From Diacronema lutheri (lineage: Eukaryota; Haptophyta; Pavlovophyceae; Pavlovales; Pavlovaceae), in contig JAGTXO010000071.1 in NCBI GenBank assembly GCA_019448385.1, positions 62,001 through 126,000 of the forward strand: 64,000 bases of DNA, written 5' to 3'. Position numbers and translations under genes: made by a program. Below, one piece after another: positions 1 through 64,000 of this stretch; the stretch's first letter is position 1; every line of letters begins with the position of its first letter. The notes under the pieces are model-generated. The model did not search any database. It saw only the letters and a list, made by a program, of their open reading frames with translations, and had not been told where the DNA came from.

Positions 1-155
1 AAGCGAACGCGGCGCTGCTCGCGGCGGAGCAGGCGCGCGCGAGAGGTCGCGCCGATGCGCACGGGCGCCACTCAGGCGTTGAGCGCAAGGCGACGCGTGC
101 CGACCGGCCGCGCGCGGCCGCGCGCGCGAGCGGAGCGGCGGCGGCGGCCGGCGGC

Positions 156-761
156 ATGGGCGGCGCGGCGTGGGGCGGCGATGGGATCGGCGACGCGTTG
201 TCGCCGCCGCCATTCGCTCCGCGCGCCGACGCGCCGCGCTGGTGGGCATGCGTTGACGAAACTGCGCCGTTACAAGGCACGCGCGTGGCGTGTCGCGCCT
301 GGGCTCGCGCGGCACCTCTGCCCGCGCTGCGTCGGCCCGCGTCCGCGCCGCCCGCGTCGCGCGCGTTGGCGCGCGGCTGCGTGGGCGGCGGACGCGCGGG
401 CAGCGGCGGCGTGGGCGGCGCCTTTGGTACAAGCGCCACGATGCGCACATCGTCGCCTGCGTCCGCGCTTGCTCGCACGTGCGGCGCGCGTGCGGGCGCG
501 TCGCCGCGCGCGCTCCCTACGGCCGGTCGCGGTGGTGACGCGAGTGCGAGCCGCGGCCCTCGACGGCGGATGGTGCGCGCAGTCACGGCCGCCGCGCTCG
601 TCTGCCGGCGCGCGCTCAAGATGGCAGCGGCGGCCGCCGACGCTGCTGCGGCCGAGCGTGCGCGCCGGCTCGCCGCGTCGGCTGAGCGGTACGAGCGTGC
701 CGCGCGGCAGAGCCGCAGCCCGCGCGCGCCGCCGGCCCCCGCCGCCGCCGACCCCGAGTAG
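156..761 (+). CDS. Possible 3' exon of an unidentified upstream gene (partial)
   Basis: An open frame runs to a TAG at 759-761. Its last 60 or so residues read like real protein: an Ala/Arg/Glu-rich helical stretch with ERARRLAASAERYERAA, then a proline-rich tail ending in ADPE. Just after the stop the base composition drops and holds T-rich runs, which fits a 3' UTR and then the promoter of the next gene. The upstream part is so GC-biased that every frame is open, so neither the exon start nor the function can be set. I recognise no domain. The gene would continue to the left of the window. Confidence 0.25.
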   Translation: MGGAAWGGDGIGDALSPPPFAPRADAPRWWACVDETAPLQGTRVACRAWARAAPLPALRRPASAPPASRALARGCVGGGRAGSGGVGGAFGTSATMRTSSPASALARTCGARAGASPRALPTAGRGGDASASRGPRRRMVRAVTAAALVCRRALKMAAAAADAAAAERARRLAASAERYERAARQSRSPRAPPAPAAADPE

Positions 762-791
762 AAAGGTGTTCGGGTTTCGGGTTTCCCTTCG

Positions 792-799
792 TTCATGAA
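792..799. promoter_or_regulatory. Candidate heat-shock element (TTCATGAA)
   Basis: A TTCnnGAA dyad lies in the lower-GC stretch 765-890, about 130 bp upstream of the heat-shock-factor start codon. HSF trimers bind alternating nGAAn units, so this could be an autoregulatory site. An 8-bp match can arise by chance, and no third unit in correct phase is clear. Confidence 0.25.
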
Positions 800-926
800 A
801 GGTCCCAAGCGTTGGTTTCGTCCCGAAGTACCTGGTCGAGCAGGTTTGCGGCTCCCGATTTAATTCTCCTTTCCTCGGCGGCGTGACACCCCCACAGGAG
901 GCAGCGGCAGGCGCTCGAGGGCAACG

Positions 927-2742
927 ATGGCGTCCTCGGGCGGCGCGGTCGTCGCGCACGGCGGGGACGCGTTGGCTGATGCGGAGATGCCTCCCATGCA
1001 CCGCGCCGACGACGACCGGCAGCTCGCCGCGCAAAATCGGCAGCGCCACCGCGCGGCGCTCTTGCGGCTGCAGCAGTCGTGCGCTGAGGTCGCGGAGGAG
1101 GTCGAGCGGAAGAAGCAGCGGCTGATGGAGGCGCTACGCGAGCAGAAGCAGCTCAAGACGCGCATCAGCTACCTCGAAGCTGGCGCCCTCTCGCGGACAC
1201 TCGGCACGCAGCCCGAGCACAGGTGCGCGCGCGCACGCGCGCGCGCATGCGGAAACGGCGCCGCCCTGGGCATGCGCGCATGCCGAGGGCGGCGTCGAGA
1301 CGAGCGGTCATGCCAGGCCGCGCCGTGTGCGGCACAGCCCGCGCTTCGGCGCGTGCCCACCGCGTGCCGACCGCCGCCATCCCGCGCATCGCCGCACACC
1401 GCCGCGCACCGCCGCACGCCGCCGCGCACCGCCGCTCGCCGCCGCTCTGCGGGCGCAGGTACGCGGAGACGTTCACTGACGCGGCCATCTCGGAGATCAT
1501 CTCGGAGATCATCTCCGAGGACGCTTCGGACGCGGTCGGCGGGCCGGGCGGCTCGACGATCGGCGGCGGTGGCAACGGCGGCTATGGGCACGAGGACGAC
1601 GACGACAACGGTCGGTGCGGTCTCCTCTCCCAGGAGCACGAAGAATGGTGCGAGGACGCAAAGTTGCTCGCCGTGCCGAACATCGCGCCCTTCGTCAAGA
1701 AGTGTTACGAGGCGCGCGCATGCGCGCTTCGGCGCGCGCGCGCGCGCGCGTGCGCGCGCGCGCGCGCGCGAGCAGCCCCGGGCGCGCGCGTCGCCGACGC
1801 GCTCGCCCTGCCGCTGCGCCCGCTGCGCACGTGTCGGGGCAGATCGTGAACTCCAAGCGCACGGACACGATCGTCTCGTGGGCTGCCGACGGTCTCTCCT
1901 TCTCGGTGCACGACCCGCGGCGTTGCGCGCACGAGGTGCTGCCCCGCTTCTTCAAGCACGCCAACCTCATGTCATGGATTCGTCAGTTGAATAAGTATGG
2001 CTTCCGTCGTGTCAGCGCAGGGCGCGCCTCGACGCACGGCTCGCACACGACGCCCGGCGGCGGCGGCGGCGGCGGCGGCGGCGCGAACGACGCGCACTCG
2101 GCCGCGTGCGGCGGCGGCTCGGCGTCGCGCGGCGGGGGCGCGTGCTCGCCGCTCCCCGGCGCGTCGGAGCCCGGCGGTTCTACGCAGCCGCAGTTCCATG
2201 GCGCCGGTGGCGGCGCCGGCGGCGCGAGCGGTGCTGGCCGGCTCACAGAATTCCAGACGCTCCACTTTCGCCACCCGAGCTTCCAACGCGGCTGCCTCTC
2301 GCTTCTCCCGGCAATCCGCGTGCAGCGTGGCGGCGTTGACGCCGGTGCGCCGCGCGTTCGCCGCCGCGTTGCGCCGCGCCGCGTTGCGCCGCGCTCACCG
2401 CCCTCGACGCGGCCACAGCCGCCGCGTTGCGCCGCGCTCACCCGTACGCGGCGCGCGCGCGCCTCCCCTCGCCGCGCGCGACACAGGCATGTCCGAGGCG
2501 CAGATGGCGCACATGGCCACCTCGGCGCTCGCCGCGCCGACCACGCCCGCCGCGCGCGGCCGAGCGAGCAAGGGCGCTCGCGCCTCGACGTCGCGCGAGG
2601 GCGCCGGTACAAGCGCGCGCGCGGGCGCGACGGGCGGCGGCGGCTCCGGCTCGCTGGGCAAGCGCCAGTACGGCGCGGCGACGGCTGCGGCGGCGGCGAT
2701 GAGCGGCGGCACGGCCCACTCGCAGCTCGGCGCGACCTACAT

Positions 2743-2784
<42 letters not shown>

Positions 2785-3031
2785 ACCGCCGCTCGGCCTG
2801 GTGGGCGCCGCGCTTGGTACGCACCCGCTGCACGCGCAGTACGGCGGCGGAGGGCATTCGTGCGGCGCGCGCGTGCCCGGCGCGCCGCCGCCGCCGCACG
2901 GCGCAGGCGGCGCCCCCTTTGGCGACGCGGGTGGAGGCACGTACATGCCCGGCGGCGGCTGCTGCGGCTGCGCGTCGACGCCCGTGGGCTATGATTCGTC
3001 GTCGCCGCAGCAGCAGCAGCAGCAGCAGCGC

Positions 3032-3065
<34 letters not shown>

Positions 3066-4891
3066 GCGCGCACTGGGCGTCCGCCGCGCACGGCCAGTCG
3101 CCGCAGCCGCAGCTGCAGCCGCAGCCACAGTGGCCCGCGGCGCAGCAGCCGCCCGCTGGCGGTTATCCGTCGCCGTACGCATCACCGCAGCTGCAGCAGC
3201 AATGGGCGACGGCTCTCTTCGCGCACGCGCTCGGCGCCGCCGGCGCGAGCGCGGGCGCGCCGCCTTCAATCCTCAACGCGCTCGCGGCGCAGGCGGCCGG
3301 CGGCCACTTGCAAGTCACCTTTGTGCCCGGCCCGCCGCCCGGCGCGCCGTGCGCGTCGCCGCTGCCCCCGTTGGCGCGCGCGGACGCGGCCGGCGCGGCC
3401 TTCGGCGGTCACGCACAGCCGCGCCGCGCGCAGCCCGCCGACGCGGGCGCGCACTTTTGCGCGCCGCCCGCGCGGCAGTTCGCCGCGCCGGGCGCGCCGG
3501 GCGTCGGCGGTTTCTGCGCGGGCGCTGGCGGCGCGCCGTTCGCCGCGGCCGCCGCGGCCGCGGCGGGCGCGGCGTGCGGCGCGCCCACGGGGGCGCCGTC
3601 GTCGGGCGGCCCGGCCGCGCAGCCGCAGCCAGGCGTCGCCGGCGGCGCGAGCGCGGACGGCGGCGCGACCGGCGCGCTGGCGCACACGTCGCGCGTCCTT
3701 CGCGGCAGCGCGGACACGGCCGCGGCCGCCGTCGGCACGCACGCCACCGGTGGCGGTGCGCGCGCCGCGTCAGGCGGCCGCGCGCCGGCCCGGCAGAGCG
3801 ACGCGCCCGCGCCGCCGCTGTGCGCCGTCGCGGGCAGCGGCTACCCGCGCACCGTGCCGCTCGCCGCGGTGGCAAAGACCACGCCCGCTGGCGGCGCGGG
3901 CGCGTCCCAGCCGTCGCGCTGCGCGTCGCACGTGCGCGCGCCGGCGGGCGTCGGCGCATTCGAGAGCCCGGCCGCGCGCGGAATGCACGACCACCGGCTG
4001 GCAGAGCAGGGGTTGGGCGGTGGTGCGGGCGTGGACGTCGACGCTGCGGACGCGATCGAGCGGGCGCGCGAAGGTGGTGCGGTGGACGACGCGGAGGCGC
4101 GCACGGCGGACGGCGTTGACAAGGGCGTGGCCATGGACAACGGCGAGGCGGACGGCGCGACCGACGCGGTGAACGGCATGGGTGAGGCGGAGGCGGACGC
4201 GGTGAACGCTCGGATACCCGCCGGCGCGGAGGCCGTGTGCGCCGCGCTCGCCAACGCGGCGAGCCAGGGCGTCGCGCTACCTATCCTCGTACTCTCCGCA
4301 GGTGCGCCCGCGCGCGGCCGCCGCGCGCGGCCGCGCCGTGCGCGCGCGAACCGCGCGCGGCCGCCCGAAGGCCGCGCCGCCGGCAGGCGATGCGCGCCGC
4401 GCGTCGCCGCCTTACACGCCGCCCTCGCGGCACGCGCCGCCGCGCGCCTCCGCCCGCGCTCGCCACCCACCGTCCGTCCAGATGGCACTTTCTCGTCACT
4501 TCTGCCGACCGTTACGCTCCCGGTCCCACACGCGGGCGGGCCGGCCTCGACGTCGTGCGTGCCCGGCACGGCCGCGCTGCCGCCCGCGCGCTCGTCCGAG
4601 TCCGTGCCCGCCGCGTTTGAAACCGCCGACACCGCCGAGCACCTGCCGACCGAGCCCGCAGCGCACGGCGCGGCCAACGCCAGTCCGGGCGCAGCGGGCA
4701 TGGGCGTCGGTGGCCCGGCCGACGGCTCGGGCGCGCGGCTAATCCCCGGCCCGTCGCCCGGCACGATGGCGTTGAGCACCGACGAGGCGGACATGATCTC
4801 CGAAGACATGATCTCCGAGCGCGTGCTGCCCGGCGCTGACGCGGACGGCGACGACGAGGCACACGCGCACGACACGCAGCCGGGCTTGTGA
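927..4891 (+). CDS. HSF: Heat-shock transcription factor, five exons
   Basis: Sequence-specific nuclear transcription factor of the HSF family. My exon model is 927-1222, 1459-1711, 1843-2317, 2487-4301 and 4482-4891: 3249 nt, 1082 aa, frame kept throughout. The winged-helix DNA-binding domain spans exons 2 and 3 (about residues 172-260), with IAPFVKKCYE, then DTIVSW, LPRFFKHANL and IRQLNKYGFRR. It ends with an HSF-like HP-F-RG/LLPAI motif. Oddly, the clear coiled coil (about residues 48-88, EEVERKKQRLMEALREQKQL) lies before the DNA-binding domain, whereas the usual HSF oligomerisation repeat lies after it. The long C-terminal half is rich in Gln, Ala and Gly, with a pure Gln run at 2743-2783, as in activation domains; an acidic tail with two ISE repeats ends it. 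Introns 2 (1712-1842) and 3 (2318-2486) use GC donors; introns 1 and 4 are GT-AG. The start is the first ATG in frame with the coiled coil. The family call is firm; the third intron is the least certain junction. Confidence 0.85.
2741..2783 (+). repeat. CAG microsatellite encoding polyglutamine
   Basis: About 14 CAG units inside HSF exon 4 give a glutamine run. A shorter CAG run and a GCG alanine run follow at about 3007-3062. They lie in the predicted activation region and are likely variable in length. Confidence 0.85.
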
Positions 4892-5285
4892 TCGGCGCGG
4901 GTGCGGCCGTGCGCTATGCGGAGCGGCGTTGCAAGCCCTCCACGCCTTGACCTTCCCGTGTGCGGTTCCCCAGCGCAGAGCGGGATGGGCGATTGCGACA
5001 CAAGTGCCTCGTCGCTGCGGGCACGCCGCACGCGGCATGTTCCGCACCCCCTTACTGCTCCTGCACGACCTTGTGACCTGACTGCGCGCGCGTGTGGTCT
5101 GAATGAGGCGGGCCGACTGTCGAATGCCAGACGACCTGTGCCCCGCTGGGCCGAATGTCGAGTGCTGAGTGTGAAGGTCTGCCCAGCCGCGAGCGGCGAG
5201 TCCCTTCCACACTCGTGAGTCATGACTTGCCCGCGGAAGTGAATAATCATTTGACTACAAGTGCTACCGGGGGGGCGCTGTCGCG
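4892..5285. other. Intergenic: HSF 3' flank, no gene seen
   Basis: Composition here is closer to balanced than in the coding blocks. It should hold the HSF 3' UTR. No domain-bearing frame or RNA gene was recognised on either strand. Confidence 0.4.
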
Positions 5286-5855
5286 GTGGGGGGTATCGCG
5301 CCGCCTCGGCGAGGGTGGCCGTGCGGCTTCTGCCGCGCGCCCGCTCTCGTCGGGGCAGGCGACGGGCCTTGCCCGTGGTGCGCCGCTTCCCTCGTTTTCG
5401 ATCAGTGCCTCTTCCTCCGGGGCGTGCGGCCGCCCGCCGGCGTCTTTGGCCTGCAGCCCGAGCACGGCGAGCCCGCGCGCTACGGCGACCGGTGGCCTCG
5501 CCGTGAGGCGGGCGCCGCGCGGCGGTTTTGGGGGCTGCTCGATGGCGCTCTGGCTCGTCGTGACCGGGGCCTTGCCTTCATCTGGCTCGGCTTCTTTGTC
5601 GCTGCGGACGCGCGCGATCCCGGTGACATTCCCTTTGCCTGCGTACGCTGGGCGGAGCATCGGTGGTTCGCGACTTTGGCCGCCGACGTGCTCTGGGCTG
5701 GCGATGAAGGCTGGTTCCCGCACGTCGACGCGGCGGTGCGAGCTGTCGACGCGGCTCGGCCGTCCGCCCGCCTGGACGATGGCGAACGGCCCCTCGGTGG
5801 CTACTACTCGGACGACGCAGGCACGGTCTTCGAGGACGACGGTGGCGATTACTAG
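5286..5855 (+). CDS. Hypothetical protein with CxxC...CxxC zinc ribbon
   Basis: The frame ends at a TAG at 5853-5855 and reads as a plausible protein of up to 189 aa. Near its start two knuckles, CGFC and CPWC, are 13 residues apart, as in small zinc ribbons. The rest is rich in Trp, Phe and Asp (RFWGLLDGAL, FIWLGFFVAA, WAGDEGWF) and ends in an acidic Tyr-rich tail (GGYYSDDAG). Aromatic residues are hard to get by chance in this base composition, which argues for real coding. There is no ATG in frame near the start, so the 5' end may lie in another exon or the start may be non-AUG. I cannot assign a family. The gene lies between HSF and the left end of the mobile element. Confidence 0.4.
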   Translation: MGGIAPPRRGWPCGFCRAPALVGAGDGPCPWCAASLVFDQCLFLRGVRPPAGVFGLQPEHGEPARYGDRWPRREAGAARRFWGLLDGALARRDRGLAFIWLGFFVAADARDPGDIPFACVRWAEHRWFATLAADVLWAGDEGWFPHVDAAVRAVDAARPSARLDDGERPLGGYYSDDAGTVFEDDGGDY

Positions 5856-5963
5856 GACGGGCGTGCCGGTGGCGGCGCCTTCCCACAAGACTTTCAAGAT
5901 CCCCGCTCGCGATGCGCACTCGTTTGTTCGCGAGATGGGGGGACCATGCCGGCTGCCGCCGCG

Positions 5964-5992
5964 GGTCCCACACGTTTTACGCGTGTGGGACC
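5964..5992. terminator. Perfect 11-bp hairpin followed by a T run
   Basis: GGTCCCACACG is followed by a 7-nt loop (TTTTACG), its exact reverse complement, and then TGTTTTT. It lies about 110 bp past the stop of the zinc-ribbon frame, so a structured RNA 3' end is possible. The role is inferred; the hairpin itself is plain in the sequence. Confidence 0.4.
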
Positions 5993-5999
5993 TGTTTTT

Positions 6000-6606
6000 G
6001 GTGTTCCCAAGTAAGGCCGTCGTCATCGTGAGGTGCCCTCAATTGTCCCCCGTCTCGCGCTTCAGGAACCCTCTGCTCTGTCTGCTCCCGCCTCTGCCTT
6101 TGCAAGCGGGTCGGTGGGCTGTGGCGGGGGAGGCCGCGGTGCGCGCGTCGGTGGGCGGGAGGCTGAGCGATGGTGGGCGGATTGCCGGCGGGCCGACAGG
6201 TTCGCTGGCGGCGGGCGGAGGCGCGCTCGGGGGCGGCGGCCGGCGGCGCGGAGGCGTGCGGGGCGGCGGCGCGCGTGGTGCGGGCGGCGGCGCACTCGGC
6301 GGTCTGTCCGGCGGCAGGGCTGGCCGCGGCTCGGTGGCGGCGGTGAATTCCGTCGGCCCTCGGGCCTCTGCTGGCGCGGGCGCGGCTAGCTGTGGTGCGC
6401 GCCGCGGCTGCGGAGGGTGCGGCGGCGCGCGCGGCCGGGGGGCGCCGGCGGTGCGCGGCGGCTAGGCGCGGGCGGGCCTCTGGGCCCGCACCGCCTCGCT
6501 GCCCGCTCGCTGGTGACCGGGATGCGCGGGGATCGACGACATTGGTGGCTACTCGATTCCCCCGCAGCTGGTGCTGACCCCGCTGTCCTGACGTAAGCGC
6601 CGTTAG
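6000..6606. other. Intergenic stretch left of mobile element copy 1
   Basis: Glycine/arginine-type low-complexity frames are open on both strands, but none carries a recognisable motif. It is likely the host flank into which the element inserted. Confidence 0.3.
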
Positions 6607-7199
6607 TATATAGGGCGCGGTCCGGGCTCGAGGGGTCGGGGCGAGGCTTATGACGAGCCTAGGACCGAGACACCCTCCTGACCGGCCGATTTGGAGTAGA
6701 ATTCGGGGTCGAGCGGGCGCGGCGGACGGAGGGCCCGAGCCGGGCCGACGGAGGGTCCGACCCCGGAATGCGGGCGACCGGAAGGGCTTGGGTGATTTAC
6801 GCCTAGTAGAATAGAATGGCGGATTCCGGGGGGGCTCGCAACTGGCATCGCGCAAGCTGAGGCCCCCTGACTGACCGGACCGCGCCGAGTGCGCGTGCAC
6901 CCCGTGGAGGGCGCGGCCAGTCGGACACTCTTCGCGACTGAGCTCGCCGCGGCATACCGTGCGCTGCGCCGGCGCGCTACTTGCCGTTGGCCGAGCTGCG
7001 GGTGTTGCGCACCGCCGTGTTGCGCAGCCAGCGGCTGGATACGCCGGTGGCCGGAACCTTGGCGCGCTTTGGCTAAGCGACCTCGGCCTGCACAGACTCG
7101 AACGCGTGCGTAAACTCGAGGCGTTGCAGGTGGCGAGCACGTGAGTTCGCGTAGGAAGTCTTGTACTCGGTGGCCTGACTGTCGACCGACGAGAGCTTG

Positions 7200-7250
7200 G
7201 GCGAGTTCGGCGGCACGTTGGCTCACTTGGGCTCGGTGCGCGGCTCTGCC

Positions 7251-7283
<33 letters not shown>

Positions 7284-8116
7284 CTTCGGACTCGCTGCCC
7301 GGCTCTGCCTGTGCGGGCGCGATGCACTCGGACTCGATGCCCGGCTCTGCCTTCGTGGGCGCGGTCGCGGGCACGGGCGCGCCCTCGACCCCGTCGCGGT
7401 TGAAGACATCGAACTCGACGCACACGCCGTGGTCCTTGAAGTCGGTGGCCTCGCTGTCGTTCGCGTAAGCCTCGGGCGAACTCGCAACGAGCGACGACAT
7501 CTCGGCGTGGAGCCAGCACATCTCATGCTGCACCGCGTGTTCAGGTTCTCGAGCGCTCCGTTGAAAGAGTCACTCTCACCGAGGCGCTCGCTGCACCACA
7601 CCAGATAGCCATCGAGCTTGTGAGCGTGCTCGTGCGCCCGTGCGAGGTCCTTGGAGAGCGCGTCGGCGCGCGCGCACATGCCGTCGCATGACTTGGCCGG
7701 TGTCATGCTGTGCTTCCAAGGCCTGGTGCTCGGCGTTGAGCGTGTCGTGATCCTCGCGAACGAGCTGCAACCAGCTGCAGCAGCCGCGCGACGCCGCTGT
7801 CGCCGACGATGCGCTGGAGCATGTGGCCCATGAGGTGTGCGCGGCACGTGGCGAGCGCCACATTTTTGCGCAGCAGCGCGAGGATCCGGGCGCCGCGGAC
7901 GAGCCGGCCCATGCACTTGAGCGCGTAGATTCGGCCGCACATGCACGCGCCGACGACCGAGTCGGCGGGCCCGCCGTCGAGCCAAAAGTTGGCCTCGGCC
8001 GCATCGCGGCGGCGGGCGACGCGCTGAAGGATGCGCACGCGGTAGTGCCGGTCGACGAGCAGCTCGTCGCCGAAGATCTCGTCGGGCAGCAGCTCGGAGA
8101 CGTTCTGGGGGTACAT
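7200..8116 (-). CDS. Coiled-coil/acidic element protein of unknown function (copy 1)
   Basis: The likely start is the ATG at 8116 (MYPQNVSELLPDEIFGDELL). The first 120 residues read as compact globular protein (VRILQRVARRRDAAEANFWL, Cys-rich CMCGRIYALKC). A heptad-rich part follows (EDHDTLNAEHQALEAQHD, then LSKDLARAHEHAHKLDGYL), and an acidic and Pro/Ala-rich tail with PAPAPA repeats. The coding signal passes through about three frames, with no clear introns. It is therefore either spliced in a way I cannot see or decayed; both copies share the same state. It is transcribed away from the nested palindrome at 8532-9404 and the helicase gene. I recognise no family. Confidence 0.45.
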
Positions 8117-8531
8117 GCTGTGCGAGCGTGCACGCGACGAGATCTCGTCGGGCGTGCCGTCCGTTCGTTCAGAGCAGAGCGCGTCGGACCGGCAGACAGA
8201 CGATGCAGCGCGCGAAGGCACCTGCGGCGCGCGGCGTGGCCTCGCGTGCCGTCACGAAGCCGCCTGCGCGCACTGCGGAGGCGGCGAGCGCGACGAGGGC
8301 GGGCGCGGACGAGGTGCTGAGCGGCGTCACGTACGCGCCCTCGCTCGCCGAGCTCGACGCCGCGGCGCTGACGATGCGCGCGGCGTACCACACCGACCGC
8401 CCCTGAGACGATGCGCGGCGCCCGCGGAGGACTGGTCCGTTGGCGCGCAAACCGTGGGCGAAAGGGCGCGAAGCCAACGGCCGTCCGCGCACGTTCAAAC
8501 GCGCGCATACGGGTGGCATCCTCCCACCTTC

Positions 8532-9404
8532 GGCGCCGCTTTCCAAAAGGGTGTAGGGTGTAGGGTGTAGGATGCAAAACAAGCCCTCCCCACATTTGGG
8601 CCCGACGTCATTCCTTCTTCGAAGCCGTGACGTTACTCACATACGAGTACCTTTACTTAGTGTAGGATGTATCTATTCTCTAGGTATTTGCATAGTGTAG
8701 GGTGTAGGATAAGTACGGTTATGAAAGTCCCATAGGGGGGAGAAGGAATGACGCTGTGACGAAAGAAGGAATGACGTCGGGCCCAAATGTGGGGAGGGCT
8801 TGTTTTGCATCCTACACCCTACACCCTACACCCTTTTAGAAAGCGGCGGCGCCTCGGAGCATGGCGGCTCGACAGCATGGCGCCTCGACAGCATGGCGTC
8901 GTCCAGCGTGGCGTCCAGGATGGCGACTGCGCCCGGGCCGTGACGCCGCGACGTCGTTCGGCTGCGTCACGGAGGAGCGCCATCCGTGCGCCACGGAGGA
9001 GCGGCAGGACCACGACGCGGCGTGACGCTGGACGACGCCATGCTGTATAGGCGCCATGCTGTCGAGCCGCCATGCTCTGAGGCGCCGCCGCTTTTCAAAA
9101 GGGTGTAGGGTGTAGGGTGTAGGATGCAAAACAAGCCCTCCCCACATCTGGGCCCGACGTCATTCCTTCTTTCGTCACAGCGTCATTCCTTCACTCCCTG
9201 TAGGACTTTCGTAACCGTACTTATCCTACACCCTACACTATGCAAATACTTAGAGAATAGATACATCCTACACTAAGTAAAAGTACTCGTATGTGAGTAA
9301 CGTCACGGCTTCGAAGAAGGAATGACGTCGGGCCCAAATGTGGGGAGGGCTTGTTTTGCATCCTACACCCTACACCCTACACCCTTTTAGAAAGCGGCGG
9401 CGCC
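8532..9404. repeat. Nested giant palindrome built of two MITE-like inverted repeats (copy 1)
   Basis: Two elements of about 320 bp (8532-8853 and 9081-9404) each have long terminal inverted repeats that begin GGCGCCGC...AAAAGGG and continue through three GTAGGGT heptamers into GATGCAAAACAAGCCCTCCC. The second is the reverse complement of the first. The 230 bp between them is itself an inverted repeat (CGGAGCATGGCGGCTCGACA facing its complement), centred near 8955. The whole 870 bp can therefore fold back on itself. Its base composition is much lower in GC than its surroundings. It lies between the minus coiled-coil gene and the plus helicase gene, so it could be nested MITEs, a replication origin, or a regulatory hub. 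Both element copies carry it. Confidence 0.85.
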
Positions 9405-9498
9405 TCAGAGCATGGCGCCCGCCCGCTCGAGCCGGACCTCCGCGCAGCCGGACTCGCCCCGCCCCGGGCTGCTCTGGCTGGGCGACGTCGTGCGCGCC

Positions 9499-9870
9499 TC
9501 AGAACGCCGCGCTCGCCACGCGCACGTAGCCCTCGTCCGGGTCCGGCTCGGGCGCCGCGTCGCGCACCGAGCGCGACGCGGCCTCGACGCCCGGCGTTTC
9601 GGCACGCGAGGCGACGGATGCCTCGTCCGGCCGGCCCCACGGCAGCTGCAGCTCGAGCTGGCGCTGGATGATGCGCGGCGTCGCCACGCGCCCGTGCTGC
9701 ACCTCGCGACGTCGCGCGCGCACGTAGAGCACGATCGCCACCGAGCCGCTGAGGCCCATCATCGCGCCGAGCAGCACCGAGATTGTGGTCTCATTGTCTG
9801 CTTGGGCGCGAACGGAAAACGCGCGAAGGGTGGCGACGAAGATCGTTGGGTTGGGTTGGGCCACCGGCTC
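9499..9870 (-). CDS. Small single-TM protein of the element (copy 1)
   Basis: The frame ends at 9499. A clear membrane helix (TTISVLLGAMMGLSGSVAIV) is followed by a basic stop-transfer stretch (RARRRE) and a tail of about 75 residues rich in charged residues, ending DEGYVRVASAAF. Before the helix lies FVATLRAFSVRAQADNE, which could be luminal. The frame stays open upstream into the helicase 5' region, but the likely start is not clear and an upstream exon is possible. I recognise no family. The same frame is present in copy 2. Confidence 0.45.
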   Translation of the reverse strand, partial: EPVAQPNPTIFVATLRAFSVRAQADNETTISVLLGAMMGLSGSVAIVLYVRARRREVQHGRVATPRIIQRQLELQLPWGRPDEASVASRAETPGVEAASRSVRDAAPEPDPDEGYVRVASAAF

Positions 9871-9973
9871 CCGAGGATTGCTTGTGGCGCTCGACTGACC
9901 GTTGGCCCAGCTTTTTTTTTTCTCGAACCTACTGTGGAGCCGCCTGCAGCGTGATCTCCCGCGCACAACGACC

Positions 9974-12500
9974 ATGGCCGCCATCGACCTGCGCGCCTTC
10001 GACGCGGCGCTCGTCAACTGCGAGATCGTGAGCACGCGGCCGGTCAAGCCGAGCGAGCAGGCGCGCACGGTCGACAAGCTGAGCTACGGGCCGTCGCGCC
10101 GCGCGCTCGCCTTCGTCTCGCCGCCCTGCGTCGTCGACTGGCCCGAGCTCACGGGCGACGGCAACTTTGGCACCATGTACGGGCCGACGGACGTCGACAA
10201 GGCGGCGTACACGGCCGGCGTGACCGACAAGGAGCTGCCGATTGAAGGCGCGCCGCTCGCGCAGATGGACGCCTACTTTGGCGCCCTGCGCGCCATCGAC
10301 GATCAGCGCGTCGAGACGGTGCACGCGCGCCAGAAGGAGCTGCTCAACACGCGCGGCCTCTCGAAGGAGGAGGTGCGCGGCAAGCTCTCGCCCGCCGTCA
10401 AGCCCAAGTACGAGGACGACACGCTCGCGCACACGCGGCTGAACATGTCGACGCGCACGTTCACGTGGGCGGGCTCCGAGCGCGTCGTGCCGCTCGTCGA
10501 CGCGCGGCGCGAACCGGTCGACGAGATCCGGCACGAGGACGTCTGCGCCATCGCCACGCAGCTCGACCGCGTCTACACGGGGCTCACGGGCTCGATGTTT
10601 GGCACCAAGTGGAACGTGTGCGGGGTCATGCTCCTGAAGCGCGCCGAGCAGCGGCCGCAGCCCGGCTCGGACGCCTTCGCCTCGTACGGCGTGCCCGCCT
10701 GGGCCGACACGTTCGACTCCACGGGGCTGTACGTGCCCGACGAGCGCGAGCGCGCGGCGGCGCTCGCGGCGGTGGCCGGTCTGCGCACGGCGCGCGCGCC
10801 GGCCGGGCCGGGCGGGCGCGAGCTCGCGCGCGCGCAGGGCTACCATCGCGCCGAGCGGGCTGCGAGCGCGGCGGCGGCGCGCGCGGCGATGGCCGAGGGC
10901 GGCCAGCAGTGCGCGCTCCACGGCGCGGTCGTCAAATCGGCGCTGCGCGGCGTGGGCAACCGGCTGCATCTTTGCGACGCGCCGGGCGGAACGGGCAAGA
11001 CGTTCGTCGAGCGCGCCATTATCGCCGCCGTGCGCGCGGATGGGCACGCGGTCGTCGTGGGCGCGTCCTCGGGCGTCGCCGCCACGCTGCTGCCCGACGG
11101 CCGCACCTTCCACTTGACCTTCAAGGTGCCCGGCGGTGCCGACTCCGACGGGCAAGCCGTTCAATGGCGTGCCGCGCTCCGAGCGCGGGCGCTCCCTGGC
11201 CGCCGCGGCGGCTGGTCGTGTGGGACGAGGCGCCGATGCAGACGCGGTGCCACCTCGACTCGCCTGATCGGTGTTTGCGCGACGTGACGGGCGTCGACGA
11301 GCGCTTCGGCGGCGAGACGCTGCTGCTCGCCGGCGACTTTCGCCAGTGCTTGCCGGTGGTGCGGCGCGGCTCGCGCGCGCAGATCGTGCGCTCCTGCCTC
11401 AAGTACTCGGCGCCGTGGCAGCACGATCGGCAGCACGCCTTGGTCGAGAACGTTCGCGCCTCGAGCGCGGCGCGCGACACGGGCGACGCGCTCGGCGCGG
11501 GCGAGTGGGCGGAGCTGCTGCGCAGCCCCGGCGACGGCGCCGTTCCCGCGGCGGTGCCGGCGGCCGGGGCCATGCCCGGCGCATTCCCGCTCGATCCCGT
11601 GCAGCTGCCCGAGGCCGTCGGCGGCGTCCCCATCCGCGTGGGCTCGGCCTACCCGACGGAGCTCGTGACGACTTTGTCCACGGCGCGACGTGTTGGACCG
11701 ACGACGGCTCGCTGTGCGACCGCGCGGTGCTCTGCGCCAAGCAGACGGACGTGGCGCGGATCAACTGGCTGGCGATCGGCCGCTTCCCGGGCGCGGCGGC
11801 GAGGTGCGCGTCGGCGGACGAGCTGGCGCGACGACGGGGCGGGCAAGCAGATTGCGCGGGCGTCGGTCGAATTCCTCGACTCGCTCGAGCACGCGCAGAT
11901 GCCGCACCGCGTCCTCGACCTGAAGCCCGGGATGGTGGTGATGCTGCCGCGCAACCTCTCGCCCGGCGAGGGGCTGTGCGGCGGCACGCGGCTGATCGTG
12001 CGCGGCGTGCGCGCCGGCGGCCGGCTGCTCGAGTGCGCACGCCCCGGCGCGGCCGCCGGGCGCGACAGCACCGTGCTCGTCGCGCGTGTCGACCACCACT
12101 CGCCCGACGACGGCACGTTCGCGCTTGTGCGGATGCGCCGCCAGTTCCCCGGTGCGGCCGGCGTAACGAGGCGCAGGGGCAAGCGCTCGGGTGCGCGGGC
12201 GTGTGGCTCGCCGAGCCGTGCTTCACGCACGGCCAGCTCCACGTGGCCGCTTCGCGCGTCGGGCACACGTCGCGCGTCCGCTTTGCGCTCGGCGCGGACC
12301 TCGTGACGCGCAGCGTCGTCTTCAAAGAGGTGCTCCGCGCGGTCAGCGGTGGCGAGGCGGCGGCGGCGGCGCTCGCCGCGGCCGCCGTCGCCGCCGCGCG
12401 CGAATGCGCGGCGGCGGCGCGCGGTGGCGGCGGGCGCGGACGGCGCGCGCGGCGCCGGCGGCGGGCGGCGCGCTGGCGGCGGGCGCGCCGCCGGCGCGCG
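9974..12500 (+). CDS. ssDNA-binding-like domain joined to Helitron/PIF1-type helicase (copy 1)
   Basis: The ATG at 9974 has a good context (ACCATGG). Residues 1-230 resemble the ssDNA-binding-type proteins of giant viruses (DUF5871-like): an N-terminal part with GDGNFGTMYGP, a helical middle, and a C-terminal strand pair ending FGTKWNVCGVMLLKR. This match is by eye only. The helicase follows: Walker A in DAPGGTGKTF, motif Ia SSGVAATLLPDGRT, motif II VVWDEAPM, motif III GDFRQCLPVV with RGSRAQIV, then LKPGMVVMLPRNL, GLCGGTRLIV, and C-terminal THGQLHVAASRV and VVFKEVL. The last motifs are typical of Helitron helicases. The motifs are spread over three reading frames in a few steps, the same in both copies, so the gene is either spliced in an unusual way or broken. 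No Rep nuclease precedes it. Expected role: DNA unwinding during element replication. Confidence 0.7.
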
Positions 12501-12509
12501 GTGCTGGCC

Positions 12510-13873
12510 AGCACCCGCCGGCGCGACGCCCGCCGCGCCGCTCGCGCCGACGCGCAGCCGTCGGGTGCTCGCCAGCACCGCGCGCCGCGCGACCGGCCCG
12601 CGTACCTGCGCGCCCTTCTAGGGCGCGCAGGGCGGCGCCAATGCGGCCGGCGCGCAGGGGCCTCACGCTGGCGCGCTGCCCGCCGCCGCGTGGGTCGCCG
12701 CTGCGCGCGTGCCGTCGGCGCTGCCGCCGCCCGGCGTCGCGCTCGCGCCGCAGCCGCAGCCGCCGCCGCCGCCGTCGCCGCCGCCTGCCGCCTGCCGGCA
12801 AGCTGGGCAAGTGCGCAGCGGCGGCGACGGCGGTGCGCGACCCGGCGAGCAGGCGGCGCGCCGCCGAGCCGGGGGCGGGCTCCGTGGGCGACGAGGCTCG
12901 CCCGCCACTCGCACTACTCGCGCGCCAAGTGCGCACAACGCGCCCCCCCCCCCCCCCACCCCACCCCCCGATGAATTTAATGCTCATACCATGGCGTCGC
13001 GCCACGGCAGTACGCCCGTGGCCCCGGCGGCCAGCCTCGCGCCGCTACGCCGTGTCGTCGCGGCCGGCGCACACAGCGAACTGTGTTTCCGCGGCACATG
13101 CCCGGCTGCTCGCGCGCTGCAAGCTTGCCGAACTGCTCGCGCTGGAATGGCGCGTTGCGGGCGTGCCCGCGCACCGCGCGTGTGCCATGCGCGTTCCGGG
13201 AGCGCCGCGCCGCGCGCCAAAGCGGCGCGCGGCGGACGTGCGGCCTCGGGCCGAAGAGGGGCCGGCGCGACCGGCCGCGAGGCGGGCGCAGACGCTCGGC
13301 GTGCCGGTCGATGCGTCGTCCAAATCCGCGTCGGGCGGATGCGCGCCTGGGCCGGCGCTGCGTGCAGTCGGCGGGGCCCGGCCACGCGCTCGGGCGTAAC
13401 GTTCGCGCCTGTTCGGCCGAGGCGCACTCGCCGTCCCCTCGCGCCGGCAACGTGCGTGCGGGCCAGCACGCAGGCAGCGTACGATGCCACGGCAGCGGCG
13501 AGCGCGTCCCCGCCGGTGTGCCGCTCGGCGCCCCGTCACGCGCAACGTGCGCGCCGCCCGCTGCATGCGCACGCATACGCGCGCTGGCAGCGTGCGCAAA
13601 ATTGCCCGGGCAAGATCGTCCCGCGCTCGCGCCGCCGACGCATCATTCCATGTGTCCGTTTCGGCATCTGCCACCATCCACCAGCCCTCGAAAGCCGGCT
13701 TGCGCGTGGGCGCCCGTCCGGTGCGAGAAGCGGCTCGCGTCCTCGCGCGGGGCGCCTCCGCGCCAGGCGCCCGGCGCGCGCTCGTCTTGCCGCGCCACCA
13801 CGCTGATCTGCGCCCAACCCTCGCTCGCCAATTCCCCCGTCGTCCCTGCTGCGCAGCCCGCAACAGCGCGCGC
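12510..13873. other. Element interior without an assignable gene (copy 1)
   Basis: Very GC-rich, with a C15 run at 12943-12957 (C22 in copy 2). Open frames exist on both strands. One minus-strand stretch (about 13580-13720, reading WWMVADAETDTWNDASAARA) looks more like protein than its neighbours and may be an exon, but no gene model could be built. ATGs at 12990 and 13484 on the plus strand could belong to an extended 5' part of the protease gene. Confidence 0.3.
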
Positions 13874-15542
13874 ATGGCGCGTGCACGGCGCGGCGCCTTG
13901 AGCAAGTTTTACGTCGTCGGTCGGCAGCCTGTGGAAGACGCGTTTGACGGCCCGATGTGGCCGGTGAGAGTGCCCGGCGTGCCGCGTGGTGAGCGCCTGC
14001 ACGGCTTGCCGGGCTCGGCGCGCGCCCAGCCAGCCTCCCTCCATCCCGCCGCAAACCGTGCGTGCGCACCCCGCACACCCGGCGCTGCGCGGCGCGGCGC
14101 AGGCGCGAAAAACGAGGGCAGCGCGTGCTACACGACCGTCCTTATGCAATCGCTCTTCGCCCTGAACATGCTCCGTGCGATGCTTCGCTCCGCTTCGCGC
14201 CGTGCCAACAGCGTCGAGAGGGCGCGTTTTCGGGACTTTGGCACGCTGATCGAGGACACCAGGGCGCCGACACGGCTGTGTCTTGTGTCCGTCATCGACG
14301 TCATCTCGGGCCGTGGCGCGCGAAGGACGCCGCAGGATGCCGCTGAGTTCTTCCGGTTGCTGCTCGGCCGAGTGCCCGGGCTCGCTGCGGCCTTTGAAGC
14401 CGACACACGCGTCGGGCCAGTGCTCGAGCAGATCGCCGTGCCTTCAGAGGCCGGCGAGGGCATCGCCGTACTCGTCAGCGTCGGCGGCGATGCGGCGCGC
14501 GCGCTTGCACACGCTCTGGGGGGCGCCGCTGGGCCGCCGCGGGATCGCCACACGAACGCGGGCCACTCGGGCGTGCTCACGCCAGCCAGCATTGCTGTCG
14601 AGGCGCCGCGCACGACGCGCGGCAATGGCTCGCAGTGCAAGAACAACCGCGCGCTCGTGTGCGCGCCGCGGCTGCTGCTCGGCGGGCGCGACCACCTCCC
14701 CGTCGCCGGCGTGGTGCACGTGGGCGAGGGGCCGATGAGCGGGCACCTTGTCGCCATCGTGCTCCGCAACGAGGCTTGGTTTCCGTGCGACGACTACAAC
14801 GTGCGGCGGCGCGCACGGTCGCTCGGTGCCGCGACCGGCGGTCGAGCGCAGCCGCGACCGCCCCGTCCTCCCGCGCGGCACGCGCGCGTGGCCTGAAAGC
14901 TCGCGCGCGCGCCTGCCGCACGCACGCGCGTTGCCCGCGCAGATCTACAACGTGCCTGAGTCCGACGCGCTGGCGTGGGCAAGTGGTGCGAGCATGCTCG
15001 TTCACAGCCGGCTCGACGTGGAGCCGTTGGACCCGGCGCTGGGCTCAGCGTCACCGCCGTCGGCCGCATCGCCTGCGTGGCCGAGCTCGGAGCCCGACGC
15101 GCCGACCTTGCCGGCAGCCTGGCCGCGGGTGCGGCAGATGGCAGCGGTGCCAACAGATGCGACGATCGGCATCGCGGAGACGGCTGCAGACATCTCTACG
15201 GCGGCGATCGGCCCAGCTGCGTGCGAGGCCCGCCAAGTTGTCTCCGTGACGCGCGCATTGCCAACAGCGGTGAGTGCGTCCTCGTCTCCGGCGGCCGCTG
15301 TGCCCCCCCCCCCCCCCCCCCCCCCCCACACACACACAACTCTCCCTACCTTCTTCCTCCTTTCGCACCTCGCACGCGCACGCCGTCCGCTGTCCGCTGT
15401 CCGCGGCCCAAATTGCCTTGCGGAAGCCGAGCAGGCAGAGCCCTGCTTGGATGGCTCCAGCGCGCATCTTGTGGATGGCGACGCTGTGGGCGAGCACGGA
15501 CGCTCAAATGTGACCAGTGGCGCGCACGTGCACGTGCGCTAA
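13874..15542 (+). CDS. USP-type ubiquitin carboxyl-terminal hydrolase (peptidase C19), copy 1
   Basis: Cysteine protease expected to remove ubiquitin or ubiquitin-like proteins. The Cys box reads NEGSACYTTVLMQSL, the family's N-x-x-x-x-CY-x-x-x-LQ-L form. QDAAEFFRLLL is the typical QDA-EF helix. The His box is SGHLVAIVL with W..CDDYN after it, giving Cys, His and Asp. Exons: 13874-14800, 14943-15269 and 15435-15542, for 453 aa. Splicing at 14801-14942 restores DDYN-IYNVPESDALAW, the expected USP C-terminal strand and helix (SMLVHSRL). Intron 2 has a GTGAGT donor and contains a C25/(AC)n tract. In copy 2 that tract is 5 nt longer, which would break the frame if it were coding. The domain is short, about 250 residues between boxes, without long insertions. 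The start is the first ATG near the Cys box; an upstream exon is possible. Confidence 0.75.
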
Positions 15543-15898
15543 CTGGACGTCGAGCGTGTGCGCCTTGTCCGCACGTGTGCACTCACGTGCGTCTGCGGCG
15601 ATCTGCCCGGCGTAGTAGTCCGCGCGCGCGGGAGCCGCGTCGGCAGTAGGAGCAGGATAACGTACTTGCGCCTGACGAGGACGGCGAGAAGTGCGGCTTT
15701 TCGCTCGGGGTCTACCATGCCGCCGAGGTTGGCGCTGGCGCGCGTGAGGCAGTCGGAGCGCGCTGGGCCCGGGTTGAAGGCCTCACCCCGGGGGACGGGA
15801 GGATTCAAGGCGCCGAGCCGCTGCGGGTGCGGCGGGAGGCCCCGGGCGGGTGTGCTAATGCGGCTCGATGGCCGCCTGCCGGGGGGGGGGGGGGGGGG

Positions 15899-15941
<43 letters not shown>

Positions 15942-16339
15942 GGGCCGCCCGCGGAAACGGAGGTGAGCGTGTGGGAGCGGCGCGCGTCGGCGCGCGCGGC
16001 TGGCGTGCAGCACGGATAAGTCTTGTGTGGACTTCGCGGGGCGGATCCCGGTGCAGGGATTGCCGACGTAGGCCGCGAGCGCGAGCAGGGCGGGGATGAA
16101 GACGGATGATGGGGTTGGGGCCAAGGCCGCCGCACCCGCAGCTATCACGGTGGCAGCGACCGCCACGGTCAGTGCGAGGCTCGCGTGGCCGCTGCGCGGG
16201 CAGCTCGCCCGCCAGGTCCAGGAGGGCCGGCCTGCGGCCTCAGTGCCCAGCGTTGGGCATGTCAGCGTCTGCGTCTGCGGGCCCGCCACTGCGATGGCGC
16301 ATTGAGCCTGGCGCACCAAAACGCAATCGGTCCGCCGAT

Positions 16340-16379
<40 letters not shown>

Positions 16380-16990
16380 CGAGGCGTGCGCGGGGGCTTG
16401 GGGTGGGCTCCGGGTGCCGGCGCTGTGCCAGCGGCGGGCTTGGTTGACGCCGTCTCGCCGGGGCCCTTGCGCCTTGCGGCGCGAGCGTCGCGGAGGGGCG
16501 TCGGCTGCGCTGGCTCCGCGTCGGCGGTGGCGTGGGGCAGGCTCTTGTGGAGGGCGGAGTGCTCGCGCACGAGTCGGTTGCCAAGGCGGGCTGTCTGCGT
16601 GCCGTTGGGCTGCGCTTGGGCAGGTAGGACCTGCGGCCTCGGGGGCGGGCGGGTTTTCGTGTTGGGCCAGGCGGCAACGCGCACCGGCCGTGTTCGCGGC
16701 CGGCAGGCGGACGTCCGCAGCGGGGCGGAGAATGCGGGTGAAGCGCTTGCACGGGCGCGGTTCGCACCTGGCGGCCAGGCGATCACGAACCGTTGGGTCG
16801 CCCGGCTGTTTGGTGGAGCCGAGGGCAGCAAGGATAGCGAGCTTGGCCGCCTCATCGGTGACGAGCGGCACTGTTGCCCAGCTCTGTACCTCGAAGCCCT
16901 GGATGTGCAGGCGTCGGGGAAGTTCCCGGCAGCGTCGCCTGCGTCCGTCGAGAGGCGGACCGAAGTCGCGCCCGTGCCCCCGTTGGCGAC
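15539..16990 (-). CDS. Membrane protein of the element, spliced (copy 1)
   Basis: Three stretches on the minus strand read as protein: about 16930-16740 (GFEVQSWATVPLVTDEAAKL), 16250-16020 with two hydrophobic helices (SLALTVAVAATVIAAGAAAL and SSVFIPALLALAAYVG), and about 15815-15539 (NPPVPRGEAFNPGPARSDCL, then RRKYVILLLLPTRLP). A junction from TQDLS at about 16018 to a CCCGCAG acceptor near 15816 keeps the frame. The intervals between the stretches hold the long C-tracts (C on this strand), which fit intron pyrimidine tracts. The stop TAG at 15539-15541 overlaps the TAA of the protease gene on the other strand. No family recognised; 5' exon unknown. Confidence 0.45.
15881..16379. repeat. Long G/C homopolymers (G20-A-G38 and G39)
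   Basis: Runs at 15881-15939 and 16341-16379, with a G18 run at 17748-17765. They lie in predicted introns of the minus-strand membrane gene, where they read as C. Lengths differ slightly in copy 2 (18/38, 38 and 17), the only common difference between the copies. Confidence 0.9.
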
Positions 16991-17824
16991 ACCGAGCTCT
17001 CGCTCGTTCACACCGGCCCGCCGACGCGGGCGCGTGGTGCGCGCGCGTTGGGTGCGTGTCTGCCTCGAGCAGCGTGCCCAGTCGCAGTGTGGGCGCGTGT
17101 CCGTCTGCCTCAAAACGCCACGTGGAGGGGAAGGCGCGGGGCGGGCTCGCCGAGGAGGTGCCGCCGCTCGCTGCCACCCGGCGCGGGCTCGGGGCAGCCG
17201 TCTTCGGGTGCCGCGCTCTTCGCGCCATGCACGAACGTTCCGCCGCGCTCGCAGCGCGCGAGCGCACACACAGAGCGCGCGGCGACCCCGGCGGGGGCAG
17301 TGCGTCCCGGTGGCACTCGCGGGCGCGCGCCTGGCCTGGGCGCAGCTGGGCGCGTTGCCGCCCGCGCAGCGAGCCGCCCGCGCGCCTCGCCGCGCGCGCG
17401 CTTCGTCGCACGCGTGCGCCCTGCATGCACGCGCACAGCGCGCGGCGGCTCGGCGCAGTGCAAGGCAGAGCGTGCTGCAACGGTTGCGAGGGCGCGCACG
17501 CGCGGCGCGGCGCGCCCCTGTGTGGTCGCCTGCGCGCGGCGCGTGGTCCGGACGCAGCTCGGTGGCGTGATGCCGTTCGTGCAACACAGTGCGCGTGAGA
17601 GCCGCACGTGCACACCTGCAGTGCAACGCGGCATTGCGCGCGTTGCGTGGGCGGAGCGCGGCTGGATGTGCTTGAGGTCGCGCAGCATGCCGCGCGCCGC
17701 GCGCTGTGCGGCGCAGCGAGTCGGCCATGCCCCTGGTCCTCGTCTCCGGGGGGGGGGGGGGGGGGTGGTGGTGGCAACCAGGATCCGCCAGCGCGTGGTG
17801 GGCGCCGTCCAACTCCCAGCCAGG

Positions 17825-17967
17825 ATGCGCCCCGTTCTTCCCCGACACTCTCCGTCCAAACCCGCCGCCCAGCCTGCCGCCGCACCCGCCGCCAACGCCG
17901 CCGCTGCCGCCGCCGTGGCCGCGCCGCCACCGCCGCCACCGCCGCCGCCGGCCGGCGACGCGGGCGA

Positions 17968-18046
<79 letters not shown>

Positions 18047-21000
18047 GCCGCGCGCACGTTCTTGAAGCTCGCGCCCAGGGCGCGCGCGGCCGCCTCGGCG
18101 CGTGAGGCGTTGCGCGCCGCGTGTGCGCGCGCGGACGCGGCGGCGTCGTCACACGCGTCGGCGCCGCACGCGCCCGCCGGTTCGCGCCGCCGGCGGCGCG
18201 CGGGCGCAGGCGAGCTGGCGCTCGCGGCTGCGCGCGCGCTCGCCTCGACGGAGCACGGCGATTTGACGGACGACGCGCTCGAGGCCGCCGTCGAGCAGGA
18301 GCTGGGCGACGAGCGCGGCCAACTGCTGCTGTGCACGCGGGGCGCAGCGGCGCAAAGGCCCGCGCTTTGCCGGCTCCTGAAGCACGCGTGCGCGTCGGCG
18401 CGCGCGGCGAAGCGCGCGCAATTCACGGTGTTCGTCGTGCGCGCGGCCACGCGCGGCGAGCGGGGGGGCGCCGCCGCGAGGCGCGTGGACTCGGTGGTCG
18501 AGCTGTCGTGCGCGCTGCACGAAAAGGCGGGCGCGCTCGGCGGCCTCCAGAGCGTCTGTGTGCGTGGCTTTGCCCTCGAGCGCCGCCGGACACTCGACGG
18601 TGGCGCCGAGGCCGGCGCGTCCGCCATCGGCCAGGACGAGCAGGTCGAGGCAGAGGCGGGCGAGGCGTCCGTCGCCGGCGTGACGATGGCCAAGCAGCTG
18701 CGTCAGTTTGCCGAGCAAGTTGCCCGCGACGACGTGCTCTTCCGCGTCGCCGTGTCCGAGGCCGACGCCCACGCCCGGCTGGCGCGCGTTGCGGGTGACG
18801 ATGTCGGCGCGTACAGCGTCGTGCTCGCAGTCGCCGGGCTCGTCTGGCTGGCCAAGGCCGACGAGGTTGCGCCGGCGGCCGCCCGGTCCGCCGCCGCGCC
18901 GCCCGCCGCCCCGCCTGCTGCCGCCACGTCCGCCGACGCCGAGCGCGACGCCTCGCCTTCCGACCGCCTGCGCGCGCTGACGCTCGCCGTGCGAGTCGCG
19001 CTCGCGCGCGGCGTGCTGCGCCACCTCCTCGCCGACGCGTCGCCGGGCGCGTCCGCGACCGCTGGCGGTAGTTGCGCGACGCCCGTCGAGGCGGCCACGT
19101 CCGCCGCCGCGCCGCCCGCCACGGGCGTCGTGACGAGTGGCGTCGCGGCGGGCGCTGTGGCGGCCGCACCGGCTGCTGCGGGCGGTGCGACGGCGGGTGC
19201 ATCGCCCATCACGCGGCCGGCGAAGCGCGCGCGGCGCACGCTCACCGCCGCTCCAGCCGCCTCGGCCGTTGCGGCCGCTGGAGGCGCACGCGCGGGCGCA
19301 CGCGGCGCGGCCGGCGCGCCTCGCGCGCGCGCCGCGCGCGCGCCGGCCGAGTACGTCTGGCTTGCCATCGCGCGCCGGATGCTGGCGGCGCGACACGCGG
19401 CGGCCGCGGGCGGCGACTTTGTCGCGTCGTGCGTCGCCGCGATGCAGGCCGAGTACGGCGACGGCTGTGCCGTCGTCGTCGGCGACGCGCCTGATGACGC
19501 CTTGGTCGAGGCTGCGGCGGCGGCGCTGCTCGAGGGCAAGCACGCGGCGGTGAGCCTCGGCTGCGTCGACCGGCCGGCGGTGCTCGTCGTGCAGCGCGCC
19601 GTGGACGCGCCCACGTCGCGCGTGCACGGGTGGTGCGCGCACGCGGCGGGCGCCGCCGAGTTTGACGAGGGCGCCGCGCACGGCGTGTTCAACGCGATCG
19701 TCGAGCGCGCGTGGGCGCTGCGTCCGGACCCGGCTGACGGCAGCCCGCCGCCCACGCGCACGTGGGAGGTCGAGCAAATCGCTGGCGACGCGCCCGACCA
19801 GGCGGGCGTGGCCGCGCTGCGCGTGCTCTACGCGCTCGTCGCGGCGCACGGCCGCTACCGCTCGGCCGCCGCGCTCTTTGGCGCGCTCGCGCAGCTGCAC
19901 GCGCCCGACGCCGCCGGCGCGCGCGCGGAGGTCGTCGCGGCGGCGTGCGCGGTGCCGCACGGCGCGCGGCCGGGCGCCGCGCCGGCGGCCGCGCGGGACG
20001 ACGCGAGGGAGCGCGCATGGGAGGGCGCTCAGATCGCCGCGCTCGCCGTCGGCGCGGACGCTGCGCGCAGGCGTGTCGCGCCCGTGCGCGCGCTCGTCGA
20101 CGCGCTCGGCACGCCACCGACCTCGGCGATCACGGGCGGGCCGGCGGTCCGGCTCGCGGGCGCGGGCGACGGCGGCCACGGTGCACGGTGGGTGGGCGGG
20201 CAGGCGGCGACGCCCGCCGAGCAGCTGCCGAGGGAGCTGCTGCGCGCCTACCACGAGGCGGTGCTGTGCGTCACGCCCGGCAGCCTCCAGCTCGGCCCGG
20301 CGGCGCTCGACGCGGTCACGCGGCCGCGCGAAAACGACACGCTGGAAGGCCTCCTCGCGCGCGTCAGCTGGCAGTGCGGCGCGAGGGCGAGCACGTGCGC
20401 CATGCTCGCCACGTTTTCCGAGCAGGCGGGCACCGGCTCGCGCGTCGCGCTCAAGGCCCTCCGCACGAGCTCCGACCTGGCCGGGCTGACGGCGGCTGCG
20501 GTCGGGCAGCAGGCGCCGCAGACGCCGCCGCCGCCGCTGCTCGTGATGCTCGGCCGCTGCCCCAGCCCGCTCGTCGGCGGCGGCCTCTTCCCGCCCGACC
20601 GCGCGACGGGCGAGCCGGCGGTGCACGCGGCGACGTCCGAGCTCGCCGTCGAGCTGCTGCGCGACGCGCGCGCGCTGGCCGGCACGGACGGGCGGCTCGT
20701 CGTGCTGTGCCTCGAGGCGTCCAACCCGCTCTGGTTCTGCCCCAAGGTGCGCGAGCTCGAGCTGCCGCGGACGCGGTCGGACGGCGTGCGCGCGTCCGGC
20801 TGCACCTGCCCTGCGACGTGCAGCGATGCGCGCGGCGCGGCGGGTGGCGCTGCCCGCGGCGCATCGACGCGGCCGGCGGCGCGCGCGATCAACAAGGCGG
20901 TGCTCGACCACTTCGTCGCGCTTTTCGGCCGCGAGGGCTTCGCGACCTTTGAGTTTGCGGGCGGCGGCGAGGCGAGCTGGCTGTGCGACAGCGCGGCCGG

Positions 21001-24000
21001 CAAGACGACCGTCGCGGCGTGCGCGTCGCTCCCGCCGCGCATGGGCGATGGGCAGCTGGCCATCCGGCGGCACACGCTCGGCACGGGCGCCGACGCGCCG
21101 GCGCACGCCGTCGTCTCGCTCCGCGTCGCGCACGTGAGCCACGCCATCCGCCGCGCGGCGGACGACGGCGGCGCGCGCGCCGAGCGGATGGCGCGCGCCG
21201 CGCGCGCGTTTTGCGATGTGGCGGCCGCGCTGCGCGTCGACGCGATCCTGGCGGAGGTGCCCGAGGACCGCCCGACGGGCACGCCCTTCCTTGGCGGGCT
21301 GCTCGAGTTTTGGAACAAACGCCACGGGAGCTCGACGGCGCCAGCCACGCTCGCGCTCGGAGACGTGCGCGAGGTGGCCAAGCGGACGGCCGACGCAGCG
21401 GCCGGCCGAGCGGACGAGGTCCCTGCGGCTGGCCGTCCGCAGGTCGCGGCGCGCGCGTGCGCTGGCGCGATTGGCGGCGGCGCGGGCGCGGCGGGCGCCT
21501 CGGACGCTGCGCCCCGTGCACTGGCGGGCGCGTCGGGTGCGCGCACAGACGGCGGCCCTGCCGACGCACCGCGCCAGCTGGAGAGCCGCTACGGCGAGGC
21601 GAGCAAGCTCGACCTACCCCAAGATTCCACTACGGGCTGCGTCCTCGACGCTCGCGAGGCCCAGGACCGCGCGCGCGTGCCTGCTGCGCCCGACGGCACA
21701 GCGCTGCGCCGCGTGCTCGACGCCGTCGGCGCGGGCGCGCCCGCGCAGCGCAGCCCGCGCTGGCACGACGAGCGATGGGAGGAGGTCACGGGCAGCAAGG
21801 TTGGCGACGTCGTGAACGACAACGCCGGCGTCGCGCACGAGACGCTCACCGACGAGTACGTGCACCGGCGGCGGCGCGAGGTGCGGACCAAGGCGACGAC
21901 CGCGGGCATCCTCGGCGAGGCCGTCGCGCTGCGCAAGCTGGCGGCCGCGTACGGCATCACCGTCGTGTGCAACCTGCCGATGGTGCGTGCGGACCCGCAC
22001 GACAAGAGCGCGCCGTTCGCCTTCTCGCCGGACGGGCTCGCCATCCTCCCCGAAGACAACGAGCAGGTCCTCGTCGAGGTGAAGACGCTCACCAAGGCGG
22101 ACGCCAAGGCGCACGAGGACGGGCCGTCGCAGCCGCACCGCGATCAGCTGCAGCTCGGCATGCACGTCCTCGGCGTGCGCAAAGCGCTCTACGTGCAGTA
22201 CCTCAGGCACGAGGACCGGATCGTCGTGCACGTCGTGACGCGCGGCGCCGGCTGGCTTGCATTCGCGCAGCCGAGGGTGCAGGCCTTCTGGGCGCGCGTC
22301 GTCGAGCGGCGCGCGCGGCTCGAGCGCGCGCGCGCCGACCACCCGGCTGCGAGCCGGCGGCACCGGCGGCAGCAGACGCCGGCCGGGCCGCCGCTCGTGC
22401 TCGCGCTGGACGGGCGCATCCCCGCCGCGCGCGCCGCCGCGCTGCACGCCGTCGCGCACGGCGCCGCGAGCGCGGCGGCGGTGGCGGCGACGGCGGCGAC
22501 GGGCGACGCGACGGCGTTGCAAGACGCGATCGCGGCGCTGCGCGCGCCCGTCGGCAATGCGGCGATCGACAGCGCAGCGCGTGCGGAGCGCGCGGCCGTC
22601 GAGCGGGCGATCGCGTACCTCGGGCAGCCGGCAGGCGACGCCGCCGCCCGCGGCACGGCCGAGGCGGCCGAGGAGGAGAGGACGGTCGACGCCGACATCT
22701 GCGCGTTGCTGCACCAGCTCGGCGCGAGCGTGGCGCACGTGCACGTCGAGGACGCGGATTGCGTCACGCGTGAGCACTGGGGCGGGGCGGTGCTCGCTGC
22801 AGCGGGCGACCCGTCGAGCGCCCCCGCCATTTCGAGCGTCATCGTCGCGCACATCGTGCGGCTCGCCGGCTTTGGCGTCGAGCTCCCGCAGTCGATTCGC
22901 GTCGCCCCCAGCACGGCCGACTGGCACGAGGGCTGGCTCGACGTGCAGTGCGTGCTGCTGCGCACGCGCCGGCGCGGGCGGCGCGACGACGACTTTGTGG
23001 CCGTCGTCAGGCGCGGTGGGCGCTGGTTTGCGTGCGAGCCCGGCCGCGCGCGGCGGCTGCAGTGGCGGTCGGTCCTGCGCCGCGCGCGCGGCGGCGTCGA
23101 CGGGACCGGCGAGGAGGCGTTCGCGGTCGTCTACGTGCGGCGCGGCGACGCGGCCGGCGACGCGGCTGGCGACGCGCAGGCCGAACGGGCGCGCGGCGGG
23201 CGCGCGCGCAGGCGCACGCGCGGCGGCACGCGCAAGCGCAAGCGCGGCGCCTCCGCCGGGCTCGAGGCGGCCGCGCCCGCCGGCGCGCCGGCGGGCGCTG
23301 CTCACCGCCCGCCCGCCAGGCGTGCCACGGTCGCCGCGCGCACCACGCGCTCTGTGACCGACGCGCGGCACTCGGCGCCTGCCGCCACGGTTGCACCTGT
23401 CTTCGACTGGCGCGCCGGCCGCCCGCCCCCTGCCGCCGCCGCCGCCGCCAAGCGCGGCCAGGCGCTCGAGCCGGGGCAGTTCGCGCGGCCGCGTGGGCGC
23501 GCGCCATGGGGCAAGGTCTGGGACAGAGTCTCGGGTGCGTGGGCGGACAAGCCGACTGGTGCTGCCGTCGCCGCCGCGCCGCCGCCGCTGCCGCCCGCCG
23601 CCGCGCCGCCGCCCGCCGCCGCGCCGCCGCCCGCCGCCGCGCCGCCGCCCGCCGTCGCGCCGCCGCCCGCCGCCGCGCCGCCGCCCGCCGCCGCGCCGCC
23701 GCCGCCGCCGCCACCGGCGGCGCTCGGCCGCCGGCAGCACGTCGGCGCGGGCGGCAGCGCGGCGGGCCGGCGGCTCGCGGCCATCGCACGGCGGCAGCGC
23801 GGCGTGCGCGCGCCGCCGCCCACCGCGCGCTTCCTCGCCACGCTGCCGCCACCGCCACGCGACGGCCTCGCGCGCACGAGCAAGCAGGCGCGCGCGAGGC
23901 GCAACGCGGACGGACGGCCGGCGCACGCGCGCGCGGCCAACGCGCGCGCCTTCTACCGCGGCGTGGAGCTCGGCGTGCACGCGACGCGCGCCATCGTCGA

Positions 24001-27000
24001 CGCGCGCCACGCCGACCTGCCGCAGGCCGTCTTCGTGGCGGAGGCGCGGGCGATCGTCGCGCGCTCCGCCGGCGGCGGCGCGCTGCTCGCGCCGGACGAC
24101 GTGCGCGACCTGTGCGACGCGCAGACGGACGCCGATCGCGCTGCGATCTGGGCGTCGGTGGGCGCGCACGAGGCGACGCGCATCTTCGCGCTCGTCACGC
24201 GCAACGCGAGCTTGGCGGGCGCGGCGCTGCTCGTGCTGCACACGCCGGCGGGCGCGCCGGCGCGCGCGCTCGGGCTCGTGGCGACGCGCTCGCGCGCGCC
24301 GTCGACGGGCGCGCCGCGCGACGCGCACAGGGCGCTGGTGCAGCGGTTGGACGTGCTGATGGACGCGATCGCCGCGGCGCGAGGCGCGTCGCCGCTCGAG
24401 CTCGAGCTCGCGCTCGCGCCCGAGCCGCAGAGCGCGTGCAACGCGCGTGCGGCCGCGCTGCTCTGCCTGCAGGCCGTCGCGGACGCGAGCGGCCGTCCCG
24501 CCGCTGAGGACGCGCTGGCCGCGCTCGACGACGCGCGCGGCATCGACCGGCACTGCCACGCCGTCCGGCAGCAGATCGAGGCGAAGCTCGCGTGGCGGCG
24601 CGCCGACGGCGCCGTCGGCGTTGACGGCGCCGACGGCGCGCCCGCGCTCGCGCCTGCCGCCGCACCGCCGGCGTGCGCGCCGGCGCACGCTGCCGGCGAG
24701 GCGGCGGTCGACCAGGCGATCGTCACGCGGGTGCGCGACGCGCTGCGCGCGTGGGCGACGACTGGCACCGCGCCCAGCGCGGCGGTGCTCGACGACGCCT
24801 GCGCCGCGTACACGGCCCGCGCACGCGCGCGCAAGGACGCGCGCACGGCGCTGGGCCCGACGCGCGCGGCCGAGCTGCTCGCCGCGGCCGCGCGCGGCGG
24901 AGCCGACGGGGCGGATGCCGCGCGCGCGCTGCTCGGCGGCACGCCGCGCCTGCTCGTCGTGCTCCTCTGCGTGCCCGTCGCCGCGCCGTCCGGCGAGCCG
25001 CCGCGCCCGGTCGGGCTGCTCGTCGCCGACCGGCCGACGGACGACTCGCGCCCGGCCGCGCTCGTGCGCTACGACTTTGCGCCGCTCGACGCGGACGTGG
25101 CCGTCGCGGTCGGCGCGCATGCCGTCGCGCTGGCCAGTGCGATCTGGCCGCTGCTCGCGGCCGAGGGGGAGCCGCGGCCATCGCCCGTCGTGCGCTCGCA
25201 GCCGCGCGGCGGCGACGATGGCGCGCGTGCGCTCGCAACGTTCGCGTGCCTCGACGCGCTGATGACCGCCAGCGTCGGCGCGCACGGCCTCGCGGGCGGC
25301 GCGGGCATGCTGCCCGCGCTGGTCGCGCGAGGCGCCGCGGCCGCCCAGCGCGAGCGGCAGCTGCGCGCGGCCGCCGAGAGGCTGGGCGGCACGGTCGCTG
25401 GGTGGCCGGACACGGGCGCGAGCGCGGCGGGCGCGAGCGTCGACGAGGAGGCGCGCACGTACGAGGTCGAGGCGGTCGTCGACGAGCGCCGCAAGGCGGG
25501 CAAGAAGGTGACGTTCCAGTTCCGGATCAGGTGGCGGGGCTACGACGAGAGCGCCGACACGTGGGAGCCTGAGGCCAACGTGAGCAGCGACCTCGTCGCC
25601 CAGTTCCGCAAGACGCGCGACGAGCAGAAGCGGCGCGCGGGCGTATCGGGCAGCGGCAGCGGCGGCGCGGGCGCGGCGTCGGCATTGGCGTCGGCGCCGC
25701 TTCGCGCGCACGGCGAGTCGGGCGCCGCGGGCAAGCGCGCCGCGGCGGGTGCCGCCGCGAGCGCGCGCGACGCCGCGGGCGCGCGCGCGCCGAGCGTTCC
25801 CCGCGCGCGCGGCGTCGAGCGCGCGCGCGTGGACGAGCCCGCTGCGCCGAGCGCGCGCGCCGCCGGCGGCGCGACGGCGCGCACGCGCGTCAGCGTGCTC
25901 CCGGGCTTCGTGGTCAAGCGCTCGACGCTCAACGCGGGGCCGCAGGCGGTGACGGCGCAGCCCGGTGCGCGGAAGGAGCTGCGGCGCATCGCGGCGGCCG
26001 TGCACAGGCTCACGACACAGGCGTACCGCGTCATCAACAAGGTGGTGCGCGACGAGGCTGCGGTGGCGAGCGCGCAGGCCGTCGGCGCGGCGTCGGGCGG
26101 CCCGTCGACCAGCGTGCACACGTCGACCACGATGGACAAGGGAACCGTCCGTGCGATCTTCTCGGCCATCGGCTGGCACAAGGACGAGAGCACGTACGGT
26201 GCAGCGCCCCGAGGCAAGCCCGCCGAGCAAGCCGCCGCGCAGACCAAGGCGGCGACGGCGCGCGCCGTCGGCGAGATGGCCGAGGGCGTCCAGCCCGTCT
26301 GCGCGGTGGGCCTCACGGAGATCCTCGAGGCGGAGGCGACGCAGGTGTCCACCGCGTGCCTGATGCATCCATCGCGCGTCGTGAACGGGCTGCTCCGCGA
26401 CGTCGTCCGCGCGGCAGTCGAGCGCGACGAGGCGCTCGTCGCGCTGCCCGAGATGCAGCGAAACGCGCGCGTGCGCGAGCTGTGCGAGCGGCTGCTGCGC
26501 GGCGACGTGGAGGGCGCGCGCGTCGGCTGCCCCGCCGCGCTCGACCGCCACCTGCCCGACATGGTCCTCCACAAGATCGACTACAAGTGCACGCCCACGA
26601 AAAGGTGGAACTACGACCGGCACACGACGCGCTACTTCCTCGTGCAGATCCGCACCCTGCAGCACGTGGCCGAGGGGCAGGCGCTGCTCTGCCGGCTCGC
26701 GCACATCCACACGCAGCTGACCGGACGGCCGCCGCGGTACAATGTGGCGCCGCTGCGCACGCACAATGTGCGCGCGAGGCGTGGCTGCCGCTGCCGCCGC
26801 CGAGGGCCCAAGCGCGCGCGCGCCGCCGCCGTGCGCGCCGCCCCGCGGCCAGGTTGGTCACGCGCCCGCGCGCTCGCGCGCCGCGCGCTGCGCGCAGGTG
26901 CCGCGCAACGTGCGCTTCGCCGCGAGCGCCATCTGGGTGACGCTTTCGGATGACGAGCGCAAGGAGCTGCGCGCGCGGCTCAAGGCGCTGGACCTGCGCG

Positions 27001-28622
27001 ACCACGATGGCGAGCCGATCAAGTGGACAGGCACAAACGGCAACACCCCGCCGATGTCGGACGTGCGCGTCAGGTACGCGGTCTTTGCGACGCGCTTCGA
27101 CATCTCCAACCGCGTCTTCGACTACGCCGGGCGCGAGCGGCCGCCGGCCGATCTGCCGTGGCACGCGCGGCGCTCGTGGGTTGGCCTCGCGCCGCTGCCG
27201 CGCGTGCCGCTCCCGGGCCGGCAGCCCGTCAAGTCGGTGGTGACAGATGGCGTCGCCGTGCACGCCGTCGGGACCGTCCTCGTGCCGAAGGCGCAGGCGC
27301 CGGCCGGCGGCTCGGGCGTCCTGCACCGCTGGCGCCGGCCGGACGGGCGCATCGCCGTCGCGCTCGGCTCCGAGCTGCGGCGGGCGATCGACGTCGAGGC
27401 GGCGGTCGTCGTCGCGGCCGACCCGAACATGGGCAACATCACCACCTACTCTGCGCACGTCGGGCGGGCGGCCGTCTGGCGGCAGTTCACGCAGCGCGCG
27501 CGCGCGCGCGCCGCGGGCTTTGCGCGCGAGACGGCCAAGACCAACGCGGCGCGGCGGCGCGTGCGCAAGGACGGGCGCGGCGAGGAGTTCAGCGTGGAGG
27601 CGGACGAGGCGCGGCTTGGCGAGGCGCACAGCGCCAAGGTGCTCGGCGAGGGCGAGTTCCACGCCTTCCACCGCGAGAGCGCGCGGGTGCGCGAGCGCGC
27701 CGCCGAGCACGTGTACGACGCGCCGGCGCGCCGGAAGGAGCGCTGGCGGCGCGACAGCGGCGGGCGGTCCAACGCGGCGCGCGTCGCCGAGGCGCTCATC
27801 GCGGCGCACTGTGTCGACGGCGTGACGCGCGACCGGCTGCTCGTGTGCGTGGGCAAGTGGCTGCGCGACCACAAGGGCGCGCAGCCCAAGGGCGCGCCGC
27901 CCGCCTTCCAGGTGGGGCTGCTGCGCGAGCTGCGGCGGCGCGGCGTCGCGGCCGTCTTCGTGCCCGAGCCGTACACGTCGATGCACTGCTCGATGCCGCG
28001 GCTCGCCAAGGGCGGCAGGCTGCAGCGCTGCGGCGCGGAGCTCGCGCAGAACCCGCGCCTGCCCGTGGCAAAGGGCGGCACGCGCACGGTGCACGCGCTC
28101 GTCATCTGCCCGGCGTGCAACGGCGGCAAGAAGCCCGTGCACCGCGACTACAACGCCGCGCGCAACATCTTCTACGACGTGCACGACATGGCGGCGCACG
28201 CGGCCGGGCGCGACACCACGTCGACGCCTGAGCGCTTTGCCCTCGTGCTCGCCTGGTGGGCGCGCGGCGAGGTGTGGGAGCGTGAGGAGCGCATGGTGCA
28301 CGGCGAGGGCGACGACTGCGACGACGAGTGCGACGGCGACGACGAGGGCGACGACGAGGGCGACGACGACGACGACGACGATGGCAGCGGCGACGGCGGC
28401 GGCGGCGAGGGCGACGGCGACGGCGACGGCGACGGAGGCGGCGGCGGCGACGACGACGATGACGGCGGGGGAGGCGGCGGCGGCGACGGCGGTGGCGACG
28501 ACGGCGGCGGGCGCGGCGGCGGTGGCGGCGGCGGCTCTCGCGCCCGCACCCCCGCCCGCGGAGCTGCCAGCGCCAGTGCCGGCGGCGGCAGCGCGCGCGG
28601 GCCGAAGCGCGGCCGGCGTTGA
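17825..28622 (+). CDS. Giant fusion protein: YqaJ exonuclease, chromodomain, Fanzor1 nuclease
   Basis: Exons 17825-26767 and 26898-28622 give about 3,555 aa. The 130-nt GT-AG intron joins PLRTHN to VPRNVRF, the continuous Fanzor/TnpB motif, so the splice is well supported. Order: Pro/Ala-repeat N-terminus (long GCC run at 17970-18040); a large region of unknown fold with scattered Ulp1-like fragments; YqaJ-type exonuclease (about 21745-22310); proline repeats PPPAA (23575-23725); two more unknown globular parts; chromodomain (25456-25630); Fanzor (25900-28330); and an Asp/Gly low-complexity tail ending KRGRR, a likely nuclear signal. The ATG at 17825 is the first after a G18 run; the frame is open further up, so the start is uncertain. 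No stop interrupts nearly 9 kb, strong evidence for selection or very recent origin. It could be processed into separate proteins, since protease genes lie in the element, but that is inference. Confidence 0.8.
21745..22310 (+). other. YqaJ-like (lambda exonuclease family) domain within the giant protein
   Basis: Starts QRSPRWHDERWEEVTGSKVG, the family's QRSxEW...R...ITASK opening. Then GILGEAVALRKLAAAYGI (the G-E helix), the catalytic core SPDGLAIL with VLVEVKTL (Asp, Glu, Lys of the PD-(D/E)xK fold), HRDQLQLGMHVLG and ALYVQYL. All active-site positions are present. Such enzymes chew 5' ends of double-stranded DNA and work with annealing proteins in viral and phage recombination. Confidence 0.8.
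25456..25630 (+). other. Chromodomain within the giant protein
   Basis: YEVEAVVDERRK, FQFRIRWRGYDESADTWEPE and NVSSDLVAQFRK match the chromodomain consensus. The aromatic-cage positions Tyr, Trp and Trp are kept, so it could bind methylated histone lysine. It lies about 90 residues before the Fanzor N-terminal part. Chromodomains on transposon integrases are known to steer insertion to marked chromatin. Confidence 0.85.
25900..28330 (+). other. Fanzor1 (TnpB-type RNA-guided nuclease) domain
   Basis: The N-terminal part has LPGFVVKRSTL and a helical lobe (HPSRVVNGLLRDVVRA, VLHKIDYKCTPTKRWNYD). After the intron comes the RuvC core: Asp in VVAADPNMGNITTY (codon 27420-27422), Glu in FVPEPYTSMHC (27966-27968) and Asp in HRDYNAARNI (28146-28148). 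The zinc finger uses MHC, QRC and ICPAC cysteines, inserted between RuvC-II and -III as in TnpB. LLVCVGKWLRDHKG is the usual helix before RuvC-II. The catalytic set is complete, so it looks active. Known Fanzors use an RNA coded at or past the end of their ORF. Confidence 0.88.
28316..28530 (+). repeat. GAC/GGC trinucleotide-rich tract
   Basis: Codes for the Asp/Gly tail of the Fanzor protein. It is unlike the rest of the gene in composition, and its length is probably variable. Confidence 0.7.
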
Positions 28623-29038
28623 CGCACGGCCGAGCCGCGCAGCGGTCGACGCTTTGCGGGCTCTGCCCAGGTCGCGCGCGGCTGGCGACGCGTGCCGCGC
28701 GCGGCACGACCGTGCACGCCGCCACCCGTGGCCGAGCGCGCCGCACCAGCCGGCCCGCTCCAACCGCCGTGCGGATCACGGACGCTCGCTACGGCTCGTC
28801 GGCGCGCGTCACCTGCGCCGGCGGCCACGGCGCCGTCTGCTCCGGCCTCGTCGCGAGCAGCCCGACCGCTGCTCGCCGCCCGCACGCCGCCGCAGCAACG
28901 CTGCGCGTCGTGCTCCCCCGCTCGCCAAACGCGAAGAGCTCCCTCACAAGGACGTCCTTCCGAACGGCCCGCGCTGCACTCGGGGCGCGATCGTGCCCCT
29001 GATCGGATTTGGCTTGACCATCTATACATTTGACTGCG
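28623..29038. other. Gap after the Fanzor stop; expected place of element right end and guide RNA
   Basis: About 360 bp of GC-rich sequence, then a lower-GC stretch at 28985-29038 that fits the 5' UTR of the next gene. In known TnpB/Fanzor loci the guide RNA overlaps or follows the nuclease 3' end and its guide comes from the flank at the element right end. I cannot identify a scaffold fold or the exact boundary by eye. Confidence 0.3.
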
Positions 29039-29887
29039 ATGCGGAGTGCATCACTGCGCACGCGTTGCCTCGTGCTCGCCGCCCTCGGCCCGGCACGCCA
29101 GCCGCCGCCGCGCAGCGCGGCGTCCGCCTCGGTTGCGCAGTCATTGCTCGCACCCGCGCCCGCCGTCGACGCCGCGCGCCGCCTCGCCGCCGCCGACACG
29201 CCGGCGGACCACGGCGCGTGCGCCGCCGTGCTCGACGCCCTCGAGGGCCTCAACCGCAGGCCGGTCACGGCGGCCTTCCTCGAGCTGGGGCTCAGCGGCA
29301 GCTGGGAGCTAGCACGCTACGTGCCCGCCGTGCCCGTCGCCGCCGCGCCCGCCGGCCTCGATTGGCTCGTCGACGACGCGGATGACGGCTCAGAGGCTGA
29401 GGGCTTCGCCGTCACGCGCGCGACATCCGCGTTCAGCGGCGGCGCAGCGACGGGGCGCGGCTTGGTCGCTTCGACGATCGAGTGGGTTTGGGAGCGGCAG
29501 GGCGTGCGCGGCACGTTCAGCGTCAACGCCTCGTATGCGCTCGCGCCGAGCGGCGCGCTGCAGCTGAGCCGCGAGGACGCGTCGCTCGACGTGTGTGCGG
29601 ACCTGAGCGCGGACGCGTCGGAGGCGCTGCTCGCGCTGCTCTCGGCGAGCCCAGCCGTGCCCGCGCCCGTCTTTGACCCGCACATGGCAGTGCTCGAGAT
29701 CTCCTACATGGACATGGACTTGATGCTCTCGCGCTGCGCGGGCGCGCGGCACGGCGGCGCGCGCACGCTGTGGCGGCGCGCCTCGTGGCGTCCGGGCGGG
29801 GTGGCGGAGCGCGCGCCGGACGCGGGCGGCGGCGGCGGCGGCGGAAGCACGCCGGGTCTGGCGTCGTCTGCTGCCGGCTTGCAGTGA
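29039..29887 (+). CDS. Plastid lipid-associated protein/fibrillin-like protein
   Basis: Uninterrupted 282-aa frame. The N-terminus (RSASLRTRCLVLAAL, then an Arg/Ala/Ser stretch) looks like a plastid transit peptide. The body has the PAP/fibrillin layout: a helical part with LEGLNRRP, the strand LSGSWELARYVP, TIEWVWERQGVRGTFSVNAS, and the C-terminal MAVLEISYMDMDLMLSRC, which matches the family's YLD-DLR-SR ending. Fibrillins bind lipids in plastoglobules and thylakoids. The match is by motif order and is weaker than for the neighbouring genes. The stop at 29885-29887 is only 105 bp before the next start codon, so the genes are tightly packed on one strand. Confidence 0.6.
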   Translation: MRSASLRTRCLVLAALGPARQPPPRSAASASVAQSLLAPAPAVDAARRLAAADTPADHGACAAVLDALEGLNRRPVTAAFLELGLSGSWELARYVPAVPVAAAPAGLDWLVDDADDGSEAEGFAVTRATSAFSGGAATGRGLVASTIEWVWERQGVRGTFSVNASYALAPSGALQLSREDASLDVCADLSADASEALLALLSASPAVPAPVFDPHMAVLEISYMDMDLMLSRCAGARHGGARTLWRRASWRPGGVAERAPDAGGGGGGGSTPGLASSAAGLQ

Positions 29888-29992
29888 CATGCGCCCGACA
29901 TTTATTACACTGTGTGGAAGTTGCGACCTTCTTCGTTCATATTTCTCGTGACGGCCTCCAAACACGGCCGGGCACGGAAGACAGCAAGCGAG

Positions 29993-31643
29993 ATGGGGTC
30001 GGCTGTCGCCGTCGGCTCGTCCTCCTCCCGACCGGCGCCCGCCGCCGAGCCGTCCAGCGGCGAGAAGAAGCCGCGATTCGGCCGACGCAAGCTTCTGTGC
30101 ATGTTCCGGCAGGACCGCGCGCTCCCGTACGACTATACGCGCTCGACGCGCGACAACCACGCGGTCAGGGGCGCGCCGCACCGATTGTGCAGCGCAGAGC
30201 CGCCCGCGCTGCCCAGCGTCGAGCCCGCCGCGGTGGCTCTATACGCGTCCGTGCGCGCCGGCCTCGACGTGGCCTACCACGGCGCCTACTGCGACGCGCG
30301 CGTGCGCATGCAGGACGAGCTCGTCGCGCAGGTGGTGAACGACTGCAAGGCGGGGCAGACGTGGCCGTGGATCGTCTTCACGGCTGGCGCCATGGTGCGC
30401 GCGTTTCGTGCGCCCGCTCTGCCACGCTAAGCCGACGGCCTCTCAGCCCGCCGCCGCGTGCGTCGCGCGGCCACACACTGACGACCGCACACTGACGACC
30501 GCACAACCCCGTGGCCACCCCTTGGCCACCCCTTGGGCGCTGGCGCGGCCCTTTGCGCGCCGCGCGCTCCGCCGCTCGGCGCGCTGCGCGCCGCGCGCTC
30601 GCAGGGCGCGGGCAAGTCGCACTGCATCAATTGGATGGCTCAGCGCGGCATCTTCCCGCTCTCGTCCATCGTCTGCATCGACGCCGACGCCTTCCGCACC
30701 GCGCTGCCCGAGTGGCGTGGCTACGTCGACCGCGATCCGCACGCCGCGGGTGCCCTCACCCGCACCGAGGCCGGGTGCGCGCGCGCTGCCCGCGGCGTTG
30801 GCAAGAACTGAGCGCGCGTCGCGCTCCGCCTTTATGTTCGCGCGCGCGCGCCCAGCGCCGCGCCAGCCGCCGCCTGTGCCGCTCATCCGACCGCTCGCTC
30901 GACGTTGGTCCCCCACCCCACCCCACACCCCTCGGGCCTCGCAGCTACCTCGTCGAGATCGCGCAGGAGGCTGCGCTGCGCCAGCGCAAGCACATCTGGG
31001 TCGACGGCTCCCTGCGCGACAGTGAATGGTACGCAGCCGACTTTGCGCGGATCCGGGCGCGCCACCCGGACTACCAGATCGCAATCGTGTACGTCTCGGC
31101 GGACGAGACGACGATTCGGCGCAGGGTTGCGAGGCGCGCGGCCGAGACGGGGCGGCTCGTGCCCGAGACGGAGATCGCCGACTCGCTGCTGCGTGTGCCA
31201 AGGTGCGTGCCGCCGTGCCAGCCGCCGCCCACGTGCGCGCCATGTGTGCGTGCCGATCCAGCCGTGCCGCGCCGCCGGTGCGGGCGTGCGCCGTGCGCGT
31301 GCGCCTGCCGGCGCCCTGATCCGCCCTGCCCGTGCGCTGTCCACCTGCCACGCCCGGCCAAACGCTCAGGTCCATCGCGCAGCTCGCGCCGCAGGCTGAT
31401 TTTGTGGCGGAGATTGACAATTCGCAGAATACGCCCCGCCTTGTCAGGCTGTGCGAGCGCGGCAGGTGCTACGCTGCGGACAGCGAGGGGCACTCGCAGT
31501 GGGACGAGGTCCGCGTGCGCTTCCGCTCGGTGCCCTTGGCTGACACGGGCAAGACGCCGCCGGTGGCGGCGCCAGCCGGGTCGCCACGCCCGGGAGTGCA
31601 TGGAATTCAAAGCGACGCAATCGCGCTTGTCGGCACGGCCTGA
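29993..31643 (+). CDS. Zeta-type P-loop kinase domain protein, four exons
   Basis: Exons 29993-30394, 30605-30774, 30945-31202 and 31370-31643 give 367 aa, all introns GT-AG with frame kept. The first junction rebuilds the Walker A motif TAGAMGAGKSHCINWM. Then IVCIDADAFRTALPEW, where the D-x-D/R pattern is typical of zeta-toxin-like and related ATP-dependent kinases, then HIWVDGSL and IAIVYVSADETTIRRRVARR (lid arginines). The C-terminal exon reads DFVAEIDNSQNTPRLV. Zeta-like domains phosphorylate small molecules such as UDP-sugars in bacteria; eukaryotic algal members exist, but their substrate is unknown. It is intact and looks like a host gene. The N-terminal 60 residues are basic and Ser/Pro-rich, without a clear targeting signal. 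Confidence 0.75.
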
Positions 31644-31704
31644 TGCTTTTTTGTTGTGTACCTCCACAGTAGTATATCGACGTACGATGCGGTGGTGTGG
31701 GCGG

Positions 31705-32106
31705 TCATGTGCGACGCCTGCGCCCACGCTGCCCGCCGCCTTCGAGCATCGCTCTCGCGCCGTGCTCGATTGCTTGCGCGATGGCGTCGTCGCGCATGCC
31801 CTTCGCCGCGCGCTCGGCACTTAAAACCGAGTGCACTAGCGAGCCAAGCGCGCCTGCGAGCGCCTTGGCCCCCTGCCGCCGCCGGCCGCGCACGGCGGAG
31901 GCGACGGCGAGCGCGGCGAGCGTGACCGCGACGCCGATCGCGATGCCGGCGAGGAGCGGTCGCTCGCATGCGAGGCGCAGAGCGCCGGCCCAGACGGCTG
32001 CACTCGTCTGCACGACCGCACGCGCGCTCGTCCGCGCGACCGCGCGCGCAGTGCGCAGCGCGGGCTTGGCGTAGCGCGTGTGACGGAGCAGCGGCCGGGA
32101 GCGCAT
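31705..32106 (-). CDS. Small membrane protein, unknown
   Basis: 134-codon frame from the ATG at 32106 (MRSRPLLRHTRYAKP) to TGA at 31705. It has an amphipathic basic N-terminus, then one strong membrane helix (LLAGIAIGVAVTLAALAVAS) followed by RGRRRQ, an Ala-rich helix (LVHSVLSAERAAKG) and a basic tail. The AT-richer stretch upstream fits a promoter. It converges on the kinase gene with about 60 bp between stops. The N-terminus could be a plastid or mitochondrial signal. No family recognised. Confidence 0.5.
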   Translation of the reverse strand: MRSRPLLRHTRYAKPALRTARAVARTSARAVVQTSAAVWAGALRLACERPLLAGIAIGVAVTLAALAVASAVRGRRRQGAKALAGALGSLVHSVLSAERAAKGMRDDAIAQAIEHGARAMLEGGGQRGRRRRT

Positions 32107-32413
32107 GCTCGATTTTGAGAGGCACCCAATTTTCAAATTTGGCCGCCCTTGTGCTTCCGTCGAGTTGAAATGGACAGACGTCGGTGACACTCGGCGACGC
32201 CATGACAGCCCGTCGGCACACGGCTTCACGCAATGCCAACATCAAACCACAGGAACTGAACCCTTCACCCATTACCACAAAAAGCGACGCTGGCCACGCC
32301 ATCCGTCCCGCGCGAGGCGGACGCTGCTGGCGCTGCCGAATAACCATTGGGCGGCGCCATCCGCGATGCCAGCGGTGACGGGCATCGACCGGACGCTTGC
32401 GAGCGCGGACGCT

Positions 32414-33034
32414 CTAGTTGAACGGCACGGGGTAGCCGAGGAGCGAGTTGATCATGTACGGGTTGTTGTCGAGCTTCTCGTGCACCATGAGCGCGAGGAT
32501 GCCCATCTGCGCGGCACGGCCCTGGTTGAGCTCGATGTTGCGCTTCTGCTCCTTGGTCTCGTCGTCGAAGTTGTCCCAGCCGAAGTCGATGTAGCCGTTG
32601 CGGAAGTCGCCCGGGAACTCGCCCTCGCCCGTCACGTCCTTCATCACGAAGAGCTCGAGGAAGCCGACGAACGCGACGATCTGCGCGAGGCCCGCCGCCG
32701 GCACGACCTCGAGCGCCTTGAGGCCGGCGGGCACGTCGGCGAAGGGGAGGCCGAACGAGATCTCGCCGGGCAGGCGGATGCCCGCCGCCGTCACGATGTG
32801 GCCGAGCACCGCGAGCATGCAGATGCGGCCGTGCTTCAGCTCGACGTAGCGGAGGCGCTCAAAGCGCTCCTCGTCAGCGTTGTCGAGGAGGCCAAGCGGG
32901 TCGTAGAAGCCGAGCGGCGCGACGACGCCGATTTCCTCCTCGAACGTCATCACCGCCTGCGAGCGCGCCGGCGTGCGCGAGCGGAGCGCCGGGGCCGAGA
33001 AGGCGAGGGCAGCGACGGCGATCTGCGCGAACAT
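32414..33034 (-). CDS. Fucoxanthin chlorophyll a/c light-harvesting protein (FCP/LHC)
   Basis: 206-aa single-exon gene. A short plastid-targeting N-terminus (MFAQIAVAALAFSAPALR) is followed by the mature start around FEEEIGVVAPLGFYDPLGL. Helix 1 has the chlorophyll-binding ERLRYVELKHGRICMLAVLG motif, helix 2 is LAQIVAFVGFLELFVM, and helix 3 is NIELNQGRAAQMGILALMVH, with the paired E..H/N.R ligands. The C-terminus is LLGYPVPFN. Length and order are those of Lhcf-type antenna proteins of haptophytes, diatoms and relatives. Role: light harvesting around photosystem II in the thylakoid. This is the best marker in the window for the type of organism. Codon use is milder than in the mobile element, as expected for a highly expressed host gene. 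Confidence 0.95.
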   Translation of the reverse strand: MFAQIAVAALAFSAPALRSRTPARSQAVMTFEEEIGVVAPLGFYDPLGLLDNADEERFERLRYVELKHGRICMLAVLGHIVTAAGIRLPGEISFGLPFADVPAGLKALEVVPAAGLAQIVAFVGFLELFVMKDVTGEGEFPGDFRNGYIDFGWDNFDDETKEQKRNIELNQGRAAQMGILALMVHEKLDNNPYMINSLLGYPVPFN

Positions 33035-33246
33035 GGTGCAGAAGGAGGGTCGGGCGGGTCGGAGTTCTTAATTTGGAATTACGAAAATATTTCTTTCGCT
33101 TTGGGCGCTCATCAAGGTCGGACGGAGGATGGGCCGGAAAATGGCGATGGGCGAAGGTCAAATGGACTGCTCCACCCACACTCGGGCACACTCAGGGTGA
33201 GCCCCCCCCCGAGGCTCGACGACAGTCCTGCTGCACTCGTATAAAG
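33035..33246. promoter_or_regulatory. FCP promoter region and 3' end of the next minus-strand gene
   Basis: AT-richer sequence with TTAATTTGGAATTACGAAAA about 30-50 bp upstream of the FCP start. It is likely the core promoter and 5' UTR; no firm TATA box is placed. Confidence 0.4.
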
Positions 33247-36200
33247 TCACTCAGCGGACGCCGCGCGCTGCTGCACGACATACTTTGGCGGCACCCTGCG
33301 CAACAGCGGATGGCCGAGCTCGTCCTTGTCGTCGGCGAACGCCACCATGTAGTCGCGCTCGGGCTGGGGCGGCGCGGAGGCGCGCGCGGAGGGGTGAGAT
33401 ACGGCCGCGCGCGGGCACGCACCCGCCCGCGCGCGCGGGCCGCGCACCCTTTGCGAGGGCGGGAAGCCGACGACGGCGTTGTAGAAGCATGTCGAGTCAG
33501 GCCAGAGGGCGAGCACGCGGCTTGAGCGCGCAAACTCGTGCTGCGCGCCGAAGCGCTCGGGCAGCGCAGTGGGCAGCGGCACGACCGCGCGCTCGTGCAC
33601 GCTGTGCTGCGCGGCCGCGCCCTCCGCGCCGTCGTCGTCGCTGACCACATAGTGGCGCGTGGTGGGCACGTGCGAGATGACGGTCGCCAAGATCCACGAC
33701 GTCTCCAAGTCCCCCTCCGAGGACACGTTGGCGGCGACCTTGTGGCCGGGCGCGAGCGCTGCGCCGGCGGCGAGCGGGATCGCGCCGCACAGCGGGCGGA
33801 GGGCCGCGCCGTCTGCAAGCAGCGGCAGCATGGCGGCCTGGTAGTCTGGGTGGGCGGGCGAGAAACGCTGCGCGCCCGATTGCGCAAACGGCGCAAGCAG
33901 CACGCCGCCGCCGCCTGAGGCGCGCGGCGCGGCGGGCGGCGACGGCTTGGGCTGCGCGGCCTCGGCGGCGGCGGCGGCGGCCGGCGCGCGCGGCGCGCCG
34001 CTGAGCGCATGCGGCGGCTTGCCCTGCCCGTAGCCGCTGAGTGCATGCAAAGGTTTGCCCTGCCCGTAGCCGCTGAGTGCATGCAAAGGTTTGCCCTGCC
34101 CGTAGCCGCCGACGCGCGGCGCAGACGCCAGCGCGACCGGGCGCGTCGCGGGCGGCAGGCCGGTGCACGACGCGCCGCTGGCGTGCGGCTTGCGCTGGCC
34201 CTGCGCGCGGGTACGGGGCGCAGGGCGGGGCGCAGGGCGGGGCGCTCAGCCGTCCGAAGCCGCGCGCCGTCGCTGCGCCGGCGAGCGCGCCGCGCGTGCG
34301 GCGCACGCGCGGCGCAGGCAGCGCGCGCGCGCGCGGAATGGCGCAGGCAGCGCGAGCTCGCGCCGGCGCGCACGAGCGGCACGTCGTCCGATTCGTCGTC
34401 CGATACTGCGTCGGAATCAGCGTCGGAATCAGCGTCGGAATCTGTGCGCGCGCCACGGCCACCGCCACCGCCGCCTACCGCCGCGCCGGCCGCGTCGCCG
34501 TTGGCGCCGAGGCTGCGCGGCGCGGGGCGGGCGGGCTGCGGCTGCTGCGCGCGAAGCTCGCCCGGCGCACGCGGTTGTGCCGGCGGCGAGACCTGCGCGA
34601 TGGCAGCCATTGCTGCGGCAGCCATCGTTTTTTTGCGCTTGGCAGGGGGACCGAGCATGCCGCCGCTGCCGACCCCGCCCACGCCACCACCACCATCGCC
34701 CTCGCCGCCGGCGCGCGCGGCCGTGGCGGCGGCGCTACCGGACGCGCCGCGCTTGCCACCGCTCGCGTCCGCGCCCGCGCCGCCGCTGGCGCGCGGGGCC
34801 GAGGCGGCGCGTGCGCTCGCGCCGCCGCGCACGCCGCCGCCGCGGCTCGCGCCGCGCGCGCCGCTGCGCGCGTCGCGCTTCGCCTCGGCGGCGAGCGCCG
34901 CGCTCACGCCGCCATCGTAGGCGTAATTGACATGCCCCGCCGTTACACGGCCCGAACCCGTCATACGCGAGAGGGCAGTCGGGTAAGGTTGCGAGCCGCG
35001 CGGCCGGGCGGTGCCGTCCGCACTGCTGCCGTCCGCGCCGGCGCCGCCGCGGCGCGAACCGCTGCGCTCGGGCCTCTCGCCGCCCGCCGCCGCCCTGGAC
35101 CGCCGCTCCACCGCCATGAGCTCGGCGTCGATGGGCTTTTTAATGTTGGTCAGGTAAAAGTCGTCGCGTAGCACCTGCGCCGGGGCGGGCGGGCGGGCGG
35201 GCGGGCGTGTGGGCGGAGACGCGCGGGCGGAGGGTCGGGGCGGTGCATGTGCGCAAGCAGCGTGCACCCACCCCTTCCCCCCTTGCCTTCCCTGCCGCCC
35301 CCGGGCGCCCCCTGCCCCCCCTTGCCCCCCTTGCCCCTTCCTTGCCTTGGAGTAGGCGTCGAGGAGCTCGTTGATGTGGCCGAGCAGCTCAGCCTCGGAG
35401 GGCAGCTGGCCGCGCACGTAGAGGCGCGACATGACCACGGCCTTCTCGTAGTCCGGCGCGAGCGCCGCGCCCTTGCCCGCGCGCAGGTCGACAAAGTCCG
35501 GCAGCGTGCACAAGCCGGAGCCACTCGGCAGCAACTGCTCGTCGAGAACCATGCCGCGCACAAAGCGGTTGACGTGCTCGAGGTGCTTGTGCGCGGCGGT
35601 GTGGCCGAAGGCCGCCTTGAGGCGGGCGGTGCCTTGCGCCAGGCAGAGGTAGATACCGGACATGTCCGCTCGGAAGAGGAACTGCGCACAGTTAGGCGGG
35701 AAAAGGGGTTTTGAATTCAAGTGGACGGTGGGAAAGCGGTGAGGAGGCGGTGCGGGCAGAGAGCGCCGCCATTGCTGCTCGAGCGGCTAGCACACCCACC
35801 GCCACCTAAGCCCGCCCCGCACGCGCCCATCCCCGCACCGCCCCGCCCCCGCCCCCGCCCACCTCCACCGCCCGCTCGGTGCTCGGGTTCAGCGGCGGGG
35901 CATGGCGGGCGTGTGCGCGCGCAGGCGGGGCGTGGCGGGTGGTCCGCTCGGCGAAGGCGGCGGGCGCAGCCCTGGCGCAGTGGCGGTGGCGGTGGCGGTG
36001 GTGCGCACCTGCGCAAACAGGCCGTGCTGCATTGACTCAGTGGGGCCGCTCAGTGAGATCCACGGCACCTTGGCCCATGCGCCCTTCCCCATTGACGAGC
36101 GCACGGCAAAGCCGCTGCCAACGGCCCGCTGCAGCCCCCGCTCCGTCCGCTCGAGCAGGCGGCACCACGGGTGCTCTTTTGAAAAGCGAGCGGTGCGTGA

Positions 36201-36713
36201 CGAGGAGTTGTATTCGGCCTGAGCGAAAAGTGGCGGGCGGAAGGGGCGTGGCGGGCGAGAGGGGCGGCGTGGTGACGGCGGCGGGGCGTCAGGCGCGGAC
36301 GGGTGCCGCGCGCGGCGGCGGTGGCCGCTCAGCCGCGCGCGGCACGCGCGGCGCCTTGTGCGCGCGGAACGGTGCCGCCCGCTGCGCGCTGCGCGCTGCG
36401 GGCAGCGGGCAGCGCGCGGCACGATGGCGTCGAAGGAGCACGTCGAGCGCCTCACCAGGATCCGTTCGAGACCATCATGCAAGCGCGTCGGCACATCCTC
36501 AGGCGAGGGCAGCTTCAGGCGCAGCTCGACACGCGGCCATTCGCCCACGACACCGCCCCCACCCGGACAGTCCGGCGCGCCGTCCATTGGATCCGCGTGC
36601 GCCGTGCCGTCCGCGGCCTCGCCCTCGTCGTCGCCCGCCGACGCGCTGGGCCGCGTCGCCCGCCGGATGGAGAGCGAGGCGAAGACGGCGAGCCGCTTCT
36701 CGATGGCGCGCGC
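33247..36713 (-). CDS. McrB-N (DUF3578) plus SGF29-like tandem tudor protein, spliced
   Basis: Exons I can place: 36713-36456, 36218-36009, 35681-35346, 35174 to about 34371, about 34060-33448, and 33363-33247. The first three carry a DUF3578/McrB-N-type domain: KGAWAKVPWISL, then FLFRADMSGIYLCLAQGT, the family's G-WA-VPWIA and LF-EDM-G-YL-L-QG motifs. A basic/acidic linker with a nuclear signal (AKRKKTMA) follows. The last exons carry the SGF29 C-terminal double tudor: VAANVSSEGDLETSWILATV, HYVVSDDD, RVLALWPDSTCFYNAVV and YMVAFADDKDE. SGF29 reads H3K4me in the SAGA complex. The intron 35175-35345 is GC-AG; the others placed are GT-AG. The 5' end is unclear: the first exon has a good acceptor (TTTGTTCAG), so more sequence lies upstream, and it may even be spliced to the CHD gene. 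MDGAPD at 36587 is an alternative start. Confidence 0.7.
34010..34100 (-). repeat. 36-bp tandem repeat, about 2.5 units
   Basis: Reads SGYGQGKPLHAL per unit in the frame of the tudor exon, close to the predicted exon start, so it may be partly coding. Confidence 0.7.
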
Positions 36714-36720
36714 CTGAACA

Positions 36721-36945
36721 AAGGGCAGGGCAGGAGGGGCAGGGGCAGGGGGGGGCAGGGCAGGGGAAGCAGGGCAGGAGGGGCAGGGCAGGGGGGGGCA
36801 GGGCAGGGGGGGCAGGGCAGGGGGGGCACAGGGGCAGGAGGGGCAGGGCAGGAGGGGCAGGGGCAGGGCAGAGCAGGGGCAGGGCAGGGGCAGGGGCAGG
36901 GCAGGGGCAGGGCAGGGGCAGGGGCAGGGCAGAGGCAGGGAGGTA
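36721..36945. repeat. GGGGCA/GGGCA minisatellite
   Basis: Irregular tandem repeat of 5-6-bp units, pyrimidine-rich on the gene strand, directly upstream of a predicted splice acceptor. It probably forms much of an intron or the gap between the CHD and tudor genes. Confidence 0.85.
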
Positions 36946-37045
36946 CAGGCGTGCGACACAACGGGGTGGGCGCAACGGGGTGGGCGCAACGGCGAACGCG
37001 AGGGCACAGGCGCGAGCGGCTTGCTTGCGCCGCCGGCAGCGATGG

Positions 37046-44383
<7,338 letters not shown>

Positions 44384-44505
44384 CACCGGCGCGTCACTCG
44401 CGCACAGCGCCCCCTCTCCACCCTCGCCCCCGTCGACGGCGCGGCGAGAGCGGGATCGCGCCAGTCCGAGTTCCCGCGACAGCAGGTCAGTCAGACGGTG
44501 GAGGG
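44384..44505. promoter_or_regulatory. Shared divergent promoter of CHD and the FN3 membrane gene
   Basis: The two start codons face away from each other with 122 bp between them, so both 5' UTRs and core promoters must fit here. No TATA box seen. Confidence 0.6.
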
Positions 44506-47500
44506 ATGGATCCCGGCCGCGCAATGAAAGGCGGCGACTTCCTGAGACTCGTCGACGAGGCGGAGGAGGGTGGCGCGGGTGGCGCGCACGCTGGCGGTGG
44601 CGGCGCGGCGCTGGACGAGGAGGTGGCACGTGCGCGCGCGCCGTACGATGGCGCGGCACCTGCGCCCGCCGACGACGCGCCGCGGCCTGCCGGCGCGTCG
44701 TTGCGCGCCGTTGGCGCGCCCGCGCGCGCGCGCTCGTGGCTACTGCTGCGCCTGCTCGTCGCCTTTGCGCTCGGTGCGGCGCTTGCGCTCGCGGTTCAAC
44801 ACGCACTGGCGATCTACGGCGCGCGCCGCGCGGCGGCGCGTCCCACCAGCCCGCGCGTCGCCGGCGTGCTCGCGTCCACGCTCGTGCCCGCGCCCGCGGC
44901 AGCGCCCGAGCCGCCGCTGCTCGTCTCCGCGACGGAGCACGCGCTCGTGCTCGACGCGCGCGCGGCGAGCTTGCCCGCACGTTCGTCTGCCGCTCACGCG
45001 GCGGGCAGCGGCGCGGCTGCGCGCCGCGCCGTGCGCCCGCCTGGCGACGGCACGCCGCAGGCCGACGCGTCCGCCGCGCTCGCGATCGAAGTTCGCCTCG
45101 CGCCGGTGGATGCAGCGGGCGCGGAGCGGATGGACGAGCTCGCCGTCATCACCGCGCGCGCCGATGGCCACGCCCTCGCCCTCCTCTCCTTCGCGCCGCT
45201 GCGCGCCGGTGCGCTGCACTGCGCCCGCGCGCGCGCGCTTCGCGCCGCGCGCGCCGGCGGAGGCGACGGAGGCGGCGGCGGGGCGCGCGGCGAGTGGAGC
45301 GAATGGTCGGGCTGCCGGCTCGTGCGCACCGCGCCGCTCGCCTTGCTCGACGCGCCCGCGCCGCCGGAGCTCGTCGCCTCGTCGAGCGCCGCGCTGCGCG
45401 TCGCGTGGGCGCCGCCCAACGCGCACGGCGCCGCGATCGCCGGTTACGAGATGCGCGCAAGCCGTTACGCGTGGGTCGAGCGGCTCGCCTGCGAGCTGGG
45501 CGAGCCGACGTGCGAGCGCGAGACGTGCGCCCCGCTCGAAAACGCCGACGCGCGCGCGGCGGACGCGTCGGTTGGCGGCAACGCGGCAAGCGACGGCGGC
45601 GCGGCGGGCGGAGCGGCCAGCGGCGACGTGCGCCCGCCCGAGCTCGGCGCCGCGGTGCGCGCGCACGTGCTCGGCAATTGGTCGCTGCACCGCGTGGGCG
45701 GGTACACGGTGAACGAGTTTCACGCGTCGCTCTCGCGGCCTGCGTGCGTCGGCTCGCAGCCAAACTCGGGGTGTTGCGGGTTGCGCTGCTGGTGTTACCG
45801 TTGGGAATGTTGCAGGAAGACCTCACAGCTGCTCGCGGTCGAGCCGGTCGTGCTGCGCCTCGGCGCCGGCGCGCGCGTCGATGGGCCGGAGCGCGCCGCG
45901 CCCGTCGCCGCCGACGCCGACGCGCGCGCGGTCGGCGCCGACGCCGGCGCCGACGCCGGCGCCGACGCGCACGCACGCGCGCCGGCCAATTCGACCGTTT
46001 GGCACCAGGCCGTGCGCTTCGTGGCGGGTGAGGCACCAAGCGTAATTGGGCTGGTGGGCGGGAGCGAGGCGTTGCCGCTCGCCAGCGCCGACGGCGATCT
46101 GTCGGCACTCGTCGACGCGGACGGCGGCGCGGCCGGCGCGGACGGCGGCGTGCGCTGGCCGCGCGGCGGAGGCGGCGGTGCGAGCTGGTGGCTGCGCCCG
46201 CGCGGCGCGGCGCGTGGCGCGCGCGCGTCTGACGGCGCCGGCGAGCCGCACACGCCGCCGCCGCCGCCGCCACCGCCGCCGCCACGCCCGCTGCAACGGC
46301 GGTCGCATGTCGCGGACACCGCAGGCGCGCGCGGCGACGGCGGCGACGGCGGCGACGGCGGCGTGTCGCGCGACGGCGCGGGCGGGCCCTCGGCGGCGGC
46401 TGCTGCCGGGCTCGCGCCCGGCGCGTCGACGGGCGCGCCCAATGCGGTGGTAGGCTGGGCGGCGCTGCGGTCAGAGCTGCCATTGACGGTTGGCCTTGAT
46501 GGCCTTCTCCCCTCCCTCCCCATCTCCGTGCAGCTGCGCGCCTGCTCGCGTCTCGGCTGCTCGGCGTGGTCCGCCCCCGCCCTCTTCACAACCGACGGCG
46601 GCGCGGACGTGCGTCCGCCCGCGCCGCCGCGCGCGCTGCGCATCGCCGGCGCGCGCGCGGACGAGGCGGACGTTGAGTGGGCCTGGTCGCCTGAGCTGGG
46701 GAACGGCGCGCAGCCGCTCGGCTTCGAAGTGGAGGCGGCGCTCGTCGTGGCCGCGCGCCCGCGCGCGCGCGAGCGCGCAGCGGACGACGCGGCGGGCGGC
46801 GCGGCCACCGGCGAGAGCGCGGCGTGGCTGTGGGTACTCGACGACGCGGCGGCGGCTCAACTCGAGTCCACGGGCTGCGCGGAGACGCGCGCGGCTGCCG
46901 CGCCCTTGACGGACCGTAATGACACGTCCGCGCCGCCCGTCCGCGCCGCCGACGCGGACGACGCCGCCGCCGACGATGCCGCCGACGCCGCCTTGGCGTC
47001 CGCCGACGACGACGTCACGCTGTGCGCCGCGGGCTGGGTGGCGGTGCCGGACACTGCGCGCTCCGCACTCGTGCGCGGCTCGCGTCGCGCCGCGACCGTC
47101 CGCTCGCTCAGCGCGGATGTCACGTACGCGGTACGCGTGCGAGCGTTAACGTCCGCCGGCAACGGCGAGTGGGCGTCCGCCGTCCTCGCACGCACGACGC
47201 GCTCGCGGCCGCCGCGCCCGCCGGTGCGCCTCCGCGGCGTCGGTGGCGGCCCGAGCGGCGCCGTCGCGAGCGACGCGCTCGACGTCGTGTGGGAGGCGGG
47301 CGCGGAGGCGGCGGGTGTGGACGCGCTCCCCGTGGGCGGGTTCGAGGTGCAGTTACGCGCCGCTGTCGCACCGTCCGTTACGCACCTGCCGCCAGCCGAG
47401 GGGGCGGTGGCGGCAGCGGCGGCGATCGCTGCAGATGTGGGTGGGACGGGCGGGGCAACGCGCACTTCGCCGCCCGCGCCCTCTCAGCGCAACACCTCCG

Positions 47501-48015
47501 CCGTGCCCGCCCTGACGCCCGCCGCACCCGCCGCACCCGCCGATTGGGCGGCGGGCTGCACCACCCACGGTCCGGCCGCGCCGGCTGGCTGCCGGATTGA
47601 CGGGCTCACGCCCGGCACGCAGTACGAGCTACGCGTGCGCGCGCGCTCAGACGCGGGCTGGGGAGAGTGGAGCGCGCCGCCGGCGCGAGCGAGCACCGCG
47701 CCGCCGTCCGCGTGCGGCTGCGCTTCCGATCTCGGGCTGCTCGGCGACGTGCCCACCTTCCATGCGCGCTTCAAGGCGTGCGGCCAGCGCTGCTGGGCGG
47801 AGCGGCCATGCACCCTCGACTGCACGCTGCGCGAGACGCACCTCTCGCCCGCGTGCGCCGGCTGCCATGCGGACGTCGCCGCGTGCACGCGCGCGCACTG
47901 CACGCGCCCGTGCATGTTCAGCTCGGCGTCGGCGCGCTGCATCGGCTGCTCGGTCGAGCACTGCCGGCCCGCGCTCGTCACGTGCGCGGGCATCGCCGAG
48001 GCACTGCTGCCGTGA
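44506..48015 (+). CDS. Type II membrane protein with fibronectin III-like domains
   Basis: Single open frame of 1169 aa. Start ATG at 44506 (MDPGRAMKGGDFLRL); a second in-frame ATG is six codons on. An acidic cytoplasmic N-terminus is followed by one strong membrane helix (about residues 74-100, SWLLLRLLVAFALGAALALA). The rest should be luminal or outside. Several FN3-like modules follow: GEWSEWSGC with PELVASSSAALRVAWAPPN; AWSAPALF with PRALRIAGARADEADVEWAW; VRALTSAGNGEWASAV; VRARSDAGWGEWSAP. The G-W-S strand ends are typical of FN3. The C-terminus is a Cys-rich module of about 100 residues with some 16 cysteines (CAGCHADVAACTRAHC). A low-GC insert at about 45725-45835 (PNSGCCGLRCWCYRWECC) breaks the style and could be an intron or an exon insert. 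Role unknown; cell-surface or Golgi adhesion is a guess. Confidence 0.75.
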   Translation: MDPGRAMKGGDFLRLVDEAEEGGAGGAHAGGGGAALDEEVARARAPYDGAAPAPADDAPRPAGASLRAVGAPARARSWLLLRLLVAFALGAALALAVQHALAIYGARRAAARPTSPRVAGVLASTLVPAPAAAPEPPLLVSATEHALVLDARAASLPARSSAAHAAGSGAAARRAVRPPGDGTPQADASAALAIEVRLAPVDAAGAERMDELAVITARADGHALALLSFAPLRAGALHCARARALRAARAGGGDGGGGGARGEWSEWSGCRLVRTAPLALLDAPAPPELVASSSAALRVAWAPPNAHGAAIAGYEMRASRYAWVERLACELGEPTCERETCAPLENADARAADASVGGNAASDGGAAGGAASGDVRPPELGAAVRAHVLGNWSLHRVGGYTVNEFHASLSRPACVGSQPNSGCCGLRCWCYRWECCRKTSQLLAVEPVVLRLGAGARVDGPERAAPVAADADARAVGADAGADAGADAHARAPANSTVWHQAVRFVAGEAPSVIGLVGGSEALPLASADGDLSALVDADGGAAGADGGVRWPRGGGGGASWWLRPRGAARGARASDGAGEPHTPPPPPPPPPPRPLQRRSHVADTAGARGDGGDGGDGGVSRDGAGGPSAAAAAGLAPGASTGAPNAVVGWAALRSELPLTVGLDGLLPSLPISVQLRACSRLGCSAWSAPALFTTDGGADVRPPAPPRALRIAGARADEADVEWAWSPELGNGAQPLGFEVEAALVVAARPRARERAADDAAGGAATGESAAWLWVLDDAAAAQLESTGCAETRAAAAPLTDRNDTSAPPVRAADADDAAADDAADAALASADDDVTLCAAGWVAVPDTARSALVRGSRRAATVRSLSADVTYAVRVRALTSAGNGEWASAVLARTTRSRPPRPPVRLRGVGGGPSGAVASDALDVVWEAGAEAAGVDALPVGGFEVQLRAAVAPSVTHLPPAEGAVAAAAAIAADVGGTGGATRTSPPAPSQRNTSAVPALTPAAPAAPADWAAGCTTHGPAAPAGCRIDGLTPGTQYELRVRARSDAGWGEWSAPPARASTAPPSACGCASDLGLLGDVPTFHARFKACGQRCWAERPCTLDCTLRETHLSPACAGCHADVAACTRAHCTRPCMFSSASARCIGCSVEHCRPALVTCAGIAEALLP

Positions 48016-48171
48016 GGGGCGCGGGTTGGGTCCGGGGGTTGTTTGTGAGCTGGAAAAGGGAACGGACTAGTTGTCATTGGAACTTCCTTTCGAGGGAGCG
48101 CAACCACTTAGAATGTCGGATGCACTATATACGGCGCGGTCCGGGCTGGTCCGGCCAGTGTAAGGCTGAGA

Positions 48172-48189
48172 GTACGACCCGGGTCGTAC
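48172..48189. repeat. 18-bp perfect palindrome near the element left end
   Basis: GTACGACCCGGGTCGTAC lies 46 bp inside copy 2, within the 74 bp missing from copy 1. The missing segment is bounded by GGCT/CGCT, so copy 1 probably lost it by deletion between short repeats. It could be a binding site for a replication or transposition protein. Confidence 0.7.
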
Positions 48190-48792
48190 AATCAAGGGTT
48201 AAAAGCCAGCCAATGAGCGCTCGAGGGGTCGGGGCGAGGCTTATGACGAGCCTAGGACCGAGACACCCTCCTGACCGGCCGATTTGGAGTAGAATTCGGG
48301 GTCGAGCGGGCGCGGCGGACGGAGGGCCCGAGCCGGGCCGACGGAGGGTCCGACCCCGGAATGCGGGCGACCGGAAGGGCTTGGGTGATTTACGCCTAGT
48401 AGAATAGAATGGCGGATTCCGGGGGGGCTCGCAACTGGCATCGCGCAAGCTGAGGCCCCCTGACTGACCGGACCGCGCCGAGTGCGCGTGCACCCCGTGG
48501 AGGGCGCGGCCAGTCGGACACTCTTCGCGACTGAGCTCGCCGCGGCATACCGTGCGCTGCGCCGGCGCGCTACTTGCCGTTGGCCGAGCTGCGGGTGTTG
48601 CGCACCGCCGTGTTGCGCAGCCAGCGGCTGGATGCGCCGGTGGCCGGAACCTTGGCGCGCTTTGGCTAAGCGACCTCGGCCTGCACAGACTCGAACGCGT
48701 GCGTAAACTCGAGGCGTTGCAGGTGGCGAGCACGTGAGTTCGCGTAGGAGGTCTTGTACTCGGTGGCCTGACTGTCGACCGACGAGAGCTTG

Positions 48793-48843
48793 GGCGAGTT
48801 CGGCGGCACGTTGGCTCACTTGGGCTCGGTGCGCGGCTCTGCC

Positions 48844-48876
<33 letters not shown>

Positions 48877-49709
48877 CTTCGGACTCGCTGCCCGGCTCTG
48901 CCTGTGCGGGCGCGATGCACTCGGACTCGATGCCCGGCTCTGCCTTCGTGGGCGCGGTCGCGGGCACGGGCGCGCCCTCGACCCCGTCGCGGTTGAAGAC
49001 ATCGAACTCGACGCACACGCCGTGGTCCTTGAAGTCGGTGGCCTCGCTGTCGTTCGCGTAAGCCTCGGGCGAACTCGCAACGAGCGACGACATCTCGGCG
49101 TGGAGCCAGCACATCTCATGCTGCACCGCGTGTTCAGGTTCTCGAGCGCTCCGTTGAAAGAGTCACTCTCACCGAGGCGCTCGCTGCACCACACCAGATA
49201 GCCATCGAGCTTGTGAGCGTGCTCGTGCGCCCGTGCGAGGTCCTTGGAGAGCGCGTCGGCGCGCGCGCACATGCCGTCGCATGACATGGCCGGTGTCATG
49301 CTGTGCTTCCAAGGCCTGGTGCTCGGCGTTGAGCGTGTCGTGATCCTCGCGAACGAGCTGCAACCAGCTGCAGCAGCCGCGCGACGCCGCTGTCGCCGAC
49401 GATGCGCTGGAGCATGTGGCCCATGAGGTGTGCGCGGCACGTGGCGAGCGCCACATTTTTGCGCAGCAGCGCGAGGATCCGGGCGCCGCGGACGAGCCGG
49501 CCCATGCACTTGAGCGCGTAGATTCGGCCGCACATGCACGCGCCGACGACCGAGTCGGCGGGCCCGCCGTCGAGCCAAAAGTTGGCCTCGGCCGCATCGC
49601 GGCGGCGGGCGACGCGCTGAAGGATGCGCACGCGGTAGTGCCGGTCGACGAGCAGCTCGTCGCCGAAGATCTCGTCGGGCAGCAGCTCGGAGACGTTCTG
49701 GGGGTACAT
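48793..49709 (-). CDS. Coiled-coil/acidic element protein (copy 2)
   Basis: Same protein as in copy 1, starting at the ATG at 49709, with the same frame structure. Only two or three bases differ across the gene. Shared decay or shared unusual splicing before duplication is implied. Confidence 0.45.
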
Positions 49710-50124
49710 GCTGTGCGAGCGTGCACGCGACGAGATCTCGTCGGGCGTGCCGTCCGTTCGTTCAGAGCAGAGCGCGTCGGACCGGCAGACAGACGATGCA
49801 GCGCGCGAAGGCACCTGCGGCGCGCGGCGTGGCCTCGCGTGCCGTCACGAAGCCGCCTGCGCGCACTGCGGAGGCGGCGAGCGCGACGAGGGCGGGCGCG
49901 GACGAGGTGCTGAGCGGCGTCACGTACGCGCCCTCGCTCGCCGAGCTCGACGCCGCGGCGCTGACGATGCGCGCGGCGTACCACACCGACCGCCCCTGAG
50001 ACGATGCGCGGCGCCCGCGGAGGACTGGTCCGTTGGCGCGCAAACCGTGGGCGAAAGGGCGCGAAGCCAACGGCCGTCCGCGCACGTTCAAACGCGCGCA
50101 TACGGGTGGCATCCTCCCACCTTC

Positions 50125-50997
50125 GGCGCCGCTTTCCAAAAGGGTGTAGGGTGTAGGGTGTAGGATGCAAAACAAGCCCTCCCCACATTTGGGCCCGACG
50201 TCATTCCTTCTTCGAAGCCGTGACGTTCCTCACATACGAGTACCTTTACTTAGTGTAGGATGTATCTATTCTCTAGGTATTTGCATAGTGTAGGGTGTAG
50301 GATACGTACGGTTATGAAAGTCCCATAGGGGGGAGAAGGAATGACGCTGTGACGAAAGAAGGAATGACGTCGGGCCCAAATGTGGGGAGGGCTTGTTTTG
50401 CATCCTACACCCTACACCCTACACCCTTTTAGAAAGCGGCGGCGCCTCGGAGCATGGCGGCTCGACAGCATGGCGCCTCGACAGCATGGCGTCGTCCAGC
50501 GTGGCGTCCAGGATGGCGACTGCGCCCGGGCCGTGACGCCGCGACGTCGTTCGGCTGCGTCACGGAGGAGCGCCATCCGTGCGCCACGGAGGAGCGGCAG
50601 GACCACGACGCGGCGTGACGCTGGACGACGCCATGCTGTATAGGCGCCATGCTGTCGAGCCGCCATGCTCTGAGGCGCCGCCGCTTTTCAAAAGGGTGTA
50701 GGGTGTAGGGTGTAGGATGCAAAACAAGCCCTCCCCACATCTGGGCCCGACGTCATTCCTTCTTTCGTCACAGCGTCATTCCTTCACTCCCTGTAGGACT
50801 TTCGTAACCGTACTTATCCTACACCCTACACTATGCAAATACTTAGAGAATAGATACATCCTACACTAAGTAAAAGTACTCGTATGTGAGTAACGTCACG
50901 GCTTCGAAGAAGGAATGACGTCGGGCCCAAATGTGGGGAGGGCTTGTTTTGCATCCTACACCCTACACCCTACACCCTTTTAGAAAGCGGCGGCGCC
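50125..50997. repeat. Nested giant palindrome (copy 2)
   Basis: Same two inverted MITE-like units with GTAGGGT heptamers as in copy 1. Two substitutions seen, both inside the first unit. Confidence 0.85.
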
Positions 50998-51091
50998 TCA
51001 GAGCATGGCGCCCGCCCGCTCGAGCCGGACCTCCGCGCAGCCGGACTCGCCCCGCCCCGGGCTGCTCTGGCTGGGCGACGTCGTGCGCGCC

Positions 51092-51463
51092 TCAGAACGC
51101 CGCGCTCGCCACGCGCACGTAGCCCTCGTCCGGGTCCGGCTCGGGCGCCGCGTCGCGCACCGAGCGCGACGCGGCCTCGACGCCCGGCGTTTCGGCACGC
51201 GAGGCGACGGATGCCTCGTCCGGCCGGCCCCACGGCAGCTGCAGCTCGAGCTGGCGCTGGATGATGCGCGGCGTCGCCACGCGCCCGTGCTGCACCTCGC
51301 GACGTCGCGCGCGCACGTAGAGCACGATCGCCACCGAGCCGCTGAGGCCCATCATCGCGCCGAGCAGCACCGAGATTGTGGTCTCATTGTCTGCTTGGGC
51401 GCGAACGGAAAACGCGCGAAGGGTGGCGACGAAGATCGTTGGGTTGGGTTGGGCCACCGGCTC
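51092..51463 (-). CDS. Small single-TM protein of the element (copy 2)
   Basis: Identical to the copy 1 frame: membrane helix TTISVLLGAMMGLSGS, basic stop-transfer and charged tail. Confidence 0.45.
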   Translation of the reverse strand, partial: EPVAQPNPTIFVATLRAFSVRAQADNETTISVLLGAMMGLSGSVAIVLYVRARRREVQHGRVATPRIIQRQLELQLPWGRPDEASVASRAETPGVEAASRSVRDAAPEPDPDEGYVRVASAAF

Positions 51464-51566
51464 CCGAGGATTGCTTGTGGCGCTCGACTGACCGTTGGCC
51501 CAGCTTTTTTTTTTCTCGAACCTACTGTGGAGCCGCCTGCAGCGTGATCTCCCGCGCACAACGACC

Positions 51567-54093
51567 ATGGCCGCCATCGACCTGCGCGCCTTCGACGCGG
51601 CGCTCGTCAACTGCGAGATCGTGAGCACGCGGCCGGTCAAGCCGAGCGAGCAGGCGCGCACGGTCGACAAGCTGAGCTACGGGCCGTCGCGCCGCGCGCT
51701 CGCCTTCGTCTCGCCGCCCTGCGTCGTCGACTGGCCCGAGCTCACGGGCGACGGCAACTTTGGCACCATGTACGGGCCGACGGACGTCGACAAGGCGGCG
51801 TACACGGCCGGCGTGACCGACAAGGAGCTGCCGATTGAAGGCGCGCCGCTCGCGCAGATGGACGCCTACTTTGGCGCCCTGCGCGCCATCGACGATCAGC
51901 GCGTCGAGACGGTGCACGCGCGCCAGAAGGAGCTGCTCAACACGCGCGGCCTCTCGAAGGAGGAGGTGCGCGGCAAGCTCTCGCCCGCCGTCAAGCCCAA
52001 GTACGAGGACGACACGCTCGCGCACACGCGGCTGAACATGTCGACGCGCACGTTCACGTGGGCGGGCTCCGAGCGCGTCGTGCCGCTCGTCGACGCGCGG
52101 CGCGAACCGGTCGACGAGATCCGGCACGAGGACGTCTGCGCCATCGCCACGCAGCTCGACCGCGTCTACACGGGGCTCACGGGCTCGATGTTTGGCACCA
52201 AGTGGAACGTGTGCGGGGTCATGCTCCTGAAGCGCGCCGAGCAGCGGCCGCAGCCCGGCTCGGACGCCTTCGCCTCGTACGGCGTGCCCGCCTGGGCCGA
52301 CACGTTCGACTCCACGGGGCTGTACGTGCCCGGCGAGCGCGAGCGCGCGGCGGCGCTCGCGGCGGTGGCCGGTCTGCGCACGGCGCGCGCGCCGGCCGGG
52401 CCGGGCGGGCGCGAGCTCGCGCGCGCGCAGGGCTACCATCGCGCCGAGCGGGCTGCGAGCGCGGCGGCGGCGCGCGCGGCGATGGCCGAGGGCGGCCAGC
52501 AGTGCGCGCTCCACGGCGCGGTCGTCAAATCGGCGCTGCGCGGCGTGGGCAACCGGCTGCATCTTTGCGACGCGCCGGGCGGAACGGGCAAGACGTTCGT
52601 CGAGCGCGCCATTATCGCCGCCGTGCGCGCGGATGGGCACGCGGTCGTCGTGGGCGCGTCCTCGGGCGTCGCCGCCACGCTGCTGCCCGACGGCCGCACC
52701 TTCCACTTGACCTTCAAGGTGCCCGGCGGTGCCGACTCCGACGGGCAAGCCGTTCAATGGCGTGCCGCGCTCCGAGCGCGGGCGCTCCCTGGCCGCCGCG
52801 GCGGCTGGTCGTGTGGGACGAGGCGCCGATGCAGACGCGGTGCCACCTCGACTCGCCTGATCGGTGTTTGCGCGACGTGACGGGCGTCGACGAGCGCTTC
52901 GGCGGCGAGACGCTGCTGCTCGCCGGCGACTTTCGCCAGTGCTTGCCGGTGGTGCGGCGCGGCTCGCGCGCGCAGATCGTGCGCTCCTGCCTCAAGTACT
53001 CGGCGCCGTGGCAGCACGATCGGCAGCACGCCTTGGTCGAGAACGTTCGCGCCTCGAGCGCGGCGCGCGACACGGGCGACGCGCTCGGCGCGGGCGAGTG
53101 GGCGGAGCTGCTGCGCAGCCCCGGCGACGGCGCCGTTCCCGCGGCGGTGCCGGCGGCCGGGGCCATGCCCGGCGCATTCCCGCTCGATCCCGTGCAGCTG
53201 CCCGAGGCCGTCGGCGGCGTCCCCATCCGCGTGGGCTCGGCCTACCCGACGGAGCTCGTGACGACTTTGTCCACGGCGCGACGTGTTGGACCGACGACGG
53301 CTCGCTGTGCGACCGCGCGGTGCTCTGCGCCAAGCAGACGGACGTGGCGCGGATCAACTGGCTGGCGATCGGCCGCTTCCCGGGCGCGGCGGCGAGGTGC
53401 GCGTCGGCGGACGAGCTGGCGCGACGACGGGGCGGGCAAGCAGATTGCGCGGGCGTCGGTCGAATTCCTCGACTCGCTCGAGCACGCGCAGATGCCGCAC
53501 CGCGTCCTCGACCTGAAGCCCGGGATGGTGGTGATGCTGCCGCGCAACCTCTCGCCCGGCGAGGGGCTGTGCGGCGGCACGCGGCTGATCGTGCGCGGCG
53601 TGCGCGCCGGCGGCCGGCTGCTCGAGTGCGCACGCCCCGGCGCGGCCGCCGGGCGCGACAGCACCGTGCTCGTCGCGCGTGTCGACCACCACTCGCCCGA
53701 CGACGGCACGTTCGCGCTTGTGCGGATGCGCCGCCAGTTCCCCGGTGCGGCCGGCGTAACGAGGCGCAGGGGCAAGCGCTCGGGTGCGCGGGCGTGTGGC
53801 TCGCCGAGCCGTGCTTCACGCACGGCCAGCTCCACGTGGCCGCTTCGCGCGTCGGGCACACGTCGCGCGTCCGCTTTGCGCTCGGCGCGGACCTCGTGAC
53901 GCGCAGCGTCGTCTTCAAAGAGGTGCTCCGCGCGGTCAGCGGTGGCGAGGCGGCGGCGGCGGCGCTCGCCGCGGCCGCCGTCGCCGCCGCGCGCGAATGC
54001 GCGGCGGCGGCGCGCGGTGGCGGCGGGCGCGGACGGCGCGCGCGGCGCCGGCGGCGGGCGGCGCGCTGGCGGCGGGCGCGCCGCCGGCGCGCG
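51567..54093 (+). CDS. ssDNA-binding-like domain joined to Helitron/PIF1-type helicase (copy 2)
   Basis: Same domain order and same three-frame layout as copy 1. One visible amino-acid change after the ssDNA-binding-like part (PDERER in copy 1, PGERER here). Walker A, DEAP and the C-terminal Helitron-type motifs are all recognisable. Confidence 0.7.
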
Positions 54094-55473
54094 GTGCTGG
54101 CCAGCACCCGCCGGCGCGACGCCCGCCGCGCCGCTCGCGCCGACGCGCAGCCGTCGGGTGCTCGCCAGCACCGCGCGCCGCGCGACCGGCCCGCGTACCT
54201 GCGCGCCCTTCTAGGGCGCGCAGGGCGGCGCCAATGCGGCCGGCGCGCAGGGGCCTCACGCTGGCGCGCTGCCCGCCGCCGCGTGGGTCGCCGCTGCGCG
54301 CGTGCCGTCGGCGCTGCCGCCGCCCGGCGTCGCGCTCGCGCCGCAGCCGCAGCCGCCGCCGCCGCCGTCGCCGCCGCCTGCCGCCTGCCGGCAAGCTGGG
54401 CAAGTGCGCAGCGGCGGCGACGGCGGTGCGCGACCCGGCGAGCAGGCGGCGCGCCGCCGAGCCGGGGGCGGGCTCCGTGGGCGACGAGGCTCGCCCGCCA
54501 CTCGCACTACTCGCGCGCCAAGTGCGCACAACGCGCCCCCCCCCCCCCCCCCCCCCCACCCCACCCCCCGATGAATTTAATGCTCATACCATGGCGTCGC
54601 GCCACGGCAGTACGCCCGTGGCCCCGGCGGCCAGCCTCGCGCCGCTACGCCGTGTCGTCGCGGCCGGCGCACACAGCGAACTGTGTTTCCGCGGCACATG
54701 CCCGGCTGCTCGCGCGCTGCAAGCTTGCCGAACTGCTCGCGCTGGAATGGCGCGTTGCGGGCGTGCCCGCGCACCGCGCGTGTGCCATGCGCGTTCCGGG
54801 AGCGCCGCGCCGCGCGCCAAAGCGGCGCGCGGCGGACGTGCGGCCTCGGGCCGAAGAGGGGCCGGCGCGACCGGCCGCGAGGCGGGCGCAGACGCTCGGC
54901 GTGCCGGTCGATGCGTCGTCCAAATCCGCGTCGGGCGGATGCGCGCCTGGGCCGGCGCTGCGTGCAGTCGGCGGGGCCCGGCCACGCGCTCGGGCGTAAC
55001 GTTCGCGCCTGTTCGGCCGAGGCGCACTCGCCGTCCCCTCGCGCCGGCAACGTGCGTGCGGGCCAGCACGCAGGCAGCGTACGATGCCACGGCAGCGGCG
55101 AGCGCGTCCCCGCCGGTGTGCCGCTCGGCGCCCCGTCACGCGCAACGTGCGCGCCGCCCGCTGCATGCGCACGCATACGCGCGCTGGCAGCGTGCGCAAA
55201 ATTGCCCGGGCAAGATCGTCCCGCGCTCGCGCCGCCGACGCATCATTCCATGTGTCCGTTTCGGCATCTGCCACCATCCACCAGCCCTCGAAAGCCGGCT
55301 TGCGCGTGGGCGCCCGTCCGGTGCGAGAAGCGGCTCGCGTCCTCGCGCGGGGCGCCTCCGCGCCAGGCGCCCGGCGCGCGCTCGTCTTGCCGCGCCACCA
55401 CGCTGATCTGCGCCCAACCCTCGCTCGCCAATTCCCCCGTCGTCCCTGCTGCGCAGCCCGCAACAGCGCGCGC

Positions 55474-56897
55474 ATGGCGCGTGCACGGCGCGGCGCCTTG
55501 AGCAAGTTTTACGTCGTCGGTCGGCAGCCTGTGGAAGACGCGTTTGACGGCCCGATGTGGCCGGTGAGAGTGCCCGGCGTGCCGCGTGGTGAGCGCCTGC
55601 ACGGCTTGCCGGGCTCGGCGCGCGCCCAGCCAGCCTCCCTCCATCCCGCCGCAAACCGTGCGTGCGCACCCCGCACACCCGGCGCTGCGCGGCGCGGCGC
55701 AGGCGCGAAAAACGAGGGCAGCGCGTGCTACACGACCGTCCTTATGCAATCGCTCTTCGCCCTGAACATGCTCCGTGCGATGCTTCGCTCCGCTTCGCGC
55801 CGTGCCAACAGCGTCGAGAGGGCGCGTTTTCGGGACTTTGGCACGCTGATCGAGGACACCAGGGCGCCGACACGGCTGTGTCTTGTGTCCGTCATCGACG
55901 TCATCTCGGGCCGTGGCGCGCGAAGGACGCCGCAGGATGCCGCTGAGTTCTTCCGGTTGCTGCTCGGCCGAGTGCCCGGGCTCGCTGCGGCCTTTGAAGC
56001 CGACACACGCGTCGGGCCAGTGCTCGAGCAGATCGCCGTGCCTTCAGAGGCCGGCGAGGGCATCGCCGTACTCGTCAGCGTCGGCGGCGATGCGGCGCGC
56101 GCGCTTGCACACGCTCTGGGGGGCGCCGCTGGGCCGCCGCGGGATCGCCACACGAACGCGGGCCACTCGGGCGTGCTCACGCCAGCCAGCATTGCTGTCG
56201 AGGCGCCGCGCACGACGCGCGGCAATGGCTCGCAGTGCAAGAACAACCGCGCGCTCGTGTGCGCGCCGCGGCTGCTGCTCGGCGGGCGCGACCACCTCCC
56301 CGTCGCCGGCGTGGTGCACGTGGGCGAGGGGCCGATGAGCGGGCACCTTGTCGCCATCGTGCTCCGCAACGAGGCTTGGTTTCCGTGCGACGACTACAAC
56401 GTGCGGCGGCGCGCACGGTCGCTCGGTGCCGCGACCGGCGGTCGAGCGCAGCCGCGACCGCCCCGTCCTCCCGCGCGGCACGCGCGCGTGGCCTGAAAGC
56501 TCGCGCGCGCGCCTGCCGCACGCACGCGCGTTGCCCGCGCAGATCTACAACGTGCCTGAGTCCGACGCGCTGGCGTGGGCAAGTGGTGCGAGCATGCTCG
56601 TTCACAGCCGGCTCGACGTGGAGCCGTTGGACCCGGCGCTGGGCTCAGCGTCACCGCCGTCGGCCGCATCGCCTGCGTGGCCGAGCTCGGAGCCCGACGC
56701 GCCGACCTTGCCGGCAGCCTGGCCGCGGGTGCGGCAGATGGCAGCGGTGCCAACAGATGCGACGATCGGCATCGCGGAGACGGCTGCAGACATCTCTACG
56801 GCGGCGATCGGCCCAGCTGCGTGCGAGGCCCGCCAAGTTGTCTCCGTGACGCGCGCATTGCCAACAGCGGTGAGTGCGTCCTCGTCTCCGGCGGCCG

Positions 56898-56930
<33 letters not shown>

Positions 56931-57147
56931 ACACACACACACAACTCTCCCTACCTTCTTCCTCCTTTCGCACCTCGCACGCGCACGCCGTCCGCTGTCC
57001 GCTGTCCGCGGCCCAAATTGCCTTGCGGAAGCCGAGCAGGCAGAGCCCTGCTTGGATGGCTCCAGCGCGCATCTTGTGGATGGCGACGCTGTGGGCGAGC
57101 ACGGACGCTCAAATGTGACCAGTGGCGCGCACGTGCACGTGCGCTAA
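55474..57147 (+). CDS. USP-type ubiquitin protease (copy 2)
   Basis: Same exons and same 453-aa product as copy 1. The second intron carries C28 and a longer AC run, 5 nt more than copy 1. The exons are unchanged, which supports the splice model. Confidence 0.75.
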
Positions 57148-57501
57148 CTGGACGTCGAGCGTGTGCGCCTTGTCCGCACGTGTGCACTCACGTGCGTCTG
57201 CGGCGATCTGCCCGGCGTAGTAGTCCGCGCGCGCGGGAGCCGCGTCGGCAGTAGGAGCAGGATAACGTACTTGCGCCTGACGAGGACGGCGAGAAGTGCG
57301 GCTTTTCGCTCGGGGTCTACCATGCCGCCGAGGTTGGCGCTGGCGCGCGTGAGGCAGTCGGAGCGCGCTGGGCCCGGGTTGAAGGCCTCACCCCGGGGGA
57401 CGGGAGGATTCAAGGCGCCGAGCCGCTGCGGGTGCGGCGGGAGGCCCCGGGCGGGTGTGCTAATGCGGCTCGATGGCCGCCTGCCGGGGGGGGGGGGGGG
57501 G

Positions 57502-57544
<43 letters not shown>

Positions 57545-57942
57545 GGGCCGCCCGCGGAAACGGAGGTGAGCGTGTGGGAGCGGCGCGCGTCGGCGCGCGC
57601 GGCTGGCGTGCAGCACGGATAAGTCTTGTGTGGACTTCGCGGGGCGGATCCCGGTGCAGGGATTGCCGACGTAGGCCGCGAGCGCGAGCAGGGCGGGGAT
57701 GAAGACGGATGATGGGGTTGGGGCCAAGGCCGCCGCACCCGCAGCTATCACGGTGGCAGCGACCGCCACGGTCAGTGCGAGGCTCGCGTGGCCGCTGCGC
57801 GGGCAGCTCGCCCGCCAGGTCCAGGAGGGCCGGCCTGCGGCCTCAGTGCCCAGCGTTGGGCATGTCAGCGTCTGCGTCTGCGGGCCCGCCACTGCGATGG
57901 CGCATTGAGCCTGGCGCACCAAAACGCAATCGGTCCGCCGAT

Positions 57943-57981
<39 letters not shown>

Positions 57982-58595
57982 CGAGGCGTGCGCGGGGGCT
58001 TGGGGTGGGCTCCGGGTGCCGGCGCTGTGCCAGCGGCGGGCTTGGTTGACGCCGTCTCGCCGGGGCCCTTGCGCCTTGCGGCGCGAGCGTCGCGGAGGGG
58101 CGTCGGCTGCGCTGGCTCCGCGTCGGCGGTGGCGTGGGGCAGGCTCTTGTGGAGGGCGGAGTGCTCGCGCACGAGTCGGTTGCCAAGGCGGGCTGTCTGC
58201 GTGCCGTTGGGCTGCGCTTGGGCAGGTAGGACCTGCGGCCTCGGGGGCGGGCGGGTTTTCGTGTTGGGCCAGGCGGCAACGCGCACCGGCCGTGTTCGCG
58301 GCCGGCAGGCGGACGTCCGCAGCGGGGCGGAGAATGCGGGTGAAGCGCTTGCACGGGCGCGGTTCGCACCTGGCGGCCAGGCGATCACGAACCGTTGGGT
58401 CGCCCGGCTGTTTGGTGGAGCCGAGGGCAGCAAGGATAGCGAGCTTGGCCGCCTCATCGGTGACGAGCGGCACTGTTGCCCAGCTCTGTACCTCGAAGCC
58501 CTGGATGTGCAGGCGTCGGGGAAGTTCCCGGCAGCGTCGCCTGCGTCCGTCGAGAGGCGGACCGAAGTCGCGCCCGTGCCCCCGTTGGCGACACC
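57144..58595 (-). CDS. Membrane protein of the element (copy 2)
   Basis: Same exon-like stretches as copy 1. The C-tracts between them differ in length by one or two bases, which fits an intronic place. Its stop again overlaps the protease stop on the other strand. Confidence 0.45.
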
Positions 58596-59425
58596 GAGCT
58601 CTCGCTCGTTCACACCGGCCCGCCGACGCGGGCGCGTGGTGCGCGCGCGTTGGGTGCGTGTCTGCCTCGAGCAGCGTGCCCAGTCGCAGTGTGGGCGCGT
58701 GTCCGTCTGCCTCAAAACGCCACGTGGAGGGGAAGGCGCGGGGCGGGCTCGCCGAGGAGGTGCCGCCGCTCGCTGCCACCCGGCGCGGGCTCGGGGCAGC
58801 CGTCTTCGGGTGCCGCGCTCTTCGCGCCATGCACGAACGTTCCGCCGCGCTCGCAGCGCGCGAGCGCACACACAGAGCGCGCGGCGACCCCGGCGGGGGC
58901 AGTGCGTCCCGGTGGCACTCGCGGGCGCGCGCCTGGCCTGGGCGCAGCTGGGCGCGTTGCCGCCCGCGCAGCGAGCCGCCCGCGCGCCTCGCCGCGCGCG
59001 CGCTTCGTCGCACGCGTGCGCCCTGCATGCACGCGCACAGCGCGCGGCGGCTCGGCGCAGTGCAAGGCAGAGCGTGCTGCAACGGTTGCGAGGGCGCGCA
59101 CGCGCGGCGCGGCGCGCCCCTGTGTGGTCGCCTGCGCGCGGCGCGTGGTCCGGACGCAGCTCGGTGGCGTGATGCCGTTCGTGCAACACAGTGCGCGTGA
59201 GAGCCGCACGTGCACACCTGCAGTGCAACGCGGCATTGCACGCGTTGCGTGGGCGGAGCGCGGCTGGATGTGCTTGAGGTCGCGCAGCATGCCGCGCGCC
59301 GCGCGCTGTGCGGCGCAGCGAGTCGGCCATGCCCCTGGTCCTCGTCTCCGGGGGGGGGGGGGGGGGTGGTGGTGGCAACCAGGATCCGCCAGCGCGTGGT
59401 GGGCGCCGTCCAACTCCCAGCCAGG

Positions 59426-59827
59426 ATGCGCCCCGTTCTTCCCCGACACTCTCCGTCCAAACCCGCCGCCCAGCCTGCCGCCGCACCCGCCGCCAACGCC
59501 GCCGCGCACCCATCCGCCGAGCTCGCCTCGCGCGCGCTCGCGCTCACGCTGCGCGACGAGGCTGCGCAGGCCGGCGCGCGGCCGTGCAGAGCAGCGCAGG
59601 CCGGCGCGCGGCCGCGCGCGCGCGCTCACGTTGCGGCCGCGCAGCGAGCTTTCGCCGCGTCGCAGCCCCTCCGAGCAGCCACGATGCACGCCCCCGGAGG
59701 ACGTTGGCCGCGCTCGGAGGCCGCGCTCGGGCGCGCAAAGAGAGGCGGCGCGGGCAAACGAGTAGGCTCGGCGCGCTGGCGGGTCCTGGTTGTGGGAGAG
59801 CGGGGCATTCTCCAGGGCATCATGTAA
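59426..59827 (+). CDS. Start of the giant-gene frame joined to other sequence (copy 2 junction)
   Basis: The frame opens with the same MRPVLPRHSPSKP start as the copy 1 giant gene, leaves the shared sequence after about 27 codons, reads into new sequence (ELASRALALTLRDEAAQAG) and stops at 59827. It is either a short hybrid product or a non-functional remnant at a recombination point. Confidence 0.35.
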   Translation: MRPVLPRHSPSKPAAQPAAAPAANAAAHPSAELASRALALTLRDEAAQAGARPCRAAQAGARPRARAHVAAAQRAFAASQPLRAATMHAPGGRWPRSEAALGRAKRGGAGKRVGSARWRVLVVGERGILQGIM

Positions 59828-59885
59828 ATTCTCCCAAGTATCATCCGGGCCGCCATCCGGACACTGACGTGCCCACAGTCTGCAG
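59828..59885. promoter_or_regulatory. Short lower-GC leader before the next large ORF
   Basis: Contains TAAATTCTCCCAAGTATCATC, AT-richer than its surroundings, just upstream of the ATG at 59886. Plausible 5' UTR. Confidence 0.3.
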
Positions 59886-62800
59886 ATGGAGGACTCCGTG
59901 AAGGACGCTTTGCCCGGCGGGCGGGGCGGCTCGGACAGTTTCTCGCTGGCCCTCAGCACCATTCTGTCGCCGGGAGATACCCAACCCCACGTGGTCCCAT
60001 CCACTTGCCTCATCGCCCTGCTGCGTTACGCGGATTTCGGCACGAGCAGGGTTAGGGTGGGCGACACGGGGTGCTCGCAGCATGCGCTCAAGGTGGCGCT
60101 GCGCAACCTGCGCAAAGCATGCGCGGATGCGGACCGGTTTGGGCAGGTGCTCGTGGTCGTGCTACCGCTCTGCCTCCGCGCGTCCAGCGGCCTCGTGCAC
60201 TGGACGGCGGCGTACCTGCTCCTCGCGCCGCCCGCGCAGCGCGGCGCGCCGCCCGGCGCCGCGCTCGCCCTGCTCGCCGATTCGCGCACCTTGGGCAACG
60301 GCGAATCGGCGTACGCCACGGCGGCCGGCGTGCTCATCAAGAAGCTTGCGCAGCGCATCGGCAGAACAGCGCCGCCCATCGATGCCTTCAAGGCGCCCCC
60401 GCAGAGTGGGGCCGCGTGTTGCTTCGCCGCGGCAACAGTCGCGGCCGAGGTCGTGGCGAGCGCATCGACGCTCTACGGCCGCCGCGCGAGTGTCCTTGTC
60501 GACATCAAGAAGGCTTTGGACGCGCGCCTCGCGCGCCTCACGACGGCCGCGTACGAGGAGACCCGCGCGCGCACGCTCCGCGCCGCCATCGGCGCTCTGC
60601 TCGGCGACCGCGCCAGGCGCTTCGGCCCGTTCACCCGCGAGGCCGCGCGGCTCGCCGAGGCCGCGCGGCTCGCCGAGGCGTGCGATGCCAGTGTCGGCGG
60701 ATCCGCGCCCGACGGGCTGCTGCAGGCCGTCGAGGCGGCGCTGCGCGCGCCCGACGACCGCATCGCACGCACGGCCGCGCTCGACGCGCTCACGGGCGCT
60801 GCAGGCCGCGCGCTGTCGACGGCGGCCAGGCCGCGCGGCGCGGCGGCGCCAAGGCCGCCGTCGCGAGCGCCACCGCCGCGTGCGCCGCAGCGGCGCGCCG
60901 CCTCGGCGTGGGGGCCCCGACCATTCAGCAGCCTCGGCGGGGGCGAGGGCGACGGGGACGATGGCGACGCCACCACCGCTGACGACGGGGAGGGCGCGGA
61001 GGACGGGGACGACGACCCCGCGGGCGCGGCGGCTGCGGCGGTGGCGACGGGCACGGCGGCGACGAGCGCGGTGGCGGCGGGCGCGGCGCCAACCTCGCCG
61101 GCGGCGGCGGACGGCGGTGGCTCGGCGCCGCTCGAACGCCGCTGCGTCTACACTGCGCCTGATGAGGGCGACGCGGACGCGCGCGTGTACGACGCCAAGG
61201 ACCCCGAGCAGCTAAAAGCGGGCAGGGCGCGGCTACGGGCGAACAGCGGGCGCGCGCCCGCCGTGGTCGACACGCTTTTCGCGCACGCGACGGGCACGAT
61301 CGTCACGCGGCAGCGCACGGAGGGCGTGACCGGCGCGGGCATGCACCACCTCGCCGCCCCGACGCAGGGCGCGGGGTACGGTGCCGTCGTGCGGGCCGAG
61401 CTGGGCGAGCCCGGCTTCGCGGGGACGACATGGCACATGACGTCGGGCGTGGAGAACCAGCCGCGCGCGGTACGAGCGGCCGCGCGCGCGTACGCGCACG
61501 ACGGCTGGGGCGGCGTGTACAATGCGCACGAGGACTTTGCCGCCTTCGAGGGCTTGCCGCGGCTCGCCGCGCCCGAATCGCTCGCGGCCATCGCCGGCGG
61601 GTCGGCGGACGCGGTGTTCTGCTGGCGGTCCGGCCGGTCCGTCATCGGCGAGGTGACGACGGTTCACTTCAATGGCGACCGCGCCGCCGCCATCGACCAC
61701 GCGCGGGCGCTGCGCGTCAGGCCCGATTGGCGCTCGCAGCCCAGGATCTACGAGGCGGCGTGCGGCGCGGAGGGCACGGTGCTGCTCGTGTGGGTCGTGC
61801 CCGACCGTCACAAGAACCCGCGGCTGGACTGGGCGCCGATTCTCGTCGTGATCCACCTGCCCGCCGACCCCGACTGGCTCGCGCGCGCCACGCCGGCGAT
61901 CGCGAAGGCGCGGCGCGAGGTCGAGGACGGACGCGCGCGCGCGGAGGCGCGCGGCGTGCCGCAGCACCTCGCCTACACGCTGAGCCCACGCTTCCGAGGC
62001 ACCGCGCCGCGCGGAGCCGCGCGCGTGCCGCCGCGCCTCGGCGCGAGCGACGCGCGCGAGGCGCGCGCGCTCGCGGCGCTCGAGCCGGCGCTCATGTTCG
62101 CGCCGGCCTGGCGGCGCGCGGTGCGCGCGGCGAGCCGCGCCCCCGGCAGTGGCGCCGCGGCCGTCGAGCGCGCGCTCGCGCGCCTGCACAACGCGCTCGA
62201 GCCCGATGACGAGAGCGCGCCCGAGTCGACGCGCGTCGCGCCGCTCGCCGCCGCGCTCGAGCAGTCGGCGGGCTGGCCGGCGGGCACGGCGCGCATGGCG
62301 GCAAGCGTGACCAAGGGCCCCGGCGTCGGAGATGGCGCAGGTGGCGACGAAGTGACCAAAGTGGAGGAAACGGCGAAGACGAGCGGCGACGGCTGCACCG
62401 GCACGCCTCCTCTGCGCCCGGCCGCGCGCGCGGCCGGCGCGGCGGACGACGGAGGGGCGGCGGTCGTGGCGGGCGTCGAGGGCGAGCGCGACGCACTCGC
62501 CAAGACGGGTGCCGGCGGCTGCGACGACGACGCTCGCGAGCCGCTGTCGGCCGGCAAGCCCGGCGCACTCGCCGCCGCGGCGACCGTCGGGGGTCTCGGC
62601 GAGCTCGTCGGCAGCCTATGCGCGTGGCTGGCGCGCGGCGCGGCTGGCGGCGCCATCGCGGCCATCTCCCCCGGGACGGCCGCGCGCGGAGCAAACGGCA
62701 CGCCGCAGCGCGCCGAGCCGCCGGCCGCCGGCGATCCCGTCGCTCCGCACGCGCGCGTCGCCGCTGCGGCGCCCTTGGCGGGCAGCGCGGCGGCGCCGTC

Positions 62801-64000
62801 GTCGGCCGCGCGCGACGCGCAGCGCGGCGTCGCGGGATTCGACGCGGCCGCGCACGCGCACGCGCGCGACGGCAGGCGGGCGGCACGGCGGATGCGCGAG
62901 CAGGAGGGGGCGGTGCACAGGGCCTTCCGCATGTCCCTCTGGCGCGACGCGACGTTTGTCGAGTTCGTTGAGAAGCTGCGCCCCGACGGCGGCGCGCAGC
63001 TGCTCGCGCGCGAGCCCACGCGGCGCGCGGCGGCGGTGCTGTGCGAGCTCGCGCGCGGCCGCGACGGCGCGAGCGGCGCGGCCGGGCTGCTGCACGAGAT
63101 GAGAGCCGCCGATGCGCGCGCGCGCGAGGCCGCCAAAGCGGCGGAGGCAGCGCGGCTTGCGCACGGGACGCTGCGCATCGTGGCAACCGTGGCGCTGGGC
63201 GGTGCGGTCTTCGCCGGCATGTCAGCGCTGGTCGTTGCTTGCGCGGCGCGCACGGCGACCGGTGCGCTTTTTGGGGCCCGCCGCCCGCGGGCGGCCGCGC
63301 GCGGAGCCGACGACGCGCTCGGCACGCTGCAGCGCGCCAAGCCGCCGCCCGCCGACAAGGGCAAGCGCAGGCGCGCCAGAGCCAACGACGACCCCGTCGA
63401 CGCGGCGCGCAAGGCCGTGGGCAAGGCGGAGGGCAACTGCCGCAAGGCAGCCCGCCGGCTGCACCTCGCTGCACTGGGCGAGGAGGAGGCGCAGCAGCGC
63501 GTGCTCGACGCCGAGGCGGCGGAGCAGCTGGCGCGCTCGCGCGAGCCGGCCGGCGGCTGGGTAGGCAGCGCGCGCGCGCGCGCGCGCGCGCGCCCCGCCG
63601 CGCGCGCGCCCGTCGATTGGCGTGCGCGCAGCGCAGAACGGCGCGCCAGCTCCGTCACCTGCGCGCCGCCGCGCCCGTGCCCCTCGCGCGCAGGGGCGCC
63701 CTGCGGACCTGCGGCTGCAACAGGCGCACTTTGGCATGCGCGAAGATGCCGACGCGGATGTGCGCCGCGCGCACGAGGCGCTGCGCCGGGCGAGACAGGG
63801 TGTGGCGTGCGCCAAGGCCAGCGTGCGGCAGATGGAGGCGGCGTTGCTCAACGCGACGCGCTGCGCCACCGCGGTGCTCGCGCCGCGTGGCGTGCCGGAG
63901 GGTGACGAGCAGGCCGCGGCGAGAGAGCAGGCGGCGCTGGACCGGGAGGCGCCGCCGGCCGCGCAACGCGCGGCGCCGACGGCGCGCTCGCCCTCGGAGC
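59886..64000 (+). CDS. Large element protein with Ulp1/C48-like protease and nuclease-like regions (partial)
   Basis: ATG at 59886 (MEDSVKDALPGG). Exon 1 runs to 63560; a GTAGGC donor and a GCGCAG acceptor bound a 133-nt intron (63561-63693), and exon 2 stays open to the window end. Near the N-terminus: SSGLVHWTAAYLL (His), ALLADSRTLG (Asp) and PPQSGAACCFAAA (Gln/Cys), the order and spacing of a C48 cysteine protease. About residues 480-650 read like a PD-(D/E)xK nuclease: SGVENQPRAVRAA, GSADAVFCW and VIGEVTTVHF, where Asp and Glu are kept but the Lys is Thr; YqaJ kinship is possible. Then low-complexity Ala/Gly, a membrane-like helix (IVATVALGGAVFAGMSALVV) and a coiled coil. Intron size and phase resemble those of the giant gene in copy 1, and it occupies the same place after the shared block. 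Its end is outside the window. Confidence 0.6.

Follow-up and report, generated by a model that had tools for sequence, protein, structure and literature searches.

A high-copy mobile element of the haptophyte Diacronema lutheri with a giant open frame spanning exonuclease, chromodomain and Fanzor1-type nuclease domains

Introduction

To our knowledge, Fanzors are fairly small nucleases residing within transposons, and little is known of their native role. According to the relevant passages of PMC11423790, most Fz1 proteins have 600-700 residues and their known target motifs are AT-rich (TTAA, CATA, ATN). An earlier note on this DNA took Fanzors to be mostly stand-alone ORFs of some hundreds of residues. 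DNA transposons often pick up Fanzor1, and the part of PMC3627910 that deals with such elements describes Sola2-Fanzor elements with 4-bp AT-rich target duplications and the Fanzor1-bearing Helitron2 elements CRe-1 to 3 of Chlamydomonas. A protein with a YqaJ exonuclease domain is carried by the eukaryotic ISL2EU transposons of the PHIS superfamily, as outlined in PMC4482050, and chromodomains are reported from Ty3/gypsy-type elements and adintoviruses, in the polyprotein or joined to the integrase (sections of PMC6338049 and PMC11071296).

Here we describe a window of 64,000 nucleotides from the marine alga Diacronema lutheri, in which a giant gene, making up the 3' half of a mobile element with many copies, runs in order through a lambda-exonuclease/YqaJ domain, a chromodomain and a Fanzor1-type nuclease. 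The nuclease resembles the Fz1 proteins SpuFz1, GtFz1 and PpFz1 in its D-E-D catalytic pattern, four-cysteine zinc finger and RD motif, and also in its mobile-element location (here near the 3' end) and AT-rich flanking motif; it differs in that the frame extends upstream for thousands of codons through chromodomain and exonuclease. Whereas in ISL2EU, as far as its description in PMC4482050 goes, the YqaJ ORF adjoins a DDE/THAP transposase, here YqaJ lies inside the Fanzor frame and no such transposase was found beside it in the scanned ORFs, so membership of that group was rejected. The Helitron2 CRe elements of PMC3627910 likewise combine an algal mobile element with Fanzor1, and the Rep-helicase of Helitrons has a partial counterpart in the PIF1-type helicase found here, but a Rep (HUH) domain does not recur with the Diacronema element (one Helitron_like_N match genome-wide, on contig C63), which argues against Helitron or Helitron2 membership. 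In contrast to the chromodomain integrases of Ty3/gypsy elements and adintoviruses, the chromodomain here precedes an RNA-guided nuclease, and the scanned ORFs yielded neither an integrase nor a reverse transcriptase.

The element and its copies

The genome holds 217 exact 3' ends and 210 exact 5' ends of the element, the commonest paired length being 31.0 kb (31 of 68 pairs). The window contains an internally deleted copy and the beginning of a second one (Table 1). Since the deletion of ~8.5 kb lies just 3' of ATG 17825, the N-terminus of the window copy is a deletion product; the start proposed in the earlier note is thus where the frame opens in this copy, but it differs from that of longer copies, two of which have 4,506 and 4,612 codons before the intron.

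Table 1. Coordinates of the element, its genes and their domains in the window
Feature	Position	Strand	Basis
Element copy 1, 22.4 kb, internally deleted; 5' end TATATAGGGCGCGG, 3' end ...TTGACCATC TATAC	6607..29027	+	termini common to other copies; deletion relative to copies C12, C37, C9
Long inverted repeat within element, arms ~380 nt, spacer 115 nt	8531..9402		also in copy 2 at 50124-50995
PIF1-type helicase domains, copy 1, split over two frames by an intron or frame change	10907..12000	+	moved from copy 2 by ~41,593 nt; six-frame match C2:73101-73550 = 11101-11550
UCH/USP-type protease ORF, copy 1, 470 codons	13484..14896	+	PF00443 3.6e-8 on identical-size copy 2 ORF 55084-56496
Exon 1 (start = ATG 17825)	17825..26767	+	ORF listing, translation
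Internal-deletion junction, GCC-rich, ~8.5 kb missing relative to longer copies	17872..17904		overlapping alignment ends
Lambda-exonuclease/YqaJ (RecE-like) nuclease domain	21737..22312	+	phrog_434, TIGR03033, PF09588
Chromodomain	25460..25612	+	PF00385; solved chromodomains
Fanzor N-terminal half, exon 1	25895..26767	+	continuity with exon 2, position; without own Pfam match
Intron, GT-AG, phase 0, 130 nt	26768..26897	+	GT donor from 26768, AG acceptor up to 26897; copy alignment
Exon 2, coding for RuvC and TNB zinc domain of the Fanzor (D 27420 and E 27966; RD with its D at 28146) and ending in an acidic/glycine tail	26898..28622	+	PF07282, profile search, motif
Noncoding 3' end of element, GGGGC...GCCCC hairpin; candidate guide-RNA place	28623..29022	+	sequence
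Copy 2 of same element, extends past window end	48126..64000	+	11.3 kb at 99.8% to 6626-17904; 5' end
1,339-codon ORF upstream of giant frame, copy 2; lost from copy 1 through deletion	59886..63905	+	ORF listing

The other ORFs of the element are best read in copy 2, where ORFs 51495-52880 and 52058-53899 match PF05970 (3.7e-14 and 1.5e-24) and Pif1_2B (5.4e-13); PIF1 is itself multi-copy, ~120 of 150 scored places reaching 89.7 bits, the score of both window copies. The 1,339-codon ORF had no family match in profile searches. By-eye impressions of a Ulp1-like protease in this ORF and in the N-terminal part of the giant frame, and of a single-strand-binding protein in the ORF before PIF1, were dropped for want of profile support, and AlphaFold2 run without relatives returned an unusable model of the part before PIF1 (mean pLDDT 33.5). 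Polinton hallmarks (protein-primed polymerase, integrase, capsid protein) were not found by Pfam in the scanned ORFs, where diverged capsids could escape such a search.

The giant frame and its domains

Translation and profile searches reproduce the length, coordinates and domain order that the earlier note had given: the ORF runs from its ATG across the intron to the stop at 28622, and the spliced product has exactly 3,555 aa, exon 2 contributing 574 codons. The proposed 130-nt intron stood as well, with its GT-AG borders and phase 0, because 3 of 11 aligned copies (2 further copies were not extracted) carry a 2-nt insertion within it whose translation would disrupt the reading frame. In every 250-codon block between codons 1250 and 4500 of the long frame, G+C peaks at the third codon position, the coding signal being weaker over codons 0-1250. 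When six long copies and the partial copies were compared with C12 as reference, the exon 1 indels common to several copies outside the proline-rich block were of 6 nt and 24 nt, each in 4 copies, and of 18 nt, in 3 copies; all of them preserve the reading frame, as do the gaps inside that block, which sum to 33 nt per copy. The synonymous share among copies is close to the neutral expectation; that purifying selection is not visible is expected of young copies and uninformative either way.

Each of the three domain identities was borne out. The exonuclease is backed chiefly by PHROG 434 (RecE-like, E=3.5e-15); TIGR03033 (lambda-exonuclease) gave E=2.7e-5 but 24.3 bits where the curated cut-off is 68, and Pfam YqaJ (PF09588, E=0.041) was also under its cut-off. 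The motifs GE, SPDG, EVK and HRDQLQ presumably hold the catalytic E, D, ExK and Q residues of lambda exonuclease. AlphaFold2 without relatives gave an unusable model of window-frame residues 1165-1818 (mean pLDDT 36.3). The chromodomain matches Pfam Chromo at E=3.8e-12 (46.4 bits, cut-off 25.1) and solved chromodomains, the best being CDY-like (5.2e-9), with HP1 at 4.3e-7.

For the Fanzor part a profile match was looked for and obtained: the Fanzor/TnpB zinc domain PF07282 scores 28.3 bits (E=2e-6) against a cut-off of 26.3, with NCBIfam guided_TnpB under its cut-off (E=0.026). A three-sequence profile matched Cas12f1 (3.7e-5) and, at only 0.033, Guillardia theta Fanzor1 among solved structures, against which the single sequence had no significant match. 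The Fanzor1 motif given in PMC3627910, D-X(125,275)-[TS][TS]XX-C4 zinc finger-X(5,50)-RD, as worded in that part of the source, is matched by the catalytic D and E, TS-x-x-C, four cysteines and RD (D468, T653, C657, C671, C697, C700, RD709-710), and the Asp, Glu, Asp and zinc-finger Cys that the earlier note had called conserved are all in place. The putative Fanzor1 clade label rests on the GtFz1 match and on the location outside an IS607-type element.

Between the chromodomain (window-frame residues 2863-2913) and the Fanzor N-terminus (3008) there is no methionine, the nearest being Met 2812 and Met 3087, so a Fanzor with its N-terminus at 3008 must start upstream of the chromodomain. Judged from the reading frame, this join is the best-supported link of the fusion.

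Proposed function and alternatives

We favour, if by a modest step above even chances, a reading in which a high-copy element of ~31.0 kb carries the YqaJ-chromodomain-Fanzor1 gene (up to about 4,450 codons before the intron) near its 3' end and the giant protein, whole or partly processed, promotes the element's own spread. The chromodomain would tether the protein to modified histones; the Fanzor would cut DNA next to a TATA-type motif with a guide from the element's 3' end, as in Fanzors and TnpBs; and the exonuclease and PIF1 helicase would assist a repair that restores a copy of the element, or places one in the cut. A combined cutting machine of this sort is plausible. The AT-rich target motifs known for Fz1 speak for this reading, TATATA being present at 11 of 12 distinct 5' ends read. 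As to the guide, the fold of 28830-29027 was not significant (z = -1.5), Rfam had no match in the whole window at the gathering threshold, and the element's 3' end is not clearly better conserved than the coding part.

The single-chain fusion claimed earlier stands in so far as YqaJ and chromodomain lie in a single open frame in 100 of the 111 copies in which both were scored and paired (at least 4,000 codons in 82 of the 100; different frames in the other 11), followed by the Fanzor frame across the intron; what that claim missed is that this is a high-copy transposon family, that the window copy is a deletion derivative and that longer frames exist. One spliced mRNA and one uncleaved polypeptide may carry all three domains. 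If a single protein is made, it names the partner activities of a Fanzor (chromatin targeting, end resection, helicase), renders the role of Fanzors for their host elements testable in a family of ~200 copies whose algal host is culturable, and offers a natural nuclease-exonuclease-chromatin-reader design.

The long product might instead be a polyprotein from which a protease releases the exonuclease, a chromodomain-Fanzor unit and further parts, the shared frame serving expression and not joint action. We hold this to be a minority option, though a serious one: long low-complexity stretches separate the domains, the element contains two very long ORFs in succession, and it encodes its own UCH-type protease. 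The usual substrates of UCH/USP enzymes are, however, ubiquitin links, we know of no cleavage site, and the methionine-free gap implies that at least chromodomain and Fanzor belong together at translation.

Comparable weight, again well short of even, goes to the possibility that the Fanzor and adjoining genes ride as passengers in a DNA transposon moved by an unrecognised transposase, for example a DDE enzyme that targets TATA; the fusion would then be idle in movement and the Fanzor would only keep donor copies. The frequent capture of Fanzor1 by DNA transposons and the Sola2-Fanzor target duplications, as covered in PMC3627910, are in keeping with it, as is the TATA at nearly all element ends read: among 12 distinct ends on each side, TATATA stands at 11 of the 5' ends (exception L054) and TATAC at 11 of the 3' ends (exception C9, TAACG). 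In these flanks the shared letters stop at TATA and an empty site was not seen; head-to-tail junctions within 20 nt numbered 0. Against a passenger role, profiles of Pfam, PHROGs and NCBIfam matched no transposase among the ORFs scanned, a set that left out some short ORFs and in which highly diverged transposases could escape, and the 16 Phage_integrase matches genome-wide do not recur with the element any more than the one Helitron_like_N match does. A Crypton or other tyrosine-recombinase element was rejected on the same Phage_integrase result.

It is rather unlikely that separate genes merely share a frame, with an exonuclease upstream and a chromodomain-Fanzor of ~1,060-1,076 residues starting at Met 2797 or Met 2812 (25262 or 25307). 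Both methionines exist, and long open frames are frequent at such G+C, as an antisense frame of 1,716 codons and the simulations attest; yet the stretch from YqaJ to chromodomain is free of stops in the 100 paired copies mentioned above, and none of 600 simulated sequences (Markov models of this stretch, 300 sequences of order 1 and 300 of order 2, each read in six frames) had a frame as long, the longest reaching at most 1,800 and 2,098 codons, respectively, versus ~3,040 observed.

We consider it improbable that the element, without a transposase, spreads by RNA-guided homing, in which a single chromatin-tethered protein would cut the target with its Fanzor part and resect the ends with its lambda-exonuclease part, and long PIF1-driven repair synthesis would copy the whole element into the break; were this so, the element would be RNA-guided and recombination-based, a natural counterpart of a gene drive. 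An assembly chimera or one-off gene fusion, for which the window copy being a deletion derivative might speak, is refuted as the source of the domain order by its presence in one frame in 100 paired copies across many contigs and keeps a negligible probability.

The same domain order was also looked for in relatives. None of 2,523 candidates showed the fusion outside the D. lutheri genome, and IMG/VR held no relatives for two queries; the search with exon 2 found one match at 99% (570 aa) and one relative at 45% (527 aa), and the contigs that carry them, of ~2.4 kb each, lack any N-terminal part. In EukProt, a single protein of 425 aa under the label Pavlova lutheri spans residues 1177-1601 and ends 20 residues before the YqaJ match, which would fit a fragment or a shorter gene.

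Several contigs terminate at the element's 3' end. A telomere-bound element was considered and rejected: among the 100 places listed, TTAGGG arrays sit at other contig ends (the starts of C15 and C30, the far end of C29), and the element-bearing contig ends are accordingly taken as probable assembly breaks.

A fused reading frame

The genome examined comprises 43,492,796 bases in 103 contigs, of which the window is C2:62001-126000. The giant frame in the window, in which an exonuclease of the YqaJ type is followed by a chromodomain and a Fanzor1 nuclease, is open over 3,359 codons without a stop, a length reached by none of 600 simulated sequences of equal composition. The earlier note had proposed one protein of 3,555 residues, and translation from the ATG to the stop, spliced across a 130-nt GT-AG intron in phase 0, gives exactly that number, with PLRTHN-VPRNVRF as the junction peptide. 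The intron was aligned in 11 copies, those on contigs C6 and C37 being left out as the exact anchor did not extract them; three of the 11 carry a 2-nt insertion within it, which supports splicing, because the insertion, if translated, would destroy the frame.

Profile matches were obtained for the chromodomain (PF00385, E=3.8e-12) and for the zinc domain of the Fanzor (PF07282, E=2e-6), and the part read earlier as a Fanzor nuclease does show the motif of Bao and Jurka (PMC3627910). Among solved structures, a three-sequence Fanzor profile found Cas12f1 (3.7e-5) and, weakly, GtFz1 (0.033), a single-sequence search gave nothing significant, and the NCBIfam TnpB model matched under its cut-off. 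The exonuclease domain matches PHROG 434 (RecE-like) at E=3.5e-15 and TIGR03033 at E=2.7e-5, but far under the curated cut-off of the latter, and YqaJ (PF09588) at only E=0.041, also under cut-off.

One protein or several

The safest part of the fusion is that of chromodomain and Fanzor, because no Met lies between the chromodomain (residues 2863-2913) and the Fanzor N-terminus (3008), the nearest being at 2812 and 3087. That the exonuclease is joined to these two is suggested by the unbroken frame: YqaJ and chromodomain share one open frame in 100 of the 111 copies with both scored and paired, and do not in the other 11. Exon 1 indels common to several copies preserve the frame outside a proline-rich block and, when summed, inside it; those that break it are confined to single copies: L029, a locus at a contig end, has seven, L027 has one, the C37 copy has a +1/-1 pair, and the window copy has one at its deletion junction. 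Three points count against the fusion: the sole EukProt protein stops 20 residues ahead of the exonuclease match, no transcript was seen for the giant frame, and synonymous and non-synonymous differences between copies are near the neutral expectation. Cleavage of a polyprotein into its parts is a reading not far behind. If one protein were proven, it would be of high interest.

The window copy is a deletion derivative. Copies 1 and 2 have 11.3 kb in common at 99.8%, up to 17904, and in the copies on C12, C37 and C9 some 8.5 kb extra lies between the stretches that meet at the junction; therefore ATG 17825 and the first residues stem from another part of the element. Counted between stop codons, upstream of the intron and into it, the giant frame has 4,506 codons in C12 and 4,612 in C37, and 111 of 150 scored places have frames of 4,000 codons or more (83 have 4,400 or more). 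The true start of that frame can be placed only tentatively, because the coding pattern is weaker over codons 0-1250 and a 1,339-codon ORF in another frame, for which profile searches of Pfam, PHROGs and NCBIfam found no family, overlaps the start.

The element family

Element DNA was found throughout the genome. At least 150 matches each were scored for the exonuclease domain (235 candidates, 97-100% identity), the chromodomain (260 candidates; the best four are other sequences and 146 lie at 53.7-55.2 bits) and PIF1 (414 candidates, about 120 scoring the same as the two copies in the window). Exact end sequences number 217 (3') and 210 (5'); pairing 100 and 99 of these, respectively, gave 68 elements, 31 of ~31.0 kb, 12 of ~21.5 kb, 12 of 28.5-30.5 kb and 13 others. 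By rough estimate rather than base count, at least a tenth of the genome may belong to the family. According to the genome paper (PMC8379373), repeats amount to 22.9%; LTR and LINE elements are named there, and no word with the stem "transpos" appears in its text.

The ~21.5 kb elements are a uniform shortened class; one on C5, ~9.5 kb shorter, retains profile matches to PIF1, YqaJ, chromodomain and Fanzor zinc domain. At locus L044 the element's final 310 nt (94% identity) are attached to different upstream DNA, either in a shorter relative or in a truncated copy retaining the 3' end.

A second, more typical Fanzor family accounts for 14 of 148 genome Fanzor matches (43.9-44.5 bits; loci L001-L008). 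No YqaJ or chromodomain match was found in the 1.5 kb read around each or, at one locus, in 7.6 kb of upstream sequence; Fanzors of this genome therefore do not carry the fusion as a rule.

Coordinates of features (window positions unless a contig is named)
Feature	Position	Remark
18-nt motif CTGACGTAAGCGCCGTTA	6588-6605	208 occurrences in genome
Copy 1	6607-29027
Open frame	16874-26953	3,359 codons
ATG to stop	17825-28622
Deletion junction	17872-17904
Intron	26768-26897
ORF between copies	30511-31824 (+)	weak AAA_33 / Zeta_toxin-type kinase matches, 3.2e-5 and 4.3e-5
ORF between copies	33192-35720 (-)	MrcB_N domain, 3.9e-14
Tandem repeats between copies	39080-39627 and 42116-42513	units 33 nt and ~12 nt
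ORF between copies	44008-48015 (+)	1,335 codons; fibronectin type III domains, 1.5e-16
Copy 2	from 48126	runs out of window
~21.5 kb element, example	C5:257861-279430
L044	C3:177858
L054	C2:30490-30512
Second Fanzor family, example	C1:154701-154928
Outward 3' ends at contig ends	starts of C1, C5, C6, C10, C12; ends of C3, C8	ends of C3, C8: L046
Outward 5' end at contig end	start of C32

Possible upkeep and element ends

Besides the giant frame, the element encodes a PIF1 helicase (3.7e-14 and 1.5e-24) and a UCH-type protease (3.6e-8), and has a long inverted repeat inside it. Lambda-type exonucleases carry out end resection, chromodomains bind methylated histone tails, and PIF1 aids break-induced replication. 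A guide RNA directs Fanzor DNA cutting next to a short motif, according to PMC11423790, and many transposon types carry Fanzors (PMC3627910). The domain combination is compatible with upkeep of the element through cutting and recombination, each step of which we infer. Not far behind stands the reading that these genes are passengers of an undetected transposase. The element ORFs scanned, which took in some but not all of the short ones, gave no match to a transposase, integrase or reverse transcriptase, and in a genome-wide profile search Helitron Rep and tyrosine recombinase domains did not recur with the element.

The open-licence literature, in the portions available, yielded nothing on Fanzor and YqaJ together and no Fanzor-chromodomain fusion (PMC6338049 and PMC11071296 among it), and one review that concerned Fanzors and haptophytes. 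YqaJ is already known in the eukaryotic transposon ISL2EU (PMC4482050) and chromodomains in integrases and LTR elements (PMC6338049, PMC11071296), and the Fanzor-YqaJ-chromodomain frame is thus a variant on known themes.

At 11 of 12 distinct 5' ends TATATA is followed by C, G or T and then by GGCGCGG; 11 of 12 distinct 3' ends have TTGACCATC TATAC, with TAACG in the C9 copy. TATA may be the insertion target, judging from these ends; no duplication longer than TATA was seen at the 12 distinct 5' and 12 distinct 3' ends read. The 5' exception, L054, lacks TATATA; the sequence ahead of it is similar to the 5' part of the element itself and looks like the product of a partial duplication of that end. 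The motif CTGACGTAAGCGCCGTTA stands immediately ahead of the 5' end in copy 1 and in copies on C3, C4 and C27; at a guess, it may mark a preferred insertion site or act as a promoter or terminator signal. Of 100 listed 3' ends, seven point outward at a contig end only a few bases away, against one of 100 listed 5' ends, an excess that should not be expected from assembly breaks, which should favour neither end.
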